The notes under the pieces were generated by a model. That model was not told where the DNA came from and searched no databases. It worked only from the letters and a program-made list of their open reading frames with translations. This document shows positions 1 to 64,000 of a stretch of 64,000 bases of DNA, piece by piece. The DNA comes from Cymodocea nodosa. Taxonomy: Eukaryota; Streptophyta; Magnoliopsida; Alismatales; Cymodoceaceae. A program made the translations under genes and the position numbers. The DNA lies in contig CM072340.1 of NCBI GenBank assembly GCA_036874045.1, positions 8,695,001 through 8,759,000 on the forward strand. The letters run 5' to 3'. Position 1 is the first letter of the stretch. Every line of letters begins with the position of its first letter.

Positions 1-1231
1 AGGATGCAAATATATCACTTGGCATAACATTTATACCTGCACCTAAGTCTATTAAAGTTCTTTCTAGAATGGTATTTCCTATGGTGCATGATATAACAGG
101 GATTCCAAGAACAGATAACTTTTTAGGAATTTGTGGTAGAAATAGGGAACTACTTTGCTTAGCTAAAAAGACCTTTCTAAGAACTTTTCACTCTCTTTTC
201 TTAGTACACCAATCCTTAAGAAATTAAGCACAAGGTGGCATTTTATGCAATAGATCTAACAAAGGAATGTTAACTTGTACTTTTTCAAAAATTTCTCTAA
301 TTTTTTCTTATTTTTCAGGAATTATTTGTTGTAATCTTTCAAGATAGGGTGCTAAAGATTTTGATTTCAAAGACTCTTTTTCTTTCAGTTGATTTGTTTG
401 ATCATTTTTAGCTTCATTCACAAATTCAGATTGTTCTTCAGTGATTTCTAGATTTTCAGCTATTACATTTTCATTATCATTTTGATTTTTACTCTTATAC
501 ACCTTCATATCATTTTCATTTTGAGTTCTTGGTGGTATATCAGTTCTAGATCTTAATGTTACACATACATCTTCTAGATTTTCGTTACTTTCATGATGTT
601 TTTGTATATCATTTTCATGATTATGATCTTCAATTGTTTTTAGTTTTAAAGTGCATTCTTTAAATTCTCTTGCATTAGTATTTTTTATTTGCTGTATATT
701 TTGCAAATTATGCAGGTTTATAACATTATAATTTTCATTGTCTTGTTGCATAACTTGTATTTTCATTGCATTTTCGTTTAATACTTTTAATTTTGTTTCT
801 AGATCATCTAATTTCATTGCATTCACTTGTTGATCAATTTTCTTTATCGTTTTTTCAGTTTCGTAAATTATATCCTTTTTAGGTTCTGAATATGCCTCCT
901 TATAGTTTAATTGGTTGACTTCTTGTTGTTGACACACAAATTATTCCAGTTTGTCCAGATTTTGCTCTATACTATGCTCCAATCTATCATAGCTATCCCA
1001 AACTTCAGTGTCTCTCATCATATTACACATTCTATACTGACCATCAGTTGGGTAAACTATAGCATTCTCATACTCATCTCTATTATATTGAGGATAATTC
1101 ATTTCTTGTACATGGGATCTAACCATCTGCAAATGTCTCAGTTTCAAACAATCTGAAATGTCATGTCCTTCAGAATTGCAGAATTCACATATGCTAATTA
1201 CAGGTTTCAAAAATCTTTGAGCATATGCCAT
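1..1231 (-). pseudogene. Decayed gag nucleocapsid/tail and start of protease, element A
   Basis: The frame opens at ATG 1229-1231 about 85 bases downstream of the primer site and almost at once encodes a CCHC zinc knuckle (CEFCNSEGHDISDC, C-x2-C-x4-H-x4-C). A Q/N/E/K-rich tail follows with the gag-tail sequence TLRSR (TLRSG in P) and the conserved lead into protease. Near base 1 the protease motif DLGAGINVMPSD is readable. Stops include TAA at about 938-940 and another near 316, so this copy is not translatable through. There is no capsid domain ahead of the knuckle, as in every copy of this family here. RNA packaging is the known role of the knuckle; the tail has no assigned function. Confidence 0.8.
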
Positions 1232-1315
1232 ATTCTCAATTATAGAAGAAAACACACAACTCTGGCTATTAAAACGAAACAGCTCTAACAGTTGCTTATA
1301 TCTATTCAATTCAAA

Positions 1316-1333
1316 TCCCCGGCAACGGCGCCA
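1316..1333 (-). other. tRNA-Asp primer binding site (element A)
   Basis: The minus strand reads TGGCGCCGTTGCCGGGGA, complementary to the 3' end of plant tRNA-Asp over all 18 bases and the usual Athila/Tat primer site. It lies 7 bases inside the LTR end (CTAAACA). It is the best preserved primer site in the window and anchors the orientation of A. Confidence 0.92.
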
Positions 1334-2673
1334 TAAAACTTGTTTAGATTTTCCCAACACTACACTAGAAAAACTTGGATTTGTTACTTCTATTTTTACT
1401 TAGTTTATTTATCTTTATGCCTATTCTCTCTTTTAGAAGTAAACAAACAACCTTTAATACAATTTAGATATTAATTCCAATTTGTATTTTAACTACAAGT
1501 GCACAGTATCTATTGTATCAGTGTGCAAGTATAGGTCGATCCCATAGGGAATTGCTGACGAACTTGAGAACTGTTCATTTGTTAAAAATCAAATTTATAT
1601 ATTCAATAAGCTTTTCGTTGAATTACAGCTAACTCAACGGACTAATTTCGTTGAGTTATGGATAACTCAACGGACTAACCTCGTGGACTTAAGTTAACTC
1701 CACGAGCTTGTCTTTTCTTTTTAATACTGCTATTTACAGAGGAATTCGGCCAACCATTGGGCGATTCCACATATTGTAAATAGCATCAATTAAGCTCTTT
1801 AATGTTAGTTAACATTGGATTTATTATTGAGCAATACTAACATTCAGATAATTCAAACAGTAACCATTAAAATATTTACGTCTTTTGAACAAACCAATTT
1901 CAATAAACTGTAATACTAAAATAAACATAAAACAATCACAACATTGACAAAGATAACATTAATCACGATACAACACAAACAATACAACACTCAAATACAA
2001 CATACAAACATAGATAAATTATTTTTGGTATTTTTGTTTTAGTATGAACATGGAAATGGGTGACAGGTGAAATGTAAAGTAATCTCACTTGACAGTAAAT
2101 ACTTTCGACACTACTTGCAACGCGATTACACCACTGAAAATTAAACCACTTACAATCCTGTCTCCTCTCCCTATAGAATCGCGAGTCCAGAATTGCAAGA
2201 TGATCTCCTCTTCAGTATACAGGCATCAACCCAAAGCCAAGGCTAAAAGCTTTACGATCTCCTAAAATATGAGCCGACGCTTGGTGAAAATGGTTTCCCT
2301 TCCCGCGACGTGATCACTCCTCACAGTGGTTGTCAGGCACTGTATTTGGTGCGGAATCGACCCGACATCAGGCAAGTATCCTCACAGACCTCCGATGGTT
2401 GGTGATTATGGTGGTGATGATGGTGATGATTATGGTTGGTGTGGTACTTCAAAGAATTGCGTCGCCGATCCTCCTCTGCACACACTGTCTGCCCATCGAT
2501 CACACACTTCTTTTTTTCTTCTTTTCTTTTATATTTCTTCAATAGTAACTGCTTCTGCTTGAATGGTCGGTTGGATTTCCTTCATTCGTATCAACGGTGA
2601 TGATTTCTTTCCCTATGCAATACGTGCAAACGCGGTTTTTCTCTTCCTACAACCACTACAGTGGCATATTAGA

Positions 2674-2682
2674 AAATATATA
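2674..2682 (-). promoter_or_regulatory. TATA box of the A LTR promoter
   Basis: The minus strand reads GGACTATATATTTTC. The same sequence sits at the same LTR position in P (27704-27712 and 42614-42622), followed about 10 bases later by a short CCAC-TGTA-GTGG palindrome that probably lies near the transcription start. M2 has a degraded version (about 8893). Confidence 0.6.
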
Positions 2683-2734
2683 GTCCATGGAGTTACAGAT
2701 AACTCAACGGACTTTCTTCGTTGATTTAACTATA

Positions 2735-3155
2735 AAACACGTGCATAAATTTAACTATCGGATGCTCAGGTGCATTTTAGATACTTATAAACTATCCGAT
2801 GCTCAAATGCATTTCGGATAGTTACAAATAACTCACCGATATATAACTTAAGTAAATCGACTAGATCTCAACACGTGTCAACAGCAGTTTAATCATAAAA
2901 TAACATTTCGGAGAGTTACAGGTTTAACTATCCGATGCTCAGATGCATTTCGGATAGTTACAGCTAAGTCATCGAAAATCCACTTAAGTCAGTTTCCTAG
3001 AACATGACACGTGTCCTCAACTATTTTATAAATAAAAAGAGATTTTGGAGAGTTACAAGGATAACTATCCAATGCCCAGCTACAATTTCGGATAGTTATA
3101 GATAACTCACCGAAAGTTCACTTAAGTCATTCATTATGGTTTCGACACGTGTACT
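2735..3155 (-). promoter_or_regulatory. Tandem ~136-bp U3 units, each with a CACGTG G-box
   Basis: CACGTG occurs at 2738, 2872, 3008 and 3146, spaced 134, 136 and 138 bases. Each unit also carries a TTAAGT-type motif and an inverted pair AACTATCCGA ... TCGGATAGTT around a variable loop. G-boxes are bound by plant bZIP and bHLH factors, including ABA and light regulators; that these copies act as enhancers is inference. The M2 LTRs retain the array in decayed form. Confidence 0.65.
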
Positions 3156-3490
3156 TCAGGAAATAATAAAATATTCTCTCAAAACATATCTATTTAGCAA
3201 TTTAAACATAACTATCCGATACATGTTCGGTCTGTTAAACATAACTGTCCGAAAATATCAAAAAATTCGGATACTTAAGAATTTCACAGCTTGCAACTTA
3301 CCGACAGTTCATAAATGTACTAAATTAACATTAATTCCCCCAAATTAAGTAGATTCTTTAATTAAAGCATATAACAATGCAATTATAACTTAATGGCTTA
3401 ATTCTTATATGATAAGCTAAATATTATGCAATTAACCATCACTTAACCGTTAATAATATGCACTTTTTCATTCTAAACACTTATTGCAGC

Positions 3491-4207
3491 TTTTTACAGC
3501 AATTTGGTCAAGAATGACAATATGTTGACAACTCAAATACATCAACAGGAGTTTACTTTATCTCCTGAATTGATTTTTGAAGTTTTAGGATTAAGGAATG
3601 AAGGTGTTGTTGTTACTAACAAATTTGACATTGTTAGATAGCTGGAATGGGACATTCATCTTTATCACAAATTTCAGATGTATATTCAGAAATGAGATTA
3701 ATGGAAAATCTGAATGTAGAGGCAAGGTTTATTGCAAATATTCTGCATGCCAATTTATTTCAAAGAGTCGAACATAATTTGGAAGTCAGTAGAAGTTGTT
3801 TATATGCAACTTATGGCCTCCTAAATAGAATTCAAATCAATTGGTTTGATGTTTTCATTTCTCAACTACAGCATATGAGTTCAAAGTTATTTTTTGGTGA
3901 TGTTGTATGTCGAATTCTTGCAAACCAATTAACTTTATTCGACTAGCCCTCTGAAACTAAAGGCATGAGAGCTTTTAGTATCAAAGATTTGCAAAAATAC
4001 CAGTCAATGCAACAACAACAGCAACAACAACAACCTGTCCTTATAGAACACCCACCACAACAGCAAAACTATTCAAATCAAGTACAACAGCAACACGATC
4101 TACCTCCTAACTTAGATGTTGTGTTGAATGACTTTATAAATAATTTTGGGCATCTAGGCGATAAAATTTGTAATGCTATTACCGATATCATTAGGAGGAA
4201 TAGATAA
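3491..4207 (+). pseudogene. Envelope-like / plant transposon-protein domain remnant in C1
   Basis: The translation reads LSPELIFEVLGLRNEG, then after a TAG (near 3640) and a frame change a block with ARFIANILHANLFQR and NRIQINWFDVFISQL, ending in a Q-rich tail with eight consecutive glutamines around 4012-4036 and a TAA at 4205-4207. The same blocks occur in ORF3 of P at 36150-36510 (ITPELLHNIFGLKNEG; NKIQINWSAVFISKL). Sireviruses are known to carry an extra envelope-like frame after pol, which fits the place just before the polypurine tract. Function is unknown. Confidence 0.6.
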
Positions 4208-4599
4208 ATGTATTGTCACTTGTCTATTTACTTGTTTCTGAATATAAAATGTAATGTTTGTATTTATTGTTTGATTATTTGAACAATACATTTTACTGTA
4301 AATGATTTCATTCTTATTAATGTTTATAGAAAGTTTAGTTGTAAATGTGTCTCTTGGATTTTTATTCTATGTAATCACCTTTTTGATTAATCACAAAAAG
4401 GGGGAGATGATTCTATGGTTGTTGAAATTTTTCTAGAAGATTTATTTCTAAGAGGTGAATTTTACACAAACAATAGAAATAACCTTAAGTGAACTTAAGT
4501 CAACAAAATTGTTTATTGAATTAAAAATTAACCCAATGGAGGTGCTTCGTTGAGTTAAACATATTTCATAATTGATTTAATATGATTTTTGTCATCATC

Positions 4600-4613
4600 A
4601 AAAAGGGAGAGAT
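4600..4613 (+). other. Polypurine tract of C1
   Basis: AAAAAGGGAGAGAT immediately precedes the LTR start TGTTGAG, and the preceding CATCATC is typical of copia elements. A second purine run, AAAAAGGGGGAGATGA, lies upstream near 4395-4410. Confidence 0.65.
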
Positions 4614-6209
4614 TGTTGAGTATTTTGTTTTGATGATGTGTGCTAAACGAATATAATCATATTTACTCAATTACTATTGTTTGTGAAAGTAAATTAAGAA
4701 CATCAATTAATATAGAAAAAGTGTATTGATATAAATAATTGTTTGTAATGTATATGAGATTATACTAAGTTAAATAACTAGTCGTTACGTTATACTAACT
4801 TTTCATTTAACTAAACATTAAGTTAACGTGTGTTTTTATTGGAAAGCATGATATGTTTTAAAATTATATTTTATATATCATGAACAGTGTATGTTTAGAC
4901 AACTCGTTGAGTTAGTGCATTATTTATATAAAGGTCACGTGAGAACTCATTGAGTTATAGGCTTAAAGTTTAAAATAAGTCACATGAGAACTCGTTAAGT
5001 TAGTGAGTAAAAGAGCAAAAGAAAGAGATGAACTCGTTAAGTTAGTATTGTGCACATGGTGAAATTAAAGTTTACAAATATTATATTGTATCACATGAGT
5101 TGTACATGTTTAACTCGTTAAGTTAATATTACTACACTAACTGCACACTTTGAGTTGCTATATTGAACAGTAAGGCAACATGTTAGGTTAGCATTATAAA
5201 CTTAAAGTTATTATTCTTACACATGGTAAATACTTTAGTGCTTAAAACATTTGTTTATTTCTAGTTTGTTAAGTTATTAGTAACACAACAGAGTTGGTTC
5301 ATTGAGTTAATTGTAACATCACAAAGTTGATTTATTGAGTTAGTGTAACACCACAGACTTAATTCATTGAGTTAGCTACAGTACTTGTCACGTGATTTGG
5401 CACATGTTGAACTCGTTGAGTTAGAAACGTTAAGTTATAAATCTACTTGTTTTACTCGTTTAGTTAACATTAACACACGACTTCTTATTACACTTGATGA
5501 AAAATTTTGGACAATAAAGTTTATTTCGTAGAAAATTTTTTAGAGATCTAGGATTGATGATTAAAGAAAATTCAAAAGGAAAATGTGGGTAAGAATGTGT
5601 GTATTTCGATGAAGGAAAAAGAGAAGACGTGAAGAGTGGAAAATTGATAGTGATTAAACGTAGAGGATATGCCGAAGTGAATATACAGAATAAAAGGCAT
5701 AGAATTCTCGTTGATCAATTATCCTCGCACACCAAACAAAAAATATTTTCAGGGATCAAAAACACCTCTTTGGGGAAAAGCTCTAAGATAGAAGAAAATT
5801 CAGTGAAGTAGAAAAAGTCAAACATATGTCACTAAAGATTTGAAGTATCAGAAGAAAGCAAATTTGGTGAATTAGAGAAAGTCAGATATTTGTCACTGAA
5901 GAATTGCAGGAGAAGAAGAAGAAAAAGAAGAAGAAGAAAAATCTCAAACAGGGAGAAATGTTTTAAATTTTGCAAATTAGTTATCTCTATTTGTAGTTAT
6001 GAAATTGATTAGATGAAACATGATATCGTTATATAATTGCACCTACAATTTCTAAGGAGAATTGAATTGTATATTGTAATTGAAACATTGAATAAAATGA
6101 TTTGATTAAAATAGTGTCTTGACTTGTTTTTAATTTTGAAGTTTCAATTATAGTCAAATATGTTGAAAAACACAATTCACCCCCCCTTGTGTAGCCATTT
6201 GATCCTACA
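4614..6209 (+). repeat. 3' LTR of C1 (1596 bp)
   Basis: It starts TGTTGAGTATTTTGTTTTGA and ends GATCCTACA, close to the C2 LTR ends. It contains about a dozen CTCGTTGAGTTAG-like motifs (4905-5465), G-boxes near 4934 and 5395, and a stretch around 5110-5235 that aligns with the U3 of the gypsy element P (see findings). A GAA-rich run occurs at 5905-5945. The frame at 5599-5811 lies wholly inside this LTR and resembles no known protein. Confidence 0.75.
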
Positions 6210-7351
6210 AGAAAGAAGAAGAAAAAATGTGTGTAGAGGTGGAGAGCCACGCTAACTGCAAGAAGCATCGAAAGTTCATTGAAGCTCCACACCACTACCA
6301 AAATCACCAACCATCGGAGGTCTATGAGGATACTTTCCAGATGTTGGGTCAATTCCGAGCCAAACACAATGACTAACAACCACTATGAGGAGTGATCACA
6401 TCGTAGGAAGGGAAGTCATTTTCACCAAACACCGACTCATATCTCAAGATATCGTAAAGCTTCTAGCCTTGGTTTCGGGTTGATGCCAGTATACTAAAGA
6501 AGAGATCAACTTACAAGTCTTGGTTTGCGATTCTATAGGGAGAGGAGGAAAGACTATAAGTGATTAACTTTTCAATGGTGTAATCGTGTCGCATGTAGTG
6601 ATGGAAGTTTTTACTATCGATAGAGATTTTTACATTTCACCTTTCGCTCATCTTTAGGAATATATCAAAACAAAAATACTAAAAAAAACTATTTATCTAT
6701 GTTTACATTTAGTATTAATGTGTTGTATTATTTATTTTGTATCATGATTAATGTTATCATTGTCATTATTATGAATGTTTTATGTTTATTTGATTCAGAA
6801 AATAGAAAGTAGTTTTATTGTTTACTGAAATTGATTCAAACAGAAAACTAAAGATCTCAATTGTTACTGTTCGAAATATCTGAATGTTAGTGTTGATTAA
6901 TGACAAATTTCATATTAACTAACATTAAAAAGCTTAATTGATGTTATTTACATTTTCTGGAACTGCCCAATGGATGACTGAATTCCTCTATGAATAGTAG
7001 TATTTAACTAGAAAGGTAAGCTCATGGAGTTAACTTAAGTGCACGAGGCTAGTCTGTTGAGTTAACCATAACTCCACGAACTAAGTCTGTTGAGTTAATT
7101 GTAACTCAACAAAGTGCTTAACTAAACACATATAAACTCCAATTTAAAAATCAAAAATAGTACACAATTCTTACTCAATTTCTATGGGATCGACCTGTAC
7201 TTGCACACAAATACAATATACACTGTGCACTTACAGTTAAAATACAAATTGGACTTAATATCTAATTTGTGTGAAAAGTTGTTTGTTTACTTCTAAAAGA
7301 ATTTATTAATATAATCATAAAAACAAATCAAATAAATTTTCACACCGAACA
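6210..7351 (+). repeat. 5' LTR of H1, 3' portion
   Basis: Homologous to the R/U5 side of the other Athila LTRs, with palindromes built on GTTGAGTTA at 7020-7110, and ending CCGAACA just before the primer site. Its U3 side lies beyond C1 and A, outside the window. The minus-strand frame at 6029-6379 spans the C1/H1 junction and is not a gene. Confidence 0.8.
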
Positions 7352-7358
7352 AGTTTTC

Positions 7359-7376
7359 TGGTGTCGTTGTCGGAGA
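7359..7376 (+). other. tRNA-Asp primer binding site (H1)
   Basis: TGGTGTCGTTGTCGGAGA differs from the perfect site in element A at four positions, all C-to-T or G-to-A, as expected from methylcytosine deamination in an old copy. Confidence 0.8.
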
Positions 7377-7468
7377 TTGAGAAGTTAAGCAACTGTGAGT
7401 GCTATTTTGTTTTAATATCAGAGAGACTGTTGTGTGTTTTTATTATATAATTGAGAATATGGCATATG

Positions 7469-7473
7469 CTTAT
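7469..7473 (+). other. Target-site duplication CTTAT, left copy (M2)
   Basis: The H1 frame reads ATGGCATATG-CTTAT and is then broken by M2. Intact copies (29153, 44889) read ATGGCATATGCTTATGCTCAAA, so CTTAT is the 5-bp duplicated target. Confidence 0.95.
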
Positions 7474-9730
7474 TGTTTAGTTACCCAGCACGACACTAGA
7501 AAAACTTGGATTTGTTAACTTCTATTTTTACTTAGTTAATTTATCTTTATGCCTATTCCTTTTTTAGAAGTAAACAAACAAACTTTTATACAAATTAGAT
7601 AATTTATCTTTATGCCTATTCCTTTTTTTAGAAGTAAACAAACAAACTTTCATACAAATTAGATTTTAATTCCAATTTGTATTTTAACTTCAAGTGCACA
7701 ATGTCTATTGTATTAGTGTGCAAGTACAGGTTGATCCCACAGAGAATTGTTTAAGAATTGAGAACTATTCCGTTTGTTAACAATCAAATTAATATCTTCA
7801 ATAAGCCCTCCGTTGAATTACAGTTAACTCAACAGACAAAGTTCGTTGAGTTATGGTTAACTCAACGGACTAACCTCGTGGACTTATATTAACTCCACGA
7901 GCCTACCTTTTCTTTTTAATACTACTATTTACAAAGGAATTCGGCCAACCATTGGGCGGTTCCATAGATTGTAAATAACATCAATTAAGCTCTTTAATGT
8001 TAGTAAACACTGGATTTATCATTAAGCAATACTAACATTCAAATAATTCAAATAGTAACCAATAAAATCTTTAAGTATTTTGAACGAACCAATTTCAGTA
8101 AACTGTAAAACTAAAACAATCACAACATTGACAAAGATAACATTAATCACGATACAACACAAACAATATAACACTCAAATACAAAATACAAACACAGATA
8201 AGTTATTTTTGGTATTTTTGTTTTAATATGAACATGGAAATGAGCGAAAGGTGAAATGTAAAGTAATCTCAATCAACATTAAATACTTCAGTCACTACAT
8301 GCGATGCGATTCCACCATTGAAAATTAAACCACTTACAATTCTGTCTCCTCTCCCTATAGAATCGCGAGTCCAGAATTGCAAGATGGTCTCCTCTTCAGC
8401 ATATAGGCATCAACCCGAAACCAATGCTAGAAGCTTTACGATCTCCTGAGATATGAGTCGGCGCTTGGTGAAAATGGCTTCCCTTCCCGCGATGCGATCA
8501 CTCCTCACAATGGTTGTCAAGCACTGTGTTTGGCTCGGAATCGACCCAACATCAGGAAAGTATTCTCACAAACTTCCGATGGTTGGTGATTATGGTGGTG
8601 GTAATGATGGTTGGTGTGGTACTTTAGAGAATTGCCGATACTATCTGTAGAAAGCTCGCTGCTCCTCCTCTATACACACTAGCCATACCCATCGATCACA
8701 CCCTTTACTTCTTTTTCTTCTTTTCTTTTATATTTCTTTAGTGGTAACTGCTTCTACTTGAATGGTCGGTTGGATTTCCTTTATTCATATCAACGACGAT
8801 GATATTTTCTCCCTATGCGATACGTGCGATCATGGTTTTTCCTTTCAACTGTCCTATTTCTGCAACCGCTATAGTGGCATTTTAGAAAATAAATAGTCTG
8901 TGGAGTTACAAATAACTCAACAGACTTACTTCGTTGATTTAACTATAAAACACATGTATAAATTTAACTATCTGATGCTCAAGTGCATTTCAGATACTTA
9001 CAAACTTAACTATCCAATGCCTAGATGCATTTCGGATAGTTATAGATAACTCATCGATATATAACTTAAGTATATCTACCAAATCTCGACATGTGTCAAC
9101 AGTAGTTTAATAATAAAAGAAACGTTTCGGAGAGTTACAGGTCTAACTATCCGATGCCTAAATGCATTTCGGATAATTAAAGATAACTTACCGAAAATCC
9201 ACTTAAGTCACTTTCCCAGAACATGACACGTGTCCACAGCTATTTTATAAATAGAAAGAGATTTCGGAGAGTTACACATATAACTATCTGATGCCTAACT
9301 GCAATTTCGGATAGTTATAGATAATTCACTAAAAGTTCACTTAAGTCATGCATTATGGTTTCGACATGTGTACTTCAGGAAATAATAAAATATTCTTTTA
9401 AAACATAACTGTTTGGCAGTTTAAACATAACTATCCGATGCATGTTCGGTATGTTAAACATAACTGTCCAAAATATGTTCGGTATGTTAAACATAACTGT
9501 CCAAAATATCAGAAAATTCAGATACTTAAGGATTTCATAGCTTGCAACTTACCGACAGTTCAAAAATGTACTAAATTAACATTAATTCCCCAAAATTAAG
9601 CAGATTCTTTAATTAAAGCTTATAACAGTGCAATTATAACATAATGGTTTAATTCTCATATGATAAGCTAAATATTATGCAATTAAACATCATTTAACTG
9701 TTAATATTATGCACTTTTTCATTCTAAACA
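7474..9730 (-). repeat. 3' LTR of M2 (2257 bp)
   Basis: Minus strand starts TGTTTAGAATG (9730) and ends GGGTAACTAAACA (7474). It carries the same decayed G-box/palindrome array as LTR A (about 8945-9370), a degraded TATA region near 8893 and CGTTGAGTTA palindromes at 7808-7900. The plus-strand frame 8453-8650 is the antisense LTR frame discussed in findings. Confidence 0.9.
7541..7666 (-). repeat. 63-bp tandem duplication in the M2 3' LTR
   Basis: The unit beginning TTATCTTTATGCCTATTCC at 7541 is repeated from 7604 with a few substitutions and one extra T. LTR A and the P LTRs have a single copy, so this is a private duplication that partly explains the longer M2 LTR. Confidence 0.85.
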
Positions 9731-9744
9731 CTTCCCCCATACCT
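9731..9744 (-). other. Polypurine tract of M2
   Basis: The minus strand reads AGGTATGGGGGAAG immediately before the LTR start. The same tract precedes the P 3' LTR (42121-42133). Confidence 0.88.
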
Positions 9745-11522
9745 AAATTTTGCTAGTCCCTTAGCAAACTAAGATCTAATTAATGGGTCTTTCTAAAAGT
9801 GCTAAAACCAATTCTTCCCCCTTTTTTTTCTTCTGTTCAGCATAAGAACTAGTATTATTATATAGATACTCTGTATGTTTCAGTAATCAACCTGCAAATA
9901 TACTTAGAATATATGCACATTACATACAAAGTATATTATCATCACATAGGTGTTAATTATATTATCATTTGTTCTTCTTTTCATCATCTGTCATCCTAAA
10001 TTTTCCAATAAGATTTCTAGAAGAAATTTCAACAACATACGAATCAAAGTACAATCCAATTCAATCTGATTAAGACAAGTAGAATAAAGAATTGTAGCTC
10101 CATCAAACAACTTTAAAAGTCAATTCTAGATTCATATTTCAGCAATTCTAGATAACAAAAAATATACTTGATTCATAAGATATCTGTATTTCACAAAACA
10201 CTTGTATCTTTTCAGAATAGTATATGTATTTTTGTACTTTAAAAGTTAAGTTGACAAGCTTGAATCATACAAGAGCTTTCTAATGTACCCATGTAATGAG
10301 CTTTCAGTCAACAATCCCAAATCTGATCAGGATCTTAGGTTGCCAGATTTCAAGAGTCCTTTTTCAGGTCAACAATCCTTACATACCTATCTGCTTAAGT
10401 ACAAAAGGCTCGTAATCAAACAAGTCAATAAACTCTCAAAAAAATATTATTATTATTATTATTTTCTATTTTCTTTTTCTTTTTTTCTTTTTTTTCATAT
10501 TACAAAACAAAAACATTAATCACATACTGTATATGTACATATTTCATTAATACAGATGCAGTAAACACCAATCTCATATAATCCTGCTTCTATCATTTAT
10601 TGAAAATATGAATCCATAACAATAAGCTCATACTTTTTCTGTAGTTTAATAAGATCTACACATAAATCATTCTACAAGTTTAATTAGTTAAATTAAATGT
10701 ATCTTTAGTCATATGTGTTTCATTTAATCTAGAATTCATATCTCAGCTCCTTCAGGACTTCAGATAATTTTTTTTTTCATTAAGCATTCTGATTTCATTT
10801 TAAAATCGTGAAACTATTAAACTCATGAAATTCAGAAAAAACATAAGATACTATATCTAGATTTGCATAAATAATAAATTCTATAGCATCTTATATAGCC
10901 TTCTAAATACAACATTCAAGCAATTACAGTTTATAAAAATTTTACAGTATCAATTATCGGATAGTTACAGCAAGTTCATTAAAATTTTCACTTTCAACAA
11001 AACTTTGCAGTACCATTTTAATTCCTTTAATTAACAAACTTACATGGCTGTTACTTTAATTACCTCCCCCCCATACCTACATTTTGCATTGTCCTCAATG
11101 TAAAAGATTTGACAATAAATACAATAATTGTAGCAGGCATGAATACAGTTTCATTGATTTAGCACCGAACTCAACAAATGAGTTTAAATCTAAATTCAGG
11201 AAAAGTAATCAGTTACATACCTTGTCTCGTTTGTATCTCCTTCTACATATTTCGATTTTTGATTCTAAAAAACTTTTCATTCATAGATAAAAGCAAAATA
11301 TATAACAAAATAACATTTAACAGATATTGATAAATTAGTGTCTTGTGTGGAACCTAGGCTCCTACACCTTTGGTGGCTCACAAGCAAGCTAGTTGGTTTT
11401 CCATAACAGATACCAACAAATTGGATTGATATTTTATTTTTTTTCTTTTATAAAATAAAATGAAAACTACATTTTCTTTTTTCTAAAAATAAATGTAAAA
11501 AAGAAACACACAAAATCATAGC
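9745..11522 (-). other. Long 3' untranslated region of M2 with a second purine tract
   Basis: No supportable gene. It aligns with 40347-42120 of P. A second polypurine-like run (minus strand GGTATGGGGGGGAGG, about 11063-11077) follows the AGGACAATGCAAAATGTA sequence typical of Athila 3' ends. AT-rich simple repeats occur at 10440-10500. The small plus-strand frames at 10283-10519 and 11084-11290 are antisense and without recognisable domains. Confidence 0.75.
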
Positions 11523-12659
11523 TTAAGAACATGACTGAAAAGTAGAAACAAATGTAATAAACGTGTCAGTCCAAGCAAACTTTTTAGGCATAATTCTTCT
11601 TGCTATTAATTTTGTTTTAATGTAGTTCTTGTTCCTTCTTAATTTGTAAACGTGTAATATATTATAAATTCCAAATACAAGTGTATTACCATTAATGATA
11701 TGAAATGCAGAAGGGGATCCTTTTCGGTTCCAGGATAATGTAGTAGTTTCTATTTTTACATCTATTTCAATATATTCCTCTTCCCACTTCCATTCATTTA
11801 TGTCTTTCATAATCCATATTTGAAATTTCATCAATTCATCCCACCATCTTATCAAACATAAAGTAGGATCATCATATTCATTACACCACATTCCTATTTG
11901 AATTTTATCAAATTCTGCAGATGGTGGTTTAGCTATTTTCCTCGGTATAGGTAAAATTTCTATATATTCATCATAACTGTCTATGCTCACTATATATAAA
12001 TCAGATCCAAATGCTATTGATATATCTGTGACAAGATATATATATCCATCAAGTATGATATGCATGCTGTTAATTAATGATTTCTGTCCTAGATATATCA
12101 TAGTATTTTCAGTCCAAGATCTATTCAGAAAATTATACACACTTAAGCATAAATCTTCATCCCAATTTCCTATAGGTCTCCAACAATATAATTTTTCAGG
12201 AATTATAGAATTTTTATCAGAAAATATTAAAGTCGACCCACAATTTATAGTTGTTACTTCATATCTATTAGGTCTTCCTATATTCCATTCTTCTCTTGTG
12301 ATAGGATTTCTTATCAAAATATTAGGTAATAAACTTGCATACCTTGGTTTGGTCTTGTATATGATTAATCCTTCATCCATCCCCATAATATGATCTATTT
12401 CTTCTAATGTATTGGGTGGAATTCCAGTAGTTTCTTCCGTAGTCAGATATTCATGGCTAATTGAACTACGATTAAATGACCTCCATATGAATCTATCTCT
12501 AATCTTAATCATTTTTGCAGCTTGTAGTCCTTGAAAATATTTTTCTTCAATACAGTCTTTAATTTCCTTTGATACACAACACAGCCTACACAAATCTTTA
12601 GCTGACAAGTTACTCAGTACTTCCCTTAGTGCATCCAATGGTAATTGCATCAATTCCAT
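11523..12659 (-). CDS. F-box/FBA-type protein carried by retrotransposon M2
   Basis: Uninterrupted 378-codon frame from ATG 12659. Residues about 1-45 match an F-box (LPLDALREVLSNLSAKDLC, RLCCVSKEIKDCI), the segment that binds SKP1 in SCF ubiquitin ligases. The rest resembles the F-box-associated region of plant FBA proteins, including ILIRNPITREEWNIG near residue 115 and several W/Y-rich strands. Length is ordinary for plant FBA proteins and there is no intron. A polypyrimidine-AG sequence (GTTATACAG) ends about 10 bases before the ATG and could be a 3' splice site for a subgenomic mRNA. The same gene, decayed, sits at the same place in P (39207-40346), so it belongs to the element rather than to a chance host gene. 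Substrate unknown. Whether it is expressed cannot be told. Confidence 0.82.
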   Translation of the reverse strand: MELMQLPLDALREVLSNLSAKDLCRLCCVSKEIKDCIEEKYFQGLQAAKMIKIRDRFIWRSFNRSSISHEYLTTEETTGIPPNTLEEIDHIMGMDEGLIIYKTKPRYASLLPNILIRNPITREEWNIGRPNRYEVTTINCGSTLIFSDKNSIIPEKLYCWRPIGNWDEDLCLSVYNFLNRSWTENTMIYLGQKSLINSMHIILDGYIYLVTDISIAFGSDLYIVSIDSYDEYIEILPIPRKIAKPPSAEFDKIQIGMWCNEYDDPTLCLIRWWDELMKFQIWIMKDINEWKWEEEYIEIDVKIETTTLSWNRKGSPSAFHIINGNTLVFGIYNILHVYKLRRNKNYIKTKLIARRIMPKKFAWTDTFITFVSTFQSCS

Positions 12660-12721
12660 TTGTTGATTCTGTATAACACAAACAAAAATTTAGTAGAGAC
12701 AAATATTAACATAACTACTAC

Positions 12722-12790
12722 ACACCCTCGTGGAATTAGGGCATAACTCAACGGACTAAGTTCGTTGAGTTAAGGACTAACTCTACAATA
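12722..12790 (-). repeat. Palindromic CGTTGAGTTA-type motifs between capsid gag and F-box gene (M2)
   Basis: Plus strand reads CGTGGAATTAGGGCATAACT ... CAACGGACTAAGTTCGTTGAG, inverted copies of one decamer. The corresponding P boundary (39080-39142) carries the same cluster. Confidence 0.75.
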
Positions 12791-12843
12791 CTATTACTAT
12801 AAATAAACATATATATACAGATAGTTGTTTCAATTATACAGCT

Positions 12844-13359
12844 TCATTCCGCTATCCTCCCAGAAGAGGTATAAATTTCATTAACAGTTCTATTAACAAG
12901 GTTAGGTATTGCTTGTATTGGCAATCCTCTAGTGGGTCTAACTTCCATTGATTCCTTCTATCTAAGTGGTATATTTCTATTCTGATTTTGAATTGCAGCA
13001 TTTCTAAATACAAAATCCAGACAATTATTTAATTATTGGATTATCTTTTCTAATTTCTCTATTCTAGATCCTTGTTCAAGTAATGCTTCATAACTTATAT
13101 TCTTCTCATTTACATTTTCTCTTCCTTGGAAATTGTTGTTTCTCCAAGATAAATTCAGGTGATTTCTCCAATTAGGATTATAAGAATTTCCAAAGTTATC
13201 TTTCTGGTTTCTAGCATAAATAATATCTAAATCAATAATGTTTGCATTCTTTTCTGCTAGCTTTTGATTTAAAGATAACTCTTCTATTTTCTTTGCTAAT
13301 TCAGTTAATTTCACTTCAAACATAGTACTTGAATCTATTTCATGCATTCCTCTTGGCAA
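12844..13359 (-). pseudogene. C-terminal remnant of capsid gag (M2)
   Basis: Begins abruptly at LPRGMHEIDS and runs through NSYNPNWRNHLNLSWRNNNF, the segment that in ordinary Athila Gag lies just after the zinc knuckle, to a TGA at 12844-12846. Stops interrupt it (one near 13033). The retrotransposon-gag capsid domain itself, present upstream of this point in P (37827-38500), is missing: ORF3 sequence (NQLEQ) is joined to it through an A/T-rich junction, so about 1.8 kb was deleted. There is no zinc knuckle in this frame. Confidence 0.8.
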
Positions 13360-13369
13360 TATTTTTTAA

Positions 13370-15547
13370 TTATTGCTCTAATTGATTAATTCTTTCTACA
13401 GCTCCTGTAATGTCTCTAGAAGGTATAGCTATCTCTGCAGCTACAAAATTTCTGTACTCTTTCACTGAAATGGTTCTTGATTTGATCATTTTTGATGCCC
13501 ATTTAGTGAAATCGATACAATCCACCATCAGCAGTGGAATCAAATCTCCATAAAACAATTTCTTCTTTACTGTTCTCAGCTTGGAGATAAAAACTGTAGA
13601 CTAATTTATTTGAATTCTATTTACAGCTGCAAACGTGGCCCATTTGACAAATTGACTCAATTCTATGTCATGGCCTTGTCGTTGATAGACATTCTTAATC
13701 AAAATGTTGGCTACCATGTGTGTTTTACCATTTAAATGCTTCAGTCTATTAAATAAAGGCACACCAGGATTGATAGCCAAACTATCCTTGATTTCCTGTT
13801 CTGTCTATTCAACGGTAGTTGTACTTTCCAAAATTTCTTGTCCTTCCTTTTTTAACCTAAAAATGTTGTGGAGAAGTTCTGATGTTATCTGTACATCAGC
13901 TTCCTCCACATTGGAAATTAATTTTCCTTCTTCTTCTCTTAAATTAGCATAAAAGTAGGGCACTAGATTCTCATATACTGCATGCCCTCTTTCTTGAGAA
14001 ATAAAATTCAGTAGACCTTGGAATTAAAATAATTCTTTGATTTCTTGCATTCCATCCCAATTTACGGGTCTACTGTAAATAATATCATAACTTCTAATCT
14101 CTTGATATTTATTATATGCTTCCTAACTCCAAAAATGTACTTCATTCAAAACTATTGTTTCAATCGGGTCAAGAATGTGACTTTGTTGTTCTAGAGGGGT
14201 TTGTTCTTGATCTTCCTCTACCATAGGCTGAACTTGAACATGTTCTGCAGATTCCTGAATTTTTGCTTCTGCTTTTGTCTATGGTGGTGAGCCAGCAGAA
14301 CTCTCCACTCTGTCTTGAATTCTTTCCATAAATTGCTGAAGAGTTTCTTGCTCTTTAGTGGAATCTGCAAAGTTATTTTTGTCCAAATGGCTTCGTTTAG
14401 CTTCTTCTTCATTTTCTATTCTTTCTTCTTCCTCCTGACTACCAATCTACTCTGTCACTGTTCTTTCTGATTCTATGGCAGATTGGGATAGAGTCACGGG
14501 CAATTCAGTTTCTGTTTCTTCTTCTTGTATAGGTTGCAGACTAATTTCAACCTATTTTTCTTCTTCTCTTTGCTCTTGCTGCTCCTACTCCTACTCCTCC
14601 TCAGAATCGGATAGCAGGTTTATAAAAATTGGCTCCACAGGCCCTATTGATATTGGTACTTTAGATTTAATCTCCTTTTGACATTCAAGCACTATCTCTT
14701 TTCCTTTCCTTTGTGTGATTAATTGTGTTTGGTCTTCCTCTTCTTCATCTAAGATTAAATCTAAAAATAAAGGCTCTACATGCCTTTGAGCCACAGGTAC
14801 TAGCTCTTCCTGTTTAATTTTTTCAATAATTGCTGGTCTCGAAGGACCAGCTTTAGCTTCTTTTCTTGCAGCAAATCTGACAACAGTTCTGGTAGTAGCT
14901 TCTTGATGCTGTTCTACTTTAATTTTATATTGGGCTTGCAATTTTTCTGCAGCCCTCCTCTTGTGTAGTGCATCAAACACCAGATGTGCTTTAGCTACTG
15001 CTAAATCTTCTGGTTCTCCTTGGTTTCTTCCAACTTGAACTAGTGCTTGAAATTCCTTTAACTCTTCTTCAGTCAAAGGCCCCATCACTTCTGCTCGTGC
15101 CAACGGCTTAAATGGTGGAACTGAAGGTCTTGGCTGCTATTCCTTAAGAACAGGTCTTTCAGTAGTCGACTCCTCCTATTCTTCCTCTGCTTGTTGCTGC
15201 CGCTTTATTGCACCCCTTGCACGACCAGCAATGCGCTTCTTGAACCACAATCTGGCTTTGCGCTGGATTAGCTCTAGGGCTACTTCATTGTTCGACCTGA
15301 TTTTTCTTTCTTTGCTTAAAGCAATTTCTATCACTACTTTTATTTTTGTTTCTACTATCTAAGGTATTTGTATACCCAAATCAACCAAAAATTTCCTCAA
15401 GTTGAAGAGTTCTGATTCTACCTTTTGTAGCTCTTTTTCTCTTGTCGTGTTCCAAATCTTCTACCATGTGTGCCAATCTTCTGACTCTTTCAGAAACTAT
15501 GTTGTGTCCATTGCATCTTCCTAGAACTCAAGTGTCATCTTCCTCAT
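13370..15547 (-). pseudogene. ORF3: acidic/coiled protein fused to a plant transposon-protein (envelope-like) domain, M2
   Basis: From ATG 15547 a frame of about 725 codons can be followed with many stops (TAG near 15524, 15500 and 15470, several at 13560-14600). The N-terminal half has charged helices and two hydrophobic-acidic motifs (LFLDLILDEEEE and IFINLLSDSEEE) after an IKQEE site. The C-terminal half has YENLVPYFYANL, VQITSELLHNIF and QGHDIELSQFVKWAT, shared with P 35992-36720 and partly with C1. Blocks of this kind occur in plant retrotransposon extra frames described as envelope-like. Function is not known. Confidence 0.7.
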
Positions 15548-16092
15548 TGTGGAGTTACACAATAGCACGGAATCGCTCTAATCTCTACTGTTCTAAATTC
15601 CAAATGGTTTGCCGAATAATGCCCCAAAACCCTAGGTTTTAGTTTAAATAAGCCCTAAGTTTAGGCAGGTAATCGGGTCATTTCCCGAACCAACTATTGC
15701 TCTCTCATCTGTGGTCTTAGCTATAGTACTCCGTTGAGTTACAGTTAACTCAACGGAATAAGCTCGTTGACTAACTCAACGGAGTAAGTTCATTGAGTTA
15801 AGCGTAACTCAACGGACTTCCTGTACAAATAGATATAAAAAAAAATATATTTAAGATAATAGTTTTTCTGTTTTTTTTCCGATTTAACCGATACTATGTT
15901 TCAGTCAAAACCTAATTTTTTTCCTAGTTGAACTGATACTATGTTTCAGTAAAACCAAAAAATTTTTAACTAAAAACTAATATAGATATTTTTATGTTCC
16001 GGTCATACCAATGGATCTAGTTGGTTAAACCACAATGATTTTTATATTTTATAATTTTTTTTTTTTATATAAACATAAAAACTGATTTCTTA
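15548..16092 (-). repeat. Integrase-ORF3 spacer with palindromes and ACCGA/TCGGT repeats (M2)
   Basis: 15722-15815 holds three inverted CGTTGAGTTA/TAACTCAACG pairs. 15866-16040 holds decayed repeats around ACCGATACTATGTTTC..., the counterpart of 33875-34150 in P. No coding potential. Confidence 0.7.
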
Positions 16093-17330
16093 CTAAGTAA
16101 AGCTCGAGTAGTCCTCTACTCTGACTTCTTCTATAATTCCAAAAGAACCTTTTTGTATTTTCAGAATAGGTCTAAGTCTTTGTCCATTTACTTTAAATAT
16201 ATTCTCATTTTTATGATTTTCAATTTCAATAGCTCCATAAGGATAAATATTTCGAACTATGTAAGGTCCTGCCCATCTAGATCTTAATTTTCCTAGATGG
16301 TTATGGAGTCTAGCCATATAAAGATATACTTCTTGTCCTATTTCAAAGCTTTTTGGAATAATTTTCCTATCATGCCAGAATTTCATTTTCTCTTTTTCTC
16401 TTACAGTCTTTGAATAAGCTTCATTCCTAAATTCTTCTAATTCAATAATTACATTTTCCTATTTTTAGAAGCTTGATTTAAATTAGTGTTCAGAGTTTTT
16501 AATGCCCAATAAGCTTTACGTTCTATTTTAGTTGGTAAATGACAACTTTTTCCATATACTAGCCTAAAAGGTGACATACCTAAGCTTGTTTTATAAGTAG
16601 TTCTATAAGCCTAAAGTGCATCTATCAATCTATTAGCCCAATCTGTTCTAGTAGGATTTACTACTTTTTCTAAGATTAACTTAATTTGTTTGTTTGCACT
16701 TTCTACTTGTCCACTTGTTTGCAAATGATATGATGTTGCAATTTTGTGGTTTACTCTATATTTCTTCATTAACAATTCAAAACTTTTATTACAGAAATGA
16801 GTTCCTCTATCACTGATAATAGCTTTAGGTATTCCAAATCTAGCAAATATATTTGTTCTTATAAATTATATTACCACTTTGTTATCATTAGTTTTTGTAG
16901 GAATAGCTTCTATCCATTTAGATACATAATCCACCCCCAACAATATGTAATTAAATTGATTAGACATAGGAAATGGACCCATAAAATCTATTCCCCACAC
17001 CTCAAAGATTTCAACCTCAACAATAGGATTAAGAGACATCATATTTCTCTTTAATATTCTTCCTATTTGTTAGCATCTTAAACAACTTAAGCAATATTTA
17101 TGTGCATCTTTGAATAGTGTTGGCCAATAAAATCCACATTGCAGAATTTTTGCAATAGTTTTCCCTGAACCAAAATGTCCTCCACAAGCTTGGTCATGAC
17201 AGAAAGACAATATGCTCGGATATTCAGTTTCTGGAACACACCTCCTTAAAACTAGATTAGGACATTTCTTAAATAAGTATGGGTCTTCCCAATAGCAATA
17301 TTTTACTCTTGAGAAAAATAATTTATTATC
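16093..17330 (-). pseudogene. Integrase (M2)
   Basis: The HHCC zinc-binding region is readable at about 17070-17210 ([22 protein letters not shown]). The catalytic core gives [16 protein letters not shown] and SGQVESANK, i.e. the D, D and E positions are retained. The C-terminal [17 protein letters not shown] is typical of Athila integrases, and the frame ends with TAA/TAG after EDYSSFT at 16093-16100. Stops near 17067, 16868 and 16612 and a frameshift near 16450 inactivate it. Confidence 0.85.
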
Positions 17331-17339
17331 CTGTCTATT

Positions 17340-19189
17340 CCAATCCTTAGGTGTTAAACTAGTAACTAAGTAATTAACTATGTCTGCATACCAAGGTATT
17401 GTGTTGATGGTCATTAATTGTTCATCAGGAAAATTATCCTTAATTTCAATATTTGATCTTTCTATTTGTAATCTTGATAAATGATCTACTACTACATTCT
17501 CACAACCTTTTTTATCTTTAATTTTGAGATCAAATTCTTGTAATAATAATATCCATCGGATCAATCTAGGCTTAGTTTCTTTTTTTTTTATTAGATGTTT
17601 TAAAGCTGAATGATCCGTGTATACTATTACTTTAGCTCCAATCAGATATGATCTAAACTTTTCTAAGGCAAACACAATAGCTAATAGTTCTTTTTCAGTA
17701 GTTGTATAATTAACTTGAGCATCATTTAAGGTTTTGCTTGCATAATGAATCACTCTAGGAGATTTTTCTATCTTTTGTCCCAACACTGCTCCTACAGCAA
17801 AATCAGATGCATCACACATTAATTCAAATGGATGGCTCCAATCAAGTGCTTGAATTATAGGAGTTGAAATTAAGCTAGTTTTAAGTCTGAAAAATGCTTC
17901 CTTACAATTTTTATCAAAGTTAAATGGAACATCTTTTAATAGATTAGTTAAACGTCTAGCTATCTTGCTAAAGTCTTTAATAAATCTTCTATAAAATCCA
18001 GCATGTCCTAGAAATGATCTGATATCTTTTACTGATTTAGGTTCTGGTAGATTAGAAATTACTTCTATTTTAGCTTTATCTACTTCGAACCCTTTCTTAA
18101 AAACAACATGCCCTAAGACTATTCCTCGTTTAACCATGAAGTGACATTTTTCCCAATTTAAAACCAAATTTTTTTCCACACAGCGTTTTAATATTAGGTC
18201 TAAATTTTTTAAACAAACTTCATATGAGTTGCCATATACAGTAAAATCATCCATAAATATTTCTAAAAAATCTTCAGTCATTCCAATAAATATGCCTTGC
18301 ATACACCTTTTAAAGGTGGCTGGTGCATTGCATAATCTGAATGGCATTCTCTTAAAAGCATAAGTTCCATTAGAACAGGTGAAAGTTGTTTTCTCTTGAT
18401 CCTCTAATTTTACTGGAATTTGATTATAACCTGAATACCTGTCTAGGAAACAAAAATATTCTTGCCCTGCTAATCTTTCCAACATTTGATCTATAAAAGG
18501 TAAGGGAAAATGATCTTTCCTAGTCACAACATTCAGCTTCTATAGTCTATACATACTCCCCAGCCTGATTGAATTCTAGTAGGTATCAAGTCTTGACTTT
18601 CATTACTAATAACTGTTAATCCTGATTTCTTGGGAACTACATGGATTGGACTAACCCACAAGCTATCAGAAATCATATAAATTATGTCATTATCTAACCA
18701 TTTCACTATTTCCTTCCTGACTACTTCTTTAAGGTTTGGATTTAATCTCCTCTCAGGAATTCTAACAGATTTAGCATTCTCTTCTAAATATATATGGTGA
18801 CAGCATAAAGTTGAACTTAACCCTTTTATATCAGTCATAGTCCATCCTATTGCTTCTTTATAACTTTTCACTACATCTATTAATTTATCTATTTGATCCT
18901 CTGTTAAATCTGAAGCAATAATGATTGGACAGGTTCGTTTCTTTTCCAAAAATATATAGGTTAATTCAAGAGGTAAAAGTTTTAATTCTAAATGTTGCTC
19001 ATCAGAAGCTAGAGCTCCTAATTGAACATTATCATTTTCTAAATTAATTTCTTCCAGATCTCCTTCTATATTTATGCTTTCACTTTCCTCTAAAGTTTCA
19101 AAATTGATTTGCCTATTTAATTCTTCTTGAATCGCATCATCTAACATATCTCCTTCATCCTCTAAAAAGTCTATGGTATGTAAGGACAT
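17340..19189 (-). pseudogene. Reverse transcriptase and RNase H (M2)
   Basis: Copies RNA into DNA in the replicating particle. The RT active-site box is FMDD ([14 protein letters not shown]), characteristic of Athila; [11 protein letters not shown] and [14 protein letters not shown] precede it. RNase H follows with [15 protein letters not shown] and [12 protein letters not shown] single A deletion at about 18535 (GACTATAGA-AGCTGA) breaks the frame between DYR and KLN; the 485 codons after it are open. The upstream part includes the acidic linker and HTIDFLEDEGDMLDD. Confidence 0.9.
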
Positions 19190-19213
19190 TTCTAACTCCT
19201 CAAACCTTTTTGG

Positions 19214-19741
19214 TTAAAAAATATTTAATTGAGTATCCTCATTGCCATATGATAACTTCATTACTCCAGTTTTACAATTTATAATAGTCCTTGATGTTGC
19301 TAAAAATGGCCTTCCCAAAATTAGAGATGTATCACTATTTTTATGCTTAATTTGTTGGGAATCCAAAATTACAATATTAATAGGATATATAAAGTTTTTT
19401 ATTTTAATTAAAACATCCTCTATTTTTCCTCTAGGGTATCTTATACTTCTATCAGCTAATTGAATAACTATACTAGTAGGAGTTAAGCCTTCTATTCCTA
19501 AGGATGCAAATATATCACTTGGCATAACATTTATACCTGCACCTAAGTCTATTAAGGTTCTTTCTAAAATGGTATTTCCTATGATGTATGATATAACAGG
19601 GATTCCAGGATTAGATAACTTTTTAGGAATTTGTGGAAGAAATAGGGAACTACTTTGCTCAACTAAAAAGACCTTCCTAAGAACTTTTCGCTCTCTTTTT
19701 TTAGTACACCAATCCTTTAGAAATTTAGCACAAGGTGGCAT
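19214..19741 (-). pseudogene. Aspartic protease (M2)
   Basis: Contains the conserved lead MPPCAKFLKDWCTKKRER, then IGNTILERTLIDLGAGINVM with the catalytic D-x-G (DLGAG), and LILGRPFLATSR further on, the Athila protease signature. A TAG separates it from the gag tail (LLDLL-stop-KMPPC) and a small insertion near 19213 stops it before the RT leader. Open over 175 codons otherwise. Confidence 0.88.
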
Positions 19742-19744
19742 TTT

Positions 19745-20590
19745 CTACAATAGATCTAACAAAGGAATGCTAACTTGTACTTTTTCAAAAATTTCTCTGA
19801 TTTTTTCTTGTTTTTCAGGTATTGTTTGTTGTAATCTTTCAAGATAGGGTGCTAAGGATTGTGATTTAAAAGATTCTTTTTCTTTCGTTTGATTGGTTTG
19901 ATCATTTTTAGCTTCATTAGCAGATTCAGATTGTTCTTTAGTGATTTCTAGATTTTCAGCTATTACATTTTTATTATCGTTTTGATTTTTACTCTTATCC
20001 ACCTTCATATTATTTTCATTTTGAGTTCTTGGTGGTATAATAGTTCCAGATCTTAATGTGTCACATACATCTTCCAGATTTTCGTTACTCCCCATGATGT
20101 TTTTGTATATCATTTTCTTGATTATGATCTTCAATTGTTTTTAGTTTTAAAGTGCATTCTTTAAATTCTCTTGCATTAATATTTTCTGTTTGCTATATAT
20201 TTTGCAAATTATGCAGATCTATAACATTATAATTTTCATTGTCCTGTTGCATAACTTGTATTTTCATTGTATATTCGTCCAATGCTTTTAGTTTTCTTTC
20301 CAGATCATCTAATCTCATTGCATTCAATTTTTGATCAATTTTCATTATGGTTTTTTCAGTTTCGTAAATTATATCCATTTTAGGTTCTGAATATGCTTCA
20401 TTATAGTTTAATTGGTTGACTTCTTGTTGCTAACACATAAAGTATCCTAGTTTGTCCAGGTTTTGCTCTAGTGTGTCATACCTATCTCAAACTTCCGTGT
20501 CTCTCAACATATTACACATTCTATACTGACCATCAGTTGGGTAAACTATAGGATTCTCATACTCGGCTCTATTATATTGAGGATAATTCA
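19745..20590 (-). pseudogene. Gag tail with 5' truncation (M2)
   Basis: Same tail as in element A (NYNVIDLHNLQNI, LEDVCDTLRSGTIIPPRTQN, PYLERLQQTIPEKQEKIRE). Stops and a frameshift near 20095 and 20190 interrupt it. At about 20590 it is joined directly to LTR interior, so the zinc knuckle, ATG and primer site are deleted. Confidence 0.85.
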
Positions 20591-20591
20591 T

Positions 20592-21291
20592 AAATAGTCC
20601 GCAGTAGTTACTCATCGATATATAACTTAAGTAAATCTACTAGATCTCGACACGTGTCAGCAGTAGTTTAATAATAAAAGAAACATTTCGGAGAGTTACT
20701 GGTCTAACTATCTGATGCCCAAATGCATTTCAGATAGTTAGAGATAACTTACCGAAAATCCACTTAAGTCACTTTCCCAAAACATGACACGTGTCCATAG
20801 CTATTTTATAAATAAAAGGAGATTTCAAAAAATTACACATATAACTATCTGATGCCCAGCTGCAATTTCGGATAGTTATAGATAACTCACCGAAAGTTCA
20901 CTTAAGTCATGCATTATGGTTTCGACACATGTACTTCAGGAAATAATAAAATATTCTTTTAAAACATAACTGTTCAGCAGTTTAAACATAACTATCTAAT
21001 ACATGTTCGGTATTTTAAACATAACTGTCTGAAATATGTTTAGTATGTTAAATATAACTGTCCGAAATATCAGAAAATTCAAATACCTAAGGATTTCACA
21101 GCCTGCAACTTATCGACAGTTCAAAAATGTACTAAATTAACATTAATTCCCCAAAATTAAGCAAATTCTTTAATTAAAGCTTATAACAGTGCAATTATAA
21201 CATAATGGTTTAATTCTCATATGATAAGCTAAATATTATGCAATTAACCATCATTTAACCATTAATATTATGCACTTTTTCATTCTAAACA
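20592..21291 (-). repeat. Truncated 5' LTR of M2 (U3 side only)
   Basis: Matches 9050-9730 of the M2 3' LTR, including the G-box array (CACGTG near 20650 and 20789). A short piece equivalent to about 8896 (AAATAGTC) remains at the junction, so at least two deletions are needed: one inside the LTR and one spanning R/U5, the primer site and the gag start. Confidence 0.85.
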
Positions 21292-21296
21292 CTTAT
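21292..21296 (+). other. Target-site duplication CTTAT, right copy (M2)
   Basis: CTTAT followed by GCTCAAAGATTTCTG resumes the H1 gag frame interrupted at 7473. Confidence 0.95.
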
Positions 21297-22277
21297 GCTC
21301 AAAGATTTCTGAAACCTATAGTTGGCATATGTGAATTCTGTAATTTGGAAGGTCATGACATTTCCAATTGTTTGAAATTAAGACGATTGCAGATGGTTAG
21401 ATCACAAGAACAACAAATGAATTATATTCAATATAATAGAATTGAGTATGAGAATCCTATAGTTTACCCAACTAACGGTCAGTTTAAAACAAGTAATATG
21501 TTGAGAGATAAGGAAGTTTGGGATAGATATGACAAACTTGAGCGTAGTTTAGAGTAAAACATGGACAAACTGGATCAATATATATATCAGCAACAAGAAG
21601 TCAACCAATTAAATTATAGGGAAGAATATTCAGAACCTAAAATCGATATCACATATGAAACGGAAAAAATCATAATGAGAATTGATCAAAAATTGAATGC
21701 AATGAGACTAGATGATCTAGGAAGAGAGCTACAAGCATTGGATGAATTAACAATGAAATTTCAAGTTATACAATAGGAAAACACAAATGAAAACTTTAGT
21801 GTTGAAGATTTGCATAATTTGCAAGATATACAGACAAAAGAAAATACCAAAGAAATAGAATTTAAAGAATGTAATTTAAGACTGAAAATAATTGAAGATC
21901 AAAATCATGAAAATGAAATACAACATCATGAAAGTAATGAAAATTTGGAAGATGTATATATAGCATTAAGATCTAGAACTGATATTCCACCAAGAATTCA
22001 AAAAGAAAGTAATGTGAAGGTGGATAAGAACAAAATTCAAAATCATAATGAAAATGTAATATCTGAAAACTTAGAAATCAATGAAGAAAAATCTGAATTT
22101 GAAAATGAGATTAAAAATGATCAAAATAATGAACTAAAAGAGAAAGAACCTTGTAAATCACAATCATTAACACCTTATCTTGAAAGATTACAACAAATAA
22201 TTCTTGAAAAAAGAGAAAAAATTAGAGAAATTTTTGAAAAAGTACAACTTAAGATTCCTTTATTGGAATTATTGTAG
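21297..22277 (+). pseudogene. Gag zinc-knuckle/tail of H1, right segment
   Basis: Continues the frame begun at 7459: QRFLKPIVGICEFCNLEGHD and ISNCLKLRR give an intact CCHC knuckle. The tail follows with stops at about 21555 (TAA), 21773 (TAG for CAG) and 22275 (TAG at the gag/protease boundary). With the M2 insertion the gene is dead. Confidence 0.87.
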
Positions 22278-22280
22278 AAA

Positions 22281-23267
22281 ATGTCACCTTGTGCTAAATT
22301 TCTTAAGAATTGGTGTACTAAGAAAAGAGAGCAAAAAGTTTTAAGGAAAGTTTTTTTAGTTGAGCAAAGTAGTTCCCTATTTTTGCCACAAATTCCTAAA
22401 AAGTTATCTGATTTAAGAATCCTTGTTATATCATGCACCATAGGAAATACCATTCTAGAAAGAACCTTATTAGACCTAGGTGCAGGTATAAATGTTATGC
22501 CTAGTGATATATTTACATCCTTAGGATTAAAAGGCTTAATCCCTACTAAGACTATCATTCAATTAGCTGAGAGAAGTATAAGATACCTTAGAGGAAAAAT
22601 AGAAGATGTCCTAATTAAAATCAAGAACTTCATATTTCCTATTGATATTGTGATTTTGGATTCCCAACAAATTAAGCATCAAAATCATGATACATCTTTA
22701 ATTTTGGGAAAACCATTTTTAGCAGCATCAAGGGCTGTTATAAATTGTAAAAGTGGAGTGATGAAATTAGCATATGATAATGAGGATACTCAATTAAACA
22801 TTTTCAAACTAGAAAAATTTAAGTTAAAAATGTCCTTACATACTATAGATTTTTTAGAGGATGAAGGAGATATGCTAGATGATGTGATTCAAGAAGAATT
22901 AAATAGGTAATTAGATTCTGAAACTTTAGAAGTGAAAGCATAGATGTAGAAGGAGATCAAGAAGAGGATAATATAGAAGATGAAAATGTAAAATTAGGAG
23001 CTCTAGCTTCTGATGGTCAACATTTAGATTTAAAACATTTACCTTCTGAATTAACCTATATATTTCTGAAAGAAAAATGAACATGTCCAATCATTATTGC
23101 ATCAAATTTAAAAAAGGAGCAAATTTCTAAATTAAAAGATGTAAAAACTTATAAAGAGGCAATAGGATGGACTATGGCTAATATAAAAGGGTTAAGTGCA
23201 ACTTTATGCTGTCACCACATATATTTAGAAGAGAATGTTAAACTAGTTAGAATTCTTGAGAGGAGAT
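22281..23267 (+). pseudogene. Protease and start of RT of H1
   Basis: MSPCAKFLKNWCTKKREQK, then DLGAGINVMPSDIF and LILGKPFLAASR give an Athila protease. The acidic linker (FLEDEGDMLDDVIQEE) follows and a TAA at about 22908 ends the open part. RT leader sequence (CHHIYLEENV) can be followed to 23267, where C2 begins, so RT, RNase H and integrase are not present in this copy. Confidence 0.83.
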
Positions 23268-24506
23268 TGTTAGGAATTTTGTTTTGATGATGAATGCTTT
23301 ATTAACATTTTAAATAAGTCTAAATAATATTTTCTAAGTATAATAGTCACGTAATTAAATATTGACAAGATATCGAAAAGTTTCATTTAAAATTTCAAAT
23401 AGTTAAAGTTTTCAAATAATTAGATTTTCAGATAGTTAAACTTTCGGATAGTTAACGTTTCAATTTATTCGAAGAGTTATGTTAAAAACTCATATAGTTA
23501 AGTTATCTACACGTGTTTTTAATGTTTTAAGTTGTCACGTGTTTTCCCTATGCGTTTAGTAATGAAAATCAAAAAGTTAGATAACTGTTCGAGTTTTTAT
23601 ATGCATGGATAGATAACTGTTTGAGTTTTATAAAATGACTAATGAACAAATAAGTTTTCTTTGTTCAGTCACATGTTTTGTAAGTGCAAAAACTCGAAGA
23701 GTTACAAATAAGTGTCTGGAGTTTTTACAATACTTAAAGGATAAGTGTTCGACTAAAGCGGTGACTTAGAAGATATTCTACAAATCTCCAAGAAGATAAA
23801 GTTTATGTGAATCTATGAGTGGAAATCATGAAAATTTCAAAATGATAATGGACAAACTGGAAAATTCAAAAAGATAGTGGAAATCGTGGATAATTTGAAT
23901 TAAAAAAAAAAATAGTACGGGGATTACGGATTATGGATTAAGTGGATGAACATGCTGAACGTGAAGTCAAAGTTCGACTACTAAAAATAGAGGATATGAG
24001 CTGCATTACAATCATCCTAATTACAATCCCTAATCAAGATCAAGTTTGAATATTCAATCCCAAATCTCAAATATCTAATCTGAATATTCAACTACATATG
24101 AAATCTAGAAAAATTCTCCAACATCAGAAGAAGTTCGAAATTCCAAGCAATTTCAGAAAAGGAGCTACAAACATAAGAAGTCTAGAAATTCAACAACTAG
24201 AGAAGAGATACAAAAGCTGAGTAAAAAGAAAGAAAAGGAGCTACGTGCATAAAGATCAGGTTTCATACAATTCAAAATTAGCTTTGAATAAGGACTTCAT
24301 TTTTATTTTAATTGTATATCAGACATTACTATATCAAAACCGACAAGAAGGAAATTGAGCTGAAAAGATATTGTAAATTCTTTCTTTAAAGTTTATAAGG
24401 AATAGAATTTTATTTACGAGTGTTTTGTGCTCTTGTTTTATCCACTAGTAATTTTAATTACTAAAGACACAATTCACCCCCCCTCTTGTGATACAACAAT
24501 CCTACA
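23268..24506 (+). repeat. 5' LTR of C2 (1239 bp)
   Basis: Starts TGTTAGGAATTTTGTTTTGA and ends AACAATCCTACA. G-boxes lie near 23508 and 23536. GGATAGTTA and CGAAGAGTTA motifs (23400-23720) echo motifs of the Athila LTRs. Confidence 0.85.
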
Positions 24507-24508
24507 AC

Positions 24509-24520
24509 TGGTATTAGAGC
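24509..24520 (+). other. Initiator tRNA-Met primer binding site (C2)
   Basis: TGGTATTAGAGC, one change from the usual plant copia site TGGTATCAGAGC, two bases after the LTR end. Confidence 0.9.
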
Positions 24521-24593
24521 ATAATTAAGAGCTTTCATTTCTCTATTTAGGAATCGATTTTTCCTATCATTTACTTAGGAACATCTAGTTAAA

Positions 24594-26560
24594 ATGGATA
24601 ATACTGAAATCTTAGTTATGACTGAAGGACAGACCACTAATCGTCCTCTTATGTTCGAAGGAAGCAATTATGGTTATTGGAAATATAGGATGAAAGTATT
24701 CTTTCAGTCAATTGATTTTAAATTATGGCATATAATTAGCAATCCTATAATGTTAGTTATGACTCCATATGATACTTGGACTTTTGATGAAAAAGAGCGA
24801 ATGACACTAAATGATAAAGGTTTAAACATCTTGTTTCGTGCTTTATCTCATGATCAATTTAACAAAGTTTCTACATATCAAACTGCATATGAGATATGGC
24901 ATGCATTAGAAATTGCCAATGAAGTTACTAACCAAGTCAAGGAATCTAATATTAATATGTTAGTACATAAATATGAGCTTTTTAAAATGCACGAAAATGA
25001 ATGTATCTCTAATATGTTTTCCCATTTCTTGAGATTGTAAATTCATTAAAATCTTTAGGCAAGAAATTTGAGGAAAAAGACTTAGTAAGAAAGATCCTTA
25101 GATCTTTAACTAAAATTAGGGCTCAAAAGACGACATCTATTGAAGAGTCTAAAGATTTAAATACATATACTCTCGATGATCTCATAGGCAATCTAACAGC
25201 CTATGAAATACAACATTTAGATCTAAAAGGAAAGAATCCTAGAAGGGATCTAGCTTTTGAGGCTGATAAAGTCTCAGTAGTCACTAGTGATTCTGACGAT
25301 GATTTACTGTTGTTGACCAAAAAATTTAGAAGTCTGTTGAAGAAATGCAGGAACTTCAAGTCAGCAAAGACATTCATGAAAGACAAAATCATATGCTACA
25401 AGTGTAATAGGTCGGGTCACTTGCAAACTGATTGTCCCCTCAACAAAGATAAGAAAAATTAGAGAAGGAATTTTAGGAATAAGAAATTTAGAAAGAGAAA
25501 GGCACTTAAAGTGACATGGGATGACTCTTCAGCTTTACAAAGTGAAGAAACAAAGGATTCAACATCAGACAATGAATCCTCATCAAAATCAAATTTAGAA
25601 AATCTAGCAAACGTATACTTCATGGAAAAATCTAGTGAGGTATCTTCTGATCCAAATTCTAGTTTTGATAGATTACTTGTTGAATACAATAAACTGACTA
25701 GAAAATATAAGAAAGTAAAAATAGAAGGAAAGAACACTAGGAAAATGCTAGATGAATCTGAAGATAAGATTGATTTTCTGAACTTTATGTTGAATAAATT
25801 TAAAGAAGAAAATCTAAAGCATGCATAGGAAATTTTAAAGTTTACTGCAATAGAAAGAAAATTTCATGCTAATTGTGAAAATTTAATTACTAATAAAATG
25901 ATTTGTGAAATTGAAAAACTGAAACCGACTATTACTGATTTAAATTTAGAAATTGATATGTTAAAGATTAAGGTTTGCGATCAAAAGGCTACATTAAGTA
26001 AATAGAATAATAGTCAAACTATAACAAATGAACTTAGTAGTAAAATATCAAATGTAGAAAAACATGGTATTGATTTACACGATGTATATTTTGAAAATTA
26101 TGTATTGCATGATAATACTACTAAAAATAATGTCCTTATTTCCAGTACTAAGAATAGTAGAAGAAAAACTATTTCGTGTGTGATTAAAAAGGGAGATAAA
26201 TATGTGCAAATTGATAAAATGCAACATATAAATAATAGCACACGATGTAAGAATTTCAAAAGAAATTTTTAGAAAAATCAGGCTAAGTCATTTGAGAATT
26301 TTAATATTTTTTATCAGTTTTCTTCATATTTAAAAAATATCAGATATTGGGATCAGCAATCAAATAATGTCAGAAATGAAAATTTCAACTCTAGTTTACA
26401 TAGAGATAAATGTTCTAATAATAACAACATTAAGAAGAATAAACGTAGGAATAATTATCAAAAAATAGATAAGTTGAAGTTTAAAAATATTGATTATTCT
26501 AGTATGACTCTCTCCAAAATTCTTGCACCCACTCAGAAATGAGTTCCAAGAGATAATCTC
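24594..26560 (+). pseudogene. Long Sirevirus-type Gag (C2)
   Basis: Starts at ATG 24594 with the copia Gag motif MFEGSNYGYWKYRMKVFFQS. A frameshift at about 25035 is followed by the continuing frame with the CCHC knuckle CYKCNRSGHLQTDC (25389-25430) and then a long lysine/serine-rich coiled-coil segment (about 25500-26000; DRLLVEYNKLTRKYKKVK). Stops near 25458, 25826, 26003 and 26269. The extension after the knuckle distinguishes Sirevirus Gag from the short Gag of Tnt1-like elements such as E4. Confidence 0.8.
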
Positions 26561-27223
26561 TTCTTAACTGTTTTGTAGGTACACAAATCAAAGTGGATAA
26601 TGGACAATGGAGCATCCAGCCACATGACTAAAGATATACAATTACTTACAAAAGTAACAAAGACTAAGAATGGACAAGTTACCTTTGGAAATAAAAGCAA
26701 AACAAATATCCTTGGGCCTGGCAAGGTTTAGGTAACTAAAAAATGTTTTATAAATGATGTCTTATTAGTGGAAAACTTAGGTTTTAATTTATTGAGTATT
26801 CCTATTTTAATGAAGTTTTACAGAGTAATTTTTGAAAAAGATTTCTGTAAAATTATGGGCATGTCTACTAACGAAATTTTATTTACTACATATAAGAAAG
26901 GATCCATTTGTATTCTGAATTTGTCTTCTGATATTATTAAAGACAATGCTTGCTTAATTGCAAAATCGGATAAAGTTATTTTATGGCATAAAAGGTTAGG
27001 ACACTCAAACTTAAAATTATTACAAAAACTATCTAAAAAGAATCTAGTTAGAGGCTTACCTAGCATTAAGTACTCAAAAGAGTTTATGTATGATGCTTGT
27101 CAACTAGGTAAATTACATAAAACATCCTCAAAAAGTTTAAATGAAATAATAAGCAAAAGAGTATTAGAACTAGTGCATATGGATTTATTTAGACCTACTA
27201 GGACAACTAGTCTAGTAGGTAAA
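26561..27223 (+). pseudogene. Protease and gag-pre-integrase fragment (C2)
   Basis: KWIMDNGASSHMTKD is the copia protease active-site region (canonical DSG changed to DNG). After a TAG near 26728, WHKRLGHSNLKLLQKLS and CQLGKLHK give the integrase zinc-binding HHCC segment. The frame ends at HMDLFRPTRTTSLVGK where element P begins, so the integrase core, RT and RNase H are absent. Confidence 0.85.
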
Positions 27224-29028
27224 TGTTTAGAATGAAAAAGTGCATATTATTAACGGTTAAATGATGGTTAATTGCATAATATTTAGCTTATCATATGAGA
27301 ATTAAGCCATTATGTTATAATTGCACTGTTATATGCTTTAATTGAAGAATCTGCTTAATTTTGGGGAATTAATGTTAATTTAGTACATTTATGAACTGTC
27401 GCTAAATTGCAGGCTGTGAAATTCTTAAGTATCCGAAAATGCATTTGAGCATCGGATAGTTATACCTGTAACTCTCCGGAATGTTATTTTATGTTTAAAC
27501 TGCTGCTGACACGTGTTGAGAGCTGGTAAATTTACTTACATTATAACTCATTAAGTTAGTATAACTGCACGCGTTGAGTTACATGAAAATACACTAAGGC
27601 AACGCGTTAGGTTAGCGTTATAAACTTAAGTTGTTATTTTTGCACATGTTTTATAGTTAAATCAACGAAGGAAGTCCGTTGAGTTATCTGTAACTCCATG
27701 GACTATATATTTTCTAATATGCCACTGTAGTGGTTGTAGAAACAGATAGTTGGAAGGAAAAACCACATTTGCACATATCACGCAGGAATTCAATCGCGTA
27801 GGGAGAAAGAAATCATCGTCGTTAATCTGAAGGAAGGAAATCCAACCGACCATTCAAGCAGAAGTAGTTACCATTGAAGAAATATAAAAGAAAAGAAGAA
27901 AAAAAAGAAAGAGTGTGATCGATGGACGGCCAGTGTATATAGAGGAGGAGCACCGAGCTTTCTGCAGACAGTATCGGCGATTCTCTGAAGTATCACACCA
28001 ACCATTGTATCACCACCATAATCACCAATCATCGGAGGTCTGTGAGGATACTTGCCTGATGTCAGGTCGATTCCGAGCCAAACACAGTGTCTGACAAGCG
28101 CCGACTCATATTTCAAGAGATCATAAAGCTTTTAGCCTTGGCTTCGGGTTGATGCCTGTATGCTGAAGAGGAGAACATCTTGCAATTCTGGACTCGCGAT
28201 TCTATAGGGAGAGGAGATAGAATTGTAAGTGGTTCAATTTTCAGTGGTGTAATCGCATTGCAAGTAATGTCAAAAGTATTTACTGTCAAATGAAATTACT
28301 TTACATTTCACCTTTCGCCCATCACATCAAAACAAAAATACCAAAAACAATTTATCTTTGTTTGTATATTGTATTTGAGTGTTGTATTGTTGGTGTTGTA
28401 TCGTGATTAATGTTATCTGTATCAATTTTATGATTGTTTTATGTTAGTTTTAATTTTACAGTTTACTGAAATTGGTTCGTACAAAACAACTTAAAGATTT
28501 TAATGGTTATTGTTTGAATCATCTGAATGTTAGTATTGCATAATGATAAATCCAATGTTAACTAGCATTAAAAAGCTTAATTGATGTTATTTACAATCTG
28601 TGGAATCACCCAATGGTTGGCCGAATTCCTCTGTAATTAGCAGTATTATAAAGAAGAGACAGGCTCGTGGAGTTAACTTAAGTCCACGAGGATAGTCTGT
28701 TGAGTTATCCATAACTCAACCAACTTAGTCCGTTGAGTTAACTATAACTCAACGGAGTGCTTATTGAATATAAATTTGAATTGTTTACAATCAAACATTT
28801 CTTAAATTCGTTAGCAATTCCCTATGGGATCGACCTATACTTGCACACTGATACAATAGACATTGTGAACTTGCTGTTAAAGTACAAATTGGAATTAATA
28901 TCTAAATTGTATTAAAAGTTGTTTGTTTACTTCTAAAAGAAAGAATAGGCATAAAGATAAATTAACTAAGTAAAAATAGAAGTAACAAATCCAAGTTTTT
29001 CTAGTGTAGTGTTGGGAAAACATGAACA
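27224..29028 (+). repeat. 5' LTR of P (1805 bp)
   Basis: TGTTTAGAATG ... ATGAACA. U3 is shorter than in A and M2: only one G-box (27510-27515) remains and about 27535-27650 is homologous to the copia C1 LTR. TATA at 27704-27712. CGTTGAGTTA/TAACTCAACG palindromes at 28672-28760. The minus-strand frame 27868-28116 is the recurrent antisense LTR frame. Confidence 0.93.
27704..27712 (+). promoter_or_regulatory. TATA box of the P 5' LTR
   Basis: GGACTATATATTTTC, conserved with LTR A and the P 3' LTR. The GCCACTGTAGTGG palindrome about 10 bases on lies where transcription would start. Confidence 0.6.
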
Positions 29029-29035
29029 AGTTTTA

Positions 29036-29053
29036 TGGCGTTGTTACCGGGGA
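29036..29053 (+). other. tRNA-Asp primer binding site (P), followed by an ATTGA microsatellite
   Basis: TGGCGTTGTTACCGGGGA, three transitions from the perfect site. Directly after it (29053-29083) ATTGA is repeated about six times, whereas element A has one or two, so a small expansion has occurred in the leader of P. Confidence 0.88.
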
Positions 29054-29152
29054 ATTGAATTGAATTGAACTGAATTGAATAGATATAAGCAACTGTTAGA
29101 GCTGTTTCATTTTAATAGTCAGAGTTGTGTATTTTCTTCTGTAATTGAGAAT

Positions 29153-31109
29153 ATGGCATATGCTTATGCTCAAAGATTTTTGAAACCTTTAATTAGCATA
29201 TGTGAATTCTGCAATTCTGAAGGACAACATTTCTGATTGTTTGAAATTGAGACATTTACAGATTGATAGATCCCATGAACAACAAATGAATTATCCTCGA
29301 TATAATAGAGCCGAGTATGAGAATCCTATAGTTTACCCAACTGATGGTCAGTATAGAATGTGTAATATTATGAGAGACACTGAAGTTTGGGATAGCTATG
29401 ACAGACTGGAGCATAGTATAGAGCAAAATCTGGACAAACTGGAATACTTTGTGTGTCAACAACAAGAAGTCAACCAATTAAACTATAAGGAAGCATATTC
29501 AGAACCTAAACAAGATATAATTTACGAAACTGAAAAAGTCATAAAGAAAATTGATCAAAAATTGAATGCAATGAAATTAGATGATCTGGAAACAAAATTA
29601 AAAGCATTAGACAAAAATGCAATGAAAATACAAGTTTTACAATAGGACAATGAAAATTATAATGTTATAAACCTGCACAACTTGCAAAATATACAACAAA
29701 TAGAAAACACAAATGTAAGAGAATTTAAAGAATGCACTTTAAAAATAAAAACAATTGAAGATCATAATCACGAAAATGATATACAAAAACATCATGAAAG
29801 TAACGAAAATCTGGAAGATGTATGTGTAACATTAAGATCTGGAACTGATATACCACCAAGAACTCAAAATGAAAATGATATGAAGGTGGACAAGAGTAAA
29901 AATCAAAATGATAATGAAAATGTAATAGCTGAAAATCGAGAAATCACTGAAGAACAATCTGAATCTGCAATTGAAGCTAAAAATGATCAAACAAATCAAT
30001 TGAAAGAAAAAGAGTCTTTGAAATCAAAATCTTTAGCACCCTATCCTGAAAGATTACAACAAACAATTCCTGAAAAACAAGAAAAAATAAGAGAACTTTT
30101 TGAAAAAGTAAAAGTTAACATTCCTTTGTTAGATCTATTGCAGAATATGCCACCTTGTGCTAAATTTCTAAAGGATTGGTGTACTAAGAAAAGAGAGCGA
30201 AAAGTTCTTAGAAATGTCTTTTTAGTTGAGCAAAGTAGTTACCTATTTCTGCCACAAATTCCTAAAAAGTTATCTGATCCTGGAATCCCTGTTATATCAT
30301 GCACCATAGGAAATACCATTCTAGAAAGAACCTTAATAGACTTAGGTGCAGGTATAAATGTTATGCCAAGTGATATATTTGCATCCTTAGGATTACAAGG
30401 CTTAACTTCTACTAGTACAGTTATTCAATTGGCTGATAGAAGTATAAGATACCCTACAGAAAAAATAGAGGATGTCTTAATTAAAATCAAGAATTTTATA
30501 TATCCTATTGATATTATAATTTTGGATTCCCAACAAATTAAGCATAAAAATAGTGATACATCTTTAATTTTGGGAAGGCCATTTTTAGCAACATCAGGGG
30601 CTGTTATAAATTGTAAAACTGGAGTAATGAAATTAGCATATGGTAATGAGGATACTCAATTAAATATTTTTAAACTAGAAAGGTTTGAGGAGTTAGAAAT
30701 GCCCTTACATACCATAGACTTTTTAGAGGATGAAGGAGATATGTTAGATGATGTGATTCAAGAAGAATTAAATAGGCAAATCAATTTTGAAACTTTAGAA
30801 GAAAGTGAAAGCATAAATATAGAAGGAGATCAGGAAGAAATTAATTTAAAAAATGATGATGTTCAATTAGGAGCTCTAGCTTCTGATGGACAGCATTTAG
30901 AATTAAAACATTTACCTCCTGAATTAACCTATATATTTCTGGAAGATAAACAGACCTGTCCAATCATTATTGCTTCAGATTTGAAAGAGGATCAAATAGC
31001 TAAATTAAAAGAGGTAATAAAAAGTTATAAAGAAGCAATAGGATGGACTATGACTGATATAAAAGGGTTAAGTTCAACTTTATGCTGTCACCACATATAT
31101 TTAGAATAG
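29153..31109 (+). pseudogene. Zinc-knuckle/gag tail, protease and RT leader (P)
   Basis: ATG at 29153 (MAYAYAQRF) starts the frame. A 2-base loss at about 29224 shifts it inside the knuckle, which is therefore broken in this copy. The tail continues (TAG at 29643) and from 29682 a 475-codon frame runs through TLRSGTDIPPRTQN, the protease (DLGAGINVMPSDIF, LILGRPFLATSG) and the acidic linker to a TAG at 31107. No stop separates the gag tail from protease here (CAG where M2 and H1 have TAG), so gag tail and pol were one polyprotein in the ancestor. No capsid domain is encoded before the knuckle. Confidence 0.88.
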
Positions 31110-32506
31110 AATGCTAAACCTATTAGAATTCCTAAGAGGAGATTAAATCCAAACCTTAAGGAAGTAGTCAGGAAGGAAATAGTTAAATGGTTAGATAATG
31201 ATATAATTTATCCGATTTCTGATAGCTCGTGGGTTAGTCCAATCCATGTAGTTCCCAAGAAATCAAGATTAACAATTATTAGGAATGAAAGTCAAGACTT
31301 GATACCTACTAGAATTCAATCAGGCTGGAGAGTATGTATAGACTATAGAAAGCTGAATGCTGTGACTAGGAAAGATCATTTTCCCTTACCTTTTATAGAT
31401 CAAATGCTAGAAGATTAGCAGGGCAAGAATATTTTTGTTTCCTAAATGGGTATACAGGGTATAATCAAATTCCAGTAGCATTAGAGGATCAAGAGAAAAC
31501 AACTTTCACCTATCCTAATGGAACTTATGCTTTTAAAAGAATGCCATTTGGATTATGCAATGCACCAGCTACCTTTCAAAGGTGTGTGCAGGGCATATTT
31601 ACTGGAATGACTAATGAATTTTTAGAAATATTTATGGATGATTTTACTGTATATGGAAACTCATATGAAGTGTGTTTAAGCAATTTAGACCAAATATTAA
31701 AACGTTGTGTGGAAAAAAAATCTGGTTTTAAATTGAGAAAAATGTTACTTCATGGTTAAACAAGGAATAGTCTTAGGGCATGTTGTTTCTAAAAAAGGGT
31801 TGGAAGTAGATAAAGCTAAAATAGAAGTAATTTCTAATCTACCAAAACCTAAATCAGTAAAAGATATTAGATCATTTCTAGAACATGCTGGTTTTTATAG
31901 AAGATTTATTAAAGACTTTAGCAAGATAGCTAGACCTTTAACTAATCTATTAAAAGATGTTCCATTTAACTTTGATAAAAATTGCAAGGAAGCATTTTTT
32001 AGACTTAAGACTAGCTTAATTTCAACTCCTATAATTCAAGCACCTAATTGGAACCATCCATTTGAATTAATGTGCGATGCTTCTGATTTTGCTGTAGGAG
32101 CAGTGTTAGGACAGAAAATAGAAAAATCTCCTAGAGTGATTATTTATGCAAGCAAAACCTTAAATGATGCTCAAGTTAATTACACGACTACTGAAAAAGA
32201 ATTATTAGCTGTTGTGTTTGCTTTAGAAAAGTTTAGATCATTTTTGATTGGAGCTAAAGTAATAGTATACACGGATCATTCAGCTCTAAAACATCTAATA
32301 AAGAAAAAAGAAACTAAACCTAGATTGATCCGATGGATATTATTATTGCAAGAATTCGATCTAGAAATTAAAGATAAAAAAGGTTGTGAGAATGTAGTAG
32401 CAGATCATTTATCAAGATTACAAATAGAAAAATCAAATATTGAAATTAAGGATAATTTTCTTGATGAACAATTAATGACCATCAACACAATGCCTTGGTT
32501 AATTAC
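31110..32506 (+). pseudogene. Reverse transcriptase and RNase H (P)
   Basis: RT sequence from RRLNPNLKEVVRKEIVKWL through [20 protein letters not shown] (FMDD box) and RNase H ([24 protein letters not shown]). Compared with M2: an A is lost at about 31410, an A is gained in a run of A at 31712-31719, and about 11 bases (ATGCAGACATA) are missing near 32496. Each shifts the frame. Catalytic residues are otherwise present. Confidence 0.9.
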
Positions 32507-33784
32507 TTAGTTACTGGTTTAACACCTAAGGATTGGAATAGACAGGATAAGAAATTGTTTTTCTCAAAAGTAAAATATTACTATTGGGAAGACCATTACT
32601 TATATAAGAAATGTCCTAATCTGGTTTTAAGGAGGTGTGTTCCAAAAACTGAATATTCGAGCATATTGTCTTTCTGTCATGACCAAGCTTGTGGAGGACA
32701 TTTTGGTTCAGGGAAAACTGCTGCAAAAATTCTGCAATGTGGGTTTTATTGGCCAACACTATTCAAAGATGCTCATAAATATTGCTTAAGTTGTTTAAGA
32801 TGTCAACAAATAGGAAGAATATCAAAGAGGAATATGATGCCTCTAAATCCTATTGTTGAGGTTGAAATCTTTGATGTGTTGGGAATAGATTTTATGGGTC
32901 TATTTCCTATATCTAATCAATTTAATTACATATTGTTGGGAGTGGATTATGTATCTAAATGGATAGAAGCTATTCCTACAAAAACTAACGATAACAAAGT
33001 GGTAATACAATTTATAAGAACAAATATATTTGCCAGATTTGAAATACCTAAAGCTATTATCAATGATAGAGGAACTCATTTCTGTAATAGAAGTTTTGAA
33101 GCCTTAATGAAGAAATATGGAGTAAACCACAAAATTGCAACATCATATCATCCGCAAACAAGTGGACAAGTAGAAAGTGCAAACAAACAAATTAAATTAA
33201 TCTTGGAAAAAGTAGTAAATCCTACTAGAACAGATTAGGCTAATAGATTGATTGATGCACTTTGGGCTTATAGAACTGCTTATAAAACGAGCTTAGGTAT
33301 GTCACCTTTTAGGCTAGTATATGGAAAAAGTTGTCATTTACCTGCTGAAATAGAACATAAAGCTTATTGGGCATTAAAAACTCTGAACACTAATTTAAAT
33401 CAAGTTGCTAAAAATAGGAAAATGCAACTAATTGAATTAGAAGAATTTAGAAATGAAGCTTATTCAAAGACTGTAAGAGAAAAAGAGAAAATTAAATTCT
33501 GGCATGATAGAAAAATTATTCCTAAAAACTTTGAAATAGGACAAGAAGTATATCTTTATATGGCTAGACTCCATAACCATCCAAGAAAATTAAGATCTAG
33601 ATGGGCAGGACCTTACATAGTTCGAAATGTTTATCCTTATGGAGCTATTGAAATTGAAAATCCTAAAAATCAGAATATATTTAAAGTAAATGGACAAAGA
33701 CTTAAACCTATTCTAAAAACACCAAAAAGCTCCTTTGGAATTATAGAAGAAATCGGAGTAGAGGACTACTCGAGTTTTACTTAG
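32495..33784 (+). pseudogene. Integrase (P)
   Basis: [15 protein letters not shown] and CLSCLRCQQIGR give the zinc-binding domain. GIDFMGLFP, NDRGTHF and SGQVESANK hold D, D and [21 protein letters not shown] and [12 protein letters not shown] form the C-terminal part. One TAG (33236-33238, TGG in M2) interrupts it. It inserts element cDNA into the genome; in this copy only that one stop prevents full translation of the integrase segment. Confidence 0.9.
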
Positions 33785-34493
33785 TAAGAAATTAGTTTGT
33801 ATGTTTATTTATATATATATATAAAATAAATAAAATAAAAAAACATTAAAAATATATATAAAACATAAAAATAGTTGCGGTTCAACCGATTGGATCCATC
33901 GGTATGGCCAGAAAATTAAAAAATATTTAGGTTTGACCGAAGCGTAGCATCGGTATGACCAGAACATTAAAAAAATATTGGTTTTACCGAAACATAGTAT
34001 CGGTTAAATCGGAAAAAAAAATTGTATATTAATTTTAAGAAAAAAATTTTGTTTTATCGAAACATAGTATCGGTTCAACCGAAAGAAAGATAAAAAAATT
34101 AAAAAAAATATTTAGGTCAAACCGAAGCATAATATCGGTTAAACCTGTAAAAAAAAAAAAAACAGAAAAACTATTCTCTGTAATATTTTTATTATTATAT
34201 TTGCTTGTACAAGGAGTTCGTTGAGTTACGCTTAACTCAACGAGCTTACTCCGTTAAGTCTTGAGTTAGTCAACGAGCTTATTCTGTTGAGTTACCTGTA
34301 ACACAACGGAGTACTGTAGCTAAGACCGCGGATAAAATAGTAATAGTTGGTTCGGGAAATGACCCGATTACCCGCCTAAACTTAGTGCTTATTTAAATTA
34401 AAACCTAGGGTTTTGGGGGCATTATCCGACAAATCATTTAGAATCTAGAATAGTAGAAATTAGAGTGATTACGTGCTATTGTGTAACTCCACG
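33785..34493 (+). repeat. Integrase-ORF3 spacer: ACCGA...TCGGT tandem repeats and CGTTGAGTTA palindromes (P)
   Basis: 33785-33870 is AT-rich simple sequence. From about 33875 to 34150 at least five imperfect units of 40-65 bases contain ACCGAAACATAGTATCGGTT or variants, able to form small hairpins. 34211-34320 holds three inverted CGTTGAGTTA/TAACTCAACG pairs. 34321-34493 precedes ORF3 with no other motif seen. The order is the same in M2 (15548-16092). Confidence 0.75.
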
Positions 34494-36720
34494 ATGATGA
34501 AGATGACGCTTGAATTCTAGGAAGATGTTGTTGATACATCAGAATTTCTGAAGGAATCAGAAGAGTGGCACACGCGGTAGAAGATTAGAAATACGACAAG
34601 AGAGAAAGAGCTACTGAAGGTAGAATCAGAACTTTTCAAGTTGAGAAGAGATTTAGTGGATATGGATATACGAATACCTCAAATAATGGAAAAACGAATC
34701 AGAATAGCAACAGAAATAGTTGTAAGTAAGGAAAGACAAATAAGGCCAAGTAGTGAAGTTGCCCTAGAATTAATCCAGCGTAAGTCCCAACTCTGGTTCA
34801 AAAGACGAATCTGTAGACAAGCTAAACGGGTGATCTGGGAGCAAGAAAGGAAAGCAAATGAAGAGGCAACTGAAGAACGGGAGGAACCAACTACTGAAAG
34901 ACCTATTCCTGAGGAGCAGCAGTCTGGACCTTCAGTTCCACCATTTAAGCCATTAACACGAGCAGAAATGATGGGGCCTTCGACTGAAGAAGAAATAAGA
35001 GAATTTGCAGAACTGGTTCAAGTTGGAAAAAACCAAGGAGAATCAGAAGATTTGGCAGTGGCTAAAGCACATCTGGTGTTTGATGCACTGTACAAAAAGA
35101 GGGCTGTAAAAAAGTTGAAAGCCCAATATAAAATTAAAGTAAAACAGCATCAAGAAGCTACTACCAGAACTGCTGTTAGAGATGCTGCAAAAGAAGCTGA
35201 AGCTGGTCCTTCGAGACCAGCAATTATTGGAAGAATTAAACAGGAAGAGCCAGTACCTGTGGTTCGAAAGCCTGTAGAGCCTATTTTTGTAGATTTAATT
35301 TTAGAAGATGAAGAGAAAGAACAGGCACAACTAATCAGAAAAAAGAAAGAAAAAGAAAAAGTGCCTGATTATAAAGAAATTAAATCTAAAGTACCAATTT
35401 TTACAAGGCCTGTGGAGCAGATTTTTATTAACCTGCTATCCGAATCTGACGAGCAGGAGGAGCAAAGAAAAGAAAAAAAATCAGGTTGAAATTAGTTTGC
35501 AACCTGTACAAGAAGAAACAGAAATTAGGGCAGAAACTGAATTGCCCGTGACTCCATCCCAATCTGTTACAGAATCAGAAAGAACAGTAACAGAATAGAT
35601 TGGTAGTCAAGAGGAAAAAGAAAGAGTAGAAAATGAAGAGGTTGAAAGAAGCCATTTGGACAAAAATAATTTCACAAATTCCACTGAAGAGCAAGAAACT
35701 CTTTAGTAAATTATGGAAATAATTCAAGATAGAGTGGAGAGTTCTGCTGGCTCACCACCACAGACAGAAGCAAAAGCAAAAATTTAGGAATCTGAAGAAA
35801 ATGTCCAAATGCAGCCTATGCTAGAGGAAGAGCAAGAGCAAACCCCTCTAGAGCAACAAAGTCACCTTCCAGACCCGACTGAAACAACAATTTTGAATGA
35901 AGTACATTTTTGTAGTGAGGAAGCTTATATCAAATACCAAGAAATAAGGGGTTACGATATTATTTACAGTAGATCAGTAAATTGAGATGGAATGCAAGAA
36001 ATCAAAGATCTATTTGAATTCCAAGGTCTACTGCAATTTATATCTCACGATAGAGGGCATGCAGTATATGAGAATTTAGTGCCTTGTTTCTATGCAAATT
36101 TAAGAGAACGAGAAGGAGAATTAATTTCAAACATGGAGGAAGCTAATGTACAGATAACACCAGAGCTTCTCCACAACATATTTGGTTTAAAGAATGAAGG
36201 AACAAAAATTTTGGAGGATACAACTGTAGTTGAATGGACTGAGCAGCAAATTAAGGATTGTTTAGCTATCAATCCTGGTGTACCATTATTAAACAAATTG
36301 AAGCATTTAAATGGTAAAGCACACATGGTAGCTAACATTCTGATTAATAATGTCTATCAACGACAGGGCCATGACATAGAATTAAGTCAATTTGTCAAAT
36401 GGGCCACGTATGCAGTTGTAAATAAGATCCAAATAAATTGGTCTGCAGTTTTTATATCCAAGCTGAAAATAGTAAAGAAGAAATTATTTTATGGAGATTT
36501 GTTTCCACTACTGATGGTGGATAGTATTGATTTCACTAAATGGACATCAAAAAGGATAAGATCTAGAACCATTTCAATGAAAGAATACAAAAATTTTGTA
36601 GCTGCAGAATTAGCTGTACCTTCTAGAGAAATTGCAGGAGCAGTAGAGAGAATAAATCAATTAGAGCAACAATTAGAAAAACTCCAAAAGAAAGTAGATG
36701 AACTTAGGCATAGAGATTAA
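34494..36720 (+). pseudogene. ORF3: acidic/coiled protein fused to a plant transposon-protein (envelope-like) domain (P)
   Basis: From ATG 34494 or 34497 the frame has TAG at 34518 and 34578, then 283 open codons to 35489. That part is K/E-rich and predicted helical by eye, with IKQEEPVPV followed by PIFVDLILEDEE and later IFINLLSESDE. An extra A at about 35475 shifts the frame; stops at 35597, 35709, 35712, 35786 and 35983 follow. The C-terminal 242 codons (35992-36720) are open: VPCFYANLRERE, VQITPELLHNIFGLKNEG, GHDIELSQFVKWATYAV, and a coiled-coil end. It lies where Athila elements keep their envelope-like gene, but I see no clear signal peptide or membrane segment, so envelope function is not supported. 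Confidence 0.7.
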
Positions 36721-37363
36721 ATTGTATTGTTCGTCTACTTGTGTAAAATTGTATGAAATTGTATGATGTACTTGTAATGTAATTGATTCATATTAATGAA
36801 TATAATTTTTCAGATGTAATTTTCAAACTTATTTGAATGTGAAATGAATAGAATTTATTGAATATTATGTAATTTGTGGAACTTTATGAATATGTAACAG
36901 ATTTACAATTTACTGAATGATAGGATAACTGCTTAAAAATTTCTACATGTTATAAGGTAAAATGTAAATTCTGCATAACATAAAATGACCTGCAATTTAA
37001 ATCTTTATATAATGTTCAAATTTAAATGTATTTTAATCAAAATGAGGCATTAATGACATAGATTTAACTTTATTACAGTTAGCAGAATGACAAAAAAAAA
37101 AAAAAAAAAAACAGAATAGAAAACTTACGAGAGTGAAAATTAGAAGTTGCTAAGTGTTAACTCAATGAAGTAATTCCGTTGAATTAACCGTAACTCCACG
37201 AGGTCAGTAATATAATATAAGGTCACTCCGTTGAGTTATCTGTAAATCAATGAAGTTAGTCCGTGGAGTTAGTAACAGTAACCGACTGTGTTCTGTTGAG
37301 TAATCTGTAACTCAACGAGGTTAGTTCGTGGATTAAGTAGAACGGTTATTCTTTTAACCACAA
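36721..37363 (+). repeat. ORF3-gag spacer with palindromic motifs (P)
   Basis: No gene. AT-rich, with an A18 run near 37088. From 37155 to 37340 there are about six GTTGAGTTA/TAACTC(A/C)ACG motifs in opposing orientations. M2 lacks this spacer because of its capsid deletion. Confidence 0.65.
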
Positions 37364-37702
37364 ATGAAACTTCGTCAGTTTAGCGGTTACCAAAATTTGA
37401 AATTAGTAGTGGTACACGTACCCATTAAAACAGGAACCACGATGCACATTGCAAGACACGTTCTTGCAATGAGATTTATTCAATTTATGGATGTGCAGTA
37501 TATATATGAAACAGAATGTTATTTACGAGTTACCAGCACTTTTAAGAGAAAGGAGAAAGTGTTGGAGGAACTGGAAGGAGAAGCAGTTGATTCAACCTTC
37601 ATCCGACAACAAATATTTATAGAATGGAAAGCTTCAGACTGGTATGTAATTAATCTTCTATTATTTATTTATGAGCACATGGACTCGTTCTCTAAGCACT
37701 AA
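37364..37702 (+). CDS. Unrecognised 112-codon frame upstream of capsid gag (P)
   Basis: Open from ATG 37364 to TAA. I recognise no domain; the only visible features are basic and aromatic residues spread through it and a hydrophobic stretch near the end (WYVINLLLFIYEH). It lies between the palindrome cluster and the gag start, so it may be leader sequence or a chance frame rather than a gene. The M2 deletion removed the counterpart, so conservation cannot be checked here. Confidence 0.25.
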   Translation: MKLRQFSGYQNLKLVVVHVPIKTGTTMHIARHVLAMRFIQFMDVQYIYETECYLRVTSTFKRKEKVLEELEGEAVDSTFIRQQIFIEWKASDWYVINLLLFIYEHMDSFSKH

Positions 37703-37826
37703 ACGATTAGTAAGAACACCTATCCAGGAATTTTCATTGCAAAGGGGTACTTAAAAATTTTCTAAACTGAACTTTAACGAAATTCTTTAGGGTGTAGCTA
37801 ACCTTTCTTTAAAAGAGAACGTAGAG

Positions 37827-39014
37827 ATGGCTGCTCCAGTAGAAAAACCATTAGGAGAGATTCTGTATCCTGAATTAATTGATGAACCTTCATGTATTCG
37901 ATTGCCAAACTTTGAGGGAGATAGGTTTGAACTGAAATCTAATTATATTAGTCAATTGCCACATTTTCATGGATTAGAAAGAGAGGATGCCTATTATTTC
38001 CTTAGAGAATTTAACGAAGTTTGTCAAATGATGAGAATGCCGAAAATGAGTATAGATGCTATTAAACTTAGATATATCTCTTTTGCTTTAAAAGATACAG
38101 CTAAGAGATGGTTATATACTCTATCACTTGATTCAATTTCTACATGGACTGAATTTTGCTCTGTTTTTCTGGAAAAATACTATCCAAAGCATCAAACGAT
38201 TAAAAAGAAGAAAGAAATATTAATGTGTAGCTAAAAACAGGGTGAATCATTCTAAAAATATTTTGAAAGATTTAAAAATTTAATGACTCAATGTCCACAT
38301 CATGCAATGAGTAAAGCACAATTAATAGGCATAATTTATGAAGGCATAGATGTTTCAACGAAATCTTTATTAGGATCTACTTGTCAAAATGGATTTTTAA
38401 AATTATGTAGTGAAGAAGCATGGGCATATTTAGAAAATTTTGCAAAAAGAACTACACAGTGGGAAAATTCGGCTGAAGCTATTGCAGATAAAAGATTATT
38501 GCCAAGAGGAATGCATGAAATAGATTCCAATACTATGCTTGAGGTGAAATTAAATGAATTAACAAAGAAAATAGAAGAGTTATCATTAAATCAAAAGCTA
38601 GCAGAAAAGAATACAAACATAAATGACTTAGATATTATTTATGCTAGAAACCAGAGAGATAACTTAGGAAATTCTTATAATCCTAATTGGCGAAATCACC
38701 CGAATTTATCTTGGAAAAACAACAATTTCCAGGGAGGAGAAAATATAAATGAGAAGAACATAAGTTATGAAGTATTAATTAAACAAGGAGCTAGAATAGA
38801 GAAATTAGAAAACATAATCCAACAAGTAAACAATCGTCTAGAATTTATATTTGGAAATGTTGTAAATCAAAATCAGAATAGAAATATACCACTTAGACAA
38901 AAGGAACCAATGGAAGTTAGACCTACTAGAGGATTGCCAATACAAGCTATACCTAATCCTGTCAATAGAACGGTTAATGAAATTGATACCTCTTCTAGGA
39001 GGGCAGCTGAATGA
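37827..39014 (+). pseudogene. Capsid gag, located downstream of integrase (P)
   Basis: ATG 37827 starts MAAPVEKPLGEILYPELIDE, then the retrotransposon-gag capsid domain: YISQLPHFHGLEREDAYYFL, LRYISFALKDTAKRWLYTL and FLEKYYPKHQTIKKK. Two TAA codons (38233 and 38254, probably CAA before) interrupt it near GESF-KYFERF. The frame reopens at 38283 and runs through LPRGMHEIDS, a coiled coil (KLNELTKKIEELSLNQK) and NSYNPNWRNHPNLSWKNNNF to TGA 39012. In ordinary Athila Gag a CCHC knuckle sits just before YNP.WRNHPN; here that spot (DLDIIYARNQRDNLG) has no cysteine, and the knuckle is encoded instead at 29153. TTCTTTAG about 35 bases before the ATG could be a splice acceptor. Confidence 0.88.
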
Positions 39015-39206
39015 AGTAGCATATCTGAAGCAACTATCTGTATGTATATATGTTTTTATTTTTATTTTAAGTTAATAGTATCGTAGAGTTAATTTTTAAC
39101 TCAACGAACTTAGTCCGTTGAGTTATGCCTTAACTCCACGAGGGTGTGCAGTAGTTATGTTAATTTTTGTCTCTACTAAATTTTTTTTATTTTATAGAAT
39201 CGATAA
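39015..39206 (+). repeat. Gag-F-box spacer: palindromes and acceptor-like tract (P)
   Basis: 39080-39142 contains two inverted pairs (GTTAATTTTTAACTC and CGTTGAGTTA ... TAACTCCACG). The sequence then becomes pyrimidine-rich and ends TTTTTTTTATTTTATAG eight bases before the F-box ATG, a good 3' splice-site match. M2 has the same arrangement. Confidence 0.65.
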
Positions 39207-40346
39207 ATGGAATTAATGCAATTACCATTGGATACACAAAGGGAAATACTAAGTAACTTGTCAGCTAAAGATTTGTGCCAGATGTGTTGTGTATCAAAGG
39301 AAATTAAAGACTGTATTGAAGAAAAATATTTTCAGGGACTATAAGCTGTAAAAATGACTAAGATTAGAGATGGATTCATATGGAGGTCATTTAATCGTAG
39401 TTCAAATACCCATGAATATCTGGCTATGGAAGAAACTACTGGAACTCCACCCAATGCATTAGAAGGAAAGAGTCATATTATGGGGATAGATGAAGGATTA
39501 ATCATATACAAGACGAGACCAAGGTATGCAAGTTTATCATTACCTGAGATTTTGATAAGAAATCCTATAACAGGAGAAGAATGTAATATAGGAAGACCTA
39601 ATATATTTAAAGCACCAACTGAAAATTGTGGGTCAGCTTTAATATTTTCTGATAAAAATTCTACAATTCTTGAAAAATTATATTATTGGAGACCTACAGG
39701 AAATTGGGGTGAAGATTTATGCTTAAGTGTGTATAATTTTCTGAACAGATCTTAGAATGAAAACATTATAATATATCTAGGATAGAAATCATTAATTAAC
39801 CAAACACATGTCATACATGATGGTTATATTTATTTAGTCACGAAGATATCAATAGCATATAGATCTGATTTACACATAGTGAGCATAGACAGTTATGATG
39901 ATTATATAGAAATTTTACCTGTCCCGAGTGGAATAGCTAAACCACCATCTGAAAAATTTAATAAAATTCAAATAGGAATGTGGTATAATGAAAAAGATGA
40001 TCCTACTTTATGTCTGATAAGATGGTGGGATGAACTGATGAAATTTCAAATATGGATTATGGAAGACATGAATGAATGGAAGTGGGAAGAGGAGTATATT
40101 GAAATAGATGTAGAAATAGAAACTACTACATTACCCTAGAACCAAAAAGGATCCCTTTTTGCTTTACATATCATTAATGGTAATACACTTGTATTTGGAA
40201 TTTGTAATATATTGCATGTTTACAAATTAAAAAGGACCAAGAACTGCATTAAAACAGAATTAATAGCAAGAAGAACTATGCCTAAAAAGTTTGCTTGGAC
40301 TAATACATTTATTCCATTTGTTTCTACTTTTCAATCATGTTCTTAA
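39207..40346 (+). pseudogene. F-box/FBA gene, decayed copy (P)
   Basis: Collinear with the intact M2 gene from ATG 39207 (MELMQLPLDTQREILSNLSA) to TAA 40344-40346. Stops where M2 has sense codons: TAA for CAA at 39343, TAG for TGG at 39753, TAG for CAG at 39783, TAG for TGG at 40137. The open parts 39354-39755 and 39879-40139 show the FBA region (EILIRNPITGEECNIGRPN, LCLIRWWDELMKFQIWIM). By eye roughly 80 percent of residues match M2, similar to the other genes, so both copies descend from an element that already carried it. Confidence 0.85.
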
Positions 40347-42120
40347 GCTGTGATTTTGTGTGTTTAATGTTGTGTATTCTGCATTTATTTTTTAGAAAAA
40401 AAAGGAATTTTGAAGTTTTTCATGTTCATTTTATAAAAAACAAAAAAAAAAACAAAACAAAACAAAACAAAATATCAATCCAATTTGTTGGTATCTGTTC
40501 TGGGAAACCAAATGGCTTGCTTGTGAGCCACCAAAAGCATAGAAGCCTGGGTTCCACACAAGACACTGATTTATTAATACCTGTTAAATGTTATTTTGTT
40601 TTATATTCTGTGTTTATCTAGGAATGAAAAGTTTTTCAGAATCAAAAATCGGAATATGCAGAAGGAGATACAAATGACAAGGTATGTAACCAATTACTTA
40701 TCCTAAATTTTAAATCAAACAAAACTTTATTCATGTCTGCTACAATTACTGTACTTATTGTCAAATCTTTTACATTGAGGACAATGCAAAATGTAGGTAT
40801 GGGGGGGAGGTAATTAAAGTAACAGTCATGTAAGTTTGTTAATTAAAGGAATTAAAATGGTATTGCAAAGTTTTGAGGAAATTGAAAATTTTTATGAACT
40901 TGCTGTAACTATCTGATAATTGAGACTGTAAAATTTTTATAAACTGCTTGAATGTTATATTTAGAAGGCTATAGAAGATGCTATAGAATTTATTATTTAT
41001 GTAAATCTAGATATAGTATCTTATGATTTTTCTAAATTTCATGAGTTTAACAGTTTCACGATTTTAAAATGAAATCAAAATATTTAATGCTTAATCAGAA
41101 AATTATCTGAAGTCCTGAAGGAGCTGAGATGTGAATTCTAGATTAAATGAAACACATATGATGAAAGATACATTTACTTTGACTGATTGAACTTGTAGAA
41201 TGATTTATATGTAAATCTTATTAAACTACAGATAAAGTATGAACTTATTGTTATAGATTCATATCTTTAGTAAATGATAGAAGCAGGATTATATGAGATT
41301 GGTGTTTTACTACATCTGTATTAATGAAATACGTGCATATACAGTATGTGATTAATGTTTTGTTCTGTGTGTGCATTTATTTTATTTTTTATTTTTTTTT
41401 TAAAAAAAAAAAAAAAAAACTTGAGAGTTTATTGACTTGTTTGATCACGAGCCTTTTGTACTTGAGCAGATAGGTATGTAAGGATTGTTGACTTGAAAAA
41501 GGACTCTGAAAATCTAGCAACCTAAGATCTTGATCAGATCTGGGATTGTTGACTGAAAGCTCGTTACATGGGTACATTAGAAAGCTCTTGCATGATTCAA
41601 GCTTGTCAAATTAACTTTTAAAATACAAAAAAAAAAAAAACATATACTGTTCTGAAAAGATACAAGTGTTTTGTGAAATACAGATATCTTATGAATCGAG
41701 TATATTTTCTGTTATCTAGAATTGCTGAAATATGAATCTGGAATTGACTTGTGAAGTTGTTTAATGGAAATACAATTCTTTATTCTACTTGTCTTAATCA
41801 GATTGAATTGGATTGTACTTTAATTTGTATGTTGTTGAAATTTCTTCTAGAAAAACTTCTTGGAAAATTCAGGATTACAGATGATGAAAAGAAGAACAAA
41901 CGATAATATAATTAACACCTATATGAAGATGATATACTTTGTATGTAATTTACATATATTCTAAATATCTTTGTAGGTTGATTACTGAAACATACAGAAT
42001 ATATGTTTATGCTAAACAGAAGAAAAAAAACAAAAAAACAAAAGTGGGAGAATTAATTCTAACACTTTTTGAAAGACCAATTAATTAAATCTTAGTTTGC
42101 TAAGAGACTAGCAAAATTTA
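40347..42120 (+). other. 3' untranslated region of P with an internal purine tract
   Basis: No supportable gene. It aligns along its length with 9745-11522 of M2. AGGACAATGCAAAATGTAGG and GTATGGGGGGGAGG (about 40779-40812) look like a complete Athila polypurine signal 1.3 kb upstream of the LTR. A-rich runs at 40435-40470 and 41390-41420. Confidence 0.75.
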
Positions 42121-42133
42121 GGTATGGGGGAAG
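42121..42133 (+). other. Polypurine tract of P
   Basis: GGTATGGGGGAAG directly followed by the LTR start TGTTTAAAATG; primes plus-strand synthesis in this class of element. Confidence 0.9.
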
Positions 42134-43979
42134 TGTTTAAAATGAAAAATTGCATATTATTAATGGTTAAATGATGGTTAATTGCATAATATTTAGCTTA
42201 TCATATGAGAATTAAGCCATTATGTTATAATTGCATTGTTATATGCTTTAATTGAAGAATCTACTTAATTTTGGGGAATTAATGTTAATTTAGTATATTT
42301 ATGAACTGTCGGTAAATTGCAGGCTGTGAAATTCTTAAGTATCCGAAAATGCATCTAAGCATCGGATACTTATACCTGTAACTCTCCAGAATGTTATTTT
42401 ATGTTTAAACTATTGCTGACCTGTGTTGAGGGCTGGTAGATTTACTTACGTTATAACTCGTTAAGTTAGTATAACTGCACGCGTTGAGTTACCTGAAAAT
42501 ACACTAAGGCAACGCGTTAGGTTAGCGTTATAAACTTAAGTTGTTATTTTTGCACGTGTTTTATAATTAAATCAATGAAGGAAGTCCGTTGAGTTATCTG
42601 TAACTCCACGGACTATATATTTTCTAATATGCCACTGTAGCGGTTGCAGGAACAGATAGTTGGAAGGAAAAACCACGTATCACGTAGGAATTCAATCGCG
42701 TAGGGAGAAAGAAATCATCGTCGTTGATCTGAAGGAAGGAAATCCAACCGACCATTCAAGTAGAAGCAGTTACCACTGAAGAAATATAAAAGAAAAGAAG
42801 AAAAAAAAAGAAAGGGTGTGATCGATGGACGGCCAGTGTATACAAAGGAGGAGCACCGAGCTTTCTGCAGACAGTATCGGCGATTCTCCGAAGTATCACA
42901 CCAACCATCGTATCACCACCATAATCATCAATCATCGGAGGTCTGTGAGGATACTTGCTTGATGTCGGGTCGATTCCGAGCCAAACACAGTGCCTGACAA
43001 CCACTGTGAGGAGTGATCGCGTCGCGGGAAGGGAAGACATTTTCATCAAGCGCCGACTCATATTTCAAGAGATCGTAAAGCTTTTAGCCTTGGCTTCAGG
43101 TTGATGCCTGTATGCTGAAGAGGAGATCATCTTACAATTCTGGACTCGCGATTCTATAGGGAGAGGAGACAGAATTGTAAGTGGTTCAATTTTCAGTGGT
43201 GTAATCGCGTTGCAAGTAGTGTCGGAAGTATTTACTGTCAAGTGAAATTACTTTACATTTTACCTTTTGCCCATCACATCAAAACAAAAATACCAAAAAC
43301 AATTTATCTTTGTTTTTATGTTGTATTTGAGTGTTGTATTGTTGGTGTTGTATCGTGATTAATGTTATCTGTATCAATTTTATGATTGTTTTATGTTAGT
43401 TTTAATTTTACAGTTTACTGAAATTGGTTCATACAAAACACTTAAAGATTTTAATGGTTACTATTTGAATCATTTGAATGTTAGTATTGCATAATGATAA
43501 ATCCAATGTTAACTAGCATTAAAAAGCTTAATTGATGTTATTTACAATCTGTGGAATCGCCCAATGGTTAGCCGAATTCCTCTGTAATTAGCAGTATTAT
43601 AAAGAAGAGACAGGCTCGTGGAGTTAACTTAAGTCCACGAGGATAGTCCGTTGAGTTATCCATAACTCAACGAACTTAGTCCGTTGAGTTAACTGTAACT
43701 CAATGGAGTGCTTATTGAATATAAATTTGAATTGTTCTCAATCAAACATTTCTTAAGTTCGTCAGCAATTCCTTGTGGGATCGACCTGTACTTGCACACT
43801 GATACAATAGACACTATGCACTTGCAGTTAAAGTACAAATTGGAATTAATATCTAAATTATATTAAAGGTTGTTTGTTTACTTCTAATAGAAAGAATATG
43901 CATAAAGATAAATTAACTAAGTAAAAATAGAAGTAACAAATCCAAGTTTTTCTAATGTAGTGCTGGGAAAACACGAACA
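42134..43979 (+). repeat. 3' LTR of P (1846 bp)
   Basis: Close match to 27224-29028, including the copia-like U3 segment (about 42450-42560), the TATA box (42614-42622) and the palindromes (43615-43710). The main length difference is about 43 bases near 42995-43035, present here and absent from the 5' LTR around 28090. The single G-box of the 5' LTR has changed to CCTGTG. Confidence 0.93.
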
Positions 43980-44715
43980 CATGTGGTGACGGAAGTTTTT
44001 ACTATCAATAGAGATTACTATTACATTTCACCTTTCGCCCATTTTCATGATCATATCAAAACAAAAAATACCAAAAACAACTTATCTGTGTTTATAGTTA
44101 GTATTTGAGTGTTGTATTGTTTATTTTGTATCGTGATTAATGTTATCAATGTCAATGTTGTGAATGTTTCATGTTTGTTTGATTTAGAAAATAGAAAATA
44201 GTTTTACAGTTTACTGGTATTGAATCATTCCTAATACTTAAAGATTTCAATAGTTACTATTTGAAATATCTGAATGTTAGTGTTACTGAATGATAAATCT
44301 GATATTAACTAGCATTAAAGAGCTTAATGAATGTTATTTACAACCTGTGGAACCGCCCAATGGTTGGCCGAAATCCTCTGTAAATAGTAGTATTAAACTG
44401 GATAGATAGCTTTGTTGAGTTAATTCAATTCCACGATGTTAGTTCATTGAGTTAGCTATAACTCAACAAAGTGCTTACTAAATATATAAATTTCATTATT
44501 AAAAATAGAACAGTACACAATTCTTGCTCAATTCTCTATGGGATCGACCTATACTTGCACACAAATACAATATACATTGTGCACTTGTAGTTAAAATACA
44601 AATTGGAATTAATATCTAATTTATGTGAAAGATTTTTTGTTTACTTCTAAAAAGGAATTACTGAAAAGCATCAAGACAAATTAACTAAGTTACAAACAGA
44701 AGTTAACAAATCAAC
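43980..44715 (+). repeat. E3 5' LTR fragment
   Basis: Starts in mid-LTR at CATGTGGTGACGGAAG, the equivalent of about 6591 in H1, directly against the P LTR end. Palindromes at 44405-44470. The U3 half is absent. Confidence 0.83.
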
Positions 44716-44810
44716 CAAGTTTTCTGGTGTCGTTGCCAAGGAACTAAACAAGTTCTCTAGTGTCGCCTAAAAACCCAATCAAGTTTTCTGACGTCGTTGC
44801 CAGGGAATTG
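44716..44810 (+). repeat. Three tandem primer-site-like units (E3)
   Basis: Units of 33, 31 and 31 bases start CAAGTTTTCTGGTGTCG (44716), CAAGTTCTCTAGTGTCG (44749) and CAAGTTTTCTGACGTCG (44780). The first and third retain recognisable tRNA-Asp sites (44725-44742; 44789-44806, TGACGTCGTTGCCAGGGA). The middle one is decayed. Other copies have one. Confidence 0.85.
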
Positions 44811-44888
44811 AGTAGTTAAACAACTATAAGTGCTATTTTGTTTTAATAGCAAGAGGGGTATTGTGTGTTTTCTTCTATAATTGAGAAT

Positions 44889-45576
44889 ATGGCATATGCT
44901 TATGCTCAAAGATTTTTGAAACCTGTAGTTAGCATATGTGAATTCTGTAAATTGGAAGGTCACGACATCTCTGAATGTTTGAAACCGAGATGGTTGCAGA
45001 TGGTTAGAGCACATGAACAACAGATGAATTATATTCAATATAATAGAGCTGAGTATGAGAATCCTTTAGTTTACCCAATTGATGGTCAGCTTAGAATGTG
45101 TAATATGCTGAGAGACAATGAAGTTTAGGATAGGTATGACAAACTAGAGCATAGTTTAGAACAAAACATGGACAAACTAGAACAATATATGTGTCAGCAA
45201 CAAGAAGTCAACCAATTAAACTATAAGGAAGTATATCTAGAACCGAAAATTGATATTATATACGAAATTGAAAAAACTATAATGAAAATCAATCAAAAAT
45301 TGAATGTAATGAGATTAGATGATTTGGAAAGGAAACTAAAAGCATTGGACGAGTTTATAACGAAATTACAAGTTATGCAACAAGACAATACAAATGAACA
45401 CTTTAATGTTATAGATTTGTATAATTTGCAAGACATACAAACAATAGAGAATACTAATGCAATAGAATTTAAAGAATGCAATTTAAAACTAAAAATAGTT
45501 GAAGATCATAATCACAAAAATGAAATACAAAAACATCAAGAAAGTAATGAAAATCTGGAAGATGTATGTATAACAC
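44889..45576 (+). pseudogene. Gag zinc-knuckle/tail fragment (E3)
   Basis: MAYAYAQRFLKPVVSICEFC, KLEGHDISEC: an intact CCHC knuckle within the first 35 residues. TAG at 45127 (TGG in H1). The second part, from 45168, ends in the gag tail at LEDVCIT, where E4 begins. It confirms, as the fourth copy with this start, that no capsid precedes the knuckle. Confidence 0.85.
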
Positions 45577-45949
45577 TGTTGTGCGGAAAGATCAAACAAA
45601 CATGGAGCATCTAGGGGTGGCGTAGAGAAGAGATCTACGTGGAAGAGAAGATTGCGAGTGGAGAATTCGAAGAACAACAAATTTACGTGATTCCCTAACA
45701 TGGGTACGTCCACGGGTGATCAATCTATCATGATTCCTTGCTGTATGGTTGCTGATACAAAGAAGGGGGAGAACAAAATCAAGGGATGGTTTGGCATGGT
45801 ATCCCTTGGACGTGGATGACCCCTTACATATATAGCAGCAACGGTTGGTGATACCTAAAAGACAAGTTTGCCCCTATACAAATTATCAAAGAAATACAAC
45901 CATATTCAATGACACATACATATACTTGATGGAAGGCACACGCATCACA
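45577..45949 (-). repeat. 3' LTR of E4 (373 bp)
   Basis: Minus strand TGTGATGCGTGTGCC ... GCACAACA. Contains TATATATGTAAGGGG as the promoter-like region. Confidence 0.9.
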
Positions 45950-45964
45950 AATCTCCACCTTGTC
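45950..45964 (-). other. Polypurine tract of E4
   Basis: Minus strand ACAAGGTGGAGATT directly before the LTR start TGTGATGCG. Confidence 0.75.
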
Positions 45965-46017
45965 TTTCATCAATCTTCACCACGAATAGGTGATGGATCA
46001 CCAAGACCCAACTTGGG

Positions 46018-47880
46018 TCAGCAACAGCAATAGACGTTGAGTAAGTCCAAGCAATGCTTGAACTTGCTTTCAACAACGCCCTTTGTAAACATATTAGCCG
46101 GATTGTCCTTTGTGCTGACCTTCATAATCTTTATCCTGTCTTCATTCCTGAGGAAGTGATACTTAACATCAATATGTTTAGTTCTATCATGAAAGACATT
46201 ATCTTTGGAGAGACAAATAGCGCTAAGACTATCACAGAAGATATCAACTTTATCAATGCGCCAACCAAAGTCTCCAAGTAAGCCTTTCAACCAAATCCCT
46301 TCCTTTGTAGCTTCTATCATAGCCACATATTCAACCTCAGTTGTGGACAGAGATACCGTAGGCTGAAGAGTTGATTTCCAACTTACAATAGAACCTACAA
46401 ATGTAAAGACATAACCAGATAATGATCTCCTTCTGTCAACATCACCTGCATAGTCTGAGTCTGTATAACCAGCCATAGTACAACCTTGATCTGCTACATA
46501 CATCAAGCCAACACCTGGAGTTCCTTTTAAATATCTGAATATCCTTTTAACTGCTTTCCAATGTTCCCTACCCGGATTGGACATGAACCTACTAACAACA
46601 CTCAAAGGATATGCCAGACCAGGCCTAGTGCATACCATAGCATACATAAGACTTCCAACTGCCTGTGCATAAGGAACTCGCTGCATATCAAGCTTTTCAG
46701 AATCATTTTGTGGATACATCGTAGATGACAATTTGACATTTTTGTCATAAGGCGTGCTAATGGCTTTGCATGAAGCCATACCAAATCTACTAAGGATCTT
46801 CTCAATATATTTCTATTGATTCAAAAATAACTTACCAGAATTTCTTTCATGCCTAATCTCCATTCCAAGAATTCTACCAACTGGACCAAGATCCTTCATA
46901 TCAAATTCTAATTTTAATGTGTCCTTCAGCTCCTATATCACTTCGATATTCTTTGCAGCTATAAGAATATCATCAACATACAATAACAAATAAACATGTG
47001 TACTCTTATCAAGAGTTTTAACTTATACACATGAATCATAGTTGCTGCGTCTAAAACCAACTTTAACTATAAAGGCATCAAACCTTTTGTACCATTGGCG
47101 TGGTGACTATTTAAGTCCATACAAGGACTTATTTAATTTGCACACCCAATCAAATTTACCTTTCACCACAAACCCTATTGGTTGTTCCATCCAAATATTT
47201 TCTTCCAACTCACCATGCAAGAAGGTCGTCTTTACATCTAGTTGTTCCAATTCTAAATTTTGTGCTGCAGCAATGGATAACAAAATTCTAATAGATGTAT
47301 GACATACAACAGGAGCAAATACCTTATTAAAGTCAACTCCTTCTTGCTGTGAATAACCTTTGGCGACTAATCTTGCCTTGTGCTGCACACCTGCGTTGCC
47401 TTGAGTCCCAATCTTCTTATTATAGACCCATTTGCAACCAACAATATTTGTGTTCTTTGGACGTTTCACCAGTTCCCAAGTCTTGTTCTTATGGAGAGAT
47501 TGGAGTTCCTCCTCCATAGTAGACATCTGAAAACTAGCTTCTGAATCTTTCATTGCAGCTTCATATGTAGGTGGATCAACAGAATCCTCCACCACAACTG
47601 CTACTTGTAAGGCAAAAGCAACCAAACTGTCATAGCCATATCTAATCGGAGGTCTAACGTCTCTTCTAGGACGATCTTTGCCAATGGTTCTTGGTGGTGG
47701 TTGCTCCACCTCTTCCTCCTTTACTTCATTTTCTTGAGTTTCATATGAGATTTCTCTAATTTCAACTTGATTAGTGATAGGCGGATGCTGTGCGTCATCT
47801 ATCTCCATCTGTTCAGGAAGGGTGTGCTCAATTTCTGATGTTTCACCTGCTAGTTTATCTGTTGCCTACAAAAGAGAATT
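46018..47880 (-). pseudogene. Reverse transcriptase and RNase H (E4)
   Basis: KARLVAKGYSQQEGVDF, LDVKTTFLHGELEENIWMEQ and a YVDD box near 46975-46990 identify a copia RT. RNase H follows with CTRPGLAYPLSVVSRFMSN, GYTDSDYAGDVDRRRSLSGY and SLSTTEVEYVAM, ending at TAG 46031/46018. Stops near 46815, 46937, 47022 and 47108 inactivate it. Confidence 0.9.
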
Positions 47881-48735
47881 CTCATCAAAAGTAACATCAC
47901 GGCTATATATTACTTTGTGAGATTCAATATCATATATCTTGTAGCCCTTTACACCAACACCATAGCCCACAAATATGCCTTTCTTGGCACGTGGTTCCAG
48001 CTTGCCATTGTTCACATGATACTAAGCTAGACACCCGAAAATTCTGAGCTTTGAATAACAAGTAGATCTTTTCAACCATACCTCAAGAGGTATCTTCCCA
48101 TCTAAGGCACTAGAAGGGGACCTGTTCACCAGATAGGAAATTGTGTTAACAGCCTCTACCCAAAACTTCTTGCTCAAACCTGCATGAGACAGCATATAAT
48201 GTGCCTTTTCTAGGAGTGTTCTATTCAATCTTTCAGTTACTCCATTTTGCTGAGGGGTATACCTAACAGTGTTATGCCGTGTAATGTCTTCATCTTTACA
48301 AGAGTTATCAAATTCTTGAGAACAAAACTCAAGACCATTATCAGTTCTAAGATATTTTACCTTTCTATCTGTTTGGTTTTCTACTTACTTCTTCTAATGC
48401 TTGAAGCAAGAAAAAGCTTCACTTTTGTGTGTCAAAAAGAAAACCCAGTTCACCCTTGAATGACAGTCAATGATAGAAAGAAAATATCTGAAACCTGCAA
48501 TAGAAGGCTGACGTGAAGGCCTCCAACAATCAACATGAATATAATCAAGAACTCCCTTGGAGCTATGCTGACTGTGTGCAAATGACACTCTTTTCTGTTT
48601 GCCAAAGATATAATGCTTGCACATGTCAATACAAGCAACCTTGTGCCCATCAAATTTGCCCAGACTACTCAGTTTCTACATTCATTTCTGCCCCAAATGA
48701 CCCATCCTTGAGTGCCACATGACAGAAAAATCCTG
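47881..48735 (-). pseudogene. Integrase (E4)
   Basis: The zinc-binding part (CIDMCKHYIFGKQKR) is followed by GVLDYIHVDCWRPSRQPSIA, where the usual DVWGP reads DCWRP, then the core around FLSIIDCHSR. AHYMLSHAGLSKKFWVEAVN and LVNRSPSSALDGKIPLEVW form the C-terminal core. Several stops, e.g. near 48388 and 48020. Confidence 0.85.
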
Positions 48736-49953
48736 CTAACCAGATATAGCTGATGTAACTACGCCAACAATTGGAGTGCCCTGCAAAATGTATAAGGGAC
48801 CAGATTTGGTTCCCTTCATAACAACTAACGAGCATTTCAGTATGCTGATCTTCCCCTCACCACCTGTATATCTATAACCCTTAGCATCAAGGGCCATCAT
48901 TGAGATCAGACTTTTTCCAAGCTTTGGGGCATGCCAAACGTCCTCCAGAATTCTAACTGTGCCATCATGCAGTTTAAATTTTATAGTGCCCACACCAACT
49001 CTAGAACACACATCATCATTGGCCAAAGTCACTTGACCACCCTCCACCTGCTCGTAGGTGTCAAAATACTCCCTAGTAGGAGTCATATGATGTGAAGCTC
49101 TTGAGTCCATAATCCACTGATCATCAGAATAGGCACTGCAACAAACTGTAAGAGAAAAGTCATCACTTGACATAGAACTGGTTTCTGCCACAGCAGCCTT
49201 TCCTTTGTTCATAAGCTTGGGACAATGTGATTTCCAGTGTCCTTTCTCCTTACAGTAATGGCAAGTATCCCTAGAGTACTTGCCCTTCGACTTGCTTCTG
49301 CTTCTATTCTTCCCTCCACCTTGTCTCTGGCTTCTTCTCTTGTTCTCTTGCTGCTAAGCTGAGAGGCCAACACCACTTGCCTCGTTTCTACCATGCACCA
49401 TGTGCCTGAGCTCCCTGGAATGAAGGCTGGACCTCACTTCATCTAGTGTAATTGAATCTCTTCCAACTACACAAGACTGAACAAAGTTTTCATAACTCAA
49501 TGGGAGTGAACAAAGCAAGATAAGAGCTACATCTTCATCTTCTATGATTACTCCAATATTCTTGAGTTCCATCAGAATAGCATTTAGCTTATCTAAATGT
49601 TGCTTAAGAGGTACACCTTCTATCATCTTTAAAGAGAATAATCTCTACTTTAACAACAATTTGTTTGTTAAAGACTTAGTCATATACAATGACTCAAGTT
49701 TCTGCCAAAGACCTAACGAGGTAGATTCATCAGCAACTTCTATTATAACTTCATCAAACAAATACAACAAGATGGTAGAGTGAGCTTTCTCCTCCAGCAA
49801 TTCAAACTTTGGCGAATTTCTGTTCAAAGTAGTTTCCTTATTTAAAGGAGCCCAAATACCTTATTGCTTTAGAAGTGCTTTCATCTTAATTTGTCATAAG
49901 TTGAAGCTATTCTTACCATCAAACTTTTCTATCTTCAACTCTGAAGTATTCAT
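48736..49953 (-). pseudogene. Gag and protease (E4)
   Basis: ATG 49953 begins MNTSELKIEKFDGKNSFNLW, a Tnt1-type Gag; knuckle CHYCKEKGHWKSHC at about 49215-49260. Protease region DDQWIMDSRASHHMTPT has the catalytic DSG altered to DSR, so it would be inactive even without the stops (near 49863, 49642 and 49355). Short Gag without the coiled-coil extension seen in C2. Confidence 0.87.
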
Positions 49954-50280
49954 GTTTTCAAAACAACAAACAACTAGCAATACACATGAGATACAATGTG
50001 ATTTCAACAAACACAATTCTACGGCAAGGTACACAATAGCAAGTAATATCTCAACAACAATATGCTACTGAAACTATTGATTTCAACAAAATGCAATCAG
50101 CCACAAGCCAAGCACACTACTTATCACAAAATAGTAGCAAATACTCGCACAAACCAAGCACAAAACCACAATCACAAAATGCCCAAAATCCGACAATCAA
50201 AGAGTCACTCGTCCAGAAAACTATTGTGCCCTAGCCAGACGCCTCCTACTGTATCTCTCTGAATACGAAACTTCTGACTA

Positions 50281-50654
50281 CGAAATTTTAAAGGAAGGAA
50301 TTTCAGGAAGCTTACTACACGTCCTCAAAATTTGAGATGCAACAAAGCATGGACGAGGAAGGCGCATGACTTGACGTCGGAGTGTGCAGACTGGCGTCGA
50401 CGACGACGGTAGTTGCGGCAATGGGGGATATCCTTGCGGAAATGGCTTGAACCTTAATCAATCTCTTCGAAATTTTAAAGGAAGGAATTTTAGGAAGCTT
50501 AATACATGTCCTCAAAATTTGAGATGCAACGGAGCACGGAGGAGGAAGGCGCACGACTTGGCGTCGAAGTGTGCAAACTGGCGCCGGTGACGACGGCAGT
50601 TACAACAATGGAGAGATCCCTTGCGGAAATGGCTTAAACCTTGATCAATCTCTG
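50281..50654 (-). repeat. Two 187-bp tandem repeats in the E4 leader
   Basis: CGAAATTTTAAAGGAAGGAA starts at 50281 and again at 50468, with the following sequence alike through GCGGAAATGGCTT. It lies between the gag ATG and the primer site, so it is untranslated leader. Small plus-strand frames here (50384-50590, 50571-50948) are antisense to the element. Confidence 0.85.
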
Positions 50655-50691
50655 CAAAACTTCAGATGCAAACCTGGAGAGGTCCAACCTC

Positions 50692-50703
50692 GCTTTGATA
50701 CCA
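50692..50703 (-). other. Initiator tRNA-Met primer binding site (E4)
   Basis: Minus strand TGGTATCAAAGC, two bases inside the LTR end. Confidence 0.88.
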
Positions 50704-50705
50704 GT

Positions 50706-51078
50706 TGTTGTGCAAAAAGATCAAACAAATGTGGAGCATCTAGGGGTGGCGTAGAGAAGAGATCTGCATGGAAGAGAGGATTGCGAGTGAAGAATTCGAA
50801 GAACAACAAATTTACGTGGTTTCCCAACATAGGTACGTCCATGGGTGATCAATCTATCGTGATTCCTTGCTGTATGATTGCTGGTACAAAGAAGGGGGAG
50901 AACAAAATCAAGGGATGGTTTGGCATGGCATCCCTTGGACGTGGATGACCCCTTACATATATAGAGTCAACGGTTGGTGATACCCAAAAGACAAGTTTGC
51001 CCCTATACAAATTATCAAAGAAATACAACCATATACAATGACATATACATATATTTGATGGAAAACACACGCATCACA
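50706..51078 (-). repeat. 5' LTR of E4 (373 bp)
   Basis: Same length as the 3' LTR at 45577-45949 and the same ends. Confidence 0.9.
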
Positions 51079-54000
51079 GCATCTAAACTAATACTTTTGA
51101 AAGTGTTTATATAAGATACACATCATTATTCTTCTTATTTTAATCATATTGAGCTTAAAGTTGTGTTTTGATTCACATACAGTTGAGATCTATTCTAGAA
51201 ATCATAATGGATAAATTCAGGATAACAAATGTTTCTAAGAAGAAGAAAAAATTGGCAATACAGTATAGTTATCACCTATCTTATACAAAGTATATTTTGT
51301 ATGATTTTGATTATTTCTAAAATATATTTGAGGGGAGGAGGAAAAACAATGTTAAAATAGACTAACAATTCTAAAAAATATAAATCTATGTTAATTTGAG
51401 TTTAGTCTTCTTAGATTCCAAGATGAATAGATAATTTCAAAAGGATGCAAATTTATAAAGGAAAGAAATAATCCTAACACTTTAAAAATACTATTTTTAA
51501 CTAGATCATAGTAAGTTTGCTAAGGGATTCGCAAAATTTAGGTATAGGGGAAGTACTTAGAATGAAATTATACATAATATTAGTGGTTAATGTATGATTT
51601 ATTTCATAATATTTAGCTTATTATATGATAATTAAGCCATTATGTCACAAGTATACAATTATGAGCCTTAATTACAGAATATGCATAATTTAAAGGAATT
51701 AGTGTTAATTAAGTATTATTTCTAAAAGATTAAAAGCCTAGTTTACATGTGATTTTACAAAAGTTTACGGAACCTCGTAAAGTTAAGAATTATTTCACAT
51801 GTCAACTTTTGAATGATTAAAAAATTACTACAAAATTATTATAAAAATATTTGTTTTATTAACTACAAAACTGAACGAGTTCGTTGAGTTAAGCTTAACT
51901 CAACGAGGTTGATTCATTGAGTTAATAGTTAAGTCAATGGAGTAAGTCCATTGAGTTACACTAACTCCACAAATCAGTTATTTTCTAATATTCAATTGTG
52001 AGCAATTGTAGAAATAGAAAATTCGAAGGAAATTACGTTGCTAAACCATGTCATGATCTAAATTGTGGACAAAAGAAGTAATCACAACCAATAATATGAA
52101 GGAAGGAGATCCAATCAGTCATTTAGGTAGAAGCAGTTATTACTAAAAGAAATATAAAAGGAAAAGAAAAAAGAACGAAGAGTGTGTTGGAGAGTCATGC
52201 TAACTATAGCAAGCATCGTACGTTCTTGAAGCTCCAACTACTACCAATCATCACCAATGCATCGAAGGTCTATGATGATACTTTTCAAATGTTAGGTTGA
52301 TTCTAAGCCAAACATGGTAATTAATAATCATTATGAGGAGTGATCGCATCATAGGAAGAAAGGACATTTTCACCAAGCACTGAATCATCTTGTATAGATT
52401 ATATTTGTGCACATTTTTATATGATAATTCATGCATTCTATGTCTTGAAACTCAAGTTATATGCACTTATACAAGAAAATACATGTTAATCACATTTTTA
52501 TGACATTGCATGAATATGTGCACAAATGCACCCCTTTAATGTAATTTTCATGAAACATACTAGATGTTTATATGCTTGAATGTATGATTTAATAATTCTT
52601 CGGCCAAGAAATAGATTTTAAAGGTCATCAAGGTATTGAAATAATTTGATATGGCCACATATATTTTATACACTATGGTTATGAACTTGTGGACATTAAA
52701 TGCAATAATGTGACATTGGTTATGAATAATTTTAAATACATGTTACTAATTGATTCATTCATAGATGAACTTACATTTCATATTTGTAAACATGTTAAAA
52801 TGAATGTTACATACCTTAGAAATAAATATATTTCAAGTTCATAACTAGAGTTATTTTTGGCATGTATTACTAACATTACATGCATGACTTAAATGGATTT
52901 GATTATAGGTGAATGAGGGCCCTTAGATCAAGCTTTGGGATCATCAATCCTTGATGATCAAAAATCTCTATAAATAGGCCTTGTATCCCACAAGTTCAGC
53001 CCCCTCTCCAACTCCAAAATTCGGAATCCCCATTGGTGCTCCAAGCAAGGAGGTGAAGGAGCTCCACTCATGGTGATTTCTCTTCCAAACGGCCCTTGGA
53101 GGTAGGTCTCTCCCTTCCCTTGTTCTCTCCACTTCCTTCTCTGGCGTTCTTCACCATTAGGGAGGTTGAATTGCTGCTGCAATTACTCCTTGAGGAGTTG
53201 AATCTGTGGAGGAGAGAAGCCTTGGAGAAGACAATGTAGTGAAGTATCTTCAAGAGTGTACTCTATTGTTCTACACGTTGCTGCATTCCTTTCGACGTTG
53301 GACCTCCAATCCGTGGAAGGAACAAACTACATTAGGCGTGGAGAATTGGTGGAGAAGGTAGACATCTTTGGTGGCTGAAGCAAGGAGGTGACGTCCCTTG
53401 TGGAAAGATCATTGGTGATGTGAGCTTAAGGTGAGGAGATGAACTATGAGTTGAGATGGAGTTGTTTGTATTTCCTATTTTGATGTTGTATGTTTGTTAA
53501 TTGTTGTTGTTTGTGTTGTCCACATATTTCCCCTTATTGTAGTGTTGAATTCTTGTGTTAGTTTTAATGAATTTCAATTCTAAGTTTAGTTTGAGTTTTG
53601 TGCCCTTTAGGTATTTGATTTTATGTGTCCTTGTGTGAATTCTTCTCAAATGTTTGTTCCTCTAACTCTAACATAGTGTAGACGTTTTTTACTTAAATCT
53701 AACCTCCTAATTTACTTGGTTTTGATTGTATATAGCTTGTACTTATTAGATTAGAGCATACATAGATGTAGATGTATGGTTATAAGTCCATGTATGCTAG
53801 TTTTATAGTAGAATTAGTAGTTTGATGTAGTGTAATTTTATTTTCTATGTTTGTAGTGTAATAATTATTGTGTGATGCTTTCTCTTAAGTGATGGATAGA
53901 GAGGGACATGAATGAGGTTTCTCATTAATGATTCAACTCTATATGAAGTCATTTCTAACATTCACATGATTGTTAAGGCAAACATGTGATGAGAGTGCAT

Positions 54001-55042
54001 TTACACAAGGCATATCTATAAACTCTAGTGAATTTTGTATTTAATTGCTGATCCCTGTGGACTTGACCCATTCTTGCATGCTTTCTATAATTGACTACAT
54101 GCGCTTGCGGTTATAAATATTAAAACTCGGTCGCGTGCTAATTTCATAACATATAAACTCCGAACACATCTCTTAGGAGACAGTAAAGCTTCTAGCCTTA
54201 GTTTCGAGTTGATGTTGCTATACTGAAGAGGAAATCAACTTACAAAAGTCTAGGTTCACAATCCAATAGGGAGAGGAGCACTTGACAATAAGTGATTAAG
54301 TTTTCAATAATGTAATCGTGTCGCATGTAGTGACAAAAGTTTCTTACTATTGATAGAGAATTTTACCTTTCACCTTTTGTTCATCTTTAAGAACAGAAAA
54401 CAAAAACAAATTAAAATCAAAACTCATTATCTATTTTTATGTTATCAAATTTGTGTTGTATCATTTGTTTTGTATTGTCAGCATTGTTAGTATTGTTGAA
54501 TGTTCTATGTTTAATTTATTCCAGTGAATAAAAAATCGTATTACTAATTACTAAAACAAGTTAGTATTAAATCCTGAATGCTAGCGTAGATTAATGATAA
54601 TTATAATATAAACTAGCATTAGAAACTTAATTGATGTTGTTTGCATTTGGTAGAACTACCTAATGGATGACCGTATTCTTTTATGGACAACAATTTTAAT
54701 CTGAAGTGACTAAGGAGATTTGTTGAGTTAACCTTAACTCCACAAAGATAGTCCATTTAGATAACTATAACTCAATAAACTAAGTCCGTTAAGTTAGCTG
54801 TAAATCAATGGGATGAGTAATTTAAAATATGATAACCTCAAGCTATGAAAATTTAAACAGTATGAAATTTTAAATTGTTCTCTATGAGATCAACCTGTAC
54901 TTGTACACTTATGCGATAGACACTATGCACTTGCAGTTAATGAAACAAATAAATTTACTAAACTTAAATCTTATTCATGAAAATTGCTTGTTTACTTAAA
55001 GATTACTTGTTCTTATAATGGTCACTAAGTAACTGGTTAACA
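51079..55042 (+). mobile_element. E3 right segment: 3' untranslated region, polypurine tract and 3' LTR
   Basis: 51079-51539 aligns with about 41650-42110 of P. GGTATAGGGGAAG (51541-51553) is the polypurine tract. The LTR starts at 51554 (TACTTAGAATG, T-G lost) and runs to about 55042 (GGTTAACA), interrupted by a solo LTR. Palindromes CGTTGAGTTAAGCTTAACTC at 51890-51970. The most diverged Athila copy in the window. Confidence 0.75.
52391..54166 (+). repeat. Solo LTR of an unrelated retrotransposon (1776 bp) with TSD CATCT
   Basis: It starts TGTATAGATT and ends CTCCGAACA; CATCT is present at 52386-52390 and 54167-54171, and the host LTR continues across it. A promoter-like CTCTATAAATAGG lies at about 52966-52978. 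The end region CCCTGTGGACTTGACCC resembles the 3' end of many plant gypsy LTRs. No primer site or coding sequence of this family is in the window. Small frames at 52958-53253 are inside it. Confidence 0.8.
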
Positions 55043-57000
55043 TTCTCCTAAGTAAGGGATTATAATCACATAAAAAAAGTACCAAAGTAGGAGGCGATCT
55101 CAAGAGTAGAGGGCTAGGAGTGATTAAAAAAAAAGTAAATAACTGAAAAAAAGGAAAATAGAAAAAAAAGGATAATAAACTTGAGGATAGAATCTTTGAA
55201 ATTATCTAGGTTGCTTGAATAAATGGAGATAGTGAACTTGCAATTCTTAGTTTTGGCCTGTCTCACTACACATGCCTATTTTCTAAGGTGGTATTAAAAG
55301 GAAAAATCGAAATCTTAACCAAAGGGTAATAAGGGAATTCAATAGGAGGAAAACCAAAAGGATAAATCTTAGGGAACTTGAAATTACTCTATCATTGTCT
55401 AGGAGACCGTAGGCATGATTTCTAGTTTTTTGTTTGGTTTTTATTTATCTCATGTGTTTGCTATGTATCTCATTTGTTTTACCGTCATTTTGTGTTTCTT
55501 TTGCAATTTTTGGCATATCTCTTGTTATTTTAATTTTTAGATTTTGTAGGTATGTCCGTAGTAAATCTTTTAGAAACAATACTCCACAATTAGAATAACC
55601 TAAGGGTTTAAAGATTTATTGCACCTATTAAGTGTAACCATAATTCCTACAAAAGGAAGTTAGAATTTTATATTTAATGTTTTTGTTTCAAAAATAAATA
55701 AGTAGTGTGAATCATCACATGCTTCCAATTTATTTCTAGTCTAAGTTCTGCTCAGCAAAGTTTAGGTACGAGAGATTTTGGATAAGGTTAATTTAAGGAT
55801 ATTTATATGAGATTAATTATGTATTTTGTGGTTCAGTGAATATTAATATGGTTAATTTAGATGGGCTTTCAATTTATACGACCATTTACAAATTTTAGTG
55901 AAAAAATAACTAAATGAATGAGTTTATGGTAAAATGAAATGATTTTATGTTGATGGATAAGAAATGAGAATTATTTTGTGGAAGTTAAATTAAAACGTGT
56001 GAATATAATATTGATAGTAGAAATATTTGAAAGAAAATTTAATAAATACATGAGTTGACTAAAGTTGAATATAGTTTAAATACTTACAATCATGAACATG
56101 AGTTTACATTTATATTACTAATGTTTTATTTCATTTAATATTATGCTTCTTTTGGTTGTGTTGCAGCTTGTGTAGGAGAAAAAATGTAATTTTTCTTACT
56201 TATTATAAAAGACCAATTTTTTGAGATTGAAGGCATCTTCTCATTTTTCCCTTAGCCACCGTAACAAGTGACTGTCGTTTCCTCTCTACTTCTCGCATCC
56301 GTGGCCGGTGGTGGAAGCTCTACCCCTTGTGCAAATATGCGAAGTCGCGGACGTGGCGAAGACGTGGACGAGGCATTTACGCTAAGACGTAGACGTGCGG
56401 ATGTGGCGGAGTTGCGAACGCAGGTGGCGTTGCGGCCGTAGGCGTTGCGTTTTCGCGGATGTAGGCTTACGTAGATGAGTTTTGCGGACAACCTTTCTTG
56501 CATGCGTGAATGTGATCAGGTGGCGCAATGTCGCGAACGAAGAGAAGAGAAGGAAAATAAAGCAATGTTGCGGTTCTTTTTTGTAAGGTGATCAACGTGT
56601 TGTTATAGTTCAGATTGGCGCTTTCTTGGTGACAGCAAGACTAGCAAGTAGTCTTATATCACACGTAAAGAGAAAGGTATAAGTATTTAAGGTATTATTC
56701 ATTGAAATGATGGATCATTACGTTACTATATAGAGTCCTGCATTTAGAGTTAGTAAGAGTCTTGCAAGTAAGATAATTTTAATTAACATTGTAATCTTTT
56801 AGTTTTATTCAAACTACAAACAATCCTTGAATCTCAATTTTATATTATCTTTTAAAATATTTTTAGTGTTTGTTTGTACACTATTTTGATGAATTCGATT
56901 GTGTAATTCATAAGTTTTCTATAGATTCGACCCGTACTCATACTAATTATTATTGCTATTATGTGTTTGCAGTTAAAATGTACGCAAAGAGTGAAAACTA
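55043..57000 (+). other. Probable decayed LTR-retrotransposon sequence
   Basis: No protein can be followed. CTCAGCAAAGTTTAGGTACG (about 55752) resembles the 3' purine-tract region of Tat/Ogre elements, and GATTCGACCCGTACTCATAC (about 56925) resembles a plant gypsy LTR 3' end, so an LTR may run roughly between them. Support is weak. Orientation would be plus. Confidence 0.35.
56270..56545. other. GC-rich, CpG-rich patch with imperfect repeats
   Basis: In an otherwise AT-rich region this stretch repeats GCGGACGTGGCG, GCGGATGTGGCGG and GCGTTGCG-like words. The minus-strand 83-codon frame across it (56252-56503) is arginine-rich by composition and is not proposed as a gene. Confidence 0.55.
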
Positions 57001-57054
57001 AATGGTCATCAAAAGTGAAAGAAAGTAGTTACGAAAGATGAAAAATAAGATGAT

Positions 57055-57320
57055 TTACGATTTGGTGATTATGGGTTTGTTTAATTGATTAACTAAAAGA
57101 TTTAATTGAGGATTTGATTAAGTGATTAAGGATTAAATTAAATGATTAAAGATTGAATTAAGGATTAGGGATTAAATTAAGTGATAAAATACTTGATTAA
57201 GAATTAGCATAAGTGATTATTAATTGATTAAGGATTAGATTATGTGATTTATGGATTAATTAAAGGATTAAATTAAGCACTTAAATTTCATAGTCAATTT
57301 TAAGTGATTAATGGATTAGG
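57055..57320. repeat. Minisatellite-like ATTAA/GGATTA repeats
   Basis: Many imperfect copies of AAGGATTAAATTAAGTGATT in succession. No coding capacity. Confidence 0.7.
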
Positions 57321-57330
57321 CGAGAGTAAC

Positions 57331-58963
57331 GAAAATAACTAGTTAATAGAAAATAAGATTTAGCAAATGAGAGTAGACGCAGGATAGAAAAATAACTTAA
57401 CATCTAATGACATTAACTAATCATTGAACTTTAAAGTTGTGTGTCTACATGTTTAAAGTGAACAAAATTTTTAACAAACAAATCCTAACAATCAATTTGA
57501 AAGCCCAAAAACATTTGAATTCAATGTTAAAGTTTGAGGTAAACTCAAACCTATGAAAATTTAAAGCAAATCAAACTAAAAACGATATGGTTGGTTTGAA
57601 TTTAATTCATGTACACCCCTAATCTATTGTCGTTGACACAATTCTGTACGAAAGAATGAAATATTTCAAGTTGTTTAAATGGGCCTAGCAAGAATGCTTT
57701 TGCCTATGCACATACACGTATGAGCAACTTGAGGGAGTATAATAGATTTAACTTAGATTCATTCTGAACCAGTGACTGCATTAATGTTCTTTGCCTGTTC
57801 TTAACTTTTCATTTGACAAATAGCATTGTTTATGAGGAAATTTCCAGGAACAGTTTGAAACTTTGAAGTCATTTTTTCTGTCTCATAACAAAAACTTCTT
57901 TGTTTTCGTTGAAATTCAAGTTGTAAATGTTAAATTGTAATTATAAAAGTTTTCAGATTGTTTTACAATTTAGAATTTTTCTTTCATTTTACAGTTGTGT
58001 ACAATTAATTATCTGAAAAATTTTATAATTACAACTTACAGCATATCGATCACAACAAAAAATAACGAATTTTTTCACTAAAACAATAAAAAAGCATTGC
58101 TGTAATATGTCTCGAGGCCATTCTAGAAAAGTTCCCTGGTTTTCTTCCGCCAAGGAATGCTACAGAAAATAGTTATTTCCTTGTAAGAAATAAGATGGAT
58201 AACATATCCCTCGGAAGAACTTCACAAGTTAAATATTATCGACGACAATAATTAACTCAGATATCAGCTATATTGTGTTTTCCTCGAAAAGCTTTGAAAA
58301 TAATCTTCAATTCAAATACAAATACAAATAAAAATAAAAAATCATTCCATCGTTGACCTTCACTTTTTTTTGACAATAAGATAGATAAAATTATAAAAGG
58401 AATGAAATGTTACCTATCTATAAGATCATGGGCAAAGCACAAAATGATAGTTCTAAGAGAAATATAACAAAGACAAACAAGAAAGCAAGAGAAGAAAAAG
58501 AAATTAATTATTTCCTTCTCTTTCAAGTTCATTCCCCTCATTTTCTAAAGGTCTATGTTGGATCCATGTTGCCAATAGCCTACCTTGAAAGAGAAGCAAA
58601 AATTTTTTGGTGAAGAACATCTCAGTAAGATTTTCTAGCAAATAATAAGTAAGATCAGTCATGCAATCAAATATTAAGATGATATTTTTACATGGACAAT
58701 CAAAAATCATATTATTCCTTTGAATCTAGCAAATTTTGTTAAAAAATCATGAGAAAATATACCAAACCTTACTATTACCAAAAACACAACGAAAGTTTTC
58801 GTTTAAGAAGTCTTGCGTATTATTAACTAGAAAGGACCAAATTTCATTAGCCACTATAAAATCAACAGATAAATAATTTATATTTTCTAAACAAAGATTA
58901 TATTGTGAGTAAATAGTACTACATTGTCAACATTTCTTTAAAAGATTCTCTTTAATGATTAGT
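57331..58963. other. Intergenic region
   Basis: Nothing recognised. It lies downstream of the receptor kinase gene. Overlapping short frames at 58407-58710 on both strands have no identifiable domains. Confidence 0.5.
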
Positions 58964-61900
58964 TTATCGTGGATCAAAATTTGAGAAAGACGGTTGCAAA
59001 CTGGAGATGGCAAGGGAATGATTTGAATGGCTTGCAGAGGCATCATCAATATGGCGGTCGTCGTCCATGCACTCCTGGAAGAAGACCTTGAGCTTCTCCT
59101 CCTCACTCTTGGTCATTGTTGCTCTCACCGACGGGATGTGGACGAGCCTTTTGCTCTCCAAAACGCTCACCACCTTAGCCATCGTCGGTCTATACGAGGG
59201 ACTTGTGCTAGCACATAACAAGGCCAATTTGATCATCTGCACTACCTCCTCCTCTGAATAATCACCTCCCAGTTTCTCATCAACGAATTCAAGTATCCTT
59301 CCACTCTCTTCTAGTTCACTAGCCTGCACGTACGCACCACATTTATATGGGTGAACATGGGAAGAAAACAAAGTAAACTAATGCTCTCACCAGATCCAGG
59401 AGATAGACATCGTCCTTATCAGGAGTGTGAATAACGTAATGCTTCCCGCTAACAACCTCTAACATGACAATCCCAAAGCTATAAACATCTGCCTTCACCG
59501 TTAGTTGACCTCTTGTTGCATATTCTGGAGCCATATATCCCCTGAAAGTAATTAACTAGTCCAGTTTTAGTGGTTATAAGTTAACTAAGAATATTAGATG
59601 CTATTTTCTTTGTGCTGTTTGTGCTGATGATCTCTACTCACGTGGTCCCAGCTATCCGGGTGCTTATGTGGGTGTGCTCCTGATCGTAAAGTTTGGCTAA
59701 ACCAAAATCAGATATCTTTGGGTTAAGATCCTTGTCGAGTAGCACATTCGTTGCTTTGATGTCCCTATGAACAACTTTAAACCTAGAGTTGTGGAGATAC
59801 GCTATGCCCCTTGCCACCCCCAAGCATATGTTGCGCCTCGTTTTCCAATCCAATTTCAGATGCTTATCTTTGTAACCTGAAGGTTCCAGAAAGCAAGAAG
59901 GAATCAAATGTATTCAGCATGTAGGAAACAACAGGGTGAAGACTTGGTTAGAGGTGCTATGAGGTTTGGAAATCACCAAACAGAACATGGGCTAGACTAT
60001 TCTTTTCCATGTATTCATATACCAAAAGCAACTGATTTTCTTCAATGCAGTAACCCAAGAGTTTTACAAAATTTGGGTGTTGTAGAGTGGATATTAGGCC
60101 TATCTCATTGATGAATTCTTGGATCCCTTGTCTGGACTTGGGTGATAGTTGTTTGACGGCAATTAGAGTTCCATTTGGTAGTTCACCCTGGGAATAGAAC
60201 ACTCCAGATGAATTAAAACAGTGGAAGCTAGCAATCAGAAAAATGAAGAATGGCTCGTTACTTTTACCTTGTAAACTGGGCCGAATCCACCTTCACCAAT
60301 CTTATTTGAAATATCAAAATTTCGGGTAGCAGATTTAATTTGTCTCATGGTGAACCGACGAGTCTGTATGTCCATATCAATGAGTTCTATTCCAAGAAAA
60401 GAAGCATGTTGACTAGTGATCACAGAATGGTAGTCCAAGGAATAAGGAAGTACATAAAGAAAAAATGTAAAAAAGAGTGGTAGTCGTTTCAAATGCTTAC
60501 CATTGACATTTCCTTGACGTCCTTTTACAAGACAACAAATCGTGAATGCAACCGACAGAACTACCACAAAAGTAGTAGCTGCTATGCCAACAATGGCACC
60601 AATGCTAAGCCCAACCTCTTTCTGAGGCGTGAAGTCTACAAGCATGAACTTGTCAGACAACGTAGTAATCAACCCAAGGAAGGAACATCAATCAAAGCTA
60701 ATCTAACCTTCTATTAGATACCAAAGTGGTGAAACAAATAGTTCACCACTTAAAGTTGTGGGCTCGAATCTTCAAACCCATGGGATACAGTGCAAAGAAA
60801 AAATCAATCAGAGCTAACCTGATGTAATTGAGATGGCTGATACAAGTGGCCCATATACACCTTTTTCTGGGACGGAGTTTGTTCCTTTCCCAGACCATCG
60901 AAATTCAATCTCAAGGGTGTTGCTTTCTACCACTACAGGAAAGTGCTTGATGATACTTCTATGAGTCCCATTTGCTGCAACTGCGATATTGAAGTCTTCC
61001 AAGACTAACTTGCCCTGTGAAATATTAATTTACCAGTGTTTATATGCAAGGGAAGCAATGATCCAATTAATTGTCGCGTTGGATGGGAACCTAAAAGGAT
61101 ACACATGTATAAGAAAAATCTAGCTACACACCGTCTCACCTGTATCGATACATCGAAAAAGCGTCTCCCAACACTGTAGAATGTCTCGTTGCTTACAAAC
61201 ATTATCTCTGCAAAGTGCAATTTTACCGTATAATTTCCATTAATCAAGCATAATCCATAGTACCTAAGCGATGATGGACTAAGTCGAGCTGTCATATATA
61301 TCTTTGGATTGCTCATGTTTAGCACCGTCTTGTTCTTGGCTATATAATTTGCCATGTCGTTGAAAAAGAAATCACCCGTGCTTGTAAAAGCCCATTTCTT
61401 GTTGGTTGAAGTGTAGAATGTCGATGCACCCATTGTAGCCTCATCCCCATCATACAAATCGCCATCGAATTTTATCTTTGGACCACCACAATTTATAAAT
61501 ATATTGTAGTCTGCAAAGCCCAGGGAAGAATTGTCACCGCTTGGTACAACATTTGGTGCCATGAACTACTAAACGTTAACAAACATGAGATGCTACTCAC
61601 TTTTGGCTTTGCTCGGGCAAGGATAGTTTTTCCTGAAGCACGGTGGAACACTACAATATTGAGAACAAATTAGATGCATAGGATACATGTTTCAAAACCA
61701 TTTATGAAAATAATCACATGCACAGATATATGCCGCTTTCATGAGGTAATGGTCAGGAAGTGTAGATATCTATTTTAAAATCAATCTGAATATAATGGAA
61801 AATCCTATTTCTATATTAATGAATGCTTTTATTTTAACCTAATCCCTATGAGACTACCATTCTAATGTATTTCTGACTTGCGACCTTTTTAAGTATTGCA

Positions 61901-63004
61901 AGTGCTTTTTTTCATCTTTAGGAAGATGTGTGGTCAAATAAGATTTATTTTAATATCACGTTAAAATGTGAAAATCGTGGACTTTTATTAGAGAGACCCA
62001 TTTCTACATTAATGTGTGTTTTTATTTTAAACAATTCAACTTTTATTCCTACAATAAAAAATGTCACTTAATATCAACGATAAAATTTTGATAATTTCAT
62101 CTTGTAAGATTGTATATGTTCCTACACCAGCGTAATTTGTTTTCAAATAATCTTATTTTTGCAAATAAATCAATTCATGATGACACTTTCACTAAAACTA
62201 AATAACTATAGACAATAAAAAAAGGTCTTTCCTATTCAAAGAAAAATTGTCATAAAATTCAATATATTTATCAAACTTCAAGAAATAGATTTAATTAGAT
62301 GAAAAATTAATAGTGGATATTACTAATATTAGTGCAAGATTCAACAAATAGTAAACTATTTTATAGTTTTAATAATAATCAAATAATTAGATTTTTATTT
62401 AAAAATGGTAGATTAATTCTCTTTGTAAGTTTAGAAGCTCACGTGGTACTCTTCGAGGATAAGCAACTGGCAAACATATTCCTGAAAAAAAAAAAAAAAG
62501 GAATGAAAACAAACTGGCATAGGTAAACATGTTATTTTTTTAAAAAAAGACCACGAAAATCAACCACAGTTTGTGCTTACACTCGACTTCCTTGTGCCAT
62601 ACATTCATTTTGCGATGGTTCTTGAAAGTGGTTGAAAGACAGATCTCTACATCAAAGATGAAGCAAATGCAAGACTTCAACATTAATATGGAGATGATTA
62701 AATAACAATCTTAACATACGCACGCACAAGATCACTAATTTAATTCATACGTACATTACTTCCCTTGATCGTTTGATCCAATCAGGAATTGGTCCTTTCA
62801 ACAAGTTGTTACTAAGATACCTACATAGAGATGAGCGACATCAAAATAAAAAGATTTAGAATTTGCATAGATGCTTGTGTTTGACCAAAGAGCAGTAGAG
62901 AATTTGCATGTCGCACGAATAGTTGATCTTACATTCTCATCACTCTTCTCAGTTGTTCATATGTGCTTGGTATTTCGCCTGTGAAGTTATTGAAGCTCAG
63001 GTCC
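58964..63004 (-). CDS. LRR-malectin receptor-like kinase (LRR-VIII type), 3' twelve exons
   Basis: Plasma-membrane receptor kinase, incomplete at its 5' end. Exons on the minus strand: 63004-62933, 62820-62755, 62646-62581, 61650-61601, 61510-61140, 61014-60819, 60635-60501, 60386-60268, 60187-59977, 59876-59642, 59541-59391, 59323-58964. All have GT/AG borders, phases agree, and they sum to 677 codons including TAA. The first exons encode LRRs ([33 protein letters not shown]). A malectin domain begins [11 protein letters not shown] and extends to VSAISITS. Exon 60635-60501 has one membrane span ([19 protein letters not shown]). The kinase has [11 protein letters not shown], the ATP lysine in [19 protein letters not shown] and [15 protein letters not shown], so it looks catalytically competent. 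Usual family length is about 1000 residues, so signal peptide and earlier LRRs lie beyond 63004. Ligand unknown. Confidence 0.9.
61651..62580 (-). other. Long intron of the receptor kinase gene
   Basis: 930 bases between the exon ending at 62581 (GT donor, GTAAGC) and the 50-base exon starting at 61650. AT-rich with no gene seen. The 62332-62526 frame on the opposite strand is within it. Confidence 0.75.
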
Positions 63005-64000
63005 CTGCAAGAATGAAGCATCTTCTTATTTCGAAATACGAGAGCTATTTATCTTAATTTATGTTGACTAAGAGCTTATTTGACTTAATTTAACTTTTAA
63101 TATATCATATATGTTTAATTTTTTTTAATAACGATGATTTTTATGTTTAACAAGATTCAAACTTAAGTATGAATTACATGTATCATTACTCTAGTCAACT
63201 GAATTATTTTAGTTGATTATATCTTATATGTCTATTATTACTCGATGTTTCTCACTCAAAGATAGATTGTTGTAATCTATATTCATCATAATTTTATATT
63301 TGCAAGACAAAAATTAAATACACACACACACATAATTTTAATTTTTGAGTCTTAATTAGAAAAATGTAAAGGACCTATAAAGTATATAGAATATGTACAC
63401 ATCATATAATATGTTATAAATCAACTTATAAACTAGCCTCCATATAAAAATTTGAAGATAGAATGGTGTGTCCATAAATGATTTCTAGACAAGATATGAA
63501 ACCAAAAGCAAAATGAACGGTCAATGAAAATCAATCTATTGAAATCTAGGTAAGACATAAGCCAAACGGAATTTTGGTCTTTTGATGTAGACATGGTTTG
63601 CCAAACTACTTAACAATTGATGATTTTGGTAAACTACATTAGAAATTTGTCTACCGTTAGGTAGAAAACCATTACACATTGATTAACCACCCTTTAGGTT
63701 ATAAAATAGGATTGGTTAGTCAAGTCCATTCTCTTAAGAAAATTCAAATTGTATTCACTCCTATCATCAACTTTACATCAAATAGTGATGCTTACTATCA
63801 ATCATAAGGTTGGCAATGAATTTTTCAAAATGGTTTCTAAGGAAAAGGTATTGGCATGGAACAGTAATGGTTGGCGAAAATCTTATGAGAAACTCTTGAA
63901 AAGTGAATCAGTTTAATCGGTCAAACCATTGTAAATCTTCCTATGCAATGTATAATTGCCTCTCATCTCTTAATGCCTTAGTAGATTTAATCAAATTTCA
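63005..64000 (-). other. Upstream intron or 5' region of the receptor kinase gene
   Basis: The exon at 63004 needs an earlier exon (it starts one base before a codon boundary), but no further LRR sequence is visible to the end. Contains an AC run near 63320. A plus-strand ATAAAATAGG-type TATA sequence occurs near 63703 without an obvious gene. Confidence 0.45.

Follow-up and report, generated by a model that had tools for sequence, protein, structure and literature searches.

On the usual view, a retroelement must carry its capsid and nucleocapsid within the same Gag, which couples shell assembly to RNA packaging, and single-frame Gag-Pol elements pose the further question of how capsid is made in excess of enzyme. 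Capsid, knuckle, and protease share one gag-pol frame in the usual Athila arrangement, which is not lineage-defining. Does a 64-kb stretch of the Cymodocea nodosa genome (hereafter, the window) hold a family of LTR retrotransposons in which capsid and nucleocapsid are encoded apart? A first-pass annotation had described a gag that was both split and permuted, with the zinc knuckle ahead of protease and the capsid domain after integrase. We consider it somewhat better than an even chance that an Athila-type Ty3/gypsy LTR family encodes gag as two complementary frames, with capsid in a frame of its own. The label "Athila" for database Gags that are mostly unnamed rests on the Athila-type motifs TLRSG and YNPNWRNHPN.

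Element Copies and Their Integrity

Module order was tabulated for five copies (P, M2, A, H1, and E3) within the window (Table 1). The LTR pair of P is 92.2% identical across 1861 columns, and the flanks of the element differ (GTAAA vs CATGT); given that no matching target duplication is present, P itself may be recombinant. M2 is flanked by the 5-bp target duplication ATAAG (CTTAT on the forward strand) and is an insertion separate from P. Parts of its 5′ LTR and leader have been lost, and it is colinear with P over P 29286–42347, except for a deletion of ∼36680–38488. H1 terminates within RT, and the interior of E3, which encloses a nested copia element, seems to jump from ∼P 29831 directly to ∼P 41747; together with the truncation of A, these breaks make the three copies uninformative on downstream capsid in intact elements.

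Table 1. Positions of the element copies and their modules within the window
Feature	Positions	Strand	Remarks
Copy A: 5′ LTR, PBS, knuckle-first frame	1..3482	−	ATG 1231; cut by window end
H1 leader and start of knuckle-first frame	7350..7473	+	ATG 7459; interrupted by M2
M2, second copy of the element of P	7474..21291	−	nested in H1
F-box ORF of M2	11523..12659	−	intact, 378 aa; PF00646 E = 2.5e-10
Capsid Gag remnant of M2	12843..13370	−	C-terminal part; two stops
H1 continuation, knuckle to RT	21292..23268	+	
5′ LTR of P	27224..29028	+	ends TGTTTAG...GAACA, read directly
LTR palindrome array of P	28655..28775	+	TCCGTTGAGTTA..TAACTCAACGGA type, then TATAAAT at 28769
Primer binding site (PBS), tRNA-Asp type	29036..29053	+	TGGCGCCGTTGCCGGGGA in copy A
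Knuckle-first Gag-Pol of P	29153..33800	+	knuckle, TLRSG, protease, RT, RNase H, integrase; no capsid
Post-pol spacer	33897..34320	+	tandem repeats and LTR-like palindrome array (34217–34315)
ORF3, broken	34641..36720	+	second part resembles PF20167 Transposase_32, below cutoff
LTR-like palindrome array ahead of capsid ORF	37151..37343	+	
Capsid Gag of P	37827..39014	+	capsid, no knuckle, YNPNWRNHPNLSW, coil; stops short of TLRSG equivalent
LTR-like palindrome array ahead of F-box ORF	39081..39142	+	
F-box ORF of P	39207..40346	+	four internal stops
3′ LTR of P	42134..43979	+	purine-rich GGTATGGGGGAAG immediately 5′ of LTR
E3: partial LTR, PBS-like site, knuckle-first frame	43980..45575	+	ATG 44889

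A Gag-Pol Frame That Begins at the Knuckle

Copies P, E3, and H1 carry altered forms of the primer site found in A, which is of the tRNA-Asp type. In all four copies that keep a leader (P, A, H1, and E3), the Gag-Pol ATG lies 100–117 nt past this site and opens directly at the knuckle, so that the annotated start of knuckle and TLRSG tail right after the primer site proved correct, coordinates included. The frame of H1 is broken at 7473 by M2 and resumes at 21292. The first Cys of the knuckle falls at residue 15 in copy A and at residue 17 in both E3 and H1 (the latter with its two pieces joined), and all four ligands of the CX2CX4HX4C pattern were found in these copies by eye and by alignment. 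The knuckle of P is broken by a stop after CX2CX4H, and several stops and shifts occur along its Gag-Pol frame, of which the M2 homologue keeps an intact RT-RNase H-IN zinc ORF of 485 aa. Capsid precedes the knuckle in none of the four copies, and a relaxed search for capsid homology in their leaders yielded a best E of 0.13.

The knuckle-first frame is under purifying selection: in all six pairs among the four copies, which are not independent of one another, dN/dS falls between 0.29 and 0.44 with every 95% interval below 1 (dS 0.15–0.42). The three pairs without P take in the knuckle, and the three with P begin past it. A 5′ deletion in single copies was ruled out as the origin of this start by its presence in 4/4 copies and by selection on the frame. 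A distantly related metagenome protein, P0012, with 43% identity across 49% of the query, carries a knuckle at residues 20–33, followed by TLRSG and a protease-like stretch, with a zinc knuckle below cutoff as its only Pfam match; it may be a 5′-truncated gene call on a 2.2-kb contig. No relatives of P0012 were found in viral_contigs or genome_contigs, nor any of the capsid piece in viral_contigs.

A Knuckle-less Gag Frame Past ORF3

When 11 database Gags were searched against the whole window by tblastn (E ≤ 1e-3), capsid matches were obtained at 37863–38996 and 13051–13353 only, the four remaining matches falling in the TLRSG region. The capsid frame of P matches database Gags down to E = 1e-46 (P0001), and both the TLRSG-protease region and the capsid/YNPNWRNHPN Gag are homologous to plant Gags with Athila-type motifs. 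The existence of a separate capsid and YNPNWRNHPN frame past integrase and ORF3 in P, with a remnant in M2, was thereby confirmed. In the profile search suggested alongside the annotation, the first part of the capsid frame matched PF03732 at 4e-7, and Pfam gave no Gag match for the second part (38283–39011) or the M2 remnant, nor any match at E ≤ 0.1 for the knuckle piece of A.

A knuckle-less capsid Gag follows ORF3 in 2/2 copies that retain the region, and an intact capsid ORF is seen in neither. P has in-frame TAA codons at 38232 and 38253, and M2, owing to its deletion, keeps just the C-terminal part with YNPNWRNH. The whole knuckle segment, present in 5/5 aligned relatives, is missing from both copies, in agreement with the annotated lack of knuckle cysteines. 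Knuckle decay also occurs in ordinary relatives, where P0003, P0004, P0006, and P0008, among the 11 Gags, lack the second Cys and retain the segment. Past the place of the missing knuckle, the downstream frame still has the YNPNWRNHPN segment, the coil, and an IPNP-like end; on sequence it reads as a nearly whole Athila-type Gag minus the knuckle and the TLRSG-protease end. The upstream frame also keeps its own post-knuckle region, so the homologous parts of the two frames overlap. This overlap does not accord with a clean cut-and-move, and the word permuted, with its implication of a single gag cut in two, is corrected here; a second gag with complementary losses is a better fit. That the arrangement belongs to the family holds for the knuckle-first start (4/4 copies) and for the capsid in two separate insertions, whereas the full module order is seen in P and M2 only, both of one subfamily.

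Between P and M2, the capsid tail is 90% identical, and its dN/dS of 0.49 (interval 0.24–1.10, with neutrality inside; dN < dS is not significant) is near the values for TLRSG-protease (0.48) and integrase (0.48). The interval for the post-integrase piece also includes 1. ORF3 has a dS of ∼0.34 between P and M2, compared with 0.09–0.17 elsewhere, and this higher divergence is a sign of mosaic ancestry. Mosaicism of ORF3, the missing target duplication of P, and the LTR-like arrays flanking the capsid block would all suit a once-only recombination between related elements, by which the founder of P and M2 received a decayed, never functional gag past ORF3. We regard such an event as improbable, given that M2 inserted independently, bears a target duplication, and has the same order as P, that the knuckle-first start is found under selection in four copies, and that the capsid tail retains its identity with dN < dS, though not significantly.

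An alternative that seems rather unlikely, though less so than a founder recombination, is that the knuckle-first family is non-autonomous for particles and receives capsid in trans from an ordinary Athila Gag, the P/M2 capsid being a passenger or a dominant-interfering decoy of one subfamily. E3 seemingly has no capsid at all, the dN/dS interval of the capsid includes 1, and the F-box ORF next to it shows that the region takes up foreign genes. Plant elements without capsid are also known: a Retand survey of 63 clusters counts seven that lack a GAG domain and two that lack both GAG and AP, and its reference list includes BARE-2, grouped with GAG-less plant elements (PMC11963269). The present family resembles these in having a gag-pol frame without capsid and differs in carrying capsid coding elsewhere in the element, broken in both P and M2. 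The capsid frame is retained by P and M2 alike, and its dN/dS point estimate resembles those of protease and integrase. This speaks against supply in trans, as does the lack of an ordinary Athila Gag with capsid elsewhere in the window. Moreover, the part lost downstream, the knuckle, is the part retained by the 5′ frame, as a division of labor predicts.

Palindrome Arrays and Spacers

The palindrome array of the LTR, together with its TATAAAT, is probably the LTR promoter region. Arrays of this type recur ahead of ORF3, capsid, and F-box, and all motif matches fall within spacers in the internal regions of P (12/12) and M2 (9/9). The array ahead of the F-box ORF is followed, in P and M2 alike, by a U-rich stretch and an AG shortly ahead of the ATG, a putative splice site.

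With arrays on both sides (37151–37343 and 39081–39142), the capsid block could be imagined as an independent insertion bearing LTRs or a target duplication of its own, an idea that we find highly implausible. LTR similarity is confined to ∼100–180 bp of array, which ruled out a complete nested element and leaves nothing else LTR-like in the flanks, and reading of 36640–37900 revealed neither LTR ends nor a PBS or purine tract. ORF3, too, is preceded by an array of like kind, and on the F-box side the order is identical in M2. No complete inserted element, the finding named with the annotation as one that would overturn it, was seen in the flanks.

Proposed Division of Gag and Related Systems

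Under the favored reading of two complementary gag frames, the 5′ frame would be translated from genomic RNA into a product that runs from knuckle through integrase without capsid, a function backed by purifying selection. The second Gag frame past ORF3 would supply capsid, having lost its knuckle and protease junction. The pair probably arose by gag duplication or acquisition followed by complementary loss, as the overlapping homology suggests. Capsid would probably be made from its own mRNA, via splicing or an internal LTR-like promoter, which would set its dose apart from that of nucleocapsid-Pol; the two products would then need to meet via genomic RNA or their coiled tails. A bolder version is unlikely, marginally more so than supply in trans: an autonomous element would build particles from capsid-less nucleocapsid-Pol and free nucleocapsid-less capsid Gag, with capsid dose set by its own transcript, copies of the LTR palindrome driving or delimiting it, and host defense acted on by an F-box protein captured into the same late gene block.

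Available passages on Calypso and Diaspora describe tRNA-Asp priming for both and, for Diaspora, a single gag-pol ORF of 1892 codons with Gag core, CCHC finger, protease, RT, and integrase (PMC1142308). The present family shares with Athila, Calypso, and Diaspora the tRNA-Asp-type PBS, the TLRSG-protease-RT-RNase H-integrase order, the YNPNWRNHPN Gag, long LTRs, and a post-pol ORF, and departs from them in the capsid-less 5′ frame, the knuckle-less capsid Gag past ORF3, and the F-box ORF. No title or abstract opening among the literature matches listed, which included few subscription papers, describes a plant LTR element with capsid past integrase or an Athila element bearing an F-box ORF; the accessible portions of PMC2633040 and PMC5718144 describe neither arrangement. 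Foamy viruses (Spumaretrovirinae) may serve as a model only of how such a system could work. Their structural and Pol proteins are made apart: splicing yields a subgenomic mRNA for Pol, and packaging goes by way of genomic RNA (PMC7828637). Foamy viruses keep Gag whole and Pol separate, whereas in the present family the nucleocapsid is encoded with Pol and it is capsid that stands apart; no membership is claimed.

A family that separates capsid from nucleocapsid-Pol would make the questions of coupling and capsid excess testable. If the arrangement is real, elements annotated as Gag-less may bear a Gag past pol, and pipelines relying on domain order could therefore misfile autonomous elements as non-autonomous.

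ORF3 and the F-Box Neighbor

ORF3 was rejected as a typical envelope, the top 19-residue hydropathy being 0.98 in the three pieces tested. The F-box ORF adjoins capsid in both P and M2 and would be a concrete candidate for a retrotransposon-borne counter-defense protein. The M2 protein scores 40.3 bits against PF00646 (cutoff 20.5) and 14.5 bits, below cutoff, against FBA_1; no homologues were found among 1155 protein-collection candidates (E ≤ 1e-3) or in the PDB (E ≤ 1). Cellular-type extra ORFs in large elements have a precedent in the Ty3/gypsy elements of orchids that encode an AlkB demethylase (PMC9289625 and PMC7264820), and F-box is not named as an extra ORF in the accessible text of the 121-genome screen (PMC9289625). 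In contrast to the AlkB-bearing elements, the extra ORF here is an F-box and lies beside a second, capsid-type Gag.

Division of gag in an Athila-type family

The AT-rich window (32% GC) is a plant-type nest of LTR elements in which self-comparison resolved five copies (P, M2, A, H1, and E3) of one Athila-type family. The individual domains of this family are of known kinds; no description of the gag division and its order was found in literature searched by title and abstract opening, with most subscription journals outside the search. The LTRs of P share 92.2% identity. M2 is flanked inside H1 by a 5-bp duplication, ATAAG (CTTAT on the forward strand); the flanks of P (GTAAA and CATGT) form no matching target duplication, which suggests possible terminal rearrangement of this copy. 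E3 (43980–45575 plus 51093–55000) looks like a short derivative with only the leader, knuckle-to-TLRSG region, and 3′ end. A nested copia element (45577–51078) separates its two presumed pieces, which no target duplication links. Elsewhere, a malectin-domain ORF (61005–61562, reverse strand; PF11721, E = 1.2e-24) probably represents all or part of a host gene for a receptor kinase.

Coordinates of element copies, F-box ORFs, and palindrome arrays
Feature	Position	Strand	Remarks
Copy P	27224–43979	+	self-comparison
Copy M2	7474–21291	−	self-comparison
Copy A	1–3482	−	cut by window end; self-comparison
Copy H1	broken by M2 at 7473/21292; ends in RT near 23268	+	self-comparison
Copy E3	from 43980	+	self-comparison
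F-box ORF of M2	11523–12659	−	intact, 378 aa; directly after capsid
F-box ORF of P	39207–40346	+	4 stops; directly after capsid
Palindrome arrays, core CAACG(G/A), family-wide	27547–27686, 28655–28775, 34217–34315, 37151–37343, 39081–39142, 51868–51924		LTRs and spacers before post-pol ORFs
Further palindrome cluster, core CAACG(G/A)	4546–5466		

Knuckle-first Gag-Pol frame

Counted on the leader sequences, coding starts 100–117 nt past the primer site in the four leader-keeping copies (100 in H1), with the N-terminus MAYAYAQRFLKPxxxICEFCxxEGHDISxC (MAYAQRF in A) and the first knuckle Cys at residue 15 or 17. All four knuckle ligands are present in A, H1, and E3; the knuckle of P is broken, and that of A gave no Pfam match at E ≤ 0.1. 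Between primer site and knuckle, these four copies displayed no capsid homology and have no room for a capsid. Pairwise dN/dS from the start to approximately TLRSG was 0.34 (A/E3), 0.29 (H1/E3), and 0.44 (H1/A), and from 29262, past the broken knuckle, 0.32 (P/A), 0.38 (P/E3), and 0.40 (P/H1); upper limits are all ≤0.70, with 2–3 stop codons per pair and gapped codons dropped, and the six pairs derive from only four sequences. The first-pass annotation's claim of a knuckle-first start common to four copies is borne out, and the frame was functional during the history of the family and does not reflect decay of single copies.

A search with the knuckle-first product of A retrieved 12 proteins, the best being P0012 from a JGI metagenome (43% identity over 49% of the query), which carries a knuckle (residues 20–33), TLRSG, and a protease-like stretch (LIDLGAG) in that order and no capsid. 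Pfam recognized the zinc knuckle alone, below cutoff; among five of the 12 sequences examined, the other four have no knuckle. Provided that P0012 is complete and no product of a truncated gene call, its knuckle-first layout far predates this family.

Downstream capsid frame and its origin

The frame at 37827–39014 in P aligns with Athila-type Gags (11 matches in the protein collection; tblastn E down to 1e-46), and its first part only matches PF03732. A CCHC knuckle segment lies between capsid and YNPNWRNHPN in all five of the 11 matches that were aligned, spaced CX2CX4HX4C in four and CX2CX3HX4C in P0001; among the six unaligned Gags, P0003, P0004, P0006, and P0008 keep the segment without the second Cys. 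In P and M2 the downstream frame lacks the knuckle segment, in line with the earlier observation of no cysteines there, and flanking sequence is kept on both sides. Among the retained parts is an IPNP segment, IPNL in M2, whose counterpart in P0005 stands shortly before TLRSG. M2 retains only the C-terminal part of this Gag owing to its own deletion (13362–13370). By sequence comparison, the downstream frame represents a second Gag that lost the knuckle and protease junction, and the upstream frame a Gag-Pol that lost the capsid.

Knuckle and capsid do occupy separate frames, but a single gag divided in two, as first suggested, fits less well, since homologous parts of the frames overlap. This overlap makes a duplication of gag, or the acquisition of a second one, the probable origin, with subsequent loss of complementary parts. 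Between P and M2, dN/dS was 0.49 (0.24–1.10) for the capsid tail, 0.48 (0.31–0.75) for TLRSG-protease, 0.21 (0.10–0.44) for RNase H, 0.48 (0.25–0.96) for integrase, 0.52 (0.27–1.34) for the post-integrase region, 0.48 and 0.27 for ORF3, and 0.79 (0.50–1.26) for the F-box ORF. The capsid is likely under selection, short of proof. ORF3 (34641–36720 in P; 13366–15400 in M2) has a dS of ~0.34 versus 0.09–0.17 in flanking genes, a sign of recombination between subfamilies.

Palindrome arrays and expression

With up to 2 mismatches allowed, the motif TAACTCAACGAG has 79 matches across the window versus 4.06 expected, a count reached in 0 of 100 shuffles. Its dyad arrays lie in the LTRs, one directly before TATAAAT at 28769, and internally all 12 matches in P fall within three spacers before ORF3, capsid, and the F-box ORF, as do 9 of 9 in M2 within the two surviving corresponding spacers. 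No TATA-like match soon follows the spacer arrays: the nearest is at 37499 before capsid, with none past 39142 before the F-box ORF. As RNA, the array of the LTR can adopt a strong fold of −47.8 kcal/mol over 110 nt, a value without shuffle control. Possible roles for the arrays are as internal promoters or as marks for RNA processing; they could also be recombination scars from adding each block. A U-rich stretch ending in AG precedes the F-box ATG in both P and M2 (TTTATAG, TTATACAG) and is a possible splice acceptor.

Capsid would be expressed by splicing or from an internal promoter, which rank about equal. In one account of foamy viruses, Pol is produced separately from Gag and packaged via genomic RNA (PMC7828637); by analogy, separate capsid and nucleocapsid-Pol products might likewise yield particles here.

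F-box ORF

The F-box ORF, a second unusual feature besides the gag division, occurs in both full-order copies (P and M2); searches of the protein collection at E ≤ 1e-3 and of the PDB at E ≤ 1 yielded no homologs. Because some plant viruses have F-box proteins that suppress RNA silencing, a counter-defence role is a candidate worth testing for its product. An A-rich AAAAC run at 40435–40472, ~90 bp past the ORF, may have been left behind by capture of a polyadenylated mRNA.
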